From NCBI GenBank assembly GCA_903904835.1, contig CAIVEI010000102.1, forward strand, positions 1 to 64,000: DNA of 64,000 nucleotides. The letters run 5' to 3'. The translations under genes were made by a program, and so were the position numbers. Positions 1 to 64,000 of this stretch are shown in pieces; the first letter of the stretch is position 1, and the number at the start of each line of letters is the position of its first letter. A model generated the notes under the pieces. That model made no database searches and was not told the DNA's origin. It saw nothing but the letters and a program-made list of their open reading frames with translations. This DNA is from an uncultured Schlesneria sp. Lineage in GTDB: Bacteria; Planctomycetota; Planctomycetia; Planctomycetales; Planctomycetaceae.

Positions 1-3000
1 ACGAGATAGGCTAGTTGTTCATCAAGGGACTCATAGTTCGGCGGTTCGTTCGCGGAGAATTTGTGTACTGTCTCGCCCAACGGGACAGCAGGCGAAAGGT
101 GAAGTAACTCGCCAGACTCACTGAAGACGACGGTCCCTCCACGTCGTTCAATCTTCCTGTTTTTCCCGTCCACTGGCGGCAGATGTCGAGCAATCCATTT
201 TGTCTTTTCGGCAAAAACGTCGCGCAGCATCACACGGTGATCTTCCAAACCAAGAGCAAGGAAACGACTGTCCGGGCTCCACGAAATTGAGTAGCTACGG
301 CCGGCTGGTGCAGCGAAGACGATTCCTTGCCCGCCATCAACCGGCTCGACAGTGACTCGTCCAGCGATGCAGTACGCCAGCCATCGGCCATCGGGGCTAA
401 ATAAGACGCTCGGCGAACCACCCGCTTGGGGCGAAACGGTCCGCAACCATTTGCCGGTTGTTTCTCCGATCCGAATTTCGTTTCCGCCAGCAGCAAAGAT
501 CGGTCTCGTGGGATGCCATGATACTGAGCGAACTTCGTTAAGACGATCATCGAGCAAATCCGGCCCGGGGGTTCCATCCGTTTTCCAAAGTCGCACTCCA
601 TCATCGTAGCCGGAAAGTATCCAATCACCACTTGGACATGCTTCGGCAACTCGTATGAAATGACCCGCCGGTGTATCCCAACTTCGAACGACCTTTGCTT
701 CTTTCGTAATCTTCACAAAATGGTACGGGTTGTAGGAAATCAAACTTTCGTTGTCTCGCATCCAACTCGCGCCCAATGGTAACTGTCCCCAGTAGAGATC
801 ACCGACTGGTTGACCAATCGTATTCCAGATTCGCAATCCTTCAGGATTGACGCGGCTTGTCGCCAGATAGTTACCATCGTGACTCCATGCAAGTTCTTCG
901 CCGATCGAATCGTGTTGCCAGATTTCGCGAATAAGCGGTTCGGTTCGCGAGTCGAATTTTTCTGGCTCGCTCCACAATCGCACAACCCGATCAGAATCTC
1001 TCGTCGCCAGTTGCCCTTTCGAACTCCATGCGACCAAGTGTTGCACCCGATTACCGGCATGTAGTGAATTCAATGAACGCATTAAGCGTCCATCTTCGCG
1101 CCACACGTGCAGCCCGTCAAATCCCACCGAAACCAACTCGTGTCCATTGGGGCTCCACGCCACAGAGTAGTTTCCCCTACTGGCAGGAATCATTTGTGCC
1201 ACGGACTTCGCTGATGTGTCGAACACTTCCACTTGGTGGGCCATACAGACTGCCAGCCGCTTCCCGTCAGGATGCCACGCAATGCCTTCGGTCTGATTTG
1301 TAATGACTGGGCCTGGCGTGACATTGAACGCGCCATCGCCGGGTTCGCGCGACGTCTCGATTTTCCAAAACTTGACGCCCCCTCCCCCCGAAGTTGCAAT
1401 CCAGTCCCCTTTCGAATTCCAAGCAAAATCGTAAATGCCATTAGGATGCTGCGTGTCCCATGTGACGCCGTCCGAACCGTCAAGATTAAATATCCGAAGC
1501 GTTTTTTGATCTGGTTCGAGCAAACAGACGCGAAGACTATCCGGGCTCCACTCACAGCTCTTCCCAAGGACGTGAGTGCCGCCAACGATTTCGCCTTGCG
1601 ACGGCACGGTTTCTCCATTCTCCAGTGAAACGATCTTCAGTTTTCGGCGTCCATTCTCAAGTGTCCAACCGGCAACAAGTTTGCCGTTAGGACTAAATTC
1701 CGCACACATTACTTTCCCGGAGATCGATGTCGTGTCGCCATTCAACCCTTGGATCTGATCATCGTAACTCAATAATCGTCCGTCGCGGGATACGTCGGAA
1801 AGTCCACCGCTGCTGTTAGGGTTCGGCCAAAGCCGCCAGTCGCACAATCGCAATGAGGTCGCGTCGTAAGTTCGGAACGTTGGTCCGTCCTCTTGCACAT
1901 AGATCTGCCCCGACGGACTCCAAATCACATGACGGCCTGGTGTGGGGGAGACCGTCGTTACTTGCCAACGACGCAAACCAGGAAGTCGAGCCGGTCGAGG
2001 TATTATCCCCGGGAGAACGTCAAAAATCGGCCCAGGCTTAAGATTGCTTAAAACTAGATCACCAATGTCGCTCAGTTTGTTTTCATCGTTCGAATTTCTT
2101 TCGACGCTTATTTCAGGTCGAACTGCTTTCGACGCATCGGACACGTCCAGGCGTGGGATTTCTCGTACTTCATTATTTTTATTTTCAGATTTCGTCGAAG
2201 GAGCGACGTGTATTCCGTCATCATTTCCCGTCGCGGAAACGATGACGACGCCCTCGTCTGGAACGTTAATTTTCGCGATCTCTTCACCCTTTTTATTTTT
2301 GACGATGACCCAGATACCACACAAAAGAACAGTCACCACGAAACCTGCCATCAAGCTTCGATTACGTGGTGTCGAGGGTGCCGCTTTGAGCGGTTGAGTA
2401 TTAGTCTTTCGTTCGGAAATCGCCGCTTCGACTGCGGCCAGTTTCTTAGCGACTTCCGCCGCAGTGGCAGGGCGACGATCCCTGTCCTTCGCCAGCATTT
2501 GATCAATTAATCCTGACAACATTGGTGGAACATCAGAATTGATGGAACTGGGCGAAGCTGGTATCACAGTCGCAAGCGCCTGTAAGATCTCCATCGTTCT
2601 TGTGCCGGGAAACGGAAATCTGCCAGTCGTCATGCGATAGAGGACGACACCCAGGCTGAACAGGTCGGCACGCACGTCGATAATCTCGCAGCTTGCCTGT
2701 TCCGGTGCCATATAAGACGGGGTTCCCAGTATCATCCCGGTTGACGTCAAATGTGAGTCCCCATCAACCGATCGGGCCAAGCCAAAGTCGAGCAGTTTCA
2801 CTCGATCCGGCAAAGTCCCTCGATTCTCAAGCCAGACATTAGCAGGCTTGATGTCGCGATGTATCAACCCCTTTTCATGAGCGGCGGTCAGCCCCTCGGC
2901 GATCTCACGACCGATACGCAGCACATCACTTGTTGGTAACGGTGAGTTCCGCCGTAGTCGATCTTCGAGCGATTCACCTTCTAGATACTCTGCCGCGAGA

Positions 3001-3623
3001 TACGGTACTTTGGCAGTTTCTCCGACCTGATAGATTGTCAGAATATGATCGTGCCGAAGTGCGGCCGCGGCGCGAGCTTCTCGCAAAAATCGCTCTGCCG
3101 AATCGGGGCGCGCAGCGACACGCGGTCTCATCAATTTCAGCGCCACTAATCGATGCAACTTCGAGTCTTCCGCGAGAAAGACAGCACCCATTCCTCCAGA
3201 ACCAAGCAACTTCAGGATGCGGTACTCACCCATGCGGCCGATCTCGTCATCCATTTGAGAAGGTTGCCACAAATCGCTCAATTCGCGAACGTCATCGTCA
3301 TGATTAGATTGAACGACATTGTGTTTTGAAACTGGGTCGGGAAGCGTCACATCGGCCTGCTCCGTTCGTAGTTCGCGAACAGAGTCGATCAGTCGCTCAA
3401 CCCGAGATTCCTCTTGAGGCGATTGGGACTGCCGGAATGTCCCCACTTGCTTCATCACGGCAACAAGTGTGTCCTCCTTTTGTATCCGAGCCGTCTGCTG
3501 TGCACATGATTCGCATCCCATCAGATGCTCTTCAAGCAAACTGGCCTCCGTTTCGGGCAGTCGGCCAACATTCAGCAACTCAAGCTGTTCAATCGAGGGA
3601 CATTTAGGTGAATCAGACATCAT
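1..3623 (-). CDS. Ser/Thr protein kinase with N-terminal anti-sigma-type zinc site and WD40 propeller (partial, C-terminus beyond window)
   Basis: The frame is open from ATG 3623 to the left edge, at least 1207 codons. An AAGGAG site precedes the start; a second ATG follows immediately. Residues 8-40 carry Cys8, His33, Cys37 and Cys40, the C-x24-H-x3-C-x2-C pattern of zinc anti-sigma (ZAS) domains. A eukaryotic-type kinase domain begins near residue 134, with glycine loop GSGGMG, ALK lysine, HRDIKPAN catalytic loop, DFG and APE. A single membrane segment follows the kinase. The rest is WD40-like: repeated WSP/WHP-D/N-G blades make a beta-propeller, presumably outside the membrane. An ECF sigma gene lies upstream on the same strand, so the protein may phosphorylate or sequester that sigma factor (inference). 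The kinase call is firm; the zinc-site role is inferred from spacing. Confidence 0.9.
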   Translation of the reverse strand, partial: MMSDSPKCPSIEQLELLNVGRLPETEASLLEEHLMGCESCAQQTARIQKEDTLVAVMKQVGTFRQSQSPQEESRVERLIDSVRELRTEQADVTLPDPVSKHNVVQSNHDDDVRELSDLWQPSQMDDEIGRMGEYRILKLLGSGGMGAVFLAEDSKLHRLVALKLMRPRVAARPDSAERFLREARAAAALRHDHILTIYQVGETAKVPYLAAEYLEGESLEDRLRRNSPLPTSDVLRIGREIAEGLTAAHEKGLIHRDIKPANVWLENRGTLPDRVKLLDFGLARSVDGDSHLTSTGMILGTPSYMAPEQASCEIIDVRADLFSLGVVLYRMTTGRFPFPGTRTMEILQALATVIPASPSSINSDVPPMLSGLIDQMLAKDRDRRPATAAEVAKKLAAVEAAISERKTNTQPLKAAPSTPRNRSLMAGFVVTVLLCGIWVIVKNKKGEEIAKINVPDEGVVIVSATGNDDGIHVAPSTKSENKNNEVREIPRLDVSDASKAVRPEISVERNSNDENKLSDIGDLVLSNLKPGPIFDVLPGIIPRPARLPGLRRWQVTTVSPTPGRHVIWSPSGQIYVQEDGPTFRTYDATSLRLCDWRLWPNPNSSGGLSDVSRDGRLLSYDDQIQGLNGDTTSISGKVMCAEFSPNGKLVAGWTLENGRRKLKIVSLENGETVPSQGEIVGGTHVLGKSCEWSPDSLRVCLLEPDQKTLRIFNLDGSDGVTWDTQHPNGIYDFAWNSKGDWIATSGGGGVKFWKIETSREPGDGAFNVTPGPVITNQTEGIAWHPDGKRLAVCMAHQVEVFDTSAKSVAQMIPASRGNYSVAWSPNGHELVSVGFDGLHVWREDGRLMRSLNSLHAGNRVQHLVAWSSKGQLATRDSDRVVRLWSEPEKFDSRTEPLIREIWQHDSIGEELAWSHDGNYLATSRVNPEGLRIWNTIGQPVGDLYWGQLPLGASWMRDNESLISYNPYHFVKITKEAKVVRSWDTPAGHFIRVAEACPSGDWILSGYDDGVRLWKTDGTPGPDLLDDRLNEVRSVSWHPTRPIFAAGGNEIRIGETTGKWLRTVSPQAGGSPSVLFSPDGRWLAYCIAGRVTVEPVDGGQGIVFAAPAGRSYSISWSPDSRFLALGLEDHRVMLRDVFAEKTKWIARHLPPVDGKNRKIERRGGTVVFSESGELLHLSPAVPLGETVHKFSANEPPNYESLDEQLAYL

Positions 3624-4132
3624 AATGCTCCTTTCGGGGGTGATCTTAACCCTGTGGTCGATTAGAAACCAATCTACTTCACGTCAGATGATTTGGGACT
3701 CAGACGCCGTCGAATCGAACTTCAACAACCGCAAAAGGTCACCAATTTCTTCTAGTTATTCTTCAATATGCGCCGACGGGAAAAAACCTGTCTTTGTTTT
3801 CTGAGGAATTTCATAAATCATCCAGAAAAAAGATTTGGATTTCTTAAGCTCTGGGGGGAAGCCGAAACTGGAACGCAGACGGCGATTCCAATCGCTTGAA
3901 TCCGCGATGGTCAGGTTCGTAATGGCGACGTCGGGCCATTACCAGCGTTTGAACCTCGCCCGAAATCAAAATCTGTTTTCAGATTTCTCTGACAGGTTTT
4001 TCTTGCCTCGCGCATACGGATGAGATTGGCCGGCCAAAAAAAACGGCGACGACAAATACGAAATTAGTGGACTTATCCCTTAGTCCAAATTCTGCGCATT
4101 GTTTCACTGCCGCGCGATGGTCAATAAAACTG
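3624..4132. other. Intergenic, sigma factor to kinase gene
   Basis: I see no convincing gene here. The AAGGAG ribosome site of the kinase gene is at the left end. A perfect 8-bp hairpin (GTAATGGC/GCCATTAC, loop 8) lies at 3919-3942. The leader is long for two co-oriented genes, so the kinase gene may have its own promoter, possibly read by the neighbouring sigma factor. Confidence 0.4.
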
Positions 4133-4702
4133 TCAAAACTCTACGAGATCGCTAAGTTCTTTCCGCAAACGGCGAAGCACTCGTGAGCGGGCGACGAAGA
4201 CTGCATTGATCGTGATACCTAAATCGGCGGCGACATCTTTTGTCCGCCGGTCTTTGACCGTTGTCTCCCAGCACGCTTTCCATGTCGTCGTTTCAAATTC
4301 GGATTGCATAAATGCCAACGCCCGGGCGACGAGATACTGTCGGTACTCGGTATCCCAAAGTGCATCCGTATTATTGGCCTGGATTTGATCCATTCCAGGC
4401 AAGTCGGAACCGCCGATGGCGACTTCCTGTCGCTTGCGAAACCGTTCACGGCATTTGTTCACGGTCACTGTTCGCAGCCAGGCCCGAAACGACCCGTCCT
4501 TGGCGTATTGGAAATCTGGCAGTTTCTCAAGCAGTAACACAAACACATCCTGCACCGCATCAGCGGCATCGGAGTCAGCGAGTCCCAGCGTGCGGGCGCA
4601 GTGATAAAGAAACGGCGTATAAAGCTCAGCGAATTGATTCCACGCGGCGCGATCCGTTCGCTGACGTACGCGTTCAAGAAGGGTGGCGGAGGTCGGATAC
4701 AT
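4133..4702 (-). CDS. RNA polymerase sigma factor, ECF (sigma-70) family
   Basis: The protein is about 189 residues from ATG 4702; the frame is open upstream to ATG 4798. I chose 4702 because the text after it (TSATLLERVRQRTDRAAW) matches how planctomycete ECF factors begin, and the 32 upstream residues look unrelated. Sigma region 2 is seen in the YHCARTLGL to DAVQDVFVLLLEKL stretch and the FRAWLRTVTVNKCRERFRKR helix (-10 recognition). Region 4 is the C-terminal helix-turn-helix KDVAADLGITINAVFVARSRVLRRLRKEL. It would direct polymerase to a small regulon. The next gene on the strand encodes a kinase with a zinc anti-sigma site, the arrangement expected of kinase-linked ECF groups. Confidence 0.9.
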   Translation of the reverse strand: MYPTSATLLERVRQRTDRAAWNQFAELYTPFLYHCARTLGLADSDAADAVQDVFVLLLEKLPDFQYAKDGSFRAWLRTVTVNKCRERFRKRQEVAIGGSDLPGMDQIQANNTDALWDTEYRQYLVARALAFMQSEFETTTWKACWETTVKDRRTKDVAADLGITINAVFVARSRVLRRLRKELSDLVEF

Positions 4703-5135
4703 GTGTTCCACACTGTTAGACAAATGCGAAGAAAAGAATATCGCAATGTTGGTGTGTGGATGCAACCAAAAGGACCGAACCTCAGGCACGATATCCATTT
4801 CGAAAAGAGGGTCATCGATTCTTAGGCCGGGGTTTTGCGAAAGTAGAGTCCTGACACCAATACGAGCTGTACGCGATACGCCTCACTACGTCAGACTAAG
4901 AAAAGGCGATAAGCCCGATAAATATTCCAAAAATGGCGTTTTCTTGGGGTCTTCTCGTTGGCCTGGGAAGAACTGCACGCCAGCCGCCGAGGGGAATGCT
5001 CTTTCACGTTCCCAATCGTGGAAATCCCCGAGATTCGGTTTTCGACAATGATGCTGACGATGTAGCATTCCAGTTTTATGCCACTTGCTAATCCCACGAG
5101 CTGACTTTGACGGGCAAGCCAATCGGAGGATCAAC
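4703..5135. other. Divergent intergenic region, sigma factor / sialidase
   Basis: It holds the upstream regions of two divergent genes and the CGGAGGA ribosome site (5124-5130) of the sialidase. Short open frames on both strands overlap each other and show no recognisable domain. I see no clear promoter consensus or strong hairpin. Confidence 0.4.
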
Positions 5136-6377
5136 ATGACACGAACCGTTTCCATCGCGCTCGTTGTGGCGCTGCTCGCTACGATCATTTATGACGCAAC
5201 TGCGAATCGTCACTTGTTTGGCCAGGACGATGGGGGGCAGTATGTGCCGAAGGCCGGCGAGCCGAGCGGGCCTGGCGCCGTCGGTTTGAAGCAGTCCGAG
5301 ACGAGACCGGGCAAACAAGGGGGCAGTCCGCTCTCGGAAACCGATGTCTTCATCAAGAAGTCGGAGGGGTATCCGATATTTCGTATCCCTGCTGTCATCA
5401 CTACCACCAAAGGGACTCTCATCGCGTTTTGCGAAGGCCGCACGGGGGGCGACAGCGGCGATATCGATCTCGTCTGCAAGCGCTCCACCGACGGCGGCAA
5501 AACCTGGGGGGATCTGCAGCTGGTCTGGAATGACGGAAAAAACACCTGCGGCAATCCTGCACCCGTGGTCGATCGTGACACCGGAAAAGTCTGGCTCCTC
5601 ATGACGTGGAATCTTGGATCGGACGACGAAAAAGCCATCATGGAAGGGACGAGCAAAGACGTACGTCACGTTTACGTCACTTCCTCCGTTGACGATGGCA
5701 AGACTTGGGCTGTACCCGAAAAACTCAGCAACCTGCGTCAGGAGAAGTGGCGTTGGTACGCGACAGGTCCCGGTAATGGAATCCAGTTAATCGCTGGAAA
5801 ACATCAAGGACGCCTGGTCATCCCGTGCAACCACTCGGATCATTCGGGCGAAGGGCATCCATACCGTAGTCACGTTGTGTACTCCGACGACCACGGCACG
5901 ACTTGGAAACTTGGGGGCATTGAGGAAAGCCGGACCAACGAATCTGCCGTGGTCGAACTCGTCGGTGATCGAATCCTCCACACGATGCGCTCCTACCACG
6001 GAAAGAATTGCCGTGCGATGGCGGTCAGCCAGGATGGGGGTGAGTCCTGGGGGAAAGTCTATCTCGACGAGGCGCTGGAGACTCCCGTGTGCCAGGCAAG
6101 CGTGCTTCGATATTCACGGCCCGAAGAGAAGGAGACGGGGGGTAATAGCCGGCTGCTCTTCTGCAGCCCCGCCGGTAAGACACGCGAACACCTAACCGTC
6201 TGGATCAGCAATGACGAGGGGCAGTCATGGCCGCTCCGGAAGGAGATCTACCAAGGTGGCTCGGGTTACTCGTGTCTAGTCGTCCTTCCGAACCACGACA
6301 TCGGCGTGTTCTTCGAAAAGGACGGCTCAAAATCGTTGACGTTCGCGGCGGTCTCTCTCGCTTGGTTAGAGGAGTAG
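5136..6377 (+). CDS. Exo-alpha-sialidase (neuraminidase), BNR/Asp-box family
   Basis: The 413-residue protein starts at ATG 5136, five bases after CGGAGGA; an earlier in-frame codon at 5085 lacks such a site. An N-terminal hydrophobic stretch (TVSIALVVALLATII) acts as signal peptide or anchor. The sialidase FRIP motif is present, followed by the AFCEGR segment. Five Asp boxes (S-x-D-x-G-x-T/S-W) mark the six-bladed propeller: STDGGKTW, SVDDGKTW, SDDHGTTW, SQDGGESW and SNDEGQSW. NESAVVEL fits the catalytic glutamate region. It should hydrolyse terminal sialic acids or related sugars outside the cytoplasm. No sialate catabolism genes lie nearby, so the substrate may be a different acidic sugar. 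Confidence 0.9.
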   Translation: MTRTVSIALVVALLATIIYDATANRHLFGQDDGGQYVPKAGEPSGPGAVGLKQSETRPGKQGGSPLSETDVFIKKSEGYPIFRIPAVITTTKGTLIAFCEGRTGGDSGDIDLVCKRSTDGGKTWGDLQLVWNDGKNTCGNPAPVVDRDTGKVWLLMTWNLGSDDEKAIMEGTSKDVRHVYVTSSVDDGKTWAVPEKLSNLRQEKWRWYATGPGNGIQLIAGKHQGRLVIPCNHSDHSGEGHPYRSHVVYSDDHGTTWKLGGIEESRTNESAVVELVGDRILHTMRSYHGKNCRAMAVSQDGGESWGKVYLDEALETPVCQASVLRYSRPEEKETGGNSRLLFCSPAGKTREHLTVWISNDEGQSWPLRKEIYQGGSGYSCLVVLPNHDIGVFFEKDGSKSLTFAAVSLAWLEE

Positions 6378-7003
6378 GGAGTGGAGTCCGATTTTTAACC
6401 AACATCAGGCCCCCAGTAACCAGAATTCGATAAAAATCTCGAAATAATCGTTACAAACGGAGAATTTTACCAAATCGATCAGGCTTTACTTGCCGATGAT
6501 TTTGGTGCCGAAACATTGGGTGTCAGCTACCGGAGCAATTCGGAGGGCGTGTTCCTTGTGTCGGTGAAAGTTGCTGACTGAAGACTGGTTTCCGTTTCTT
6601 GTTTCGGAATGTCAATTGATGCGGTATTTGCGAAGTCACGCTCGATTTTGCCAATCTGGTCCTTCAGTGATGCGTTTGAAAACGCAATATCAAGATTCTT
6701 TTCCTTCCGATTCCATGTCACCGAGTGTCGCGGGGAGTTACGTCATTGAGACAGTTTCAGGCGTATTCCAGTTGCGGAACGGTCAGTTTGGACAAAGTCT
6801 TGTGGTTCAACAGATTCCGCTTGACGTAATTTCCGAACAGACCTACGATCCGGTCGTGTTGGCGAGCACTAAGTTTCAAGGACGAAATATCACTCTTGAT
6901 TGAGTGTCGCGATTTCGAGTTGTCTTTCTGCATGGGTACCAAAGAGAGACAGCAAGTTTTCCGATCAGGTGCCCGAAGTTCTTCCCCAAAGGAGCCAAGG
7001 ATT
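6378..7003. other. Intergenic with coding-like remnant
   Basis: A 53-codon stretch at 6420-6581 on the plus strand reads like the C-terminus of a protein (it contains EIIVTNGEFYQIDQALLADD and ends in VSVKVAD) but has no usable start codon before it and is preceded by TAA. A second open stretch, 6571-6903, has weak coding character and no ribosome site. I read the region as decayed sequence plus the leader of the small basic protein gene. Confidence 0.35.
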
Positions 7004-7135
7004 ATGGCCACGAAAAAAGCTGCCCCAGCCAAAGAAACCGCCAAGGCCACCACGAAGGCTGCTAAGCCAGCTAAGCCAGCCAAGTCGCCAAAGGCCAAGC
7101 CAGCGACTAAGGCCAAGCCAGCTGCTAAGAAGTAA
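7004..7135 (+). CDS. Small Lys/Ala/Pro-rich histone H1-like basic protein
   Basis: The product is 43 residues, almost only Lys, Ala, Pro and Thr, with repeats of the type AKPAKPAKSPKAKPATKAK. ATG 7004 follows AAAGGAG by nine bases; upstream in-frame codons lack a site. The composition resembles the C-terminal tail of histone H1 and bacterial H1-like proteins such as chlamydial Hc proteins, which bind and compact DNA without a folded domain. A strong hairpin at 7165-7195 follows, so the gene is probably monocistronic. It cannot be told from sequence alone whether it binds DNA, RNA or polyphosphate. Confidence 0.75.
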   Translation: MATKKAAPAKETAKATTKAAKPAKPAKSPKAKPATKAKPAAKK

Positions 7136-7164
7136 GCTGCAAGCTTGACTTACTACAACAATCC

Positions 7165-7195
7165 CAACAGGCCGGAACATTGTTCCGGCCTGTTG
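7165..7195 (+). terminator. Hairpin terminator after the basic protein gene
   Basis: A perfect 15-bp inverted repeat (CAACAGGCCGGAACA and its complement, one base between the arms) begins 29 bases after the stop codon. The bases after it (TGCTTCTTTGG) are only partly T-rich, so termination strength is uncertain. Confidence 0.7.
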
Positions 7196-7397
7196 TGCTT
7201 CTTTGGTAGATTAATTTTGGGGTCTTTGTGGAATATCATTGAAGTATCTCAACTTCAGGTTCTTCTTGTTATCATCGCCAATCGACATTTCGATCGCGGG
7301 TTCGACATTTCGGGTGTTTGAAGTTTAAGGCCGATTTATCTGTTCGGTACAACGTCGCTCAATTCTTTTGTCCGTATGAAAGTCGGGGGCCGTTTCT

Positions 7398-8648
7398 TTG
7401 GGGCAAATCATTTCGAACAATTTCGGCAAGACAACTCTCGTCGAGCGATTTGCCAGTGGAGCACCGACGATCGCCCCCACCGATCCGAAATACGTGACCG
7501 AGGTCGTTGCCCATGTCTTAAAATCGGGCTGTCAGGCGGGGGCGAGTGACATCCACTTCGCTGTCGACATCTCCGAAATGAAGGTCTTATGGCGCATTGA
7601 TGGAGTACTGCAATCGGTTGCAACATATCCGCGGTCAATCGCACCAAACATTATTGCTCGCCTTAAGGTCATGGCAGAATTGCTGACCTATCGGACCGAT
7701 GTCCCTCAAGAGGGAAGGATCCGTGATTCGTCTGTCGAGGTCGAAATGCGTCTTAGCACCTTTCCCACTCTTTACGGAGAAAAAGGTGTCGTGCGATTGT
7801 TCGCGACGTCAGAGCAATACCGCTGGCCCGCTGACCTGGGTTTACCGGACGATCTGTTGCCTGAATTACTGGGGCTGCTGCACGAGACTGGCGGGGCGAT
7901 CCTGATCACGGGACCCGCCGGAAGTGGAAAGACGACCACGGCGTATGCGTGTCTGCGCGAACTTCAGCGTGACTCTGGAGTCGGAAAAAGCCTTGTTACT
8001 CTGGAAGACCCCATCGAGTCTGTTTTGCCGGGGGTCTCGCAGTCACCGGTTAATCGAACTGCCGGTTTCGATTATGCCACGGGATTGCGATCACTGATGC
8101 GCCAAGATCCCGATGTGATTCTTGTTGGTGAGATCCGGGATCGGGAAACGGCTGAAACAGTATTTCAAGCTTGTCTGACCGGACATCTGGTCCTGTCCAC
8201 GTTTCACTCTGGAAGTTCTGCGGAAGCGATCAGCCGTCTTGGCGATATGGGAATTGAACCCTATTTAATTCGGACGGGGCTTCGAGCAATCATCTGTCAG
8301 CGATTGTTCCGTCGTCTGTGCGACTGTGCCGTATGGACAGAAGACGAGACGTTCAAATATGGATTTACGCTGTCGCGAGCGCGCGTTCCCGTCGGATGTG
8401 TGCGGTGTTCAGGAACCGGCTATCGCGGCCGAGTGTTACTCGCAGAATTATTACGTCCTGATTCAAAAGACGTCGGTCGAGCGATCATCGGGCGAGACGA
8501 TGCTGCGGAAATAGAAGCGATCGCACGGAAAAGCGGGTTTCTCAGTCTTGGTCAACGAGCGATCGTTGCGATGAACGAGGGGCGAACAAGTCCGGTGGAA
8601 ATACGGCGAGTGATTGGCTTTCGGTCAGACAATTTTGGTGTCGGGTAG
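7398..8648 (+). CDS. Type II/IV secretion ATPase, GspE/PilB/PilT superfamily
   Basis: This hexameric secretion/pilus ATPase is 416 residues from a TTG codon at 7398; no in-frame ATG or strong ribosome site is evident, so the start is uncertain. The N2 domain has the SDIH motif (GASDIHFAVDISEMKVLWRIDG). The ATPase core has Walker A GPAGSGKTTT, an Asp box (LEDPIE), Walker B VILVGEIRDRETA and a His box (TGHLVLSTFHSG). The C-terminal half keeps a cysteine cluster (CDC and CVRC-SGTGYRGR), as in GspE zinc loops. It lacks the N-terminal MshEN/N1E domain of full GspE/PilB and is close to PilT size. No pilin, GspF or secretin gene is adjacent. Confidence 0.85.
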   Translation: MGQIISNNFGKTTLVERFASGAPTIAPTDPKYVTEVVAHVLKSGCQAGASDIHFAVDISEMKVLWRIDGVLQSVATYPRSIAPNIIARLKVMAELLTYRTDVPQEGRIRDSSVEVEMRLSTFPTLYGEKGVVRLFATSEQYRWPADLGLPDDLLPELLGLLHETGGAILITGPAGSGKTTTAYACLRELQRDSGVGKSLVTLEDPIESVLPGVSQSPVNRTAGFDYATGLRSLMRQDPDVILVGEIRDRETAETVFQACLTGHLVLSTFHSGSSAEAISRLGDMGIEPYLIRTGLRAIICQRLFRRLCDCAVWTEDETFKYGFTLSRARVPVGCVRCSGTGYRGRVLLAELLRPDSKDVGRAIIGRDDAAEIEAIARKSGFLSLGQRAIVAMNEGRTSPVEIRRVIGFRSDNFGVG

Positions 8649-8676
8649 AGTCCTTATCAAACGCACATAAGGGTCT

Positions 8677-8769
8677 GTGCCACTGCTTAGGAGTCTTCGG
8701 ATAAGCAGTGTCTTCTCTTTTTTCCGGTCGAAGAGCACTGCTTGACCGAAGACGGGCAAGCAGTGGCAC
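8677..8769. repeat. Palindromic intergenic repeat, family A copy 1
   Basis: The outer arms GTGCCACTGCTT..GTCTTCGG (8677-8700) and CCGAAGAC..AAGCAGTGGCAC (to 8769) are inverted. An inner pair (AGCAGTG-TCTTCT / AGAGCACTGCTT) nests inside. A related copy lies at 11831-11913 in the same orientation. Both sit between convergent genes, so a bidirectional terminator role is plausible. Confidence 0.75.
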
Positions 8770-8799
8770 ATTAAGTCACAGCTTGTGTAAAGCACGAGC

Positions 8800-9927
8800 C
8801 TATTCCCATGCTGCTGCGACTGTGTTTGAGAGCCTTGCCAGATACTTACCTGATGGTTCTTGAGGCAGGGTTGTCAGAATCAACGTGAAAACGCCTGCAT
8901 CGGGATCGATCCAAAGAACGGTTCCTGTCGCTCCCCAGTGTCCGTACGTCCCTGATCCAAGCAAGTCGCCGAAATTGGCGCTATGTGCCGGCCAGTTCAG
9001 TCGCCAACCGAGTCCCCAGGGGCGACATCGTCTTTCTTCGTCAGGGACGTCGCGCATGTATTCAAGCTGGTTACGTGTAGCGGCGTCGATTGCTGCTGGA
9101 GACAACAGTCGTTTTCCGTCGTGTGTCATTCCCATGCGCAGCATGAATTGCGCGTATGTCGCCAAATCCCTTGCCGATGTTAGCAGACCCCCCCAGGGTG
9201 CACCCAGTTGTCGCCAATAACGACTATTCCAATTCCAATCAGTGCCACTGACATGAGCTTCTGGAACGACTGCATCTGGAATGCGCGCTGTGCGAGGCGT
9301 TGGGCCAACGAACCACTCGTCAGGTGCCCCCAGGGAAGTGTCGATCATTCCAAGCGGCTGAAAGAATTCATCTTGAAGGTATTGGGCGCAGGTTTTGCCT
9401 GTTATCAGCGCAATGATTTCGCCAAGAATGGCAAACCCCATGCTCTGGTATTGGACGCCGCGTCCTGGCGGAAACGCCAGCGGTTCCTCGCACGTCCGTT
9501 CGACGAAACGGGCCAGCGTTGCATGGGATTGCCTTAGTTCCAGATTATCACTCAACATATCTGGCAGCCCCGACGTATGCGTCAGCAGGTGCCTGACTTC
9601 GATTCCATATTTTCCTTCACGCCCGAAACTGGGAATGAAATCGACGATGCGATCAGCAAGTGAGACTTGACCCCTCTCGATCAATCGTAGCGCCGCCATG
9701 GCGACGATCGGCTTGGTAATCGAGGCGATTAAAAAAATTGCGTCTTCACTTAATGGATCGGGTTTATCGGCGATCTGTCGACCGGCATGGAACTGTGCTG
9801 AGATCGTCTGGGCAGTTCCCGTCACGATTGCCACACAGGGAAGGACGTTTGATTCACACCAGTTTGTGGCAACTTCGACGACATTCTGCCACCGCTGGTA
9901 ATGAAGTGTTCGAGTTGCCTGTATCAT
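8800..9927 (-). CDS. Serine hydrolase, class C beta-lactamase / esterase family
   Basis: The 375-residue protein has the penicillin-binding fold motifs: SITK (Ser-x-x-Lys) near residue 70, a Tyr motif YQSMG in place of the canonical YxN, and HWGATG as the third (HxG) box. The TSGLPD text is typical of the beta-lactamase/EstB/6-aminohexanoate-dimer hydrolase group. No signal peptide is evident, so it may be cytoplasmic. The group covers esterases, D-aminopeptidases and peptidases; true beta-lactam resistance is unlikely to be its job. It is divergent from the DUF885 gene with about 100 bp between starts. Confidence 0.85.
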   Translation of the reverse strand: MIQATRTLHYQRWQNVVEVATNWCESNVLPCVAIVTGTAQTISAQFHAGRQIADKPDPLSEDAIFLIASITKPIVAMAALRLIERGQVSLADRIVDFIPSFGREGKYGIEVRHLLTHTSGLPDMLSDNLELRQSHATLARFVERTCEEPLAFPPGRGVQYQSMGFAILGEIIALITGKTCAQYLQDEFFQPLGMIDTSLGAPDEWFVGPTPRTARIPDAVVPEAHVSGTDWNWNSRYWRQLGAPWGGLLTSARDLATYAQFMLRMGMTHDGKRLLSPAAIDAATRNQLEYMRDVPDEERRCRPWGLGWRLNWPAHSANFGDLLGSGTYGHWGATGTVLWIDPDAGVFTLILTTLPQEPSGKYLARLSNTVAAAWE

Positions 9928-10029
9928 GTGTTTTCCCGAATTGAACGATCAGCCACGCCTCCAAGCCCTGCGCGAATGTTTGTAACATATGGCGAGTTTG
10001 TTCCGTTCAGCAACTCATGGATTTTCCAC

Positions 10030-11781
10030 ATGCGCTGTTATCTAGGTTCCTTGTCCCTGGTTCTTCTGCTGATCCCTGCGATCGCACGGTCACAATCGCC
10101 GGCCGAACAATTACACAAGCTGTTTGAAGCAGAATGGCAACTTCAGCTCAAAGAATACCCGACGATGGCGTCGTATCTGGGGGATCAGAGGTACAACGAC
10201 CGATGGCCAGAGATGAGTTTACTGGCGATTTCGAAAAGAAACGAACACGAACGAGCGTTACTCGATCAACTGTCCCAGATCGATTCGACGAAGCTCTCGC
10301 CAGCCGATCAACTGAATCTGGATCTGTTCCGTCGGCAACTGGATGTGGATCTTGAAGAGTTCCTGTTCCAGTGGCATCTGGTTCCTCTGAATCAGCGCGG
10401 GGGGATTCAGGATGAAAATTCACTGGCAGACGCAATCGCGTTTCATACCGTCAAAGACTACGAAGACTGGCTTACGCGATTACGGTCGTTTCCTGTCTAT
10501 ATGGAACAGACGATCGCGTTAATGCGAGCCGGTGTCGAAGCGAAGATGGTTCAACCGCAGATTGTTATGAAACGCGTTCCGGCTCAGATCAAGCGTCAGA
10601 TCGTAGAGGATCCGAGTACAAGTCTTTTTTACAAACCGTTCAAGTCGTTTCCACAAGAGATTGAACAGGCAGACCGAGACCGATTGCAGCGTGAAGCCCA
10701 GGCCGCGATTCGTGAGAAGATCGTACCTGCTTACCGGAAATTTTTGGGATTCTTTGAACGCGAATATTTTCCCGCATGTCTCAAGGATGTGGGAGCCTCG
10801 CGATTGCCACTCGGTCAAGACTTTTACTCATTCCTCGCTCGAAAACATACGACCACAAAACTTTCGCCGCATGAGATTCACGAAATCGGGCTATCCGAAG
10901 TGAAACGCATTCGGAATGAAATGGAACAAATCAAACTGCAAGTTGGTTTCACTGGTTCACTCACCGAGTTTTTCGAGCATTTACGGACGGCACCGCAGTT
11001 TTATTTCACTGATCCAGGCGATCTGATGAATGCCTACGTTGCTTTCGGCAAACGGGTCGATCCAGAATTGCCTCGGATTTTTAAGAAGTTGCCTCGTATC
11101 CGGTATGGGATTGAAGCGATTCCAGCTCATATGGCACCTGACACGACCACGGCGTATTATCGGCCGCCATCTGCCGATGGATCCCGTCCAGGAACGTATT
11201 TCGTCAATCTCTATAAACCAGAAACGCGACCCAAATATGAAATCGCAGCATTGTCGCTTCACGAAGCGATGCCGGGTCACCACCTGCAAATTGCCTTGGC
11301 AACAGAGCTGAATGATTTCCCGGAGTTCCGGAAACATACTCATTTCACTGCGTTCATCGAAGGTTGGGGGCTTTACAGCGAAAGTCTTGGCCATGAAATG
11401 GGGCTTTACGACGACCCCTATTCGAAGTTTGGCCAGCTTACTTACGAAATGTGGCGGGCCGTTCGCCTGGTCGTTGACACGGGGATCCATTCAAAAGAAT
11501 GGTCGCGCATGCAAGCCATTGAGTATTTCAAAGCAAATGCGGCGAAGAGTGAACTTGATATCACAAACGAAATTGATCGATATATTACCTGGCCCGGCCA
11601 GGCATTGGCCTACAAAATCGGCGAACTGAAAATCAAAGAGCTTCGTCAACGAGCTGAGAAGAAACTTGGTGCAGAATTTGACCTGCGAGATTTTCACGAT
11701 GTTGTGCTTCGAAACGGTGCCGTACCGTTAGATGTCCTTGAGCGATTGGTCGATGACTGGCTCAACCGAGGGGGAAAATGA
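10030..11781 (+). CDS. DUF885 family zinc peptidase-like secreted protein
   Basis: The protein is 583 residues from ATG 10030, which begins a good signal peptide (RCYLGSLSLVLLLIPAIARSQ); the frame is open upstream to 9901 but that text is not signal-like. The DUF885 hallmark HEAMPGHHLQ is present, with a downstream EGWGLYSESLG glutamate segment, giving a metal site like HExxH gluzincins. Family length is usually 550-620 residues, so it looks complete. It is presumably a periplasmic or secreted metallopeptidase; the substrate is unknown. Family A palindromes flank it together with the divergent hydrolase gene. Confidence 0.85.
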   Translation: MRCYLGSLSLVLLLIPAIARSQSPAEQLHKLFEAEWQLQLKEYPTMASYLGDQRYNDRWPEMSLLAISKRNEHERALLDQLSQIDSTKLSPADQLNLDLFRRQLDVDLEEFLFQWHLVPLNQRGGIQDENSLADAIAFHTVKDYEDWLTRLRSFPVYMEQTIALMRAGVEAKMVQPQIVMKRVPAQIKRQIVEDPSTSLFYKPFKSFPQEIEQADRDRLQREAQAAIREKIVPAYRKFLGFFEREYFPACLKDVGASRLPLGQDFYSFLARKHTTTKLSPHEIHEIGLSEVKRIRNEMEQIKLQVGFTGSLTEFFEHLRTAPQFYFTDPGDLMNAYVAFGKRVDPELPRIFKKLPRIRYGIEAIPAHMAPDTTTAYYRPPSADGSRPGTYFVNLYKPETRPKYEIAALSLHEAMPGHHLQIALATELNDFPEFRKHTHFTAFIEGWGLYSESLGHEMGLYDDPYSKFGQLTYEMWRAVRLVVDTGIHSKEWSRMQAIEYFKANAAKSELDITNEIDRYITWPGQALAYKIGELKIKELRQRAEKKLGAEFDLRDFHDVVLRNGAVPLDVLERLVDDWLNRGGK

Positions 11782-11830
11782 CAGCGAATGGTCGGTCAAA
11801 ATTTTCAATTGAGGATTTTGTACTGCGTCA

Positions 11831-11913
11831 TCGGACTTCTTCGGATTAGCGGTGTCTTACCGTTCTGGCGGTATAAGAGCACTGCCTGGCTGAAGAGGGT
11901 CAAGCAGTGGCAC
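11831..11913. repeat. Palindromic intergenic repeat, family A copy 2
   Basis: It shares with 8677-8769 the core segments CTTCTTCGGATTAGC-GTGTC, AGAGCACTGC and CAAGCAGTGGCAC, in the same orientation. The left outer arm is eroded. It fills the gap between the convergent DUF885 and kinase genes. Confidence 0.65.
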
Positions 11914-11924
11914 ACGAGTCAGGA

Positions 11925-14900
11925 CTAAAAACCGACGTTCTTTTTCCCGCCAACGGTCGGCGATGAGCCTGTTTTCGGTGTTTGACCGTTCCCCGGCTGT
12001 TTGTCGTTCGCAGCCTTCTTGGCGACCATCGATTCTTCGACCGAGCGAATGTCAGCACCGATGGGACGCCCCCCTTCGGCCCAAGTTGCGCTGGGCGAGT
12101 GCAGGTCAAGAAGAAAAGAATACGGCTTCAAAAGAGTCCATTTATTCGGAAGCGTCTTACTGAGAAGAACCCCTTTGGAACCCGTCAGTAGCCTGACATC
12201 ATTCGGTTCGCCCCATGTGTTCGCCCAACCTGCTGCGGTTGTGACAGGCTCTTTACCCGGTTGTACCAGGAATGATTTCACCTCCTTAGAGAATCCATTT
12301 GATGTTCCCCACCATTCGACCTGTGTCTGTTCAAGAACGGGACCTGCAAATTCGATAATTGTTGATTCCGAAGCTTCGCCGGGTTTGAATTCGAGAGGAG
12401 CCACCATGGCGCACGAGTCCGCAAAAATTCGCATTGGGGATGTGATGGGTTCGGTTCCTGATGATGCTTCAACACGAATCGCGGCTTTTGTTGTCGAAAA
12501 AGTTGCATGTTCCAAATCGACAACCGGCAAGAGGTTTGTTCCCGTCCGAATCGGTTGAAGATCGATGCCATAACCACGGATGGCAATAATGCTGTTGCGT
12601 ATGAAGAGTCGTCCTGTTGCGGATTGCAATCGAATTCCGATACCGGTGCTCATTAACAGCGAATCGTTAACCGATAAGAAATTTGGCTCAAAGCCAGTGA
12701 TTGGAGTGTTCGTCGTGGTGGTGGACCAATCGATAAGACCTTGATGTTGTTCTAAATCCTGAAGCGCCGGACCACTCAGTTGACATCCACGCAGGATCAC
12801 ATTCGCGTTTCTCGCATAAATCAGCCACGGGGTTGCAGCGCCACCCTTCGGGGTCTGCGGTGCTTCAAGCAATGCCGATTGTAATTCGAGGGTTCCTTTC
12901 TCGATCGTAAACATCCCGGCATTTTCTGTCCTTGTTTTGGCGTCTTGAACTTTAGGTAGCATTTTCAGTGGGGGGCCGTCTGTTTGCCTGAAGACGATTC
13001 TCAGTGATTTGCCGATAATTCTCGCAGGCTGCATCGTGTGCACACCCGCGCCGATCGCCTCAAATACAGTGTCATTTTGCCAATCATTCTTATTGAGGAT
13101 GACGCCTAAATCCTCCTTCAACAGATTAATTTTTCTTGTTGGTGAACTCTCGGCTGGTTTTAAGATGGCAGTGGGAAGCTTTGGCCGAAGCCCAAGCGCG
13201 GTGATTCGCGGCTGGGAAATGATGCCGGGAACAGTGAGTTGGCTGGTCATGCAACCTGGCAATTGACCCTTCGATGTCTTCATTTCTCGAAACGGAAGTT
13301 TTGCCGAGTCGAAGTCATGGGGTTGAACGGCACTGATCTCGGAAATCACCGATTCTTGCCACGTAAACTGTTGAATCTGGGCAGGTTCAAAATTTTTATG
13401 CCAAACTCGTTGCCATTGTTCCAATGTCGTGACTTTATACGAGGATTTGTCCAGGTCGAGAAGTCGTTCAAATCCAATATAGAGCGAAGACTTTGATGAC
13501 CAGTTCAGATTTGTCAGCCATCCTGCTGTCGTGGATGTGACACTTGGCCAATGGGTCGCTGAAACAATCACAGCACTATTGCCGGCTCCTTCTGCCGTAC
13601 AAATCGAATCCAGAAATAAAATTGCAGTTGTAGGAGGTTTCGACGTATTTTCCGCAGCGAGTTCAAGAATTTGCTTTCGACTGCTGAGAGTCGATCTGAC
13701 GACCCGAATCGTTCGCCGAGGCTTCGCATCAACGATGTCAGCAAAACCGGCAATAAGTTTGCCAGCGACACTTATTGCAGGAGCCGTTCCGGTGACGATC
13801 AGCGAATCCTGTACAACAACGTCTGCCATCGTCCGATCGACGTGCAATCCGGTTAAGCCATTTCCCCGTATGATGACATGGTCCAGAAGTGCTTGGGGTT
13901 CAATAACAGGAACATTCTGTGAATCTTGTTTGCTCGTAAATTCGATTGCGATTGCATCGGTGACGTCATTTCCATTCGCGGTGAATGAACACTTTCTCAC
14001 GAAGAGTTGACCATCGGTCACAGAAATTATTTTTGTCGGCGTCAAGTCGTTTGACGTGGATCGATCGAGGGCAAAGTGAAGACCACGTAATTCGAGTATT
14101 CCATTGTTGACCGCGATTCCCAGTGAGGAACCTGATTCACCCGATCGGACAATAATCAAAGGTTGATCCTGAGGTGATGCCCCCGTCACGACGATTTTTT
14201 TTGCATTCGAGATCTCAACTCGACTGAGAACAAACGGTCCGTTGCCGATCAGCCTGACAATTCCACCCGCTCGTTCGGTCGCAAGAAGGGCCTCATCCAA
14301 GCTGGAAAAATGGGTCGCTGAGGGTACTCCGGGACCAGCCGTGAAGACAGGCAGGTCGGTTGGATCAACAGATACAGAACTCGCCCATCCTGGCAAAGGT
14401 TGTTTTGTGATGTCGTATTCGGTGGTAGTCATCCGATCCGTAGCAGTTGTTCCTTGTTTTGCAGGCTCAACCACTGTGACTGCAACGGGGGCCTCAACGT
14501 CTTTGTCTTTGTTTTCCGCGGTCTTGATAATCGGTGGTGTGACGACCACAGGTTCCTGCGCAGGCAGATTCTTATTGGCGAATGGATTGTTTGCAGTTTC
14601 GACATGACCACTCCATTGGACAATCAGCCATCCGAGGCTTGCGATCGCGCCGAGGACTCCTGCCGCGATTGCAATAAACTTGAGTGGTTCGAGGTTGAAT
14701 TTGAGCCGGTTATCATTCGTTGAGTCAGCCGGTTCTCGTTTGGGGGGGAGAGGCTTAGGGGTATGTTTGGCAGCGCTGCTTTCACGTCCTTCAGCGCTTG
14801 ATCCGCTCTTTACGGACTTTGATCTCGGAGCATTTTCTTCTTCGGGGACGTTGGAACTCCGTTTGCGTTTCGAAGGAGACGGTTCATCTGCTTCCTCGTC

Positions 14901-16181
14901 GTCAGTCGCAGATGTTATTCGTTTTGGTGAACTTCGCGGCTGTTCATCATCTTCGTCATCATCAATACGAGATTTCGACGATGGCTTGAGTCTCGACTTG
15001 ATCGGCTGAGTCTCATCATCAGGATTGGTATCATTAGTCTGGCTGCGGTTTTTTCGGCGAGCAGAGGAATCCGGAGCTTCTTCCGAATCTTCGTCCTGTT
15101 CGACGCGCGAGCGGGCTTTTCTGCGATTTTTAGTCGTCGGCGCTTCGTCGCGAACTTCTTCATCGGCGGCGCGAGATTTTCGTCGTTTCGGACGTCCTTC
15201 TTCCGCCGGATCGAAGTCCTCACTTTCGTCGAGTTCCTCTTCGACCGATTGCAGGGCATCAACGTCATAGTCACTGAGGTCGCTGAAGATTTCGTTCGAA
15301 AAGGCGGCTTTTGTCAATTTCGAATTGGCGAGGTCATCCAATAATTCCGCTGGGGTCTGATAGCGATCAGCAGGCTTTTTTGCGGTCATCCGTTGTAAGA
15401 CGGCGATCAGACCTTCGGGAATGTTTTCATTTTTTTCGCGAGGATCAGGCAGGGGTTTTAATGCGTGTGCCTGCAATTTGTTCGTCAAGCTTCCTTCGGC
15501 GAAGGGAGGTTCGCCCGTCAGCATCTGATACCAGGTGCATCCTAGCGAATAGATGTCGCTTCGGACGTCGGCCGATTTACTGCTGCGCGCCTGCTCAGGG
15601 GCCATGTAGTCGACAGTCCCGACAGTCGTTCCTGCCCGAGTGATATTGGTTTCGAGCGTATCATCGATTGATCTTGCCAAACCCAGGTCTGTGACTTTGA
15701 CGACGCCGTCGTGTCGCAGCAGAAGGTTCGATGGCTTGATGTCGCGGTGGACAATATTATGTTCGAAAGCGTGTTGCAGTGCGGAAGCAACTTGTTTGAT
15801 GATTTCGATCGAACGCTTGACCGGAATCACCCCTCGGCGTTTTACCTGTTCGAATAAGTCAATCCCTTCGACGTACTCCATCGCGATATAAAGGAAGCCA
15901 TCAGCCTCACCGGTATCGTAAACAGAAACGATATTGGGATGTTCGAGCTGTCCTGCCGCTTGAGCTTCGGCCTTGAATCGTCGGACCAGAATTGGATTTT
16001 TGGCCTTGTCTCGCGGCAGCACCTTGAGTGCAACCAGTTTCTTGAGATCGGTATTGCGTGCAAGATAAACCGTTCCCATGCCACCTTGACCAAGTTTACG
16101 CTCGATCTGGTATTTCCCGAGCGTATTGAGTGGCTGGTTTATGTCGATGGCTTTGGTCGGGGCATCGGATTCGTCGCTCAT
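11925..16181 (-). CDS. Ser/Thr protein kinase with transmembrane segment and beta-helix ectodomain
   Basis: The 1418-residue protein starts at ATG 16181 after GGGAGGA. The kinase domain spans about residues 24-290: glycine loop GQGGMG, ALK lysine, HRDIKPSN loop, activation segment with DLG in place of DFG, and APE. Residues about 300-495 are a charged, low-complexity linker rich in Glu/Asp and Arg/Lys/Ser, likely disordered. A hydrophobic helix (FIAIAAGVLGAIASLGWLIV) lies near residue 500. The remaining roughly 900 residues have repeated short strands with Asn/Asp turns (IEISNAKKIVVTG, LFIRNSIIAIRGYG) like a right-handed parallel beta-helix of the pectate-lyase fold. The likely role is a membrane receptor kinase sensing polysaccharide or cell-wall material outside (inference). 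uvrB lies upstream on the same strand. Confidence 0.9.
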   Translation of the reverse strand: MSDESDAPTKAIDINQPLNTLGKYQIERKLGQGGMGTVYLARNTDLKKLVALKVLPRDKAKNPILVRRFKAEAQAAGQLEHPNIVSVYDTGEADGFLYIAMEYVEGIDLFEQVKRRGVIPVKRSIEIIKQVASALQHAFEHNIVHRDIKPSNLLLRHDGVVKVTDLGLARSIDDTLETNITRAGTTVGTVDYMAPEQARSSKSADVRSDIYSLGCTWYQMLTGEPPFAEGSLTNKLQAHALKPLPDPREKNENIPEGLIAVLQRMTAKKPADRYQTPAELLDDLANSKLTKAAFSNEIFSDLSDYDVDALQSVEEELDESEDFDPAEEGRPKRRKSRAADEEVRDEAPTTKNRRKARSRVEQDEDSEEAPDSSARRKNRSQTNDTNPDDETQPIKSRLKPSSKSRIDDDEDDEQPRSSPKRITSATDDEEADEPSPSKRKRSSNVPEEENAPRSKSVKSGSSAEGRESSAAKHTPKPLPPKREPADSTNDNRLKFNLEPLKFIAIAAGVLGAIASLGWLIVQWSGHVETANNPFANKNLPAQEPVVVTPPIIKTAENKDKDVEAPVAVTVVEPAKQGTTATDRMTTTEYDITKQPLPGWASSVSVDPTDLPVFTAGPGVPSATHFSSLDEALLATERAGGIVRLIGNGPFVLSRVEISNAKKIVVTGASPQDQPLIIVRSGESGSSLGIAVNNGILELRGLHFALDRSTSNDLTPTKIISVTDGQLFVRKCSFTANGNDVTDAIAIEFTSKQDSQNVPVIEPQALLDHVIIRGNGLTGLHVDRTMADVVVQDSLIVTGTAPAISVAGKLIAGFADIVDAKPRRTIRVVRSTLSSRKQILELAAENTSKPPTTAILFLDSICTAEGAGNSAVIVSATHWPSVTSTTAGWLTNLNWSSKSSLYIGFERLLDLDKSSYKVTTLEQWQRVWHKNFEPAQIQQFTWQESVISEISAVQPHDFDSAKLPFREMKTSKGQLPGCMTSQLTVPGIISQPRITALGLRPKLPTAILKPAESSPTRKINLLKEDLGVILNKNDWQNDTVFEAIGAGVHTMQPARIIGKSLRIVFRQTDGPPLKMLPKVQDAKTRTENAGMFTIEKGTLELQSALLEAPQTPKGGAATPWLIYARNANVILRGCQLSGPALQDLEQHQGLIDWSTTTTNTPITGFEPNFLSVNDSLLMSTGIGIRLQSATGRLFIRNSIIAIRGYGIDLQPIRTGTNLLPVVDLEHATFSTTKAAIRVEASSGTEPITSPMRIFADSCAMVAPLEFKPGEASESTIIEFAGPVLEQTQVEWWGTSNGFSKEVKSFLVQPGKEPVTTAAGWANTWGEPNDVRLLTGSKGVLLSKTLPNKWTLLKPYSFLLDLHSPSATWAEGGRPIGADIRSVEESMVAKKAANDKQPGNGQTPKTGSSPTVGGKKNVGF

Positions 16182-16396
16182 TGCGATCCTCCCGTCTTAA
16201 CGCTCGAATCCTGGGCGATGGTTTTCGCACAAAACTGAGATCGATGCTGGCGATTCGATTCGATATTCATGGGAGCTTTCCACGGACCAATCGACCGTCG
16301 AAAGGATTTTTTCGGATGTGTAATTGTCCAGTCAGTGTAACAAACTATTGAAACCTCCGTCAAAACCTTCCTGAGAAGTTCTGGTCGAGTAAATTG

Positions 16397-18463
16397 TTAT
16401 CGGTGTGGATTTGGCTTTCTTTGACTTCTTTTGCGCCCGCGTCCTCCCTTCGATTTCGAATTTGACGATTCGTCGTCCGATGGTACGGGTTTTCCGATTT
16501 GTTGCTTCAATTGAACAATTCGATCTCGCAATTTTGCAGCCCGCTCGAATTCGAGCGATTCAGCGGCGGCAAGCATTTCGGCTTCAAGTTCGCTGAGGTA
16601 CTCTTGTGTGACGTATTGGCTCTCGCTCTCGGCGCCGATCACCTTTTGCGTCATGCGCTTCGCTTCGATCTCTTCTTCAATTCCTCGGCGAATCGCTTTT
16701 TTGATTGTTTCCGGCGTGATTCCATTCCGTTGATTGTATTCGGTTTGCAGGATGCGGCGGCGGCCGGTTTCGTCAAGCGCCTGCTGCATACTGTCGGTGA
16801 CCCGGTCTGCATACAGGACGACCTCGGCGTTAACGTTGCGCGCCGATCGGCCGATCGTCTGGATGAGACTTGTGGCACTCCGCAAAAACCCTTCCTTATC
16901 CGCATCCAGAATCGCGACGAGCGAGACTTCCGGGACGTCGATCCCTTCTCGCAGCAGATTCACTCCGACGACGACGTCAAATTTCCCCTCCCGCAAGCTT
17001 CGTAAAACTTCGACGCGTTCGAATGCATCCAGTTCCGAATGAAGCCAGGCACATTTGATCCCTTCTTCGGTCAAGTATTTCGTCAGGTCTTCAGACAGTC
17101 TCTTTGTCAGCGTTGTGACAAGAGTTCGTTGGCCCTTGGCCGTTCGCTGCTTAATTTGCTCCAGCAAATGCTGGACTTGTCCTCGGGCCGGATGGATCGA
17201 AATCGTTGGGTCGAGCAGACCCGTCGGTCGAATCACTTGTTCGACTACTTCACCACCAGTCTGTTCGATTTCCCAATCCGATGGTGTCGCAGAAACAAAA
17301 ACGGTTTGTTTCCGTCGTGTGTTCCATTCTTCGAATTTTAACGGCCGATTATCGAGTGCCATCGGAAGTCGGAACCCATGTTCTACAAGTGTCGTTTTGC
17401 GCGCGTGATCTCCGTTAAACATCGCCCGAATCTGTGGCACGCTGACGTGCGATTCGTCGACGAACAGCAGGAAATCTTCGGGGAAAAAGTCGAGTAACGT
17501 GAATGGGGGTTCGCCCGGTTTGCGACCGGACAGTGCTCGACTGTAATTTTCGATTCCAGGGCAGAAGCCAATCTCTCGCAATAACTCCAGGTCATGTCGG
17601 GTTCGCGCATTCAGACGCTGCCTTTCGATCAGCTTCCCTTCGTTTTGAAACTTTTCCAGTTGTGAATTGAGTTCACTTTCAATCTCGCGAGTTGCATCCG
17701 TGATCCGATCCTCCGGTAACACGTAGTGTTTTGCGGGGTAGATGTAGATGTCGTTCAGTCGTTGAGCTTCCTCGCCAGTCAGAGGATTGATGATCGACAA
17801 CTTTTCGACCTCGTCGCCCCAAAGCTCGATCCGATAGGCGAATTCTTCGTACGCGGGCCAGACCTCGACGACATCGCCTCGTACGCGGAAATTACTTCGT
17901 GCGGGTGCGATATCGTTTCGTGAATACTGGATGTCACAAAGTCGTCGAAGAAGGTCATCCCTGTCGATTGATCCACCCACTGAGAGTGGCACCATCATTT
18001 CGAGGTAGTCCTTGGGTGAACCTAAGCCGTAGATACAACTGACGCTTGCCACGACTATGACGTCTCGGCGGCTCACCAGGGCGCTCGTCGCAAGGAGACG
18101 CAGCCGATCAATCTCTTCGTTGATCGACGAGTCCTTTTCGATGTAGATGTCTCGTTGAGGAATATACGCTTCGGGCTGATAATAGTCGTAGTAGCTGACG
18201 AAATAGGCGACGGCGTTGTTGGGAAAGAAATCACGGAACTCACCGTATAACTGCGCCGCCAGCGTCTTGTTGTGCGAAAGAATCAACGCCGGACGCTGCA
18301 TCTGCTGGATGACGTTGGCCATCGTGAACGTTTTGCCTGACCCTGTGACTCCCAATAGTACCTGATCTTTTTTTCCCTCACGAAGCCCTCGCACGAGCGA
18401 CTCGATTGCTTTCGGCTGATCTCCTGCGGGGTTGAACGGGCTGGCCAGTTGAAATTCAGGCAT
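16397..18463 (-). CDS. uvrB: Excinuclease ABC subunit B
   Basis: UvrB is the damage-verifying helicase of nucleotide excision repair, loading with UvrA and recruiting UvrC. The 688-residue protein has the expected length and motifs: Walker A GVTGSGKT near residue 40, the [12 protein letters not shown] beta-hairpin region, DESH helicase motif, the ATPSDWE segment, QTIGRSARN motif VI, and a C-terminal UVR coiled coil ([10 protein letters not shown]). The tail ends in a Lys/Arg/Ser-rich extension. No uvrA or uvrC is nearby; a 215-bp gap separates it from the kinase gene downstream. Confidence 0.98.
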
Positions 18464-18920
18464 TCGGCGACTCTTTCAACGGATGATTGATACCAAAAGA
18501 AAGTCTATCCGATTGGATCACATTTTCAGCAGTCGGAGGTCGTTCGCAAGATTAATTCATGAAAAGATCTCCGTGATCGAAGCTGGGAGACACATGCAAC
18601 AGCCTGAAGACATTCGCACAACCAGTTGGAAAATATCGGTCTTCTCCTTCACTGATCTCACTTGGTATCATGAGAGAACGAGACGATCCAGAATATTGCC
18701 AGGGTGGCAATTGAGATTCCGAGCGACTTAATTGAAAGAATCCGGCACCCGGTTGCCGTGCAAAGCCCCCCTGGCACATGAAAGGGGGGCGTCAAGCTGA
18801 TTGATTCAGGAAAAAAGAACGATGATCGTTTTTGATTTCTAATCTGATTCAACGAAATTGATTCAAATTTTCGTTCGACCGAACCCGACGCCTGTCATGG
18901 ATGCTGGAGAAAGGAATCTG
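18464..18920. other. Divergent intergenic region, uvrB / PEP-CTERM gene
   Basis: No convincing gene. A hairpin with 7-bp arms (GCCCCCC/GGGGGGC, loop 12) lies at 18765-18790. The stretch 18800-18870 is A/T-rich and probably carries the promoter of the PEP-CTERM gene, whose ribosome site AAAGGA sits just before ATG 18921. Confidence 0.4.
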
Positions 18921-19505
18921 ATGTTAAAACAAGTTCGTTTAATGGCAATCGTCTTAGCGGTTATTGCCACTCTGGGACGGAATTCTGCCCGAGGTGGTTT
19001 GATTACGAATGGTGATTTCGAAACGGGCGATTTTTCAGGCTGGACTCTCTCTGGCAACACTTCGGATCCGACAACCTATGGAGTCGACAGCAGTTTTCCC
19101 TACGAAGGAACATACAACGCCTATTTTGGCCCGCAGAAAAGTCAGGCATTCCTTTCGCAGACGATCGCAACGAATCCAGGACAGGTGTATGAACTCGAGT
19201 TTTTCTTGATGAACGAAGACGGGACTTCGGCAAATCATTTCAGCGTCAATTTCGGCTCGACGAGTTTGTACGATGCCACGAATCTTCCCACTTTCGACTA
19301 CCAGCAATATGACTACCAGGTCGCTGCGACGTCGACGACAACGACCGTGACACTCGGATTCCAAAACGATTTTAGTTACTTTGACGTCGACAACATCAGT
19401 GTCTCGCCCGTTCCGGAACCAAGCAGTTTGATTTGCTTTGCGATCGGCGCGATCCACATCGGATATTACGGTTGGCGAGAACGATTTGCGAGACGGAATA
19501 ATTGA
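18921..19505 (+). CDS. PEP-CTERM sorting domain protein
   Basis: The 194-residue exported protein starts at ATG 18921 after AAAGGA. It has a signal peptide (LMAIVLAVIATLGRNSARG), then a beta-sandwich-like domain beginning LITNGDFETGDFSGWTLSG, typical of carbohydrate-binding-like extracellular PEP-CTERM proteins. The C-terminal signal is complete: VPEPSS motif, hydrophobic helix, and a basic end (WRERFARR). Proteins with this tail are cut and sorted by an exosortase in exopolysaccharide-producing bacteria; no exosortase gene lies in this window. The next genes on the strand are also exported. Confidence 0.88.
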   Translation: MLKQVRLMAIVLAVIATLGRNSARGGLITNGDFETGDFSGWTLSGNTSDPTTYGVDSSFPYEGTYNAYFGPQKSQAFLSQTIATNPGQVYELEFFLMNEDGTSANHFSVNFGSTSLYDATNLPTFDYQQYDYQVAATSTTTTVTLGFQNDFSYFDVDNISVSPVPEPSSLICFAIGAIHIGYYGWRERFARRNN

Positions 19506-19556
19506 GCGTGCACGTGGTCGGACATTCGCGTCTTTCTAAAACGGGGGTTGCAAATA

Positions 19557-21116
19557 ATGGGACAATTCAAGCTGCGGACTTCGGTGTTCGGCCTGAGTCG
19601 CGCACTAATGCTCGCCACGATTTTCGTTTCTGCTTTCACCTCGCGTGACGCTGGCGCACAGTATTGGGGTGGTTACGGGGCCGACCCGCAGCATACTTGC
19701 CAGGCCCATGTGGCTTCTCAGCTTCCGCAAAAGGTTCTTTGGTCGATGCCTGTCGACCTGAATCCGACGTTCACCGGGGGCGATCTCTACATCCATTACG
19801 CCAGTCCTGTCATCACGGCCAAGAACACTGTCATCGTCACGGTTCGAGGCACGACATCCGACGCGAACATCTTTCAATTCAAGGCGGTCAAAGGTCAAGA
19901 CGGCTCGGTCGCCTGGTCGAGCCCATTAACGACAGACTATATTCTGCCTGCGCACAATTGGGTTCCGGTCTGTGGTCCGACATTAGTTTCCGGCGGCCTC
20001 AAAATTGCTGTGCCTGGAGCGGGGGGGACGGTCTATCTGAGGGCAAACCCTGACCGTGCAACCGGGGCCGTTTCCCAGATCCCGTTCTATACGAGCCTGA
20101 CCAACTACAAAGCGAATAAGACGAACTTCAATCAAAGTGTGTTCATTTGCACGCCGATCACCGCCGATGCGGACGGGAACCTGTACTTCGGATTCAATAT
20201 CCAAGCCGCTGCGACTGGTGCACCAGCAACCGGCGGCTTGGCGCGAATCTCAAGCGCCGGTGTCGGGAGCTATATTACGGCCGCTGCGGCGACCGGCGAC
20301 GGATCCATGCAAAAAGTTGTTTATAATTGTGCACCTGCCATCAGCACAGACGGCACGACAGTGTACGTTGCCGTCAACAGCGGAAACTTTGGTGGTGGCT
20401 ACCTTGTCGCTCTCGATAGCAAGACGCTTGGCACAAAGGCGCAAGTCCGATTGAAGGATCCCAAAACCGATTATGATGCCAGCCTTGCTGATGATGGTTC
20501 CGCCACCCCGACCGTGGGTCCCGACGGTGACGTTTATTTTGGCGTGCTGGAAACCCCGTTTCCGTCTCGGGTCGACCGGGGCTGGCTCCTTCATTTCAGT
20601 GGCGATTTAGCGACATTAAAAACGCCAGGCTCCTTCGGCTGGGATAACACCGCTTCCATCGTCCCGGCGAGTGCTGTTCCCTCGTATCAGGGTTCGTCTA
20701 AATACCTTGTTTTGACGAAGTACAACAATTACGCAGATTTCGGTCCGCCTGGAGACGGTCTCAACCGAATGGCTGTCCTCGATCCAAATGACACCCAGGT
20801 CGATCCGCTTTCGGGAGTGTTGACGATGAAAGAGGTGATTACAGTCCTCGGCCCGACAACAGATCCGAGATTTGGCGCTCCGGCCGTCCGAGAGTGGTGT
20901 GTTAACTCCGCTGCGATCGACCCGATTAACAAATGTGCCATCGTCAACTCTGAGGACGGAAACGTGTACCGATGGGATTTCACGACGAACACGCTCAGCC
21001 CCGCGCTCCCCTTGGCAGCCGCGACTGGCGAGGCGTATACCCCCACGGTTGTTGGGCCGGATGGTGCGGTCTACGCAATCAATCGAGCGGTCCTGAACTG
21101 CTGCGTCAAGAATTAG
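19557..21116 (+). CDS. Secreted PQQ-like beta-propeller repeat protein
   Basis: The 519-residue protein starts at ATG 19557 (an in-frame TTG lies at 19548) with a signal peptide ending at AGAQ. The mature part opens WGGYGADPQHTC, as many PQQ-like/outer-membrane-propeller proteins do. Repeats of the form DGxVYFG or DGAVYAI follow (DADGNLYFGF, GPDGDVYFGV, GPDGAVYAI), giving a seven- or eight-bladed propeller. No catalytic Asp/Glu pair typical of quinoprotein dehydrogenases could be assigned, so it may be structural or binding. It ends 28 bp before the G8 gene on the same strand. Confidence 0.8.
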   Translation: MGQFKLRTSVFGLSRALMLATIFVSAFTSRDAGAQYWGGYGADPQHTCQAHVASQLPQKVLWSMPVDLNPTFTGGDLYIHYASPVITAKNTVIVTVRGTTSDANIFQFKAVKGQDGSVAWSSPLTTDYILPAHNWVPVCGPTLVSGGLKIAVPGAGGTVYLRANPDRATGAVSQIPFYTSLTNYKANKTNFNQSVFICTPITADADGNLYFGFNIQAAATGAPATGGLARISSAGVGSYITAAAATGDGSMQKVVYNCAPAISTDGTTVYVAVNSGNFGGGYLVALDSKTLGTKAQVRLKDPKTDYDASLADDGSATPTVGPDGDVYFGVLETPFPSRVDRGWLLHFSGDLATLKTPGSFGWDNTASIVPASAVPSYQGSSKYLVLTKYNNYADFGPPGDGLNRMAVLDPNDTQVDPLSGVLTMKEVITVLGPTTDPRFGAPAVREWCVNSAAIDPINKCAIVNSEDGNVYRWDFTTNTLSPALPLAAATGEAYTPTVVGPDGAVYAINRAVLNCCVKN

Positions 21117-21144
21117 GCAGGGCGTAATTTTTGTAGGAGCGACC

Positions 21145-23121
21145 GTGGTCGCGATCGAAGTACGGATCTGCTTTCTCGCTTGGATTTGTCTAGTCTCACC
21201 CTTGTTGGCTGACGAATCAGGATTGATCCGATCTCGCCAGAGTGGGCGGTGGTCCGCCGCTTCGACTTGGGAAATGGGGGCCATACCGTCGGCCGAGGCC
21301 CGTGTCCTAGTTCGGTCTGATCACGTGGTCTTGTACGACCTGCAATCGGATCAGGTGATCCGTTCGATCCACGTGTCAGGAACCCTCAGATTCATTACAG
21401 ATCAGAATACGAGGCTCGATGTCGGACTGATCAAAATTCAGCCTGGCGATGATGCCAGCGAGAACGGCTTCGACTGCGACGATCACCCGACGATTCCATC
21501 GCCCAATCAACCGGTTCCAGTTCTGGAGGTCGGTTCCGCCGAGCGGCCCATCGAAGCGGGAAAAACCTCACTGATCCGGTTGGTCGCCTTAAAAGGGATG
21601 AACCCCGATTCGTGCCCGGCAATTGTTTGTTGTGGAGGCCGAATGGACTTCTACGGTGCTTCCATGAGCCGGTCATGGGTCAAACTCGGCAACGACCCAA
21701 AGCCTGGAGACACCGTGGTTCACCTCGCCGAACCCGTGACGGGTTGGCGAGAAGGGGATCGTATCCTGGTGACTGCCGCAACGAACCGAGTTCGCAAACA
21801 AGGAGAGACTCTTCGACCCGGAGTCGGGTCGCTTCGCTGCTTCACCGAAGAGAGGTTCATACGGTCGATAGATGGAACTAAGTTAACTCTCGACCGCCCT
21901 CTTGCGGAAACTCATTCGATGCCAGAAGGGCTGAGAGGCGAAATTGCCAACCTCAGCCGAAACGTCATTATCGAATCGGCAGACGCTTCTCAGGGACGTG
22001 GCCACACGATGTACCATCGTCATTCGGCAGGCTCAATCGGTTATGCCGAGTTTCGCCACCTGGGCAAGGAGGGAGTGAAAGGACGCTACCCGATCCATTT
22101 CCACCTGGTCGGACAAACGATGCGAGGCAGTTCCGTCATCGGCGCTTCGGTCTGGGATAGTGGAAACCGTTGGATCACGATTCACGGGACCAACCAACTT
22201 GTCGTTCGCGACTGTGTCGGTTACCAATCGGTCGGCCACGGATTCTTCCTGGAAGACGGTACCGAGACGCTGAACGTCCTGGACCGAAATCTGGCCGTTC
22301 AGTCGTACGCGGGAAAACGTTTACCCCACCAAGCACTGGCTTTCGATGACAATTCCGGCGCGGGTTTCTGGTGGGCAAACAGTCTCAACACATTCACACG
22401 TAACGTTGCAGTCGAATGCGATCGCTACGGCTTCCGTTACGAAGCGATCCTTTCCCCCGCCGACGACCTCCGCAAGCAAGTCCTGCTGACAAACAGAAGT
22501 CGCGAGACCGTCGATATCCGCACGCTTCCCTTCGTGAAATTTCTGGATAACGAAGCCCACGCCCAACTTTACGGAATTGACTTGGGAGAAGGTACGAACG
22601 GGGTTGGCCCCGATCGCGATCATCCGTTCGAGCTACTTAACACTCGGCTTTGGGATTGTTCCTGGGCATTTCGGACGGACGTTCCTAATCTGTTGGTCGA
22701 CGGTCTGTCGATCGATCGCTGCCGCTACGGCGTGTCCCACGCTCGCGAAGGTTTCCGAGCCTATCGGAATACGACGATCCGGCGCTGCTATCTCGCGGGC
22801 GCGATCCCACCCCTGGACGCCAGCGCCGATGAAAAGCTATTCAAACGCGACGATTCCTCACCGAACACAATCGTCACATTCGTGGCCTCGCCCAAGAAGG
22901 GGGAGCGCCTGATCCGAGGGACATCGGCGGACAACGGCGAGATCCGTCGAGTCCTGGTCAACGGATGCGAGGCTCGTGCCATCGCCCCTGGGTTGACGGA
23001 ATGGGAAATCACAATCGACGAGCCTCAGGATGGGATGATCTCGGCCGGTGCCGAAGACATGGCCGGTAATATCGAGGCCGATCAACATCGGATCTGTGTC
23101 GGCATCCCGTCGACAAAATAA
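21145..23121 (+). CDS. G8 domain / CEMIP-like right-handed beta-helix secreted protein
   Basis: The 658-residue product starts at GTG 21145, five bases after AGGAG, with a signal peptide ending LLADES. Residues about 28-170 match the G8 domain (glycine-rich, SGRWSAASTWEMGAIPSAE then VRSDHVVLYDL). A parallel beta-helix follows, with the RYPIHFHLVG motif that marks the CEMIP/TMEM2/fibrocystin-like family and VVRDCVGYQSVGHGFFLEDG repeats. In animals these proteins bind or depolymerise hyaluronan; bacterial members are little studied and probably act on extracellular polysaccharides. It follows the propeller gene by 28 bp, suggesting co-expression. Confidence 0.85.
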   Translation: MVAIEVRICFLAWICLVSPLLADESGLIRSRQSGRWSAASTWEMGAIPSAEARVLVRSDHVVLYDLQSDQVIRSIHVSGTLRFITDQNTRLDVGLIKIQPGDDASENGFDCDDHPTIPSPNQPVPVLEVGSAERPIEAGKTSLIRLVALKGMNPDSCPAIVCCGGRMDFYGASMSRSWVKLGNDPKPGDTVVHLAEPVTGWREGDRILVTAATNRVRKQGETLRPGVGSLRCFTEERFIRSIDGTKLTLDRPLAETHSMPEGLRGEIANLSRNVIIESADASQGRGHTMYHRHSAGSIGYAEFRHLGKEGVKGRYPIHFHLVGQTMRGSSVIGASVWDSGNRWITIHGTNQLVVRDCVGYQSVGHGFFLEDGTETLNVLDRNLAVQSYAGKRLPHQALAFDDNSGAGFWWANSLNTFTRNVAVECDRYGFRYEAILSPADDLRKQVLLTNRSRETVDIRTLPFVKFLDNEAHAQLYGIDLGEGTNGVGPDRDHPFELLNTRLWDCSWAFRTDVPNLLVDGLSIDRCRYGVSHAREGFRAYRNTTIRRCYLAGAIPPLDASADEKLFKRDDSSPNTIVTFVASPKKGERLIRGTSADNGEIRRVLVNGCEARAIAPGLTEWEITIDEPQDGMISAGAEDMAGNIEADQHRICVGIPSTK

Positions 23122-23251
23122 TCATGCGGAATCGATACAAGTGTTCTTGCATGGAAATGGAGTCATCGGCTTTGAATCTTGCGTTGTCCTTGTGCGACGC
23201 GCGTAGCTGTGAGAATATGCGTTACTTCAGTTATTGAATTCAGGAGGACCC

Positions 23252-24769
23252 ATGTCTCGCACGGACGAACTTTACACCGAACTGACTCGACTACTTCGTG
23301 AAGCCGCTTTGCTGAGTTCCTGCGGCAGTGTGCTGAGTTGGGACGAGCAAACTTACATGCCCAAAAACGGCTCGGCTCATCGTGCTGAACAGTTGGGATT
23401 TCTGGCTGGGCTGGCTCATGAGCGGTCTACTTCTCCGCGCATTGGTGAATTGCTTTCCGAATTGGAGCGAAGCGGTGAATTGGGTGACGCAGATGGTGAT
23501 CTGGCCGTCAACGTTCGCGAATCGCGTCGTACCTATGATCGACAGACCAAGTTGCCGAGGCGACTGGTTGAAGAGATTTCTCGAACCACCACGTTATCGC
23601 AACAGGCGTGGGTTGCGGCTCGCGAAGATTCGAATTTCAACGATTTTCTTCCCTGGCTAGACAAGATGATTGGCCTGAAGCGAGAAGAAGCTCAGGCGGT
23701 TGGTTTTGGAAACGGGGTTCCTTACGACGCGTTGCTCGACGATTACGAACCGGGGATGACAGCGTCTGAAGTCCAACGCGTCTTTTCGCCGTTACGTGAC
23801 GAGCTTGTGAAACTTGTCGCAGCGATTCAACATTCGTCGCGTCGGCCAAACATTGAGATTCTGTCACGGCATTATCCCAAAACACCACAGATCGTTCTGG
23901 CTGAAGGGGCGTCGAAAGCAATCGGGTTTAACTTTGAGGCCGGTCGAATCGATGAGTCGGCTCATCCGTTTTGCACTGGAATCGGACCAGGGGATTGTCG
24001 ACTTACCACGCGATATAGCGATCATCATTTCAATTCCGCATTTTTCGGAGTGTTGCACGAGTCTGGCCACGGAATTTATGACCAGGGCTTGCCTGCGGAA
24101 AGTTTTGGTTTAGGAATTGGACAGGCGACGTCGCTGGGAATTCATGAGTCGCAATCACGGTTGTGGGAAAACTTTGTCGGTCGCAGTCGTTCGTTTTGGC
24201 AGTATCTGTTTCCTACTGCTCAAACCGCTTTTCCGAAGTCTCTTGGCGACGTTTCGCTGGATGAATTCTATTTCGCCATCAACGATGTTCGTCCGTCGCT
24301 GATTCGGGTCGAGGCAGACGAGGTGACTTACAACTTGCATATCATGCTTCGGTTTGAAATAGAGCAGCAACTTGTTTCGGGGGACCTGAAACCGGCTGAT
24401 GTTCCTGGCGTCTGGAATGAAAAGGTTCACAAATACTTCGGACTGACGGTCCCGAACGATTCAAACGGCTGTTTGCAGGATATCCACTGGAGTGCCGGTT
24501 TGCTGGGTTACTTTCCCACCTACGCACTCGGCAACATGTATGCCGCGCAGTTATTCGTGGCCGCAGGACGGGACCTGGGAAATCTGGATGAGTCCTTTTC
24601 ACGTGGTCACTTTAAGCCGTTAAAGGCTTGGCTAAATGAAAAAATTCATCGACATGGAAAACGATTCCGGGCGAAGCGACTTGTCGAAGTCGTGACGGGT
24701 GAATCTCTTTCTCACGAACCATTGATCGCTCATTTGCGATCAAAATATTCCGCACTCTATGGTTTATGA
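23252..24769 (+). CDS. Carboxypeptidase Taq, M32 metallopeptidase
   Basis: This cytoplasmic zinc carboxypeptidase removes C-terminal residues from peptides. The 505-residue length is normal for M32. ATG 23252 follows AGGAGG closely. The active-site HESGH (in LHESGHGIYDQGLP) and the downstream IHESQSRLWEN with the third ligand glutamate are intact; the signature Arg-rich IRVEADEVTYNLHIMLRFEIE region is also present. The stop codon overlaps the ATG of the thioredoxin gene (ATGA), indicating translational coupling. Confidence 0.95.
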   Translation: MSRTDELYTELTRLLREAALLSSCGSVLSWDEQTYMPKNGSAHRAEQLGFLAGLAHERSTSPRIGELLSELERSGELGDADGDLAVNVRESRRTYDRQTKLPRRLVEEISRTTTLSQQAWVAAREDSNFNDFLPWLDKMIGLKREEAQAVGFGNGVPYDALLDDYEPGMTASEVQRVFSPLRDELVKLVAAIQHSSRRPNIEILSRHYPKTPQIVLAEGASKAIGFNFEAGRIDESAHPFCTGIGPGDCRLTTRYSDHHFNSAFFGVLHESGHGIYDQGLPAESFGLGIGQATSLGIHESQSRLWENFVGRSRSFWQYLFPTAQTAFPKSLGDVSLDEFYFAINDVRPSLIRVEADEVTYNLHIMLRFEIEQQLVSGDLKPADVPGVWNEKVHKYFGLTVPNDSNGCLQDIHWSAGLLGYFPTYALGNMYAAQLFVAAGRDLGNLDESFSRGHFKPLKAWLNEKIHRHGKRFRAKRLVEVVTGESLSHEPLIAHLRSKYSALYGL

Positions 24770-25356
24770 CCCCCATGCAAGACGAGCTTCCTGCCCAAAA
24801 TGGCCCCAGTGGATTTCTGATTGCCGTCAGTATCGTTGGTCTTTTGACAATTGGTTTTGCGTGGCTGCTTCGATCCGCGATGGCTCCGGCCTTATCACCA
24901 CAAATTGGCCGACCGTTTCCCCGTATCGAAGCGGCTGGCTGGATCAATGGTCCTGGACCAACGGTGGACGACCTTCAGGGGAAGGTCGTCGTGGTGGACG
25001 CGTGGGCTCATTGGTGCGGCCCTTGTCGGGCGGTCACGCCTTACGTCATTGAGTTACGCAACAAATACAAAGATCAAGGGGTCGTCTTTATCGGACTGAC
25101 TTCGGAGGGACTTGATTCCCGGTCGATTGATCTGAGTCGTCAATTCGTGTCGTCGCTCAATATTCCGTGGCCGAATGGCTATGGTGCGACGAAGACGCTG
25201 TCAGATCTGGAGGTTGACACGATTCCGCAACTATGGGTTATCGACCGTCAAAATCGGATCGTTTTTCATGAAATCGGGTTTGGAGATAATTCCATCAATG
25301 AGATGGAATCTGCCATCAAAAAAGCTCTGGCGGATTCTCCAGAAGTAAAAAAATAA
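24766..25356 (+). CDS. Membrane-anchored thioredoxin-like protein, TlpA/ResA type
   Basis: The 196-residue protein begins at ATG 24766, overlapping the carboxypeptidase stop by four bases; a second ATG at 24775 is possible. An N-terminal helix (FLIAVSIVGLLTIGFAWLL) anchors it with the thioredoxin domain in the periplasm. The active site is WCGPC, followed by the cis-Pro segment TIPQLWVID. TlpA/ResA proteins reduce disulfides, for example in cytochrome c or envelope protein maturation; no cytochrome gene is adjacent, so the client is unknown. Confidence 0.9.
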   Translation: MTPMQDELPAQNGPSGFLIAVSIVGLLTIGFAWLLRSAMAPALSPQIGRPFPRIEAAGWINGPGPTVDDLQGKVVVVDAWAHWCGPCRAVTPYVIELRNKYKDQGVVFIGLTSEGLDSRSIDLSRQFVSSLNIPWPNGYGATKTLSDLEVDTIPQLWVIDRQNRIVFHEIGFGDNSINEMESAIKKALADSPEVKK

Positions 25357-25370
25357 ACAGTCCGACGTTC

Positions 25371-25435
25371 GCCCGACGCGCAAGCGATCGATCTTTTCTT
25401 TCACTCAGTGAAGATCCCTCGCTTGCGCGTCGGGC
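25371..25435. repeat. Palindromic intergenic repeat, family B copy 1
   Basis: Perfect 17-bp inverted arms GCCCGACGCGCAAGCGA / TCGCTTGCGCGTCGGGC flank a 31-bp centre. The right half GAAGATCCCTCGCTTGCGCG recurs at 52051-52126. Both copies lie between convergent genes. Confidence 0.8.
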
Positions 25436-25490
25436 TAATGAATAATCCAGGCAAGTTCGAGTTCTGCGGAATTCGAACAACTCAAAATAA

Positions 25491-25524
25491 AAAGTCCCCA
25501 CCAAGCTGTGTTGGTGGGGACTTT
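25491..25524. terminator. Bidirectional Rho-independent terminator
   Basis: A perfect 12-bp inverted repeat, AAAGTCCCCACC/GGTGGGGACTTT with a 10-base loop. A-tract on the left and T-rich sequence on the right allow it to act on both the thioredoxin (+) and oxidoreductase (-) transcripts. Confidence 0.85.
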
Positions 25525-25564
25525 GTTTTAGACCAGTTACCGTGGCGGGTGTCAGGCAGATTGA

Positions 25565-26911
25565 TTAGAGAACTCGTGTGAGTCCAGGAACGGCAATCGG
25601 ATAGACACCGTCGGCATTGGCTTTGACTGGCGGTTCTGCGTCCCACTTGTAGCTCTTGGGTGCCAAACTCACGTTTGAGTTGATGGCGTCATTCCACGAG
25701 ATTTCTTTTCCCGAGTAAGTGCATAGACGACCAAGGATCGCGGTCATCGAACTATAAGCCCCGTTGTCACCTTCGTTGTATTCCGTTCCCTTTCGGATGG
25801 CGGCAAACAGGTCATCGTGTTCGACCTGGTATGGGTCTTTCTGCTTTTCGCTGAAATTCCAATTGATTCCAGGACCGTTGATGCTTCCTGATGGGTTTGA
25901 CGTCCCTTTGGTGCCAGTTACGGATTCCGAAACACTGTCCCAGCAACCGCGAATATGTCGGCATTGGCTGGATAGGCGGCTACCGTCACTGTATTCGTAC
26001 TCGACAAAGTGATGATCGAAGATTTCTCCGTATTTCTTGTCGATACGAACTTGTCGGCCCCCCATACCGTTTGCTTTAACCGGGTAAGCTGCTTCCTTGT
26101 CTTTGCCACCCTTGATCCAGTTGATCACGTCAAGGTTATGGATGTGCTGTTCGCAGATGTGGTCGCCGCTCAGCCAGTTGTAGTAGTACCAGTTCAGAAC
26201 CTGGTATTCCATTTCCGTCTTACACTGTTCGCGGGTTTTACGAGGATCCCACACGCCGCCGCCATTCCAATAGGCTCGCATGGCGATGACATCACCGATC
26301 GCGCCGTCTTTGATCCGCTTGATCGTTTCGAGGTAGCCAGCCTGATGGTGACGTTGCAGACCAACGCCCACTTTCAGCTTCTTTTCCTTGGCGATCTTAT
26401 TTGCTTCGATCACTTGTCGAACGCCAGGGGCGTCAACTGCGACCGGCTTTTCCATGAAGACGTGCTTTCCGGCTTTGACCGCATACTCAAAATGGATTGG
26501 GCGGAAGCCAGGTGGCGTGGCAAGGATCACAAGGTCGACGCCGCTATCGATCACTTTTTGATAGGCGTCCAAGCCGTCGAAGATATTCTCGGGCTTGACC
26601 TGAACGCGATCACCCTTTGAACCGAGTCCATTTTTGACCGCGTCGACAACGCCACGGGCATTTTCGGGAAATGCGTCACCCACTGCCGTGAGCTTGACGT
26701 TGCCATTCGTCGAAAGTGCCTGGCCTGCTGCACCAGTTCCGCGTCCTCCGCAACCGACCAGGCCAACTTTGACCGTATCGTCGCCGCTGGCGAACAGGCT
26801 ACTGCTAAAGCCGGTCGGCACTACCAACGCTGCGCCAGCGCCGACTAAAGCCGACGTTTTCAAAAAGTCACGACGTGAAGCGCTGTCGTGGGGTTGATCG
26901 GATGAACTCAT
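25565..26911 (-). CDS. Gfo/Idh/MocA family oxidoreductase with Tat signal
   Basis: The 448-residue NAD(P)-dependent sugar oxidoreductase-like protein starts at ATG 26911 after AAGGAG; an upstream in-frame extension to 26962 lacks a site. A twin-arginine signal is clear: SRRDFLKTSALVGAGAALVVP. The Rossmann motif GLVGCGGRGTGAAG follows, then the EKPVAVD motif. The C-terminal alpha/beta domain carries NWYYYNWLSGDHICEQHIHNLD, typical of the large planctomycete family of exported Gfo/Idh/MocA proteins. It probably oxidises or epimerises a sugar or inositol derivative in the periplasm, with its cofactor loaded before export. Confidence 0.93.
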   Translation of the reverse strand: MSSSDQPHDSASRRDFLKTSALVGAGAALVVPTGFSSSLFASGDDTVKVGLVGCGGRGTGAAGQALSTNGNVKLTAVGDAFPENARGVVDAVKNGLGSKGDRVQVKPENIFDGLDAYQKVIDSGVDLVILATPPGFRPIHFEYAVKAGKHVFMEKPVAVDAPGVRQVIEANKIAKEKKLKVGVGLQRHHQAGYLETIKRIKDGAIGDVIAMRAYWNGGGVWDPRKTREQCKTEMEYQVLNWYYYNWLSGDHICEQHIHNLDVINWIKGGKDKEAAYPVKANGMGGRQVRIDKKYGEIFDHHFVEYEYSDGSRLSSQCRHIRGCWDSVSESVTGTKGTSNPSGSINGPGINWNFSEKQKDPYQVEHDDLFAAIRKGTEYNEGDNGAYSSMTAILGRLCTYSGKEISWNDAINSNVSLAPKSYKWDAEPPVKANADGVYPIAVPGLTRVL

Positions 26912-26999
26912 GCTCGACTCCTTGGTTGTCAGGTACACGGATAGAAATGGGCGTTGAATCAAGCCGATTCAACGCCCGGCATAAAACGGAGCACAAAAA

Positions 27000-28100
27000 T
27001 TATTCAATCGTCACTCGCGGTTTGACACCTTTCGGGACAACCGCATCCAACCTCAGATTCTTTCGTTCGTCGTCGCTTGGCGTTCGTAGTGGCCGAACGA
27101 CACGAAATCCACCCCACACTGCATCTGTCATGTACCATGCGCTTTTGGGGTTCTGAGGATCTTGCTGCTTCCAGTCTGGATCGGAAGCTAACCTTGTTGC
27201 ACTACGGCATTCGGCAGGTCCGCGGTCCCAGGCACCACCTCGTGCTACTCGAGGATATTCGTCATCGGCGAGACAGAGTGGAAACTTAACGGCTTCGTTT
27301 TGTTTGAATTTTCCATAAAAATCGGGTTCATAACGGTCTTGGACCCACTCGGCGACATTCCCATGCATGTCGTGCAAACCCCAGGGATTGGGTTTCTTCT
27401 TTCCGACCTTATGGTATTTGGGTTTTCCGTTCTCAGTACTGTTCCCTTCGAACCAGGCGTATTCACCCAATTGAGTTGCATCGTCGCCAAAGTGGTACTT
27501 GGTTGTCGTACCAGCCCGACAGGCATATTCCCACTCTGCTTCGGTCGGCAGCCGATGATATCGTCCGGTTTTTGCCGTAAGCCATTCGCAATAGGTCTTC
27601 GCGGCGTGCTGAGTCATACAAATCGCGGGGAAGCCGCCATCCTTTCCCATTTCGAATGACATGTCTGTGTAGGGGTTCGTCGGTTTCGTAACCGCATCGG
27701 CGGCCTTTTCGAGCGGACCGATTTCCGCTGCGCCGAAATCTCGCAATGCTCGTTCCAATCGAATCGACCAGAGTTCGAATTCATCCCAGGTGACTTCCGT
27801 TTGGCCCATCCAGAACGGTTCAAGTTTGACTTTGTGTTGAGGCCCTTCGTCTTCGTTCCGATCTGATTCCGTAGCGGGGCTTCCCATGAGAAATTCGCCG
27901 CCTGGAATCGGAACCATTTTGAACGAGATTTCCGTATTGCGGATCTTCTGCGAGTACGGTTTCATGTCAGCTTCGGTCTTGGCGTTGCCAGCGTCGTCTT
28001 GAGCCATCGACAACGTCGAAAGACCCAAAAAACAAATCAACGAGACAACGAATTTTGCACCGCGACGTGAAACATTTAAGTGAGAGCAGGTGAATGGCAT
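27000..28100 (-). CDS. SUMF1/formylglycine-generating-enzyme-like protein, secreted
   Basis: The 366-residue protein has an N-terminal signal (KFVVSLICFLGLSTLSMAQ) and the FGE-sulfatase domain: MVPIPGGEFLMGSP at its start, GRYHRLPTEAEWEYACRAG, NPWGLHDMHGNVAEWVQDRYEP and RGGAWDRGPAECRSATRLA. True FGE needs a paired cysteine active site near the C-terminus; only one likely cysteine (AECRS) is seen, so it may bind ligand rather than oxidise sulfatase cysteine. Its ATG (28100-28098) overlaps the ATG of the divergent apbE gene on a CATG palindrome. Confidence 0.88.
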   Translation of the reverse strand: MPFTCSHLNVSRRGAKFVVSLICFLGLSTLSMAQDDAGNAKTEADMKPYSQKIRNTEISFKMVPIPGGEFLMGSPATESDRNEDEGPQHKVKLEPFWMGQTEVTWDEFELWSIRLERALRDFGAAEIGPLEKAADAVTKPTNPYTDMSFEMGKDGGFPAICMTQHAAKTYCEWLTAKTGRYHRLPTEAEWEYACRAGTTTKYHFGDDATQLGEYAWFEGNSTENGKPKYHKVGKKKPNPWGLHDMHGNVAEWVQDRYEPDFYGKFKQNEAVKFPLCLADDEYPRVARGGAWDRGPAECRSATRLASDPDWKQQDPQNPKSAWYMTDAVWGGFRVVRPLRTPSDDERKNLRLDAVVPKGVKPRVTIE

Positions 28101-29124
28101 GGCAACTCGAAAGTGGAAACTGTTGGGGACCCTGGTCGTTGACCTGATCTGGATGTCAAGTTGGGCGCTCGCTCAGTCGCAGGAGCGCTTCACATTTGCC
28201 GAACCACATCTCGGAACGATTGTTGAAATAACACTATACGCTCCCGAAGATACCGTCGCAAATGATGCAGCCAAAGCCGCATTCAGGAGATTGAAAGAAC
28301 TCGATCAAATTTTCAGCGATTACAAAACTGACAGCGAAACAATGAGGCTTTGCGACAGCGCCGGATCAGGTCGGGCGGTCAAAGTCAGTCCGGAATTGTT
28401 TCACGTCATCCGAAAATCGATAGAGATTTCCGAGAAATCGGAAGGAGCGTTCGATGTCACCGTCGGACCATTGGTACAGCTATGGCGTCGTGCTCGAAAA
28501 CTGAAAATTCTCCCAAATAACGACGAACTCGCCGCTGCAAAGGAACTGGTCGGATCGAAGCTTGTCAGCCTGGATGAGGCCACGCAATCAGTCGAATTGA
28601 AGCGACAGGGGATGCGGCTCGATTTTGGCGGGATCGCAAAGGGATTTATTGCCCAGAACGTCAGTCAGTTGCTTCGCGAAAAGGGGCATCAACAAACGTT
28701 AGTTGCGGTGGCAGGTGATATTGTCGCTGGCGATGCTCCGCCCAATACATCGGGCTGGAAGGTCGGTGTTGCACCACTTGATCGGCCTAATGGTGCCGTC
28801 AGCCGCTTGTTGCTGCTGAAGAATTGCGCTATTTCCACGTCAGGGGATGCATTTCAGTTTGCTGAAATCAACGGAGTGCGATATTCGCATATCGTCAATC
28901 CTCACACCGGACTCGGCCTGACTGAGCGAAGCAGCGTTACGGTTCTTGCCGAGGATGGAACGACCGCCGACGCGCTGGCAACGGCAATTTGCGTTCTGGG
29001 ACCTCAAAAAGGACTTAAGCTGATCGAAGGCCGAGGTGGCGTCGATGCATTGATCGTCCAGGCAACCGACGATGGGCCGCGTGTCATCGAATCAAAGTCG
29101 TTTCGGTCATACGAAACCAAGTAA
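28099..29124 (+). CDS. apbE: FAD:protein FMN transferase (ApbE)
   Basis: ApbE covalently attaches FMN from FAD to threonine in client flavoproteins such as NqrB/RnfG. The 341-residue product starts at ATG 28099 (an in-frame GTG lies at 28090), with AGCAGG about nine bases before it, and has an N-terminal hydrophobic export signal ending WALAQS. ApbE motifs are present: LGTIVEITLYAP, DFGGIAKGFIAQN, VAGDIVAGD and STSGDAFQF...RYSHIVNPHTG. No Nqr/Rnf or FMN-binding-domain protein lies in the window, so its client is elsewhere. Confidence 0.93.
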   Translation: MATRKWKLLGTLVVDLIWMSSWALAQSQERFTFAEPHLGTIVEITLYAPEDTVANDAAKAAFRRLKELDQIFSDYKTDSETMRLCDSAGSGRAVKVSPELFHVIRKSIEISEKSEGAFDVTVGPLVQLWRRARKLKILPNNDELAAAKELVGSKLVSLDEATQSVELKRQGMRLDFGGIAKGFIAQNVSQLLREKGHQQTLVAVAGDIVAGDAPPNTSGWKVGVAPLDRPNGAVSRLLLLKNCAISTSGDAFQFAEINGVRYSHIVNPHTGLGLTERSSVTVLAEDGTTADALATAICVLGPQKGLKLIEGRGGVDALIVQATDDGPRVIESKSFRSYETK

Positions 29125-29136
29125 GTTTTGACGCGC

Positions 29137-30714
29137 CTATTCCCACTCGATCGTGCTCGGGGGTTTTGAGCTGATATCGTAGACGACCCGGTTGACTCCA
29201 CGAACTTCATTGATAATCCGTGTTGAAATCCGTTGCAAGATTTCGTGTGGCATTGGGAACCAGTCGGCAGTCATGAAGTCATCCGTTGAAACGGCTCGAA
29301 CCGCGACGACCTCTTCATACGTACGACCGTCACCCATGACTCCGACAGTGTGCACCGGCAGCAGTACCGCAAACGCCTGTTGGATTTCCCGATAAAGTCC
29401 TGCGAGTCGTAATTCTTCCATCACGATTGCGTCAGCTTCGCGCAGCTTTGCGAGCCTTGGCGCACTGAGTTCGCCAAGACATCGCACACCAAGGCCTGGT
29501 CCGGGAAACGGATGCCGCCAGACAAGTTCGTCCGTTAATCCGAGCTCCAGTCCCATGCGACGGACCTCGTCTTTAAACAAGTCGCGCAACGGTTCGATCA
29601 GCTCAAATCCCAGTTGCTCTGGCAAGCCGCCAACGTTGTGATGCGCCTTGATTGTCGCGGCAGGGCCATCTGCATCGGCACCCGATTCAATCACGTCCGG
29701 GTACAAAGTACCTTGAGCCAGAAAATGTGCATCGGGGATGGACTCAGCCTCCTTTCGAAAGACTTCGATAAATACCCGCCCGATGATTTTCCGTTTTTGT
29801 TGAGGATCAGTGACCCCTTTCAGCTCGTCAAGAAAGCGGTCCTTCGCATCGACAACGTGAAGATCGGTTTTGAAGTGATTCTGAAAACGATCACGAACCT
29901 TGTCGGATTCACCTTTTCGCAGAAGTCCGTTGTCAACGAAGATACACGAAAGCTGCGATCCAATCGCTTTATACAAAATGGCAGCGACGACAGAGGAATC
30001 GACACCCCCGGATAGTCCGCAGATCACTCGTTTGTTACCAACTCGTGATCGAATGGAGGCCACTTCACGATCGATCAGCGAGCTGATTTTCCAAGTGCCA
30101 TGACATCCGCAAACCGCTTTAACGAAGTTGGCAAGCATCAGGCTGCCGTATTCCGAATGTGTCACTTCTGGATGGAACTGCAGTCCGTAGATTGGCTTGT
30201 CGCGGTGTTTGACCGCTGCATATGAACATGTTGACGTGTCCATCAACCGAATGAATGCAGTCTCCGCATCTTCAACATGGTCGCCATGACTCATCCAGAC
30301 AGTACTCGTCTGAGGGAGTCCGGCCAACAACGGATCAGGCTGCAAAATCCGGCATTCGGTTCTTCCGAATTCGCGTTTTGATCCAGGTGTCACGTGCCCA
30401 CCGAGCAGCTTGCAGGTGAGATGCAGCCCGTAACAGATTCCCAATACGGGGATTCCCAATTCAAAAAGTCGAGGATCGACTTTTGGTGAGTTTGTTTCGT
30501 AGACACTTGCAGGGCCGCCGGACAGGATCAGCCCTTTCGGGTTGAGTTGGCGGATCCTTTCCAAGGAAAGATCATGTCTGACCAACTGGCAGAACACATT
30601 CTGGTCGCGGATGCGCCGAGCGATCAGTTGTGCGGTTTGACCGCCAAAATCGAGTACGAGAATCAGTTCTTCTGTCGTCGCGATCGCATTGCGAGAATCG
30701 GCCAAGGCAGTCAT
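29137..30714 (-). CDS. guaA: GMP synthase (glutamine-hydrolysing)
   Basis: This enzyme converts XMP to GMP using ATP and glutamine, the last step of guanine nucleotide synthesis. It has about 525 residues from ATG 30714; the frame runs further back to 30792 but that text is not conserved. The class I amidotransferase domain has GICYGLHL (nucleophile Cys) and the [10 protein letters not shown] histidine/glutamate. The PP-loop ATPase has SGGVDSSV, followed by the dimerisation domain with the [10 protein letters not shown] signature and the C-terminal STIEWE. It ends 12 bp from the convergent apbE gene. Confidence 0.97.
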
Positions 30715-30829
30715 TAGGAAAAACCATTTTGTGTGTTGCGCTCCCTGCATAAAATCAGGGGGAAGGGGCCAATTATACCGTCGCCGCGTCACGTGGCAAA
30801 CGGTTCCCCTGTCACTTAAGCGTCAAACA

Positions 30830-31333
30830 TCACGCCTTCGGCTTGTGAGGTGGCGCGAACTTGATTTTTTCGACGTATCTCGCAACCTGTTTGGAACCTG
30901 TGTCAAGTCTGCCGGTGCAATTTGAAATTGCTTTAACTACATACTTGTATTGGGTTTCGTAGTCGGCATCGATCTCAACTTCGATATCCTTGGCCAATGG
31001 GTTTCCTGGTCTGCCGATGATTTTCAAGATTTCTCTATTCAGGCGCTCAAACGCCATTTCGTCGTTTCCAAGGTTCTTGGATCCCAAAGTTAATTGCATC
31101 AAATTTCCCTGGCGGTCCGAAACCATGCCGACTTTGATTTCTGGCAGCGTGAATTCAGCGGCTACGGCGGACGGCGCACTGATGGGCAAATTGATGTTGA
31201 AGTTCCCTTCAGGGGAAACAATCTTCAGATTCAGCATGAAGAATATCAGCAGAAGAAATACGATGTCGATCATCGGAGCCATTGGTATTTGGAGTTTTGT
31301 CGGCTCACTTAAGCGGTTTCGCAGCTTCATCAT
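30830..31333 (-). CDS. ExbD/TolR family biopolymer transport protein (second copy)
   Basis: The 167-residue protein has one N-terminal membrane helix with the channel aspartate (MAPMIDIVFLLLIFFML) and a periplasmic domain, as in ExbD/TolR. Its start overlaps the stop of the preceding exbD by one base (TGATG), with GAGGAGG before it, so the two are translationally coupled. The pair of ExbD-like proteins would form the dimer inside the ExbB ring, possibly as a heterodimer. It is the last gene of the TPR-ExbB-ExbD run before guaA. Confidence 0.92.
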   Translation of the reverse strand: MMKLRNRLSEPTKLQIPMAPMIDIVFLLLIFFMLNLKIVSPEGNFNINLPISAPSAVAAEFTLPEIKVGMVSDRQGNLMQLTLGSKNLGNDEMAFERLNREILKIIGRPGNPLAKDIEVEIDADYETQYKYVVKAISNCTGRLDTGSKQVARYVEKIKFAPPHKPKA

Positions 31334-31809
31334 CAGGCCTCCTCAGAAGTGGCGCGAAGCGAGAACTTGCTGAAGCCTGCTTCCTGGCACTTCCTGATAA
31401 GTTCTTGAACAAGCCCCGTCGGGATTTCTGAGTCGGCCCTGATCAGGACGGTCACGTCTTTAATCGCATTTTGCCCGTGAACTCGCTCCATGACCCGTTT
31501 TTCTTGTTCGAGTTCCGGTGAGATTTCGTAAACGTCGACATAGCGTTCATTATAGAAGACTTCGGGTCTCGATTTCCTGAGCTCACCTGAAGGAAACCGT
31601 TGATAGCCGAAGTTTAAGACCAGTTCGTGTTCAGGCTTCACCACAGGTGGTTTGGCGAGTGAATCCTTTGGGAGTTTAACTCGTTCGTCGGCTTTGGTGT
31701 TTTCGAAATTGATGGCAATCATGAAGAACGTGAGCAATTGGAATACGATGTCGATCATTGGAGTCATATCAGGCTCCGTAAACCCCATTTCAATCTTCCG
31801 CATTTTCAT
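31333..31809 (-). CDS. ExbD/TolR family biopolymer transport protein (first copy)
   Basis: The 158-residue protein has the N-terminal TolR/ExbD helix with conserved aspartate (DMTPMIDIVFQLLTFFMIA), then a periplasmic peptidoglycan- or partner-binding domain. It lies 108 bp after exbB and overlaps the next exbD. The two exbD paralogs are clearly different in their periplasmic parts, so they may contact different partners. Confidence 0.92.
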   Translation of the reverse strand: MKMRKIEMGFTEPDMTPMIDIVFQLLTFFMIAINFENTKADERVKLPKDSLAKPPVVKPEHELVLNFGYQRFPSGELRKSRPEVFYNERYVDVYEISPELEQEKRVMERVHGQNAIKDVTVLIRADSEIPTGLVQELIRKCQEAGFSKFSLRATSEEA

Positions 31810-31867
31810 TTCAACGCTCCGTCGTTGTCGGCTTTTGCCATGTGGGGATCAGCCCGCTTATGCTGCT

Positions 31868-31896
31868 GTGGGACACGGGCTTAAAGCCCATGCCAC
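31868..31896. repeat. Short palindromic element inside the exb gene run
   Basis: An imperfect palindrome centred on GGGCTTaAAGCCC, with flanking GTGG/CCAC, lies between exbB and the first exbD. It could form a hairpin that lowers downstream expression. I saw no other copy in the window. Confidence 0.5.
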
Positions 31897-31917
31897 TTCA
31901 GAATACCCATCATTCGA

Positions 31918-32796
31918 TCAATGAAAATGCGGGGCGGCAGGAACGGCTGTGGGTGAGCCACCGCCTGATCGATTGACTGTTGCAGGAGCGGCTGGTTTTC
32001 CAATATTTTGAAAATTCTTCATCAGATTATCGGCCACGAATCCACATTCCATCAGAAATCGGGCCAGACGATTCTTATACAACGAATAGAAAACGATCGC
32101 AGGGATCGCGACAACCAAGCCTTCGAGCGTGGTAAATAACGCGGTCGCGATTCCGTCGGCTAGTTCCGAAGGCTTTGGCGAAGTTGTTGAGTTCGCGATT
32201 ACTTGAAAGGCCATCACCATACCTTGAACCGTGCCAAGTAGTCCAAGCATCGGAGCGATCGAGCCGATCAGTGCCAGGTAACCGATCTTGTGTTCCATGG
32301 ACATCGTCTCGTCTTCACCAACCTGCTGCATCTGCTCAACAGCCTCGTCATATCCGCGCGAAAGTCTACCCATTCCGGCGGCCAGAATTCGACCGATAAA
32401 TGAATCACTTCCTTTGGCCGATTCGTAGGCACCCTGATAGTCCTTCGCCTGAAGCTGCTGTTCAAAATCTTCAATAAACGAAGAGGGAAGGTAATTGTCC
32501 CGGCGAAGCTGCAGGGAGATCATCATGATAATCGCGATCATGGCGAACGCGACCAACATGATCAGAAATCCAAATATTCCCGATGCACGAATCATCCATG
32601 CCAGGAACGATTCCTGTGGCTTTCTGACTTCGGAAGCATTCCCTTCAACACCCAATCTACCAATGTCATCACGGACTGCTGGGCGTCCTTCATCTTGTGC
32701 GTTCAATGCCGATTGTGGTAGTCCTAAAGACATCCATCCGACCAGCACGGCGAGAACCAAACGCCAAAAGCGGCTGCGAACACCTGACAGGTGCAT
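31918..32796 (-). CDS. MotA/TolQ/ExbB proton channel family protein
   Basis: The 292-residue inner-membrane protein starts at ATG 32796 after AAGGGA; an in-frame GTG at 32820 is less likely. It has a cleavable signal (LVLAVLVGWMSLGLPQSALNAQ), unusual for plain ExbB but common in planctomycete and some proteobacterial ExbB, then three membrane helices. The last two carry APMLGLLGTVQGMVMAF and the GIATALFTTLEGLVVAIPA signature. With ExbD it uses the proton gradient to do mechanical work across the envelope. TPR genes precede it on the strand. Confidence 0.93.
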   Translation of the reverse strand: MHLSGVRSRFWRLVLAVLVGWMSLGLPQSALNAQDEGRPAVRDDIGRLGVEGNASEVRKPQESFLAWMIRASGIFGFLIMLVAFAMIAIIMMISLQLRRDNYLPSSFIEDFEQQLQAKDYQGAYESAKGSDSFIGRILAAGMGRLSRGYDEAVEQMQQVGEDETMSMEHKIGYLALIGSIAPMLGLLGTVQGMVMAFQVIANSTTSPKPSELADGIATALFTTLEGLVVAIPAIVFYSLYKNRLARFLMECGFVADNLMKNFQNIGKPAAPATVNRSGGGSPTAVPAAPHFH

Positions 32797-33016
32797 TGTA
32801 AATCCCTTCACGTCAAACACTCCTTCGTCTCAGCAGTCATCCGTAACCCATCAGTCGCGATCCGACGAGCATCACGATTCTAAGTATCCATTGCTCCTGA
32901 TGCCAGAGGATTATGCCCGGAACGAGAGATTCCAACGCGGGCACTGACAAGTTCCACGTCAGTTTGGCCTTGTCTTCTCCATTCAATGCAGGTGTTTTGG
33001 AACACTGGTGATACCC

Positions 33017-34078
33017 TCATTCATTACCAACCAATTTCTTTCTCCATTCGCTATTGGGATAGATTTGAACCAGTTTTCCCGCCGCTTCGGCGCTGCGATC
33101 CGGGTGTTGAACCAGCTTCCACAGGTTGCTCATTTGATAAAGCGCTTCTGCATGGAATCCCGCTTCTTTGGGAAAAAGGATGTCGACATGCAAATACGCC
33201 AGTGCCGCTTCTTTCGTTCGTCCCAGACCTTGAAGCGCCTGGCCTTGCAGGATGTAGGCCTCGGCCTGGACAGCGGAATCTTCGGCGGGACCTTTTTCTG
33301 TGACGACATCAAGAATCTTGAGCGCCTCGTCAAATTTCGTCTGGGCAATCAGCCCTCGTGCATGTCCAAGCATTGCCTCGAATTTTCGCGAAATGTCGCC
33401 AGGCGTATCTCCTGCCGACGCGACGATCGCTTCAAATCCGGTGATTGCTTCGTCAATTTTTCCTTCTGCAACCAGCACCCGCGACTCTGCAATCCGCGAA
33501 GCAAGCTTCAGATCGTTCCAGGGAGCCTGCGATAATTTTTCGAGGGTCGAACGTGCGCCAGCAAAATCCTTTTCGGCTAGTTGAATTTGACTGAGCAGCA
33601 ATACCGATTCGTAGAATCGAACATGGTCAGGATATCCCTTTTGAGCCGCGATCAACTTTTGAATTGCCTGTTGGCGTTTTTCAGGATCGGCCAATGCCTG
33701 CCTGGCTGCGATTCTTGCAATAATATAGTCGAATTCGCCCCTCAGAAAATCACTCGGTGATTTTGCATCGGCTTTTGCCTTCAGAAGCCTTTGGGTGGCG
33801 GAATCGTATCGCCCTCCGTTTTCGTCGCTGTAACCCAGCTTTAATTCGCCACCACCACCTTCCCACTCGATAGCGGCAATGTCGTTGGCACTGACAATCT
33901 CGGGTTCGCCCTGATTTTTCTTCAGCGTCAACTCGGTCTTCGACATCGCCGAGATATTGCCATTCACGCGTTTCCCGTCACTTTTCTTTGTGATGATGTC
34001 GATGGCAAAAATCGAGTTCAGTGGAAGTGCAACGATCGTCACCGATACGAAACACGCATTGCGAAAAAACGTCTTCAT
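33017..34078 (-). CDS. Secreted TPR-repeat protein
   Basis: The 353-residue protein starts at ATG 34078 after AAGGGA. It has a signal peptide (ACFVSVTIVALPLNSIFA), a short beta-rich domain at about residues 25-80 (KKSDGKRVNGNISAMSKTELTL...NDIAAIEWEG), and then helical TPR-like repeats (FDEALKILDVVTEKGP, YILQGQALQGLGRTKEAALAY). The beta part resembles small Sm-like or peptidase-accessory domains but I cannot name it. It is probably periplasmic, acting with the ExbB/ExbD complex encoded just downstream (inference from order). Confidence 0.8.
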   Translation of the reverse strand: MKTFFRNACFVSVTIVALPLNSIFAIDIITKKSDGKRVNGNISAMSKTELTLKKNQGEPEIVSANDIAAIEWEGGGGELKLGYSDENGGRYDSATQRLLKAKADAKSPSDFLRGEFDYIIARIAARQALADPEKRQQAIQKLIAAQKGYPDHVRFYESVLLLSQIQLAEKDFAGARSTLEKLSQAPWNDLKLASRIAESRVLVAEGKIDEAITGFEAIVASAGDTPGDISRKFEAMLGHARGLIAQTKFDEALKILDVVTEKGPAEDSAVQAEAYILQGQALQGLGRTKEAALAYLHVDILFPKEAGFHAEALYQMSNLWKLVQHPDRSAEAAGKLVQIYPNSEWRKKLVGNE

Positions 34079-34096
34079 TGGGGGTCCCTTTATTTC

Positions 34097-34150
34097 ATAA
34101 GTTCATTAGTTTTATAGGTCTCATAGGACTTATAAGTCTTATAGGTCCCA
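34097..34150. repeat. Degenerate AT-rich tandem repeat
   Basis: Units of about nine or ten bases of the form ATAGGTCTC, ATAGGACTT, ATAAGTCTT, ATAGGTCCC run head-to-tail between the two TPR genes. It is unlike the surrounding coding composition and has no coding role. Confidence 0.65.
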
Positions 34151-34198
34151 TTCTTTGTCGGCGACGCCGTGACACGAGCGATCCCAGGTTTCTATTTT

Positions 34199-37100
34199 TC
34201 ATTCCGCCGCAGGAGGCGTTGGTGGTTTCGGGCGAGGCTTCGGCGACGGGGCCGTTCCTCCTTCGGTTCGTGATTGTGTTTTCGTCACAGGTTTCGATGC
34301 TGCCGGTTGAGCGGCGGTTGTTCCAGTACCAGCCGAAGCCGATGGTTTTGGCCGTGGTTTGGGAGCAATCGGTGCAGTAAATGATGGCGATTGCTGTTTT
34401 TCTACCGCAATGCCCGAGAACGATACCGGTTCTTCGATGCGGCCGAGCGTCTTCGGCTTAGCGGTCTTCTTGCCTCCCTTAAAAAACACCCAGCCCAGCA
34501 CGCCAAGTCCACAAAGGATACTCAGGAGAAAGATGGTGAACGTCAATGTGTCATTGTTTTTAGGCTCTTGTGTCTTTTTCACGGTGACGGCTTCCGGTTG
34601 ATTTGCAGTATTGTTTTCCGACTCTTTTGCTTTATCCTCGGAGTCGACGGTCTCTTTCGGCTTCGTTTGTTCCAACGGAGCGTCGACTGACCATGGCAGG
34701 TCAATGACTGGTTTGCCGGATTCCCGCATGACTTCGCGATAGAGTTCGTTAAGCTTTGCTCGCTTGTCATCAGGCAGGGTTCTCATGATGGAAGACGAAC
34801 CGACCAATTCCATGGCGCACAGGTCCAATGCCTTTTGTTTGTCTTTGGGGGCAAGTTCTTTTCCATATCGGAAACGACAAAGAGAGACGCTGTAGCGAGC
34901 ATCGAGAAAGCTGTCGACCAGGTCTGGCCGTTCCGAGAAATTCTTCTGCTGTTGAATTCGTTTCGCAATTCCTCCCCATCCCCACAGCCCGATTTCCTTA
35001 TTGCCACCGATCGCAGTGACGAACTTCTTGTGGTCACCGTTTGATCCCCAGTCCTGAAAGACGGAGGCACCTTCAATCTGCGTTCGCAGATCGTTACCTC
35101 TCGCTTTGAGAACTTCGTTGAGAAGCTTTTCGGCGCCGCTGAAGTCCTTTTTCAAACGATTGCAGCGAACCAGTCGAACTTTTACGTTCAGCAATTGATC
35201 GGCGGTAGCGAACGCCGAATCGGCCTGCGCACGTGTCAGAACCCCATTGAAGGCCGAAGCTGCACGGTCGTAATAGCTGGCGGTTTTCGAAGCGTCCGTT
35301 GAAATTTCTCCCAACGCAAAATACGTTTCTCCGATCCAGCTGAGCGATCCCAGAGTCTGGCCTTCCTGTTTCTTGTACATGTCATCAAGAAATGTCTCGA
35401 AGGCTTCCATCAGCTTATTGAAGCGTTCTGTTTCACCGTTACTTCGAAACCGTTCCAATTCGTTTTTTAACCCTTTTCCCAGGTCAACATACAGGTGTGT
35501 CAGGTCTGAACTGGGATCTCCTGATGCGATGGCTTCAAGAATTTTCATGGTTGCCCGAGCATCATTCAACTTGTCCGGACCCAGGCCGATATATGATCGC
35601 AGCAGCAACTTGTAAACAGTCTTCGCGATCAAGCGACCGTGGATTCCTCTTTCGGGTCGCTGAGATTCGTCGGGGACCGCTATGGCCTTGATCACGGATT
35701 GTGGTTCGTCCTGAAGGATCTTGATCGCATCGGTTTCTTTTCCCTGATTGAGCAGGATTTCCGCGAGGTAGATCTTCGCACTGACGAGTTCCAGCGGCAC
35801 AGCCCCTTCTTTGGGTAGAGTCGCTGAAAGTTTCTCAATACCAGATCGCAAGTACCGATCGGCCGAAGCCTTCCATTCCGCAAGTTTTTCAGGGCTTGGG
35901 CGCGATTCTTGCGGCATTCCGGCAGATGAACCGAAAGCGAGCCAGTAAGCTTGTCCGGCGGCCAACTGTGCTTCAGGATACTTTGCATCGGACTCGGGGA
36001 CCTTACTGAACCATTCGGCCGCTTCAACGGGCTTTTTTGCAGACGTGTACAATGAACCAAGGGTCATCCGAGCCTCGTTCGCTTTGTCGCTCTCGGGCCA
36101 GCGACTTGCGATCAGGTTTGCGGCCTTAATCGTCAGCCGCATTTCGTCCTGTTTTTTATCGGCGTCGGCTTTGTTGTCATAATACGCTTGAACGAAGGCG
36201 GCCATTGCCATGTGGGCAGCATCCAAAGCGACACTTCCTTCATCATCGCTTGTTGTACGAGCCACAAATTGCGCCAGGATCGCTGCCTCGTAATTGCGAT
36301 GCAAATAGAAATTCGTGTAGGCAAGTAGAAGTCGAGCAGTGGCAACGTCCTTCGCATTGTCGCGGCGATTAGTCAACACCATCGCCAATTCAAGGTTTTT
36401 CGCGGCGTCATTCAGCTCGTTGGACCAGTCTTGCTTTAACCGCACCATTTCATCGGCAGGTTTTTGAGTCCTGACGGCGGCATCCAACTCTTTTTTAACT
36501 TCTTGAGCAGTATTGAAGGATTGACGTCCCAGTCCAAACGCCGTTTCGAAGTCCTCGGGCTTTTTCTCTTTACCACCGAGCTTGACCTGCAGCCGCTGTG
36601 CTAAGGACAGCGAGACGTCTTTGTATTCGCCAGGAAAACGGCTGATTTGTTGGGCCGTCGTACGAGCCTGTCGCCAGAAGCGCTCTTGATCTGGTTTGGG
36701 CAGATTTCGATTGTCGCCTAACGCATCAAGGGCGCGAGCCTGCTCCCATTGAATTCCCAGGCCGACCGCTGTCCTGGATTCGTTGCTGTTCTTTTTCAGC
36801 CAATCATCCGCCAGGTCGACGATCAATTGGTAATCGTTTCGCGCATGAAGACAGATCAGTTTGAATTGCAGCGTCTGTGATTTCAGGCTCTGAAGCAGGG
36901 GGTCGTCGCCTGGATGATCGAGCAACTCGTTGTAGATCCCGAGTGCCTTCTGTAAATCTCCCTGTTCTTCAAAACATTTGCCTTGCCATGCCCGGGCATG
37001 TAACCCTCCCATCTGGCTGCGATACCTTTGATGCATCTTTTCGAATTCATCCGCTGCCTGATTCAGCAATTGTTTGAACTGAGGTGCTGATGGGTCGTAG

Positions 37101-37738
37101 GTCTGCGCTTCGTCGTAGGTACATTTCCCCAGACTCAGAGATTCAAGGATCATGCTTCGTTCAACACGTACTCGATCGGCATGAAGTTTAGGGTCTTTTT
37201 GGTCGTCGATATATGGCGGGAACTTTTTGAAGGCCGCTTCATGTTGGTCGAACGCGAGCTTCACAACGTCTCTTGCCTTTTGCACCAATTCACGTGCGCG
37301 TCGCTGAAATTCTGCTTTACTCCCCTGATTTGCAGGAGATTTCGACCGGAATATTTCGACTTCGGCCTTTTGCCTCAGGATTTCAGCCCGGTCAGAGTTT
37401 GCATCGCCACTGTATGCATGATTAGGGTTTTCCTGCACGAATTGGTCAAGAAACGCCAGTGCCTGATCCAGTTGCTCAAGCTGCTTTTCTGGACTACGTA
37501 GCGTTTTGGCGTTTTCGCGCAGCGTGACCGCTTTTTCATAAGGAATGAGTTGCCGCATCTCTGCAGGCAAGGAGGGACGGAGAGCGAGCTGATCGAGGTA
37601 GATCAGGGCATAATCGAAATAATTTCGCTCACGAAGCCCTTGCAGGAACTCCTGGTACGGCTCTTCGGCCATAAGCGGGCGCGTCGAAACGGCGATCAAC
37701 AACAGCCAAAATGGCCACATTAACAACCGGGTCTTCAT
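34199..37738 (-). CDS. Large TPR-repeat protein with C-terminal membrane anchor and Pro/Lys-rich tail
   Basis: The 1179-residue protein starts at ATG 37738 after AAGGAC and has a signal peptide (LLMWPFWLLLIAVSTRPLMA). Most of it is helical with many TPR-like repeats (EEQGDLQKALGIYNELLDHPG; ARLLLAYTNFYLHRNYEAAILA; AEILLNQGKETDAIKILQ). Near the end a membrane helix (TFTIFLLSILCGLGVLGWVFF) is followed by GGKK and a low-complexity tail with two PKPRPKP motifs. The positive residues after the helix suggest a periplasmic TPR region and a cytoplasmic tail. Its position before the TPR, exbB and exbD genes suggests a scaffold for that complex. Confidence 0.85.
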   Translation of the reverse strand: MKTRLLMWPFWLLLIAVSTRPLMAEEPYQEFLQGLRERNYFDYALIYLDQLALRPSLPAEMRQLIPYEKAVTLRENAKTLRSPEKQLEQLDQALAFLDQFVQENPNHAYSGDANSDRAEILRQKAEVEIFRSKSPANQGSKAEFQRRARELVQKARDVVKLAFDQHEAAFKKFPPYIDDQKDPKLHADRVRVERSMILESLSLGKCTYDEAQTYDPSAPQFKQLLNQAADEFEKMHQRYRSQMGGLHARAWQGKCFEEQGDLQKALGIYNELLDHPGDDPLLQSLKSQTLQFKLICLHARNDYQLIVDLADDWLKKNSNESRTAVGLGIQWEQARALDALGDNRNLPKPDQERFWRQARTTAQQISRFPGEYKDVSLSLAQRLQVKLGGKEKKPEDFETAFGLGRQSFNTAQEVKKELDAAVRTQKPADEMVRLKQDWSNELNDAAKNLELAMVLTNRRDNAKDVATARLLLAYTNFYLHRNYEAAILAQFVARTTSDDEGSVALDAAHMAMAAFVQAYYDNKADADKKQDEMRLTIKAANLIASRWPESDKANEARMTLGSLYTSAKKPVEAAEWFSKVPESDAKYPEAQLAAGQAYWLAFGSSAGMPQESRPSPEKLAEWKASADRYLRSGIEKLSATLPKEGAVPLELVSAKIYLAEILLNQGKETDAIKILQDEPQSVIKAIAVPDESQRPERGIHGRLIAKTVYKLLLRSYIGLGPDKLNDARATMKILEAIASGDPSSDLTHLYVDLGKGLKNELERFRSNGETERFNKLMEAFETFLDDMYKKQEGQTLGSLSWIGETYFALGEISTDASKTASYYDRAASAFNGVLTRAQADSAFATADQLLNVKVRLVRCNRLKKDFSGAEKLLNEVLKARGNDLRTQIEGASVFQDWGSNGDHKKFVTAIGGNKEIGLWGWGGIAKRIQQQKNFSERPDLVDSFLDARYSVSLCRFRYGKELAPKDKQKALDLCAMELVGSSSIMRTLPDDKRAKLNELYREVMRESGKPVIDLPWSVDAPLEQTKPKETVDSEDKAKESENNTANQPEAVTVKKTQEPKNNDTLTFTIFLLSILCGLGVLGWVFFKGGKKTAKPKTLGRIEEPVSFSGIAVEKQQSPSFTAPIAPKPRPKPSASAGTGTTAAQPAASKPVTKTQSRTEGGTAPSPKPRPKPPTPPAAE

Positions 37739-38546
37739 CGGTTGGTCCTTAAATCTCAGTGGGAAATGCAAGTGACGAAAGGAAGTGAAGCATGGAAATC
37801 ACGAATCCAACCGCTCACACTATCAGTATCGGAAGGAAATGCCCGTTCGGCAAGGCTTCGCCGAAAGCCTTACTGTCGTCAGGTGCCTACAGCCTTAAGC
37901 CTCACGACGTCTTTTCCGGGGCTTGTCTCGAAAAATGAACCAGAATCCGGCTATTTCAATGAGATCCCATTCGTGCCTGAAGAAACATCATTGATGCATC
38001 CGTTTTCGACGAGAAGCGACAGTTTCTCGCCAATTTCGTTTCGTTACCAATTTCTCGAAATCAGTAACCGGTTGCTGAGGCCGTCACATGGTTGAAACAA
38101 GTTTCTCCGACGGAGCGGCGATTTGTGAAGATTTCAAAAAACGCTTGCGATTTCGCCAAATGAGCCTCCGAAGAAATGATCCTTCAGGACCTCAAAAATG
38201 GAGTATTAACAAACGCGAATTCTTTTTCGTTCAATGGTTTAAATAAAGCGTTCAGTGTTACTAGTTTTCGGATCAAGAGTGTTTCAATGAACAGTTGATT
38301 GTGTTCCGTCATTTTCATTGAAAATTAACGGGCTTATCGAAGCTATCTCGGTATCATACTGGGACAAACTTTGTGGCATGCTAAATGCCAATGTTTTTGG
38401 TCGTCGCAATCTCTGTTAAAGAATTAAATGACGCGACCGTCGAACGTTTTCGCTGATCCTGCTGTTTATCTCTTTTCGAGTGTGAGACTCATTGAGGTTT
38501 CCAGTTGATCGGTGTTTTTGATCAAGCAACGAAGGGTCATCCGCCA
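37739..38546. other. Divergent intergenic region with A/T-rich upstream sequence
   Basis: About 800 bp without a recognisable gene, between the large TPR gene (-) and the broken PEP-CTERM gene (+). Two short open frames at 37742-38095 overlap this area but show no domain. The right half is A/T-rich and contains a candidate sigma-54-type element at 38374-38388. Confidence 0.4.
38374..38388 (+). promoter_or_regulatory. Candidate sigma-54 (-24/-12) promoter or palindromic operator
   Basis: TGGCATG-CTAA-ATGC matches the sigma-54 consensus TGGCACG-N4-TTGC with GG and GC exactly 12 bases apart and two mismatches. It lies about 160 bp before the PEP-CTERM start. The same bases form the palindrome TGGCAT-N5-ATGCCA, so an operator is an alternative. 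Confidence 0.35.
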
Positions 38547-39382
38547 ATGTCTTGCGTCTTTCAAAAATCGATCTTGCGTCGAATCGCAGTCCTGGTTTGC
38601 TTTATTGTTGGAGTTTCGTTTCAGGTAAACGCGGCTGTTGCTGGAGTTGTCATTCAGACTCCTATCGGCGTCGGTCCCACTGACCATTTTCGAATTATCT
38701 TCGTGACGTCAGGAATGACGACCGCAACCTCGAATAACATCGCGGATTACAATGCATTTGTTAACGCCCAGGCAGGCGGAGCAACATACGAGGGTCAAGT
38801 CATTCAATGGTCTGCCATCGCATCCACGAATGCTGTTAATGCGTATACGAATACCAACTCTGGAACGAATTCCGCAGTTTACATGGTCGACGGAACGGAA
38901 GTGGCTTCTTCAACAACCAGAAACGTGGGTGGACTTTGGTCTTCGACTTTAATTGCCCAGCCAACTGAAGGGATTGACGGGACCAAATATACGAGCGGCA
39001 TGGCATGGCCTGGACGGGGACTTCCGGAAATGGCCTCGAATATAGCACTACGATCTTTGGCGGCTACGGTCTTGGTTCAAATAATTCGGGTTACAATCCT
39101 TACAGTCAAATGAATGTTTTTTCGGCTCCGCAAGTTCAAGTCGGATTCATTTCCACATCACAGTCTGGCTCAAGTTGGGTACAAGAGCCGAATAAGTCTG
39201 CTACGGTTACTCCAGGACTGAGCACTTGGACAAATACATTTCAAATGTACGCAATATCACAGGAATTAACGATGGCTCCGGAGCCGTCGACTCTCATGAG
39301 TGCAGTTGTAGGTTTGCTCGCTCTGACATTTGTCTGGAGAAGTCGCTTACGCACGGCGGCTTCTGATTTTGGAAAACAATAA
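38547..39382 (+). pseudogene. PEP-CTERM protein gene broken by a 5-bp duplication
   Basis: Frame 1 runs from ATG 38547 with a signal peptide (IAVLVCFIVGVSFQVNA) to about residue 152 at TSGMAW. The rest, GTSGNGLEYSTTIFGGYG through the PEP-CTERM tail APEPSTLMSAVVGLLALTFVWRSR, continues in another frame to TAA 39382. The junction reads GGC-ATGGC-ATGGC-CTGG at 38998-39012. Removing one ATGGC copy joins both halves into one protein of about 276 codons. Without repair, frame 1 stops at 39113 and lacks the sorting tail. It could be a recent mutation, phase variation or an assembly error. The intact product would be an exported, exosortase-processed protein. Confidence 0.8.
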
Positions 39383-39457
39383 AGAAGCGTCAATTGGCTT
39401 CAGCGGCGGTACACGGAATTGCTTTCCTCACGGTTTCATTGAGGATTGATTGAAAAG

Positions 39458-41293
39458 TTATTTTCCCTCGTCGATCGCGGCGTCACTGATTCCAAAGTAT
39501 GACTTCATCCGGTCGATGTACTCCCGATCATGGTCATAGTGGCACGCGCGCATCGCCTCGATGTAAGTTGCGTGTCCGTCGCCGATCCAATCGATAATGT
39601 TAAGAATTTCGAGTGTGGCATATGAACTGTCGCTGAGTAATTGATTCCAGCATTGTTGAGCTTCCGATTTTTCTCCGTCGCGATAAAGAATCCACGCCGC
39701 CATCGCTCGCACATGATCCGAATCGTCTTTCAGGCAACTGCGGATCAAATCATGATCCAGCTTCACGTGCCCTTGCAGATGAAAGCAGCCAATCACCGAC
39801 CAGTAACGAATCCCCGAATCGGAATGGCTGAGATTCCGGTAAAACGCTGGCAGATTTGCTGGGTCTTGCTTCATCGCCAACGCGGCAGACTGCTGGTAAC
39901 CCTTCAGATCGTACAACGATGGATCTCGGACAAGTTCGTAGATTGTCTTGTTGCTCGCTTCAGATCGCCGAACGAGTTCCGTTTCTGGTAATAAACCCGC
40001 ATCAAAATATTCCAGTTGCCAGGCGTCGAGAGCCTTGCTCAACCGTGCCAGTTCGTTGGCGTACCGTGGATGGGCCGCAAGGTTGTTCACGTTGTCTGGA
40101 TCTGCGGTCGTGTCGAAGAGTTCTTCCGTCGGTTTGGTCTTGAAGAATTGTCCGGTGACATCGTCAGTCTTGCCAGCCTTATGATATTGCTCCCAAGCTT
40201 GCGTTGCCTTCATCGTCCACAGGTAGTTCAGGTGTTGTCCCCATGGCACGTAGGGCATGTAGTTACGGATGTAAAGAAACTGCCGATCTCGGATCGCGCG
40301 GGAGTTATCAATTCGTTCATCCATCCGGCCGCGAAAGCTGACGTGATACTGTCGAGATTCTGCGTGGGGGCCGAGAAATATTTTGCCTTGCATATAAGTG
40401 GGGGTTTCTACCCCGCAAAGGCTCAGCCATGTCTTGGGCATGTCGATGAAGCTGACCAATTGGTCAATTGTCCCGCCCGGTTCGGCAGGGCGCAAGTGCT
40501 TGAACTTTTCTGGAATTCGCACGATCAGCGGGCAGTGGGTACCACTATTGTGCAAGCAGCGTTTACTGCGAGGCAGAACCCCGCCGTGGTCTGAGTTATA
40601 AATCACGATCGTGTTTTCAGTGAGGCCGCTCCTTTCCAATTCAGCGAGCGCCTTGCCGATGTCGGCGTCCATCTTTTTGACCTGATCGTGGTAGTGCGCG
40701 TAATTCTTGCGGATCTCAGGGATATCCGGGTGATATTTTGCCAGCCTTACCTTTTCGGGGCTGTGCGTCGTGTGATCGATGTCGCCAAACGCAGTCGATT
40801 CATGCGACTTCGTGCTGTTGATGACCATGAAAAACGGCTGACGTCTGGGCAGGTCATTCCAGTCCACCTTATTGGTGTCCCAGGCATTGCCGTCAGGTCG
40901 ACCGCCGATATTGTAGTCGGTCTTGGTCACGTTACCGACGTAGTATCCCTCTTGTTTGAGCAAATCGGGATAGTATTTGATTGTTCCGTGCGGAATCGGA
41001 TAGCGACTGCGCATCTGGTGTGTACCAGTCGACAGCGCATAGACACCAGTGATCCAGCCACTTCGCGACGGAGCACAAACCGGCGCGTTGGCATAGCAGT
41101 GCAGGTAGCGAAACCCTTCGGAAGCAAGCTTGTCAATATGCGGAGTCTCGGCGTATGGATTCCCATAGCAGCCAACCCAATCGACGCTATTGTCTTCCGA
41201 AGTCAGCCAGAGAATATTCGGACGGCCGTCCGCGTTGGCCAATGACGTCCTGACGACAAAGATGAAAGCCAGGCAGCAGAGAATTGTTTTCAT
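39458..41293 (-). CDS. Sulfatase, heparan N-sulfatase-like, with C-terminal HEAT-like repeats
   Basis: The 611-residue exported enzyme (signal TILCCLAFIFVVRTSLANA) belongs to the alkaline-phosphatase/sulfatase superfamily. The nucleophile motif is CAPSR, in which the cysteine becomes formylglycine; metal-site text includes TSEDNSVDWVGCYG near the start and YNSDHGG. Overall it resembles N-sulfoglucosamine sulfohydrolases acting on sulfated polysaccharides. After about residue 450 the chain shows helical repeats (SGIRYWSVIGCFHLQG, SDHVRAMAAWILYRDG) typical of HEAT modules, a common extension in planctomycete sulfatases. Confidence 0.92.
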   Translation of the reverse strand: MKTILCCLAFIFVVRTSLANADGRPNILWLTSEDNSVDWVGCYGNPYAETPHIDKLASEGFRYLHCYANAPVCAPSRSGWITGVYALSTGTHQMRSRYPIPHGTIKYYPDLLKQEGYYVGNVTKTDYNIGGRPDGNAWDTNKVDWNDLPRRQPFFMVINSTKSHESTAFGDIDHTTHSPEKVRLAKYHPDIPEIRKNYAHYHDQVKKMDADIGKALAELERSGLTENTIVIYNSDHGGVLPRSKRCLHNSGTHCPLIVRIPEKFKHLRPAEPGGTIDQLVSFIDMPKTWLSLCGVETPTYMQGKIFLGPHAESRQYHVSFRGRMDERIDNSRAIRDRQFLYIRNYMPYVPWGQHLNYLWTMKATQAWEQYHKAGKTDDVTGQFFKTKPTEELFDTTADPDNVNNLAAHPRYANELARLSKALDAWQLEYFDAGLLPETELVRRSEASNKTIYELVRDPSLYDLKGYQQSAALAMKQDPANLPAFYRNLSHSDSGIRYWSVIGCFHLQGHVKLDHDLIRSCLKDDSDHVRAMAAWILYRDGEKSEAQQCWNQLLSDSSYATLEILNIIDWIGDGHATYIEAMRACHYDHDREYIDRMKSYFGISDAAIDEGK

Positions 41294-41787
41294 CTTCTCG
41301 CCTTCCTTTTACAGTTTTTTTTGGGAACCGACAGGGTGGTTACGGACTCTACATTTCTGCGAGGTCCGTTGGCAACCGGGTCCAATTGAAAACTTGTGGC
41401 AAAAAGTGATCGCTTGAGTTCCTGGTCGCGCAGCTGGAATCCGAGTTTTTCGGCCAGATGTAACCCGAAAGTCATCGAGACCGTTTCGATGCGGCTTGCC
41501 AAAAAGTTAAACCATGATTTCCGCCGAGCCCTTTGTTGGCAGTCGCTGTTTACTAAATGAAATCGTATCTGCTTTGTTCACGCAGAGAAAAACGAATCTC
41601 CCCCGAAATCCTAGTCGATGTCGGGGGAGATTCGTAATTCACATCGATCGAAGCCCGGCATGCGTCAACAATCGAACCCCATCTCCGATCGATGAACTTC
41701 GGGACGTTGGCGAAATTGCATCTTGCGAAGGCTTGTTTCCATGGCCTGAAAGCCAATATGAGTCCAACGCATCAATGGTCTGAAATC
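41294..41787. other. Intergenic, cfa to sulfatase gene
   Basis: It contains the cfa terminator at 41593-41634 and the upstream region of the sulfatase gene, with ribosome site AAGGAAGG beside its ATG. Short open frames overlap the terminator and are not credible genes. Confidence 0.5.
41593..41634 (-). terminator. Rho-independent terminator of cfa
   Basis: A perfect 14-bp inverted repeat (CGAATCTCCCCCGA/TCGGGGGAGATTCG, loop 14) followed on the minus strand by TTTTTCTCTG. It lies about 150 bp after the cfa stop codon. Confidence 0.85.
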
Positions 41788-43023
41788 CTATGCGGCGGGC
41801 AAATAGAACTCGCTAGCGGCACGCTCATCGTCGACCATGTAATCTCGCACGATCGGAACCGCATCACGTTTGTTCGCCAACACGAGGTGAAAGACCATCT
41901 CTGATCCAGTCAGAAATGCCAGTTGGGCGGAAATCAGATAGAACTCCCACATGCGACACATGCGTTCGTCGTAGATCGCCGCCGCTTTATCCCAATTCGC
42001 CATGAATCTCTCGCGCCAGTCACGAAGAGTGTAGTAGTAGTGCAACCGAAGAACTTCGCAGTCGGCGACCCAGATACGCTGGCGTTCTGCTGGAGCGAAT
42101 ATCTCGGATAGTGAAGGAGCGTAGCCTCCTGGGAAAATGTATTTTCGAACGAAAGGGCTGGCAGTACCAGGTGGGGCATTGCGTCCGATGCTATGCACAA
42201 GTCCGATACCGTCTTCCGTGAGCAGGCTCCGGAATTTGCGAAAGAACTCGTCATAGTGACCAACCCCGACGTGTTCCAGCATTCCCACCGACACGACGCG
42301 GTCGTATTTTCCCTGCAAATCTCTGTAGTCCATGTGCTCGAAATGGACACGTTTTTCGAGGCCCAATCGCCTGGCCCGCTCGCGTGCGACGCGAATTTGT
42401 TCGATCGAGAGATTGACAGCCGTTACTTCGACATCGGCGCTCTGTGCGATATGGAGCGCCAATCCTCCCCAGCCGCAACCCAATTCGGCAATCTTCATTC
42501 CGTCTTCGATTTTCAACTTGGCACAAACATGACGTTTCTTGTTGAGCTGGGCTTCCTCAAGTGTGTCATCGGGGTTGCGATAATAGGCACATGTGTATTG
42601 CATGTCCTCATCAAGAAACAGGCGATAGAACTCGTCTGATAGATCATAGTGATGAGAAGCATTTTTCAGTGCTTTGCCCATGGGGTTGTGTTGATGCAGT
42701 CGTCGCAGCCATCTCCACGAATGACGCAATATGGTTTGTATTGGGTGCCCCGTAAGCCCGGTACGATTGTTCGAAAACAGGTTCAGTAAGTCGAAACACG
42801 TCGAGCCTTCTTCAAACGTCAGCTCGCCATTCATATAGGCTTCGCCAACATACAATTCCGGGTTAAAAAAGAGCTTGGTGTAGAGAGATTTATTGTGCAA
42901 TCGGATCGTCACGGTCGGTTCGGAAGGGGTTCCGGAAAATGTGTGTAGTTTTCCAGACACATCGATGACACGCAGAGTACCGCGCTGGACGAATCGGCGA
43001 AGCAACGTGGATAACAGTTTCAT
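41788..43023 (-). CDS. cfa: Cyclopropane-fatty-acyl-phospholipid synthase family methyltransferase
   Basis: The 411-residue protein starts at ATG 43023 after GGAGGA; the frame runs upstream to 43089 without a site. The SAM-binding motif is IAELGCGWGGLALHIA, followed by VTAVNLSIEQIRVARERA, the family hallmark YDRVVSVGMLEHVG, and SHHYDLSDEFYRLFLDEDMQYTCAY before it. It methylates unsaturated acyl chains of membrane lipids to cyclopropane or a related modification. A terminator follows; the gene is likely transcribed alone. Confidence 0.93.
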   Translation of the reverse strand: MKLLSTLLRRFVQRGTLRVIDVSGKLHTFSGTPSEPTVTIRLHNKSLYTKLFFNPELYVGEAYMNGELTFEEGSTCFDLLNLFSNNRTGLTGHPIQTILRHSWRWLRRLHQHNPMGKALKNASHHYDLSDEFYRLFLDEDMQYTCAYYRNPDDTLEEAQLNKKRHVCAKLKIEDGMKIAELGCGWGGLALHIAQSADVEVTAVNLSIEQIRVARERARRLGLEKRVHFEHMDYRDLQGKYDRVVSVGMLEHVGVGHYDEFFRKFRSLLTEDGIGLVHSIGRNAPPGTASPFVRKYIFPGGYAPSLSEIFAPAERQRIWVADCEVLRLHYYYTLRDWRERFMANWDKAAAIYDERMCRMWEFYLISAQLAFLTGSEMVFHLVLANKRDAVPIVRDYMVDDERAASEFYLPAA

Positions 43024-43555
43024 GCGTGTCCTCCATGACAATGAAATTTCGGAACGGTGGCAACCGTCGACTGTTAACGCTCGACCCACACGCTATTGAA
43101 CCGGTGACGCAAATGAAGTAAGGCATTACTGGTTTTTTAATGTGCAGCCAGGCGGAAACGTTTGGATATCCTTCACCAACGCAGACCCGGTTTTAGAAGA
43201 ATCCTCCGTCGGCAAATTCTCGTCAAATAACGTTTTCAGTCAATTGATGATTAGCGTAGAAACTCTGCCAGAAGCCGAAGTGTGAGTAATGGAATATCAT
43301 TCTGGCATTACGATGGTTACGACATAAACGACGAATTTGCGATTGACACGCGACGCCGCACACGCGACGAATGGGATGAAAAGCGGATGAAGAACACGGT
43401 TTGGCTGGTCCGCCAAGCATCCAATATCATGCTATCAAAGGAATTTTCCCAGTAAACTTGAAAAGCAATACTTCATTCACGTCAACGATGGAGGCTCTGG
43501 GTTGAACGGTTGAAGCTGTCGGCAGAAAACCGGTTTGGAAAGATCATCCGTGACT
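43024..43555. other. Intergenic, small membrane protein to cfa
   Basis: No domain-bearing frame and no strong hairpin. A minus-strand open frame at 43223-43420 has no ribosome site and no protein-like features. The right edge near 43023 carries the cfa ribosome site. Confidence 0.4.
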
Positions 43556-43837
43556 CTAAAGGATTTTATGCACAAGCCAGCAGAAAGCGAGAATGTTTGA
43601 TCCAATGGTGACCGATACGATCACGAGGTTCATTCTTTCCTGAATATTGAGGATGAAACGAGCGATAAAAAAACCAGTGGAGAATACGAATCCAATCGCC
43701 GTTACGATCCCCCAAAGTAACTCATTAATGAGAAGTAAGCCTATGGAGCAGATGACTGGCAAAGCAATAAGCTTCGGTCCGATAAAATAATTCAATCTTG
43801 CTTCTATCTCATCGTACCGATCGTCGTTGTCTCTCAT
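43556..43837 (-). CDS. Small three-helix membrane protein of unknown function
   Basis: I do not recognise the family. The 93-residue product from ATG 43837 has a short charged N-terminus (RDNDDRYDEIEARLN) followed by three predicted membrane helices (LIALPVICSIGLLLINELLW, TAIGFVFSTGFFIARFIL, LVIVSVTIGSNILAFCWLV). The frame is open upstream to 43897, overlapping no gene. The ribosome site is weak. It lies 86 bp after the zinc-ribbon gene on the same strand and may belong to that unit. Confidence 0.6.
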   Translation of the reverse strand: MRDNDDRYDEIEARLNYFIGPKLIALPVICSIGLLLINELLWGIVTAIGFVFSTGFFIARFILNIQERMNLVIVSVTIGSNILAFCWLVHKIL

Positions 43838-43923
43838 TTGCCGATATTTCGGTTGTAAAGGCAACCACACTGATTCCAATAGTGGGTGAGAACGCAAGAT
43901 TCAACAGTAGGTTTCAAGCAAAA

Positions 43924-44838
43924 TTATTCCGTCTTTCGGCGGATTCGCAAACGGTTTGGTTCGATTTCAATTTGCCAACCTGCCGGTTCCGTCACGGCCT
44001 TGATGACATCGCGAAGGGAGATTCGTTTATCAAATTCGAATGTTATTTTTTCATCGAGTTTCTCTGCGCCGAGTTCGTCTTTGTCATATTCGATTTCGTT
44101 TGGTTTGCCGAGAAGTTCACGCAGGGTAACAATCAGTTCACGCCGACTGACGGGTTTCGTTTGTTTATACTCTGCAAACTTAAACAATAGACTTTCATTG
44201 ATGTCGTTTTGAGGAGGACGCGGAGGAAGAATTACGGCAGGCTGCTCTTGTTTTGTGTCAGGTGAAATAGCGACTGGAAGACTAAGGAGCGGGCCATCGA
44301 TATTCGCAGGCTCGAGAGCAGAAACACTGGTCGTAACTTGATCGATGTCGGTTTTTGTGCCTGACGTTTGTATGACAATCGAAGGTTCTGCAACTGGTTC
44401 GGCGGCTTGTAATTGTTCAGGAGCCTGAACTTTTGGTGGCTCTACAACGCCATCTTTTCCATTGATAGTTGGAACGGGCCGAGCAGCGAATCGATGTTTT
44501 GGCGCAAGTGCCAGAACGGCAACGAATGCTGAGATTCCGAAGGCGAGCAACCATGCCACAGTGAGTGGTGAATCAATGAGTTTGCCGATGAATGAACGAG
44601 CCGATGGTGACGGCACGAGAATTTTGTCGGGCGGAGCGCTCTTGCCGCGAAGAGCAGGGTCTGGAGTGGCCTGTTCGTCCGGAGTTAACTTTCGTGCGAC
44701 AAAATCGCCATGTTCATTCTGGTTGGAAATCCTGAGTGGGGTCTTGCATTCCGGGCAGTTCACTCGTCGGCCGACGAAAGAGCGATCACGAATCCGCAGG
44801 ATCGTACCGCAATCAGGGCATGAACAACGGCCGGGCAT
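43924..44838 (-). CDS. Zinc-ribbon single-pass membrane protein of unknown function, short paralog
   Basis: The 304-residue protein starts CSCPDCGTILRIRD...VNCPECKTPLRI, a four-cysteine MJ0042-type zinc ribbon. One membrane helix follows near residue 95 (TVAWLLAFGISAFVAVLALA), then a Pro/Ala-rich linker, and a C-terminal domain from about residue 225 whose end (ITFEFDKRISLRDVIKAV...WQIEIEPNRLRIRR) resembles the small beta-alpha-beta fold of secretin N-terminal/STN domains. Cytoplasmic ribbon and periplasmic tail are likely. It follows the longer relative by 36 bp. Confidence 0.75.
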   Translation of the reverse strand: MPGRCSCPDCGTILRIRDRSFVGRRVNCPECKTPLRISNQNEHGDFVARKLTPDEQATPDPALRGKSAPPDKILVPSPSARSFIGKLIDSPLTVAWLLAFGISAFVAVLALAPKHRFAARPVPTINGKDGVVEPPKVQAPEQLQAAEPVAEPSIVIQTSGTKTDIDQVTTSVSALEPANIDGPLLSLPVAISPDTKQEQPAVILPPRPPQNDINESLLFKFAEYKQTKPVSRRELIVTLRELLGKPNEIEYDKDELGAEKLDEKITFEFDKRISLRDVIKAVTEPAGWQIEIEPNRLRIRRKTE

Positions 44839-44874
44839 GGAAGTAGGACCGAATGAGGACTCTTGAAAACGGGA

Positions 44875-46782
44875 CTATTTTGAGAGATCGAAAGGCTTCA
44901 GACCTTTGTCATTTGCAGTTGCAAGGGTCGTCACAACCACATTCTTCTTTGACTCATCGACAACAATCACCAATGTCTTTTCCGGCTTTGGATCGATCCC
45001 TTTTGATTCCTTAAAAATCATCAGAATGATGTCCTGGACTTTGGCACCGTCCATTTTGAATACTTGAGCAATGTTTTTTGTAAACCCACCCAACTTGAGG
45101 GCGTCGCCGTCGATTTCGAACGGGGTCTTGATTTCCCCCCCGATAAAAGCAAACGCTTCGTTTAATGGAGTTCGTCTGAAATCGACGTCGATTTTCATTT
45201 TCAATCGGTCAGCGATGAGTTCAGGTACTGAAGGGCCATCGGGTGAAGTCGGTTTCGCTTTCGCTTTGGAAAAATCCGTTCTTGTTGACTCGTCCCAGGC
45301 GAGCAAGGTTCCCAGAGCCAGGTTCGGAGCGGCTCGGTCGGGCAGAGGGGTAATTAACTGTACGTGTTGCGGTCCGTGATTAACGATTGTCGCAAGCGAA
45401 AAGACTTCGACCATTGCTGGAACGCGACCAATCACCATTCGTTTACCTTGTTCTCGCGGATTCATCTGCTCGATTTGCGGGAGAAGGCTTTCCGCCAACT
45501 GCGCCAGCTTCGTCTTAAAGTCTTGCTCCAGCTTCTTCGCCGAATTCTTTCCGGAAGTCCCTTTGCCTCGCAAAAGAATTTCTGAATAAAATTGTTCATC
45601 CTTCAGGTGAAAACTCCAAGAAACGCTCTCTACTTCTTCACCCAGCCAATCGAGCGAGTTTTTGACAAATGGACGAACGTTCTCGGGAAACCACGTCTCC
45701 TGTAGACCAAGAGTCAGCGGAGTAAAAATCGCGGTAATATGTCGATCACGGTCAGTCATCGGAAGCAGTGGGTCGATCTGTTCCACGGGATGTCGTTTCT
45801 TGATCGCCTCGACCATTTCCTGGGTCTGGCTTTTGGGGCAGGCGACGAGCGTTTTCTTATCGACAATCATATAAGCACGATCGCCTTTGGTGTAGACCGA
45901 TTGTCCGTCCACTTCAAGATACTGGCCGAACTGTTCAATCAACTGGCTTTGTTTCTGTTCGTCAACCATGTGTGCGACGACCGCAAGATCGGGCAGGCTG
46001 CCTCGTATTCCGGGTAGCAGGCAGATCAGTAATTCGTCGACTTGTTCGGGCTTGCGCTGAAACAAATCGTTGAGAGTCGTTTCCACGAGTTTGGCGAGTG
46101 GGGGGACGCAATAGCGGATTTCTTCACCCAGGCTTCCAGGTTTCCAGAGTTCGGCTGGATGAAGGTTCAGCACAACCTGTGTTCCAAAGGGTATATATTG
46201 CAGTTGAATCGGTTTCCCCTGCGTGGGTGAACGCGGATTTGCAAAACCGGTCAATAAGGTCTGGCCAGACTCGTCGTCATTTGCAGGCTCTGTCCCGTTT
46301 GTTTTTTCTTCTGCTTTCGTGACGGTGTTTTTATCTACTGATTTCGGACCGAAGAACACCAACCCGCCAATCAATGCTGCCGCCAGTGCCGTGATTGCCA
46401 ATCCGATATTGCGTTGACGGGCACTTTTTCTCTGTTGTTCTTTCAGTCGTTCGGCGGTTCCTTTGGGTTTAACGACCTGATCCAGGTCAGTCAAAATGGG
46501 GGAGATACCAATAGCAGGCGAAACAGTTTCTTTCGGAGTTGCCTGAGAAGAAATTGTCGGTTGGATAATTTCAAAAAATGCTGGCGTGCTGGCTGCTTTC
46601 GAAGGGGAGTTTGTCGCGGACGCTACCGGGTCAGGATTCGCGAGTTCCAGAGAAACAACCGGAGGTTCTTCTAGGATAAACGTGTGAGCACATTTGGGGC
46701 ATTTGCCCTTTCGACCGAGCAAACTGCGGTCAGGCAATTTCAGCTCTCGGCCGCAGTTCGGACAGGGAATTTGAATTGACAT
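44875..46782 (-). CDS. Zinc-ribbon single-pass membrane protein of unknown function, long paralog
   Basis: The 635-residue protein starts at ATG 46782 (an in-frame GTG lies at 46791). The N-terminus IPCPNCGRELKLPDRSLLGRKGKCPKC is an MJ0042-type zinc ribbon matching that of the next gene. A membrane helix lies near residue 133-150 (IGLAITALAAALIGGLVFFG). The middle region has no name I can give. The C-terminal part (MKIDVDFRRTPLNEAFAFIGGEIKTPFEI to KNVVVTTL) resembles secretin N-terminal/STN folds. The divergent neighbour is the LplT-like transporter. Confidence 0.75.
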   Translation of the reverse strand: MSIQIPCPNCGRELKLPDRSLLGRKGKCPKCAHTFILEEPPVVSLELANPDPVASATNSPSKAASTPAFFEIIQPTISSQATPKETVSPAIGISPILTDLDQVVKPKGTAERLKEQQRKSARQRNIGLAITALAAALIGGLVFFGPKSVDKNTVTKAEEKTNGTEPANDDESGQTLLTGFANPRSPTQGKPIQLQYIPFGTQVVLNLHPAELWKPGSLGEEIRYCVPPLAKLVETTLNDLFQRKPEQVDELLICLLPGIRGSLPDLAVVAHMVDEQKQSQLIEQFGQYLEVDGQSVYTKGDRAYMIVDKKTLVACPKSQTQEMVEAIKKRHPVEQIDPLLPMTDRDRHITAIFTPLTLGLQETWFPENVRPFVKNSLDWLGEEVESVSWSFHLKDEQFYSEILLRGKGTSGKNSAKKLEQDFKTKLAQLAESLLPQIEQMNPREQGKRMVIGRVPAMVEVFSLATIVNHGPQHVQLITPLPDRAAPNLALGTLLAWDESTRTDFSKAKAKPTSPDGPSVPELIADRLKMKIDVDFRRTPLNEAFAFIGGEIKTPFEIDGDALKLGGFTKNIAQVFKMDGAKVQDIILMIFKESKGIDPKPEKTLVIVVDESKKNVVVTTLATANDKGLKPFDLSK

Positions 46783-47092
46783 TATTATCACCGCTCGCGG
46801 CTACGAATTCTTATGTGGTTGGCGATTTGACTGAGGAAGGGAAATGCTCTCCCCGAGTGATCAACGTACACACTTCGACAGAGCGACTCGTCCTGAGCCT
46901 CGCTCTCCCGTCGCGCTGCGGGTAACGCCCGCGCCGATTTCATCTTTCCAACATCGTAAACCGATGTTCCAAAGTTTGACAATCGTGATTCAAAGAGAAT
47001 CCCTTTCCTCATTCATAACATCCTGCAAGAATTCTAATCGATTGATCGCAGACTTTTCGGAAAACGGTGTTTTGTCAAAAGGCCCGAGCAAG
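46783..47092. other. Divergent intergenic region, zinc-ribbon / MFS genes
   Basis: The plus-strand frame of the MFS gene stays open through here to ATG 46844, which has a good GAGGA site; the encoded 83 residues look non-conserved. The true start of the MFS gene is therefore open to question. Confidence 0.45.
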
Positions 47093-48559
47093 ATGACCAT
47101 AGAAGCTGATGATGACCGAAAGCCATTATTGCAGGATCGCAGCTTCTGGGGGTTGAATCTGACTCAGTTTTTCGGAGCATTCAACGATAATCTGTTCAAG
47201 CAGCTTGTGATGCTTGATTGTCTTGATCAGGCAAGTCAGGGTGGTCGTGACTTGCAAGGATTGGGACTCGTGTTGTTCTCGATCCCGTTTATTGCAATTT
47301 CTGGATATGCCGGGTTCCTGTCGGACCGATTTAGCAAGCGGACGATCATCGTCCTTTGCAAACTGGCCGAAGTTGTGATTGTGCTGCTGGGAATGATTGG
47401 GTTTCTGATTCATAGCCTTCCATTTCTATTGGCCGTCTTGTGTTTAATGGGGGCTCACAGTGCGTTCTTCGGTCCATCAAAATACGGCATTCTGCCGGAA
47501 ATGCTTCGTGCAAAAGACTTGCCGCGCGCGAATGGGATGATGCTGATGGCGACGTTTCTTGCGATCATTTTTGGGCTAACGGCAGCGGGGACTGCAAAAC
47601 ATTTTTTTCCAGACACTCTTTGGTTGGCGAGCCTGCCCTGTCTGATTATTTCAGTCATGGGGTTGTCAACGTCGCTGGTGGTTCGTTCGACACCGGTGGC
47701 TCAACCGGGCCTGAAATTCGATGCGACATCACTGCTGATGGCTCCTGAGACTCGGAGACTGTTGCGCGACCAGCCAAAACTCTTTGGCGTGTTATTGATG
47801 TCGTCCGTCTTCTGGTTCGTAGGTGGAACAATCTATCCTCCAGCGATCAATGCTTTGGGGAAAGAGCAGTTTCACATGAATGACTTAATAACCGGTGTTC
47901 TTGCCGCGACGACCGGGGTTGGAATTGCCGTTGGTTGTGTCGTTGCAGGAATATTGTCGAAAGATCGCGTTCGGGGTTGGATTGTTCGAACCGGGGCGTG
48001 GGGGATCACGTTAAGCCTGTTGCTACTGGCACTACCTGGCCCCGGTTGGAATGCCGTTCGGGAAGAAATCCGTGAGCTTAAACTGCGTTTGCCATCCAAG
48101 GCTGACGCGAAGGTCGTCGCGGACCATTCCGTTGGGGCGACTGCAGAGAGATCAGACGGTGGACAAATTAACCCCGCGAAAACGAGTGATGTTGAACCTC
48201 GTCAATTTGAAAACTCGGCCGATCGTTTCTACCGGGGAACGATGCTTGGACCATATGGAAGTGCATTGGCTTTAATTTCTGTCGGTTTGTTTGCTGGTTT
48301 CTACAGTGTTCCTTTGCAAGTCTATTTGCAATCGACGGCGCCCGTGGAGCAAAAGGGACGCATCATCGGTGCGAACAATCTGATCAACTGGATTGGAATT
48401 GCGTCGGCAGGAGGCGTCTGCTTTCTGGGTCGGATTGTGCTCGTTGACTGGCTGATGCTTCCCTACGCGTCGCTCTTTAGCCTTGCTGCAGCACTGATGC
48501 TACCCGTCGCCCTATTTTACAAACCACCAGAAGCACAGATTGGAACCGCCACTCGATAA
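47093..48559 (+). CDS. MFS transporter, lysophospholipid transporter LplT-like
   Basis: The 488-residue membrane protein opens with FWGLNLTQFFGAFNDNLFKQLV, the characteristic start of LplT and of the transporter half of Aas-type fusions, followed by the SDRFSKRTIIVLCKLAEV loop and about 12 helices. LplT flips lyso-phospholipids into the cytoplasm for re-acylation. Here the acyltransferase half of Aas is absent. A charged insert near residues 320-380 (RELKLRLPSKADAKVVADH) separates two membrane blocks. ATG 47093 lacks a strong ribosome site; ATG 46844 in the same frame has one, so an 83-residue extension is possible. Confidence 0.85.
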   Translation: MTIEADDDRKPLLQDRSFWGLNLTQFFGAFNDNLFKQLVMLDCLDQASQGGRDLQGLGLVLFSIPFIAISGYAGFLSDRFSKRTIIVLCKLAEVVIVLLGMIGFLIHSLPFLLAVLCLMGAHSAFFGPSKYGILPEMLRAKDLPRANGMMLMATFLAIIFGLTAAGTAKHFFPDTLWLASLPCLIISVMGLSTSLVVRSTPVAQPGLKFDATSLLMAPETRRLLRDQPKLFGVLLMSSVFWFVGGTIYPPAINALGKEQFHMNDLITGVLAATTGVGIAVGCVVAGILSKDRVRGWIVRTGAWGITLSLLLLALPGPGWNAVREEIRELKLRLPSKADAKVVADHSVGATAERSDGGQINPAKTSDVEPRQFENSADRFYRGTMLGPYGSALALISVGLFAGFYSVPLQVYLQSTAPVEQKGRIIGANNLINWIGIASAGGVCFLGRIVLVDWLMLPYASLFSLAAALMLPVALFYKPPEAQIGTATR

Positions 48560-48729
48560 ATGAAGGGATATCGATATGTACAAAATCCACCCAGAATGTT
48601 TAATCGGATGGGTTTGCGCAACTTGAAATTGTTTGCCTAAGCTGCCACGATCCCGCTTGGAAAAGGAGTTCCCCCTTGGCGAATCGGGAACTTCGATTTG
48701 TGGTCACTCGTTAATTCCGAGGTGAGAAG

Positions 48730-49074
48730 ATGCGAACGATTCAACTGGCATCGATTTTTGCGTTGGTTTTTTTGGCAAATTGTGTATCAGTCAAGGCTGA
48801 GTGTCCCCCTTGGCGTCCATGTGGACCGGGGAGTCCCGCAGGTGGAAACCGCTTAATCCCACAGGGTTTTTACGGGGCGGATTTCCGTCCCGCCTGTGCC
48901 GCGCACGACGCCTGCTATACAGGTAGTGGCTTCTCGCGCAGTGAGTGTGACCGTCAGTTCCTCTGTAACATGCAAGCGGCCTGTGACTGTTCTTCAAACC
49001 CGCGAGCCTGTTACCGGAAGGCTCGTTTCTATTACAACACCGCACGGCTTTTTGGCGGCAGTATGTATCGATAG
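48730..49074 (+). CDS. Secreted phospholipase A2-like small protein
   Basis: The 114-residue protein has a signal peptide (TIQLASIFALVFLANCVSVKA). The mature part is Cys-rich with CAAHDACYTGSGFSRSECDRQFLC, matching the PLA2 active-site pattern C-x2-HD-x-C in which His acts as base and Asp binds calcium. Many other cysteines probably form disulfides. Secreted PLA2 hydrolyses the sn-2 ester of phospholipids; in bacteria such small PLA2-like domains are rare. The glmM-like gene starts 13 bp after the stop on the same strand. Confidence 0.8.
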   Translation: MRTIQLASIFALVFLANCVSVKAECPPWRPCGPGSPAGGNRLIPQGFYGADFRPACAAHDACYTGSGFSRSECDRQFLCNMQAACDCSSNPRACYRKARFYYNTARLFGGSMYR

Positions 49075-49087
49075 GCAAGGAATCGAA

Positions 49088-50434
49088 ATGTCGGAACGGA
49101 TTCTCAGTATCTCGGGATTGCGCGGCATTGTTGGTGACGGATTAGATCCCGAGTATGTGACTCGATTTGCTGCTTCGTTGGGGACCATTGTCAACGGCGG
49201 GGCCGTGGTCCTTTCACGCGACGGGCGTTCAACGGGCGAGATGTTGCGTCACGCCGTCGTCGCCGGATTAATGGCAACCGGTTGCAAAGTTCTCGATCTG
49301 GGAATCGCATCGACACCGACTTGTGGTGTGATGGTTACGGCACTCGGTGCTGCGGGGGGATTACAACTGACCGCCAGCCACAACCCGATTGAGTGGAATG
49401 GGCTTAAGCCGTTTTCTCCTCAAGGTTCGGTCTTTGATAAGGGAACGGGCGAGCGACTGTTGACGGTTATCAACAGCTCGCCCTCTTATCGACCGTGGTC
49501 GGGGTTGGGTTCAGTCCAGATGGTTGCCGACCCCAACAGCGAACATCAAAGACGCGTTTTCAAACTGGTTGATGTCGCGGCGATTCGAGCAAGAAAGTTT
49601 AAAGTCGTTCTCGATTGTAATCACGGTTCGGGAAGTGTTTTAGGCCCGCAATTGCTTCGCGAACTTGGCTGCGACGTGGTTGTGATGGGCGGAATTGCGG
49701 ATGGTCAATTTGAACATCCAGCCGAACCCCTGAAGGATAATCTGACAACGCTGATGGCGGCCGTTGTGGCGAACGGAGCGGATGTTGGGTTCGCTCAAGA
49801 CCCGGATGCCGACCGTCTGGCTATCGTCGATAACACGGGACGGTACATTGGCGAAGAATTGACTCTAGGTCTTGCTGTTGATCATGTCTTGTCCCGCAAG
49901 ACGGGGCCCGTCGTTGTTAACGGTTCGACAAGCCGTGTCACGGCGGATCTTGCTGCGAAATACGGATGTGCATTTCATCGTTCGCACGTTGGTGAAGCGA
50001 ACGTTGTTGCGAAGATGCAAGAAGTGAATGCGTTGATTGGCGGTGAAGGGAATGGTGGCGTCATTGAACCGCAAGTCGGTTTTGTTCGCGACAGTTTCGT
50101 CAGTATGGCGTATGTTCTGGACGGCCTTGTTGTTCGACGCACATCACTTGCCGCCTGGGTCGATACGCTGCCGCAATACACGATTGTCAAAGACAAATTG
50201 CATTGTCCTCGGGAACGAGTCAGCGCCGCGTGTGCGGCATTGCGCGCAGCCTATCAGAGTGCAACAGCGACCGAGGGAGACGGGTTGCGACTCGATTGGA
50301 CTGACCGCTGGGTTCAAGTTCGAGCCAGTAATACCGAGCCAATCATCCGCGTAATTGCAGAAGCACCAGACAATGAAAGAGCCAAATCGCTTTGCGCGGA
50401 AGCGATTGCATTAGCAAAAAATGCCGTCAAATAA
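49088..50434 (+). CDS. glmM: Phosphoglucosamine mutase / phosphomannomutase family
   Basis: The 448-residue alpha-D-phosphohexomutase starts at ATG 49088 after AAGGAA. All four active-site loops are present: the phosphoserine loop TASHNP, the metal loop DPDADRLA, the sugar loop GEGNGGV and the phosphate loop RASNTEP. GlmM converts glucosamine-6-P to glucosamine-1-P for cell-wall and envelope sugar synthesis. The loops cannot by themselves separate GlmM from phosphomannomutase or phosphoglucomutase, so the symbol is a best guess. Confidence 0.88.
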   Translation: MSERILSISGLRGIVGDGLDPEYVTRFAASLGTIVNGGAVVLSRDGRSTGEMLRHAVVAGLMATGCKVLDLGIASTPTCGVMVTALGAAGGLQLTASHNPIEWNGLKPFSPQGSVFDKGTGERLLTVINSSPSYRPWSGLGSVQMVADPNSEHQRRVFKLVDVAAIRARKFKVVLDCNHGSGSVLGPQLLRELGCDVVVMGGIADGQFEHPAEPLKDNLTTLMAAVVANGADVGFAQDPDADRLAIVDNTGRYIGEELTLGLAVDHVLSRKTGPVVVNGSTSRVTADLAAKYGCAFHRSHVGEANVVAKMQEVNALIGGEGNGGVIEPQVGFVRDSFVSMAYVLDGLVVRRTSLAAWVDTLPQYTIVKDKLHCPRERVSAACAALRAAYQSATATEGDGLRLDWTDRWVQVRASNTEPIIRVIAEAPDNERAKSLCAEAIALAKNAVK

Positions 50435-50696
50435 TTGATATGTTTATGATGTATCACAACAAAGTGCAGTTTGAATCGTTTTTTATTTCGGAATCTTCAC
50501 AGAGAATTCTTCGGATTTGATAGAGACTCGATTGACCGAATCGACGTTGGAGCTTAGTGTTCGCTTTAGATGGTACGGACGACCCTCTCCGCGGTAATCG
50601 CGGCTTCCGACATCGGTCAGCATGACTGATCTGTTGGAGCAGTGATCCTCGGAACCCGCTGAATGCGGCAGATCACTTTTAGTCACGGAGGACTCG

Positions 50697-52037
50697 ATGG
50701 CGGCATCCACGCCGAGCACTCGCTCGAAGTTGTTTGTTCTCGATACGAACGTCATTCTTCACGACGCTGGCTGCCTCTGGAATTTCAAAGAACACGATAT
50801 TGCCGTCCCGATTACGGTCCTCGAAGAGTTAGACCGATTCAAAAAAGGGAACGAAGACATCAACTTTCAGGCGCGGGCGTTTCTTCGCCGGCTGGATGAC
50901 CTGACAAGCGATGTGCTCACGGATGATGGAACGTCTCTTGGTCCAGGGCTCGGGAAGATTCGCGTCGTCCTCAAAGGCGATCACGGCGATGAATTGAAAA
51001 AGGCCTTCTTCAGTGATGCTCCTGATCATCGAATTCTCGATATCTCGCTGACCCTTCAGGATCTGGAACAGCCGCGATCGGTGATCCTCGTGACAAAGGA
51101 TACAAATCTGCGGCTCAAGGCGAAGTCGATGGGACTACCTGCCCAGGACTATAACAGCGACAAGGTCGAAAGTTTCGACAAACTTTACACCGGCAAGCGT
51201 CAGGTGACAGATCTTCCTTCTGAATTGATCTCAGAGTTCTTTATCAACAGCGGATATGTTGGTACAGACCGCCTCCCAATGGTAGAAGAGCCGATTGCCA
51301 ACGAGAATTTCATCCTGCGAAATGGTTCGAAATCAGTTCTGGCGACGTATCATGCCACCGAGAAGAAATACTCACGTCTCGAAAAGGTGACGGCGGCCGG
51401 CGTCACTCCGCGTAATGCCGAGCAGTCCTTTGCCCTGAGTGCTCTGATGGACGACTCGATCAAGCTGGTCACGATTGGCGGAAAAGCGGGTTCGGGAAAA
51501 ACGCTGCTTGCAATGGCAGCGGCCCTCGAATGCCGGTCTCGCTACCGACAGACGCTGCTGGCTCGCCCAGTCGTTCCGCTCAGTAACCGCGATCTTGGCT
51601 TCTTGCCAGGTGACATCAACGCCAAGCTCGATCCCTACATGCAGCCCCTTTACGACAATCTGTCGGTGATGTGTGCCCATCTCGGCGAGTCCGATGTCCG
51701 CTCGAAGCTGGATGATCTGCTCGTCAAGTATAAACTGGAAGTCACTCCGCTTGCATACATCCGAGGACGCAGTTTGCAGCGAGTATTCTTCATCGTTGAC
51801 GAAGCGCAGAATCTCACCCCGCACGAAGTGAAGACCATTATCACTCGGGCAGGGGAGGGGACCAAGATTGTGTTGACGGGCGACATTCAGCAAATCGATC
51901 ATCCGTATCTCGATTCGCTTTCCAATGGACTGAGCTATCTGATTAACCGCATGGTTGGTCAACCGATTTATGCTCACGTGACATTGGAAAAAGGCGAACG
52001 ATCTGCCCTGGCAGAATTGGCGAGCAACTTGCTTTGA
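50697..52037 (+). CDS. phoH2: PIN domain-PhoH ATPase fusion (PhoH2 type)
   Basis: The 446-residue protein starts at ATG 50697 shortly after GGAGG. The N-terminal PIN ribonuclease domain ([29 protein letters not shown]) spans about residues 10-150. The PhoH ATPase follows with Walker [10 protein letters not shown] and Walker [13 protein letters not shown], then TGDIQQID. PhoH2 proteins are ATP-dependent RNA helicases/ribonucleases, in mycobacteria linked to a toxin-antitoxin-like operon; no antitoxin-sized gene precedes this one with confidence. Family B repeat copy 2 follows the stop. Confidence 0.93.
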
Positions 52038-52050
52038 CCGGGATCGTTCA

Positions 52051-52126
52051 TTAGCCCGAGTTCCAAGCGAGGGATCTTATTCCTGTTAAAACGAAGAGAA
52101 GATCCCTCGCTTGCGCGTCGGGCTAA
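52051..52126. repeat. Palindromic intergenic repeat, family B copy 2
   Basis: It begins TTAGCCCGAG, passes AAGCGAGGGATCTT, and ends GATCCCTCGCTTGCGCG-TCGGGCTAA. The right half matches copy 1 at 25371-25435. The left arm is imperfect. It fills the gap between the convergent phoH2-type and alcohol dehydrogenase genes. Confidence 0.8.
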
Positions 52127-52139
52127 CGTTAGAACATCG

Positions 52140-53159
52140 TCAATTCTTCAGCACGATGCGATATCTTGCTTTACCTGAGCGCAGGTGCTCGATGGCGTCG
52201 TTGACTTTCGACATCGGGAATGTTTCGGTCACAGGCGCAATGTTGTGCCGCGCGCAGAAGTCGATCATCTGTTTCGTGGTTGTCGGACTGCCGAGCGGCG
52301 ATCCAGAAACCGACTTTTGTCCCATGATTAACGGAAATGCTTCGACCGATATCGGTTCTGCAATGGCACCGACCGTATGGAAGCGGCCTTTGGGTGCCAG
52401 GCACGTGATATACGCCTGCCAGTCGAGCGTCACATTCACCGTCGAGATAATCAGGTTCAAACTTCCTGCAATGTCGGCCAACTGCTTTTCATCACGGGAA
52501 TTCACGACTCGATGTGCTCCCAGTTTCATGGCCTCTGCCGTCTTTGAGTCACTCGATGAGAATGCGATGACCTCGCAACCCCATTTGTTAATAAACTGTA
52601 GCGCCATATGTCCCAGGCCGCCGATCCCGATCACGCCAACGCGATCAGTCGGCTTGATGTCGAATTGGACGAGGGGATTGAATACCGTTAATCCGCCACA
52701 GAACAACGGGCCAGCTTTTGAATGATCGACTGTTTCGGGTATCGGTGTCGCCCAGACCCAATGACAACGGACGCGATCCGCAAACCCGCCATGTCGTCCA
52801 ATAATTGTCTCTTCGCGACCAGCCGGATTTGTACAGAGATTGTGGTTACCCGAAAGGCATTGTTGGCAACTCATGCAGCTTCCTGAAAACCAGCCCAGGC
52901 CAACTCGGTCTCCGACTTTCACGTTCTTGACGTGGTCTCCGGCAGCAACGATGGTTCCGACAATCTCGTGTCCAGGGACGAACGGGTATTGGCTGAATCC
53001 CCATTCATTGTCCAGCATCGACAGGTCCGAATGGCAGATCCCGCAATAACTGACAGCAATTTCAACCTGCTCTTCTTTCAACGGGCCGGGATCGAATTCA
53101 AATGGCTTCAGTTCTCCAGCGGCTGAGGTGGCTGCATACGCTTTGAATGTTGTCGACAT
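52140..53159 (-). CDS. Zinc-dependent NADP alcohol dehydrogenase (CAD/YahK type)
   Basis: The 339-residue medium-chain dehydrogenase has the catalytic zinc motif GICHSDLSM and GHEIVGTI, the structural zinc cysteines in SCMSCQQCLSGNHNLC, and the Rossmann motif GIGGLGHMALQF. Layout and text fit cinnamyl-alcohol-dehydrogenase-like aldehyde reductases such as YahK, which reduce a range of aldehydes with NADPH. It is soluble and sits alone on its strand between the phoH2-type and phosphatase genes. Confidence 0.93.
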   Translation of the reverse strand: MSTTFKAYAATSAAGELKPFEFDPGPLKEEQVEIAVSYCGICHSDLSMLDNEWGFSQYPFVPGHEIVGTIVAAGDHVKNVKVGDRVGLGWFSGSCMSCQQCLSGNHNLCTNPAGREETIIGRHGGFADRVRCHWVWATPIPETVDHSKAGPLFCGGLTVFNPLVQFDIKPTDRVGVIGIGGLGHMALQFINKWGCEVIAFSSSDSKTAEAMKLGAHRVVNSRDEKQLADIAGSLNLIISTVNVTLDWQAYITCLAPKGRFHTVGAIAEPISVEAFPLIMGQKSVSGSPLGSPTTTKQMIDFCARHNIAPVTETFPMSKVNDAIEHLRSGKARYRIVLKN

Positions 53160-53433
53160 GGGGCTGTCTTTCTTATTGAGCCTGGAAATTCTTCAATGCG
53201 TTAACACGCATGACAATCATAGGCCGATGAATTGGTACGGCAATTCCAAGAATCCGTTAATCGTGTTTGCGACTTTCCTCTTGCAGAACAAACGGACTAC
53301 ATTGGTGGTGTTTTTTTGTGATAGCAAATCGATGCATGTTAACCATCAATAAGTCGCCTCTTTGAATGGGCCGTTCGTTCCGCAATCGGGGCGAAAATAT
53401 CTCAGAGTCATTTCGGTCGCAGGAATGAAGACA

Positions 53434-54726
53434 ATGACGAATGAAAAAACGATATTTGAACAGACGCCATGGCAGCAGCGGCTCGACGTGATCGTCGACA
53501 TCATGATGGACATGAGTCGTCATACCGATCCGCAAGCCATGGTTCGCTCGTACGGAGATAAGATGCAGCAACTTCTCTCTGTCGATCGCCGAATCTCGCT
53601 CAGTCGACGCGGGTTGGAGGCTCCTTTTTATCGAGTTACTCGCAGCACGACATGGACGGAGGACGTGAATCCCTGGCAAGAAAAGAATCGATTACCGCTA
53701 TTCGAAGGAGGACTTCTCGCCAGGTTGATCCACGGTAATCAAACCGTGTTAATCGAAGACATTGAATTTTCGGCCGATGAACCCGCCTACGAATTCCTCG
53801 CAGGGCACAGGTCGTTGCTCGCTATCCCCCTTTACGATCAAGGGGTCGCCATGAACATGGTGATCATGTTGCAACGAGAAGCGCAAGGTTTCGACCCGGA
53901 GCAAATTCCAGACATCGTTTGGCGTAGCAATCTGTTTGGGCGTGCGACGAATAACCTGGTCCTGAAAGAGGAACTGAGTCGAGCCTATCACGATCTGGAT
54001 CGTGAGATGAAAGTTGTTGGCCAGATTCAACGATCTCTGTTGCCAGCCGAATTGCCAAAAATCCCTACGCTTGACCTGGCTGCATATTATCAGCCAGCTC
54101 AACGCGCGGGTGGCGACTATTACGACTTCTTTCCAATGCCCGACGATCAATGGGGGATCTTTATCGCCGATGTCAGCGGGCACGGTACCCCCGCAGCCGT
54201 ACTCATGGCAGTCACTCATTGCATCGCTCATACGCATCCTGGGCCACCTCTTCCGCCTGGAAAGTTACTTGAGTATCTCAATGGCCACCTGTCAGCCAAG
54301 TACGTCGGCATGAACGCAACATTCGTTACGGGGTTTTATGGCATCTACGATCCGAAAAGCCGCGTCTTGACTTACGCCTGCGCGGGACACAACCCGCCAA
54401 GGATCAAGCGTTGTCAAGATGGTTCGCTGTTGTCACTGGATCAGGCTGGTGGGCTTCCGCTAGGCGTCATTGATGACACGTCTTACGAAGAGGCTCGGTT
54501 ACAGCTTCAACGGGGAGACCAGATCATTTTCTATACCGATGGCATTACTGAAGCGCAGAGTATTGACGGTACTTTCTTTGGAACGAATCGTCTGGATGAT
54601 GAACTGGCAAAGTGTTCATTCCAGGCAGACGCATTAATGAAATCGGTTTTGCGATCGGTTGAACTGTTTGCGAACGGGCGACCTGCTGATGACGACCGAA
54701 CCATGATCGTCGCACGAGTGATTTAA
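53434..54726 (+). CDS. PP2C-type SpoIIE/RsbU serine phosphatase with GAF-like domain
   Basis: The protein is about 430 residues from ATG 53434, nine bases after AGGA; ATG 53425 is an alternative. An N-terminal GAF-like domain (about residues 15-170, with LFEGGLLARLIHGNQTVLIEDI and RSLLAIPLYDQG) precedes a short coiled coil and the phosphatase domain. Metal-site motifs are intact: GGDYYDFF, DVSGHGTPAAVLMA, YTDGITEA and DDRTMIVA. RsbU-type phosphatases dephosphorylate anti-anti-sigma proteins in partner-switching systems. It ends 47 bp from the RND pump, convergently. Confidence 0.92.
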   Translation: MTNEKTIFEQTPWQQRLDVIVDIMMDMSRHTDPQAMVRSYGDKMQQLLSVDRRISLSRRGLEAPFYRVTRSTTWTEDVNPWQEKNRLPLFEGGLLARLIHGNQTVLIEDIEFSADEPAYEFLAGHRSLLAIPLYDQGVAMNMVIMLQREAQGFDPEQIPDIVWRSNLFGRATNNLVLKEELSRAYHDLDREMKVVGQIQRSLLPAELPKIPTLDLAAYYQPAQRAGGDYYDFFPMPDDQWGIFIADVSGHGTPAAVLMAVTHCIAHTHPGPPLPPGKLLEYLNGHLSAKYVGMNATFVTGFYGIYDPKSRVLTYACAGHNPPRIKRCQDGSLLSLDQAGGLPLGVIDDTSYEEARLQLQRGDQIIFYTDGITEAQSIDGTFFGTNRLDDELAKCSFQADALMKSVLRSVELFANGRPADDDRTMIVARVI

Positions 54727-54773
54727 GATCTGTGATCACAGTGTGCCCGCTGATCCTGCATTCAAAAGGAATG

Positions 54774-57700
54774 CTACTCTTCTTGTCGGTTGACCCGTCC
54801 AAATGCCAGATAAATCGGTGGCAGCAGGAACAGGTTGAGAATTGTCGATGTGACCAGTCCGCCGAGAATCACAATTGCCATCGGGTATTCGATTTCGTGG
54901 CCGGGAAGATTGCCGCCCCAGACGAGCGGGACCAATGCCAGACCCGTGGCAAGGACGGTCATGAGGATTGGTGCCAGGCGTTCTTCAGAACCTCGTTGAA
55001 CAAGCGCCGCACCAAACGGTTCTCCTTCCTGTTCTTCCAGGTGCCGATAATGACTGACCAGCATGATGCCATTGCGAGCTGCGATGCCGAGCACTGTTAC
55101 GAAACCGACCATTGATCCCAGCGAGACGATCCGATTGTCGAGAAGAACTCCAGCGACACCGCCGAACAGTGCAAACGGAAGGGTCAAAAACACGATTGCC
55201 GTCAGTTTCCACGAACGAAAATCGACATGCAAAAGCAGCAGGATGCCAATCATGGAAAGAAAGCCAAGCGCGACCAGACGAATTCGGGATTCTGCCAATG
55301 CGGCGTATTCACCTAAAAACTCAGGGTGATAACCTTGTGCAAAATCAAGTTTCTTCACAGCCTCTTCAATTTCACGAGCAACTGACCCGAGATCCCGGTC
55401 TTTGACGTTGCATGTAATGTCGATTCGTCGCGAAGCCTTTTCGTGCTTGATTTCGTTGGGAGCGGGCAATACCTGAATATCAGCCAGATCACCTAAGGGG
55501 ACTTGGCCCCCTCCATTTGGGACGTCAACCAGAATTCCCTGAAGCGATGTAATGTCAGTTCGCAGTTCTGGTGTTCCCCAGACGACGACGTCGGTCGTCT
55601 TCTGGTCACCGTAGATCTCGCCGACCTTTGTCCCTTTAATGAGCGTCGCGACGGCCCGTCGAATTTGACCGGCCGTCAGACCGAAGCGGGTCACTGCATT
55701 CGGACGAAGCCGAACTTGAATTTGCGGTACGAGCACCTGCGACTCCACCTGCAAATCCTTGACTCCCTTGACCTGGTTCATTGTGGCATAGACTTCTTGA
55801 GCTTTGGCGCGGAGCACCGTCAGATCCGTGCCGTAGACTCGCACAACGATACTGGCTCCGGCACCGGACAAAACTTCCTTGATTCGCTCTTTAAGATACG
55901 TGAGGACGTCGCGTTTGAGGCCTGGATAGCCATTAATAACCTCTTCGATCTTGACGATCGTTTTATCCAGGTTCACTTCGGGATCAACACTGATCCAAAG
56001 CTCCGTAAAGTTCGGACCGACGACTTCGTCCGCCACTTCGGCTCGACCAATGTGAGAACCAAAGTTGCGAACCCCGGGGATTGCTCGAAGTTCACGGCTG
56101 ACTTGAACGGTGATCCGTTGCATCGACTCCAGTGAACTCCCTGGTTTTTCCACCCAGTGCATCAGGAAGTCGGTCTCTTTGAAACTTGGAAGATGTTCTT
56201 GTCCCAGTCTTAACGCTCCGAATGCCGTCGATACGAACATGGCGATGATCAGACCGATCGCGAGAACGGGGCTCTTGATCCAGAACGGAAGAATCTTGCC
56301 GTAAATCCCTTTCAAAAACTGTGCAAGCGGTGCTTCGTGGTGGTCCTTCGTGGAACCTGGCAACAGCATCAACGAGAGTGCCGGGGTGACCGTCAGCGCG
56401 ACCAAAAGCGACGCGAGAATCGCCAGAATGTAGGCAATTGCCAGTGGTCTGAAGAACGCCCCTGAAATCCCGTCCAGAAATAAAACCGGCAAGAAGACAA
56501 GCGTCACAATCAAGCTGGCGTAGACAACGGCACTACGAACTTCCAGCGACGCCTGAAGAACGACTTGAAAGGGAGAAAGAGGTTTCTCAAGGCTTCGATT
56601 CAGCGTGAGTCGTCTCAGAATGTTTTCGACATCGATAATGGCATCATCAACCACTTCACCCAGTGCGATCACCAATCCGGCAATCACCATGGTGTTGATT
56701 GTTGATCCGGTGTAATAGAGAGCGAGAGCCGCTGAGATCAACGATAAAGGAATTGCGGTCAGGCTGATCAATGATGTCCGCCAGTCGAACAGAAACACCA
56801 GCAGAATGATGATGACCAGGAGGCACCCCACACCCATCGCGTGCCGTAGATTGTGTAGTGATCGTTCGATGAATGTTGCCGGGCGAAAGATTGTTGGATC
56901 AATATCAACGCCTTTCAGGCCAGGACGCAATTCTTCCAGCGCTGCTTCGACCTTTTGAGTCACTTCAAGCGTATTGCCCCACGGTTGCTTTTCGACAATC
57001 AGCAATAAGCCAGGTCCGTCATTGATGACCGCATCGCCGATCGGAAGTGGATGACCTTCAACGATATTGGCGACGTCCCGCAAAAGAATTGGCGAGCCAG
57101 ACCGGTAATCGACGATCGCCGCTCCCAGGTCTTCGGGGTTGTCCACTCCCGTCATCTGACGGACAGCAATACGCTGGTTGGGTGTGTCGACAAATCCACC
57201 TCCACTGAGAGCCACACTGTCGGCAACTGCACGCTGAACAGCATCGAGTGTCACCGAATGAGCCCGTAATTCTTCCGGGTTGACCAGCACTTGGAGTTGA
57301 CGATCTCGTTGACCCCAGATGGCGACGTTGGCTACGCCTTGGATCGCCATCAGGTTCGGCCGGATCGTCCATTTTGCGAGTTCGCTGATCTCCATCTGGG
57401 TCATCGTCTTCGAAGTCACGCCGATCTTCAGAACGCGACTCGTCGACGATAACGGTGAAAGCATCACCGGAGCGTGGGCGATGACAGGGAGCCGGCTTGC
57501 TTCCATGGCCAGTCGCTCTTGTACGAATTGGCGCGCTCGAACCAGGTCCGTGCCTCGAGGAAAAATCAGTACGACGGACGACAATCCCAGCACTGATTTT
57601 GATCTCAACGTCTTGAGCCAGGGTGTCCCTTTCAGTCCGTTTTCGAGCGGGATCGTAATCAGGCTCTCAACTTCTTCCGTCGATAACCCCGGTGCCTCGG

Positions 57701-57848
57701 TCTGGATTTCGACGAGTGGCTCAGCAAATTCGGGAAAGACATCCAGTGGGGCTGTTCGGAGCGTTAGTGTACCGACTACGACGAGCACGATCGACGCGGC
57801 AAGTACCATTACTCGAAGTTTTAACGATGTCGAGACGAGCCAATTCAT
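54774..57848 (-). CDS. RND family efflux pump, CusA/CzcA heavy-metal type
   Basis: The 1024-residue inner-membrane pump starts at ATG 57848 (an in-frame TTG lies at 57860). It has the RND pattern of helices plus two large periplasmic loops. The text [27 protein letters not shown] near the start and the [14 protein letters not shown] channel motif in helix 4 are typical of the HME/CusA group. With the adaptor encoded just upstream and a TolC-like outer protein (not here), it exports metal ions or other compounds using the proton gradient. The substrate cannot be fixed from sequence. Confidence 0.93.
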
Positions 57849-57906
57849 AAACAATTCCAACGGTCAACGGATTTCAGAGTTTGGGTGCCACACGGATGTC
57901 AGTTTT

Positions 57907-57968
57907 CGTAGCTGCAGCTTCCAGCCTCCGCCTCTTTTTTACTTCTGCGGCTGAAAGACGCAGCTACG
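57907..57968. repeat. Palindromic element between the RND adaptor and pump genes
   Basis: Imperfect 20-bp inverted arms (CGTAGCTGCAGCTTCCAGCC and a 17/20 complementary right arm) flank a 22-bp centre. It sits inside an apparent operon, so it may tune pump expression. Confidence 0.7.
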
Positions 57969-57984
57969 GCTTGCGAGTGCTCGC

Positions 57985-59235
57985 TTATTTCTGAACCCAG
58001 AATTCCGTGCCAAAGACTTCGGCGACTCCAGTCACGACAATTGTCGTACCGACGGGAGGACCCTGTTCGAGCACCGCCCATTTATCAACCACCTGTTTCA
58101 CTTGAACTCGCCGCCGAACATATTTGTGATCAGGCCGCTGTTCGTAAATCCAAGATCCCCCGTGGATATCCTGGACGACCGCAGACCAGGGGATGGCTCG
58201 TTGCTCCAGATCGACGCGAAGTGGCAGTTGAACGCTGACACGCTGCCCAGGTCGTAGTTTTCCCTGGGAATTTGGAAGGGAGTAGTAGAGATCCACTGTT
58301 GAAGCCAATGCGGTGGCCGTGGGAGGGGCCGCAAGCGGTTCGGCCTTAATTCGTTCTTGACCTGGGCGTGACGCCAGTTCGCCAATCGAGGCGGGTTGAT
58401 CAATCGCCAGGTCATCGGTCTCACCCACGTACACGGGGACACGAATCCAAAGTGATTCCGTATTCATGATTTCGAATAACGGTGCCCCGGCCATGACGAC
58501 TTCACCGGGCAATGCGTGCATTGCTCGAATGATGCCTGCTTGAGGGGCTTCGATCACAAGTGGCGTCTGTTCGTTGTTTGATTCTTCATCCAACTGAGTT
58601 TCATCGACGATTTTTTTACGTGACATCGCCGCTTCCAACGCTTTTTCACTCAATGTCAGTTGTGCTTTTGCCTCATCAACGACCCGTTTGCTCCCTGCAC
58701 CGTCTTTGTCTAACCGTTCGGCGCGGTTCAGGGCAATCCGAGCCGCGTCAACTTGTGTTTGAGCCTGTTGGACAAGCCCCGCTGCGTCGGCTCGCTGCGT
58801 GGCGACCCCGTTTCGTGCCATGGCGAGAGCCGTTCGGTCTGACGGAGTCAGGACCATTGGCAGTAGCGTCAAGATTGGCTGCTTTCCGACAACAATTGCA
58901 CCTGCCTTGGCGGGCTTGGCTCCATTCGGCACTTGAAGCTGGCCGGCGACTGTGGCTGATACCGTGATCGTCGCATCCGTGGGCAGGGTCACCTCGCCGC
59001 CATACGTACGATGCTGAGGTAACGCACGCATTTCGATGGCTGCCGTTTCGATGCCAAGGCGTTTCTCTGCTTCTTCAGTCAGCTCGACTGTCGTCAGCGT
59101 GTCTTCTTTGACTGCCCCGGTGACTTTTGACGGAGGAGTCTGTTTTGACGACGTCGTCGAGGCAGGTTGGCAACCGGCAACAAACAAGATCAGTCCCACA
59201 CCCAGGCAAACACGTTGGCCGACAAACAAAGTCAT
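57985..59235 (-). CDS. RND efflux periplasmic adaptor (HlyD/CusB-like lipoprotein)
   Basis: The 416-residue protein starts at ATG 59235. A lipoprotein signal with lipobox LFVAGC places it in the envelope. A hairpin domain (residues about 140-210, Ala/Leu-rich coiled coil AKAQLTLSEKALEAAMS) lies between barrel-sandwich segments, with the GTVEV/AGIIRAMHALPGEVV lipoyl-like text of membrane-fusion proteins. It bridges the pump to an outer-membrane channel. The pump gene follows after 136 bp on the same strand. Confidence 0.9.
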   Translation of the reverse strand: MTLFVGQRVCLGVGLILFVAGCQPASTTSSKQTPPSKVTGAVKEDTLTTVELTEEAEKRLGIETAAIEMRALPQHRTYGGEVTLPTDATITVSATVAGQLQVPNGAKPAKAGAIVVGKQPILTLLPMVLTPSDRTALAMARNGVATQRADAAGLVQQAQTQVDAARIALNRAERLDKDGAGSKRVVDEAKAQLTLSEKALEAAMSRKKIVDETQLDEESNNEQTPLVIEAPQAGIIRAMHALPGEVVMAGAPLFEIMNTESLWIRVPVYVGETDDLAIDQPASIGELASRPGQERIKAEPLAAPPTATALASTVDLYYSLPNSQGKLRPGQRVSVQLPLRVDLEQRAIPWSAVVQDIHGGSWIYEQRPDHKYVRRRVQVKQVVDKWAVLEQGPPVGTTIVVTGVAEVFGTEFWVQK

Positions 59236-59357
59236 ATTGGTATCTTAAAAATGGCTTTAAAGTTACATATTGAGGGAGTTTAACAGAGCAATGTCACCGT
59301 CCGCGAGGAAGTAACTGCCCCTTCGACATTGAATCACAAAGAATCGCGAAATTATCG

Positions 59358-60248
59358 CTACGACTGTTTTCGAACCTTCACCAGCGTCACCTCGTTCCCC
59401 TTTTCGTTGTACTGAACCTCGTCCATGAACGCATGCATTAACATCACGCCACGGCCTGAAGGGCGAGTGAGGTTTTCAGGATCAGTCGGGTCAGGAAGCT
59501 TTTTGACATCAAAACCAGGGCCTCCGTCACGAATAACAAAGCGAGTTTCTTCTGTCGTCGTCTGAGCGTCGATTTCAATGAAGCGATTTTTATAGGGAAG
59601 TTCGTTTTGACGTTGGGAGACAAGATTGTAAAAGCTGGAGTCAGAGGCTTCTTTGAGCGTCGAGCTGACTTCTAAGTTTCCGTGGTACAAGGCATTCAGT
59701 AATGCCTCTTCCAATACAAGTCCGATTCGAAGACGTGACGACTGGTTCAAAGTCCAAATCTGTGCCACTCTCTTTTGCAAATATTTTGAAAGCGACTGAC
59801 ATTCCTCGACCCGGTTGGTCAGTTGAAACGATTCGGAATGGACACGAAGTCGATTCATCAGCAGGTTTTCTTCTCGGTCTTCGTTCGCTTCCGATAATAC
59901 CATTTGCGCCGTTTCCATCAGACGTTTCGCTAGAGTTCGTTTGGCAACGTAACTTGACGCTCCGGCTTTCAACGCTTCAACCGCGAGTTCTTCACTGCCG
60001 GTCGCGGTCATGAGAATAATCGGCGTTTGCAATCCTTCCTTGCGAACTGCAGCCACCATCTCCAAACCGTTCATGGCTGGCATTTGCATATCGGTGACTA
60101 CAAGATCCGGCTGGTGATTGCGAATCGATTCTAACCCTGCATTTCCGTCTTCAGCATAAATCACACGACAACCAAGTTGTTTGCCGAGAATGCCACCAGC
60201 TAAAGCTCGATCGAGTGGTGAATCGTCGACGATCAGCACCAGAGTCAT
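59358..60248 (-). CDS. Response regulator fused to RsbW-like HATPase (serine kinase/anti-sigma type)
   Basis: The 296-residue protein starts at ATG 60248 after GGAGAG. Residues 1-120 are a receiver domain with VLIVDDSPLDR, the phospho-acceptor in VVTDMQMPAMNG, and conserved threonine/lysine positions (MTATGS, SSYVAKR). From about residue 140 to the end lies an ATPase of the RsbW/SpoIIAB class: N box EEALLNALYHGN and G boxes RDGGPGFD and SGRGVMLM. The fusion suggests phosphorylation-controlled anti-sigma or anti-anti-sigma kinase activity. It follows the hybrid kinase by 39 bp. Confidence 0.9.
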   Translation of the reverse strand: MTLVLIVDDSPLDRALAGGILGKQLGCRVIYAEDGNAGLESIRNHQPDLVVTDMQMPAMNGLEMVAAVRKEGLQTPIILMTATGSEELAVEALKAGASSYVAKRTLAKRLMETAQMVLSEANEDREENLLMNRLRVHSESFQLTNRVEECQSLSKYLQKRVAQIWTLNQSSRLRIGLVLEEALLNALYHGNLEVSSTLKEASDSSFYNLVSQRQNELPYKNRFIEIDAQTTTEETRFVIRDGGPGFDVKKLPDPTDPENLTRPSGRGVMLMHAFMDEVQYNEKGNEVTLVKVRKQS

Positions 60249-60287
60249 TGATAATCTCTCCGCATTCGCGACAGGAACGCTAGTCCT

Positions 60288-62417
60288 TTAGCCATTCTTC
60301 CTGAGAAATAATGAGACCGCATCCATTAATCGAACATATTGTCCACGACATTCTGGCCACATCGACATGGCTTCGTCGAGATCCCCTTCTGCGGCAGCTT
60401 TTTCAAGCCGGGACATCGAAGCACAAGCCAGATGACCACCAACATTGTCCGCCGAAGACTTGAGCGAATGAGCCATACGACGGGTTGCCGTTTGATCTCG
60501 TTCGTTTAAGTGAGTTTGCAAGCTTTCAATCCAATCGGGGCAAATCTGAATAAACATCTCAGCGATCTGTTGAAGCAGGTCTTCGTCGCCGCCGACACGC
60601 TCAAGGGCCGCAGCACGATCAAAAGCATCGCCCGTGATCACAGGCGTTTCGACGACACCGCTTGCGAGCTGTGGTGTTGTTGAGTCTTCAATCGGTGCTG
60701 AAATCAGAGCTTGAATCTGTTCAAACAATTCTGTGCGGTTGATGGGTTTGGTGGCAAAGTCATTGCAACCGGCGTCGGTACATTTCTGGCGGTCTCCCTG
60801 CATCACGTTCGCGGTCAATGCCAGGATCGGCCGAGTCCATCCGCGAGCACGAAGTTCGGCGGTGGCAGCGTACCCATCCAGAATCGGCATCTGCATATCC
60901 ATCAACACAATCTGGAAGGGATGGCCATCGGAAATCGAAGCGAGGGCAGCATCAACAGCTTTGCGCCCGTTATCGACGATCGTGACGTCGGCTCCGAGTT
61001 TGCGAAGGAACGAACCGATCAACAGTTGATTGTCTGGGCCGTCCTCTGCCAGAAGTATGCGTCCTGACAATCTCGCATCGGCTGATCCAATGACGGGAGA
61101 CGCCAGTTTGCCAATCGACGACGGACGATCATGCCACTTCGCATCAACGATGGAATCCGTCCCAATATGTACTCGAAACGTGCTGCCGACACCTTTTTGA
61201 CTCGTTGCAACAACGTCGCCACCCAGCATTCTTGCCAGTCGACGGCTGATTGAAAGACCCAGGCCAGTCCCTCCAAACCGTCTTGCCATGGATTCGTCTG
61301 CTTGCATAAACGGCGAGAATAATCGGGCAAGTTGCTCGTCTGACATCCCGATACCCGTATCGACAACGTCGCATTGCAGCCACAGTTGACGATCCTGGTT
61401 TGCCGCTCGACACACGTTGCCATTTTCATCGAGCATACTCATACGCAGGCTGACGTGTCCCCGTTCCGTAAACTTGATTCCGTTACTGATCAGGTTCATC
61501 AGGATCTGACGCAGTCGAGTTGGGTCGCTTTCGATCAAATCCGGAATCGGGCCGTCATAGATCAGTGACAGTCCAATCTGTTTCGAGGCGGCACGGACTT
61601 GCAATGCCGAGATCACATCCGCCGCCAATTCGCCCGGCGAGAACTTCAGTCGTTCAATCTCTAATCGTTCTGCTTCGATCTTCGACAAGTCCAGGATGTC
61701 ATTGATCAATTGCAGTAGATGATGACCATTCCGCAAAATCGTCTCGGTTGCCGCAGTTCGTTCGTCGGAAGTGTAATCGGGATCGAGCAGGTTTTCGGCG
61801 AATCCAAGAATCGCCGTCAGCGGAGTCCGAATCTCGTGACTCATATTCGCAAGAAAGAGACTTTTCGCACGATTGGCCGCCTCGGCGACGTCGGCTTGAG
61901 ACCGAATCGTTTCGTTTGCGAGTACCAGCAATTGAGACTGTGCAATCAGCAACGTGTGCACGTCGAGCAACCGAAACTCGCTGACATCCCGGACAACGAC
62001 CGGTTCGTACACTCGGTCAGCCGGACGATGCAGAGCAGTATGTGCTGCTTCGCTGACCAGCATATCGCTCGGTAATACAAGAGGGTCATTCCGCTCGGCT
62101 TCGAGCAATAATCGAATCGGGCGCTTTAAGTAGAGGTCTTGCCCGAATGGTCGTGACAGTTGAGCGAACAGCATCGGACGAGAAATCATCCCCAGTAGTT
62201 CGCTGCCTGAGGCGATCACGACGCCGGGAACGTCAGGAGCCGATCCGAGTTCCCGATCAACGACGCTGGTCAACATCTCCGGGGAAACAGTAACTTCAAA
62301 TGACGGAATTCCCCCGAGCGTTGTCTCCGCTGTCAGCGACTTTAACCACTCCCGCGCCGAGATATCGCCCGTCAAGTTCATGTCGTCATCGATCAGGTTG
62401 TATTGTGATTCGTTCAT
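60288..62417 (-). CDS. Hybrid sensor histidine kinase (HisKA-HATPase-REC-Hpt)
   Basis: The 709-residue kinase starts at ATG 62417; a second ATG lies at residue 13. The first about 170 residues form an unnamed sensory region resembling paired CBS-like motifs (VPGVVIASGSELLGMIS; EPVVVRDVSEFRLL). Then follow HisKA (NMSHEIRTPLTAILGF, histidine near residue 195), HATPase (MNLISNGIKFTERG; DTGIGMSDEQL; GGTGLGLSIS), a receiver (LMDMQMPILDGYAAT) and a C-terminal Hpt domain (AHSLKSSADNVGG). No membrane helix is seen, so it is probably cytoplasmic. It likely feeds phosphate to the response-regulator-HATPase protein encoded next. Confidence 0.93.
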   Translation of the reverse strand: MNESQYNLIDDDMNLTGDISAREWLKSLTAETTLGGIPSFEVTVSPEMLTSVVDRELGSAPDVPGVVIASGSELLGMISRPMLFAQLSRPFGQDLYLKRPIRLLLEAERNDPLVLPSDMLVSEAAHTALHRPADRVYEPVVVRDVSEFRLLDVHTLLIAQSQLLVLANETIRSQADVAEAANRAKSLFLANMSHEIRTPLTAILGFAENLLDPDYTSDERTAATETILRNGHHLLQLINDILDLSKIEAERLEIERLKFSPGELAADVISALQVRAASKQIGLSLIYDGPIPDLIESDPTRLRQILMNLISNGIKFTERGHVSLRMSMLDENGNVCRAANQDRQLWLQCDVVDTGIGMSDEQLARLFSPFMQADESMARRFGGTGLGLSISRRLARMLGGDVVATSQKGVGSTFRVHIGTDSIVDAKWHDRPSSIGKLASPVIGSADARLSGRILLAEDGPDNQLLIGSFLRKLGADVTIVDNGRKAVDAALASISDGHPFQIVLMDMQMPILDGYAATAELRARGWTRPILALTANVMQGDRQKCTDAGCNDFATKPINRTELFEQIQALISAPIEDSTTPQLASGVVETPVITGDAFDRAAALERVGGDEDLLQQIAEMFIQICPDWIESLQTHLNERDQTATRRMAHSLKSSADNVGGHLACASMSRLEKAAAEGDLDEAMSMWPECRGQYVRLMDAVSLFLRKNG

Positions 62418-62760
62418 GAGGTTCAGCCACGTTCAGTTTTTAACACGGCGAGCTGAGGCGATCGGATTGTACTCTTCAATCATGCTGGTCTACCAACCTG
62501 CAGAAAATGATGAAGAATTGATGAAGATTTGAAGAGGAGGGCACGATCGATGAAATCCTCTCGACATCCAGGCGAGCCGGGGATGTCAATCCCAGGATTC
62601 TTCTCCCCGACTGAAACCAAACAGTCTAAAAACGCAAAAGTGTTGAAAAGAATTTAAAAAAATTCAAAATAAAATGAAACATGAGCGACTTTCAAGTCTT
62701 CTGATTAGCGAAAATGAGTGCTGATCAGTGTTCCGATCTTTCTCTTCGTCGTTTTCAGCT
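62418..62760. other. Intergenic upstream of the hybrid kinase
   Basis: It contains the promoter region of the hybrid kinase gene and an A-rich stretch at 62620-62680 (AAAAGTGTTGAAAAGAATTT). No gene or strong hairpin is evident. Confidence 0.4.
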
Positions 62761-63294
62761 TTGAGCAACTATGGCGGCGTTTGCGCAACATTGACGGAAA
62801 CCAGGCGTTTTTCGATGTTTCGGTGGTACGGACACTTGCGCAACTATGGCCAAGCTTGCGCAACGATGGTTGCGCGACGCTGGCGAGCCGGTAGCGGAGT
62901 CTCCTAGCCTCCGATCTCGAACGACGAAGTCAGTTCGACGTTGACGGAGTTTGAGCAACTCTGGCGGCGTTTGCGCAACATTGATGGAAAGCAGGCATTT
63001 TTCAATGTTTCAGTGGTACGGACACTTGCGCAACTATGGCCAAGCTTGAGCAACGACGGTGCGCGACGCTGGCCAGCCGGTAGCGGAGTCTTCTAGTCGC
63101 CGATCTCGAATGACTAAGGTTGTTCGACATTAACGGTGTTTGCGCAACTATGGGATTTTTGCGAGACATTGGTGGAATGCAGGGCTTTTTCGAAATCTCA
63201 ATGTTACGAACGCTTGCGCAACTATGGACACGCGACTCTGGCAATGCTTGCGCGACATTGGTGCGCGACGATGACCGCATTTGCGCAACTATGG
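62761..63294. repeat. 190-bp tandem repeat array carrying a 14-bp TTGCGCAACTATGG motif
   Basis: Two near-identical units start at 62761 and 62951, and a degenerate third at 63140. Each unit carries several copies of TTGCGCAACTATGG or close variants (TTGAGCAACTATGG, TTGCGCAACATTGA, TTGCGCGACGCTGG). At least 16 copies lie in 534 bp, at spacings 20, 55, 20, 14 and 81 that recur in the first two units. The core TTGCGCAA is an 8-bp palindrome. Open frames through the array exist on both strands but translate to low-complexity text, so it is probably non-coding. It is not a CRISPR. Confidence 0.85.
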
Positions 63295-64000
63295 AGCCCC
63301 TTCGAATTCTCAAAGCAAGAACAGGCTGGTGTCGAGTCTTCGAGACCCCAGCCGAAACGGCTAGAAAGTTGACCAGAAGTGAGTAGGCCATGAAAACGAA
63401 TCCATGCCATGAATTATCCACTCTTGAGGAATTTGGCGTCGGAAATGACGCAGAGTTCCTTAGGTAAATGGAGCGGAAGCTCCTGGCGAGCCGCCTGCGG
63501 CGGCTCAGTACTTTCTCAAAACTACTCTCTGCCGCTTCGGCCCGCCCACCAAAACTTCAAACAAAGCCATGATCGAACTCGTCAAAAAAGTTGGCCAAGT
63601 TGGCAAAGTTGACCAACATCCGTGTTTTATAGGCGTTTTCCAGGTTTGAACTTGGCCAACGTTGTCAAATTCCTTCGTTTTTGCGATCTCTTCGGCTCGT
63701 CCGCCGTATCGTCCAAACGCATCGTTTAACCGCGCCTCGAAGAGAAGCGAGTTATCCGGAGCAAGGAACGAAACCCGAGACGACATTCGCAAAATCGCCG
63801 CCGAAACCAAATCGCAGCGAAGTTCGTAAGTAAGCGACTGATCTCCGAACCGCCTGCGCCGTTGGCTTCGGGTAAAGCGACCAGAAAACATCCCTCATTT
63901 TCATTAAATCAGTATGCGACATAAAAATACAAGAGTTTATGTCGAATGTCAATAGGCCTCCGTGAGTCGTTTCTTAACGTTTGGAATGTGCTCCTTGATT
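63295..64000. other. Right-end non-coding or decayed region with hairpins
   Basis: No credible gene. A hairpin with 8-bp arms (GAGCCGCC/GGCGGCTC) is at 63488-63506. A 9-bp tandem repeat GTTGGCCAA-GTTGGCAAA-GTTGACCAA at 63590-63616 is partly complementary to AACTTGGCCAAC at 63649-63660. A minus-strand open frame at 63505-63891 runs through these hairpins and is judged spurious. A gene may begin beyond the right edge. Confidence 0.4.

Follow-up and report, generated by a model that had tools for sequence, protein, structure and literature searches.

A 14-bp repeat array of Schlesneria forms part of a dispersed, promoter-bearing and apparently noncoding element that may be co-regulated with phage-like genes

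The window analyzed here, a 64,000-nucleotide stretch of contig CAIVEI010000102.1 from an uncultured Schlesneria sp., carries close to its right-hand end a dense array of short repeats, and the question it raises is what such an array represents. A first-pass annotation had interpreted it as a multi-site protein-binding array of the partition, nucleoid-organizing or origin-like kind. Sixteen copies of the motif TTGNGCAACNNTGG, all with three mismatches or fewer, are present on the plus strand within positions 62761 to 63294 (Table 1), 13 of which carry at most one mismatch, compared with a maximum of one in 500 mononucleotide shuffles. The earlier count of at least 16 copies was correct, as was the reported spacing (20, 55, 20, 14, and 81) for the first unit, and the higher-order unit of about 190 bp was recovered by Tandem Repeats Finder (period of 190 bp, 2.6 copies, 81% matches). 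By eye, two spacer classes separate the motifs within this unit, one of 41 nt (class A) and one longer (class B). Four minus-strand matches with no more than two mismatches to TTGNGCAACNNTGG also occur inside the array, partly because the motif core is nearly self-complementary. A search with the exact 14-mer, allowing up to two mismatches, returned nine matches in the window, eight of them in the array, where 0.36 were expected. A lone near-match outside the array, TTCCGCAACTATGG at positions 25223 to 25236, fits chance. As detailed below, the array belongs to a larger element which the earlier annotation had not recognized, and its assignment as the 3′ part of a multicopy, promoter-bearing, and apparently noncoding element is well supported.

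TABLE 1 Features of the array, of the element copy that contains it, and of the adjoining gene
Feature	Position(s)	Strand	Remark
16-copy directional array of TTGNGCAACNNTGG (CCANNGUUGCNCAA on minus-strand transcript)	62761..63294	+	Predicted 3′ module of element
Array site starts	62761, 62781, 62836, 62856, 62870, 62951, 62971, 63026, 63046, 63059, 63140, 63159, 63214, 63248, 63261, 63281	+	
Higher-order tandem repeat, 190-bp period, 2.6 copies	62760..63256	+	Tandem Repeats Finder
Common module CGAGTCTTCGAG(G/A)CCC adjoining array; transcript form GGCCTCGAAGACTCG	63333..63348	+	
Short GTTGGCCAAG-type tandem copies at 63590, 63599, 63608, 63651	63590..63660	-	Module recurs in other element copies
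-10-like hexamer TATTTT	63924..63929	-	Alignment of own-genome copies
-35-like hexamer TTGACA, 18 nt from dyad	63947..63952	-	
Dyad-symmetric box TTCCAAACGTTAAGAA, 16 bp	63971..63986	-	Predicted activator site
Conserved extension upstream of dyad; family consensus TCATGAGCACC (minus strand)	63987..63999	-	Partly diverged in window
Neighboring hybrid histidine kinase gene (HisKA, HATPase_c, receiver, Hpt)	60288..62417	-	Outside element

Across the genome to which the window belongs (G000, 8.18 Mb), the motif was matched 143 times with at most one mismatch, compared with twice for a backwards control. Forty of the 43 array places retrieved from this genome hold two or more sites, and 39 of the 43 carry these on a single strand, the others (L175, L192, L210, and L214) adding one or two opposite-strand sites. 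Spacings of 14, 20, 34, 55, 68, 81, and 94 recur among the arrays, and the spacers group, by eye, into recurrent classes. Within the 14-mer, the segments TTG, GCAAC, and TGG are nearly constant, while positions 4, 10, and 11 vary. At the 43 own loci, 155 of 245 sites have C at position 4, as do 58 of 152 at 12 loci of G002 and 15 of 52 at four loci of G001; the palindromic core TTGCGCAA noted earlier is thus not the conserved feature, and it was rejected as the functional one. Similarly, the suggestion that sites occupy similar faces of the helix was not borne out, since spacings of 14, 20, 34, 55, 81, and 94 keep no single face at 10.5 bp per turn. When only the 41-nt spacer was used to locate arrays, agreement with the consensus reached 88% in the 14-mer upstream of it and 91% in that downstream, compared with 68% in the spacer itself (23 full spacers found; some bias remains, the model having been derived from 45 spacers between recognized motifs). 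Because the 14-mer is better conserved than the spacer, multi-site recognition may still be envisaged. That part of the original interpretation which rests on a clustered, conserved, and nonrandom motif stands, and the even spread without clustering or conservation that would have indicated a decayed mobile repeat was not what the motif search of own and congeneric genomes returned; the notion of a unique partition or origin-like locus is not supported, as the arrays occupy some 40 places. An exact-motif scan of genome contigs returned at least 114 stretches, and, among the 80 matches listed, one Schlesneria contig held two sites and the rest one each.

Common 12-mers to the right of the arrays led to a second conserved sequence, TTCTTAACGTTTGGAAGGTGCTC, whose 15-base core has 68 own-genome matches at one mismatch or fewer (backwards control, 0 and 1). 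With two mismatches allowed, this box was found in 21 of the 25 own loci that extend 1.5 kb or more past the array on the right, 250 to 1,244 bp away on that side. It is missing at L179, L191, L202, and L214, of which L191 and L214 coincide with matches to the hairpin model described below, and it was found neither on the left of the array nor on the opposite strand at any of the 43 own array loci. Read on the opposite strand, the 70 aligned own box matches display a consistent layout, namely, the dyad TTCCAAACGTTAAGAA, 18 nt, TTGACA, about 17 nt, and a TATTTT-like hexamer, which constitutes promoter-like sequence with the usual spacing (on spacer lengths, see PMC6461901). Promoter statistics were calculated for 63 of the 70 matches, leaving out L264, L269, L272, L299, L302, L309, and L311; L272 is the phage-like cluster discussed below, and L264 and L269 resemble elements with a flipped box. 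The -35 hexamer is offset from the dyad by 18 nt in 51 of these 63 copies, the -35/-10 spacer measures 17 nt in 35 (the tie-break favored 17), and 55 passed a simple -35/-10 layout test, compared with 0.7% of random stretches. Aligned without gaps, the copies show far stronger conservation in the box and promoter than past them, and only the box end appears sharp in the own-copy alignment. Four promoter-like sites were detected in the window (shuffle mean, 1.0), the TTGACA/TATTTT site being the best, with 10 of 12 matches. Transcription is predicted to start near position 63917, seven bases past the -10 hexamer, which would place the dyad center about 61.5 bp upstream of the start; class I activators use a position of about -61.5. 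Scans of IMG/VR with two box patterns returned no match.

The body between box and array has a modular structure. By median position, and on one strand, TTGATCTTTGACATCTTGG is followed by a hairpin (150 to 330), TCGATCGAAC-type repeats (450 to 600), the GTTGGCCAAG-type module, GGCCTCGAAGACTCG, and finally the CCATAGTTGCGCAA array; strand cannot be judged for GTTGGCCAAG, as it is near-palindromic. The copy in the window extends to about position 63999 and holds the promoter, GTTGGCCAAG copies, the GGCCTCGAAGACTCG word (with one change), and the array; it is absent among matches to the hairpin model, R1. The 5′ module is matched at 43 of the 63 own box loci, and at 30 the match spans the hairpin. 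The hairpin alignment comprised 28 sequences hand-picked from 37 candidates (the duplicates L258, L260, and L261 were dropped); a first fold gave no structure, and a second gave seven pairs, five of which are accompanied by compensatory changes, with a weak RNAalifold consensus energy of -1.81 kcal/mol. Protein coding was considered for the own-genome elements and set aside, as they contain many short frames on either strand, none of which was seen, by eye, to be common to the copies. In three bodies from G006 (L259, L410, and L416), open frames of 230 to 372 codons lie near the box, but the matching frames share 36 to 64% amino acid identity, below the 75 to 83% nucleotide identity of the longer matches. 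Such values are as expected of noncoding DNA and make coding in the G006 bodies, as judged from these comparisons, doubtful.

To trace the distribution of the element, 15 congeneric genomes were compared. The R1 model, for which 150 candidates were scored per genome, recovered 62 copies in G000, 54 in G005, 48 in G002, and 41 in G001, one weak match in G006, and none in the 10 other genomes. The array motif is matched 143 times in G000, 101 times in G002, 51 times in G001, and five times in G005, with three matches or fewer in each of the other 11, and the array is, accordingly, a lineage-amplified module of the element. G005 possesses 54 R1 copies and 51 boxes yet only five array-motif matches; because its elements are many and its array motifs few, the array is not essential to the element. 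In the same genome, one box (contig C87, L322) lies beside a large NB-ARC-like frame, as judged by eye from its translation, and the element there seems to run the opposite way.

Comparison of individual loci revealed both shared positions and turnover. Six of the 12 G002 array loci (L217 to L220, L222, and L223) are bordered by genes that also border array or box loci of the own genome, while no shared flanking genes were found for the other six (L221 and L224 to L228) against an incomplete own set; array copy number varies between orthologous loci. The flanks beyond the box yielded four cross-species pairs, three of which resemble true orthologues. The kinase gene adjoining the window array served as a flank for locating orthologous sites, its orthologue being 94% identical in G001, 88% in G002, and 85% in G005. 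At this site, G002 has 12 motif matches, G001 has one exact motif and, by eye, a degenerate second, and G005 has neither motif nor box, holding only sequence that resembles, by eye, the TCGCGCGAAC module. Since the orthologous site is nearly emptied in G001 and lacks the motif in G005, single element copies are dispensable. Rows L354, L359, and L360, taken from the wrong side of the gene, were left out of this comparison. On contig C153 of G002 (L223 and L370), the two ends of a segment match positions 16174 to 20100 and 40998 to 43828 of the own contig C34 (L178 and L179) with order and orientation kept. On one side, the sequence outside this segment corresponds to C34 positions 44440 to 45913, which flank the other element, and on the opposite side the support is limited to a 254-bp stretch of element sequence (75% identity). 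The interval of about 28 kb that separates two inverted element copies thus appears inverted relative to its outer flanks between G002 and the own genome. From these matches, the two inverted copies have apparently recombined, and elements can act as recombination sites.

The dyad is distributed more widely than the R1 body. The sequence TTCYWAACGTTWRGAA occurs 45 times in G000, 36 in G002, 34 in G006, 27 in G005, 25 in G007, and 22 in G001, with no occurrence in the other nine of the 15 genomes and none for the backwards control in all 15. A -35/-10 layout accompanies 12 of the 25 G007 sites and one of the four G006 sites read, the random rate being 1.7%. Bodies differ between species groups. 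Three G006 loci have bodies alike at 75 to 83%, and these seem to hold a GTTGGCCAAG-type module, the same peptide words being visible by eye in them and in own copies; the G006-group and own-group elements may, on this sequence resemblance, be related. In G007, three dyad sites lie just upstream of AAA_25 helicase-like genes (L419:2631-3971, L421:554-2467, and L425:2578-3780), in one case with the box about 55 bp ahead of the frame. The remaining G007 dyad sites are near unrelated genes.

One own-genome box precedes a phage-like capsid/tail cluster rather than an element body. This cluster sits between host genes, at about positions 34000 to 49000 of contig C58 in G000 (L389) and on contig C22 in G007 (L431 and L438), and pilus-like host genes adjoin it in both genomes (by eye). 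In the own genome, one exact box with its conserved extension lies ahead of a prohead-protease-like gene, which is followed by genes for Phage_capsid, head-tail adaptor, neck, and tail-tube proteins and by further genes. Against phage records, the protease gave one match, to a head maturation protease at 33%. The flanks of the own cluster box score 11.4, far above the 99.9% level of the background (-12.2) and just short of 13.0, the tenth-percentile score among the kept elements, whose minimum is -15.5. The protease gene, first in the cluster, is present in nine of the 15 genomes (broken in G003), and the capsid gene adjoins it also in G001 (97% identical), G002 (97%), and G007 (89%). A box is located upstream of the cluster in seven of the eight loci read, the exception being that of G014, and an ATG follows 54 nt after the box in each of the seven (for G006, an ATG at 45 was called first by the script and is attributed to chance). 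Six of these seven loci have a -10-like TTTAAT at offset 41, which is the -10 position of the elements. In most species, the match to the -35 is poor, with sequences such as TTGTTG or TTTTTC. The cluster box takes the perfect TTCCAAACGTTTGGAA form in G006 and G007 and departs from it by one change in G004, and in G001, G002, and G005 it is one change from the own form. G004 and G007, both with boxed clusters, have no R1 match, and G006 has the one weak match. Neither portal nor terminase was detected among the 10 ORFs scanned in G000 and the 10 in G007, which represent part of the cluster ORFs.

The shared box and its conserved offsets suggest that the element is co-regulated with the phage-like cluster, and the element likely produces an RNA. 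In the mechanism proposed here, an activator dimer would bind the dyad TTCCAAACGTTAAGAA, and sigma70-type transcription would proceed from the predicted start on the minus strand to yield an RNA of about 1.2 kb, the 3′ half of which would consist of CCANNGUUGCNCAA repeated in series, after a region of other short repeats; in many copies, the window copy not among them, a hairpin is predicted near +200. About 60 copies would be switched on jointly, together with the presumably domesticated capsid/tail cluster under the same box. The repeats are, as a best guess, a multivalent RNA tail, such that the RNA might recruit one binding protein in many copies, and repeat copy number would shift quickly through recombination. 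Taken as a whole, i.e., as a noncoding element with a dyad-activated minus-strand RNA, some 60 copies co-switched with the phage-like cluster, and multivalent repeats, this proposal is the one toward which we lean, at somewhat better than even confidence. A broader version, in which one box in six species fires both a phage-particle cluster and dozens of noncoding RNAs, with the promoter and some modules kept, other modules exchanged, and the window array acting as a multivalent tail, is doubtful and is put forward tentatively from the sequence comparisons; our confidence in it was lowered because the layout is present at only 12 of 25 G007 sites and one of four G006 sites and because the cluster -35 is poor. 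Module exchange between species groups would fit RNAs that are in an arms race with phage-like particles or that serve them.

The main rival explanation is that the element is a selfish or decaying interspersed repeat, noncoding and carrying a passenger promoter, which was amplified in one clade and whose arrays are functionless minisatellites changing by recombination. The clade-limited R1 copies, the differing array copy numbers at orthologous loci, the near disappearance of the window-site copy in G001 and its loss or change in G005, the apparent recombination of two inverted copies between G002 and the own genome, and the divergent bodies of the species groups are all in keeping with such a repeat. 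It accounts poorly, however, for box and promoter being far better conserved than the sequence beyond, for the maintained hairpin pairing, for a dyad that persists in G006 and G007 despite one weak and no R1 match, respectively, for flanking genes common to own loci at half of the G002 array loci, and for a motif that is more conserved than its spacer, and we consider it possible, if on the whole unlikely. A multi-site protein-binding array operating at the DNA level (nucleoid, partition, or origin-like) without transcription appears improbable: the 14-mer is directional, clustered, and conserved, with positions 4, 10, and 11 variable as in a protein site, but there are about 40 dispersed arrays instead of one, helical phase is not constant, the array lies on one side of a promoter-like box at 21 of 25 testable loci, and G005 combines 54 elements with only five motif matches. 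A partition or iteron locus was also rejected in view of the 43 places retrieved and the absence of matches to ParA, ParB, and Rep in the array-side neighbors scanned, which number 20 of the 35 in the list.

The array could also belong to a long regulatory leader of the adjacent kinase gene, with the transcript running into that gene. The array-side neighbor is on the transcript strand at 28 of the 40 own loci with a called neighbor, as a leader would require; the other 12 neighbors point the opposite way, 15 of the 28 same-strand neighbors begin 250 to 400 bp past the array, leaving room for a promoter of their own, and 19 of the 20 scanned neighbors possess Pfam families, all of them different. 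We regard a kinase leader as very unlikely, and a leader of any one gene class was rejected on the same diversity of neighbors.

With regard to known systems, a CRISPR array, with near-identical repeats of 24 to 48 bp and unique, equal spacers, was rejected, since the motif here is 14 bp long, spacings range from 13 to several hundred, and spacers recur. REP/BIME units, imperfect stem-loops of 20 to 40 bp, were rejected because the 14-mer is directional and its palindromic core is not conserved. As dispersed intergenic repeats in clusters, the elements resemble REP/BIME sequences; they differ from these in their length of about 1 to 2 kb, their ordered modules and promoter, and a 14-mer that forms no stem-loop. 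According to PMC3733652, REPs occur in Planctomycetes as well. GOLLD, a long phage-tied noncoding RNA, rises during phage lysis, as stated in PMC12286853. The elements are likewise long, apparently noncoding, and phage-linked, the RNA here being predicted from sequence, but they differ from GOLLD and ROOL in being present in about 60 dispersed chromosomal copies per genome and in having tandem short repeats rather than an elaborate fold. GOLLD and ROOL were rejected as identities for the window copy, given that Rfam covariance models yielded no match to them in positions 62400 to 64000; 10 element loci searched against Rfam matched neither GOLLD nor ROOL, and the three weak matches obtained there were to other families and fell short of the gathering score. 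An Acido-Lenti-1 RNA match (L280:3134-3179, minus strand) scores 36.7 compared with a gathering score of 37 (E, 0.00011) and lies on the far side of the box.

The chromosomal capsid/tail cluster, situated between host genes, with its first gene in nine of 15 genomes and a common box, bears some resemblance to gene transfer agents and other domesticated phage clusters, from which it differs in that no portal or terminase was detected among the scanned ORFs. We know of no gene transfer agent system of which co-regulated, dispersed noncoding elements are a part. CsrB-type sponge RNAs carry many copies of one short motif per RNA, and the element RNA might, by analogy, work alike; the motif and family are unrelated. 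No description of the element family was found in Rfam or among the titles and abstract openings listed for open papers on Schlesneria and planctomycete repeats, noncoding and small RNAs, start sites, gene transfer agents, and GOLLD. The findings suggest that dozens of previously undescribed RNAs may be switched on along with virus-particle genes. Such a system, if true, would represent a large planctomycete regulon, in which virus-derived particle genes and some 60 noncoding elements are placed under one activator; it would replace the vague notion of "intergenic repeats" with a gene family that can be tested and whose promoter is defined, and it would offer a fast-evolving model for the rise and spread of repeat-rich RNAs.

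The elements may also explain some contig breaks in these assemblies. In 16 of the 43 own array loci, the sequence stops no more than 600 bp to the right of the array, compared with three in which it does so on the left, an excess of right-hand contig ends that is as expected if repetitive sequence there breaks the assembly. The array can take a nearly pure tandem form, as at one G002 locus (contig C147, L217), where 34 motif matches are arranged mostly in 20-bp steps with the variant TTGGGCAACTATGG.
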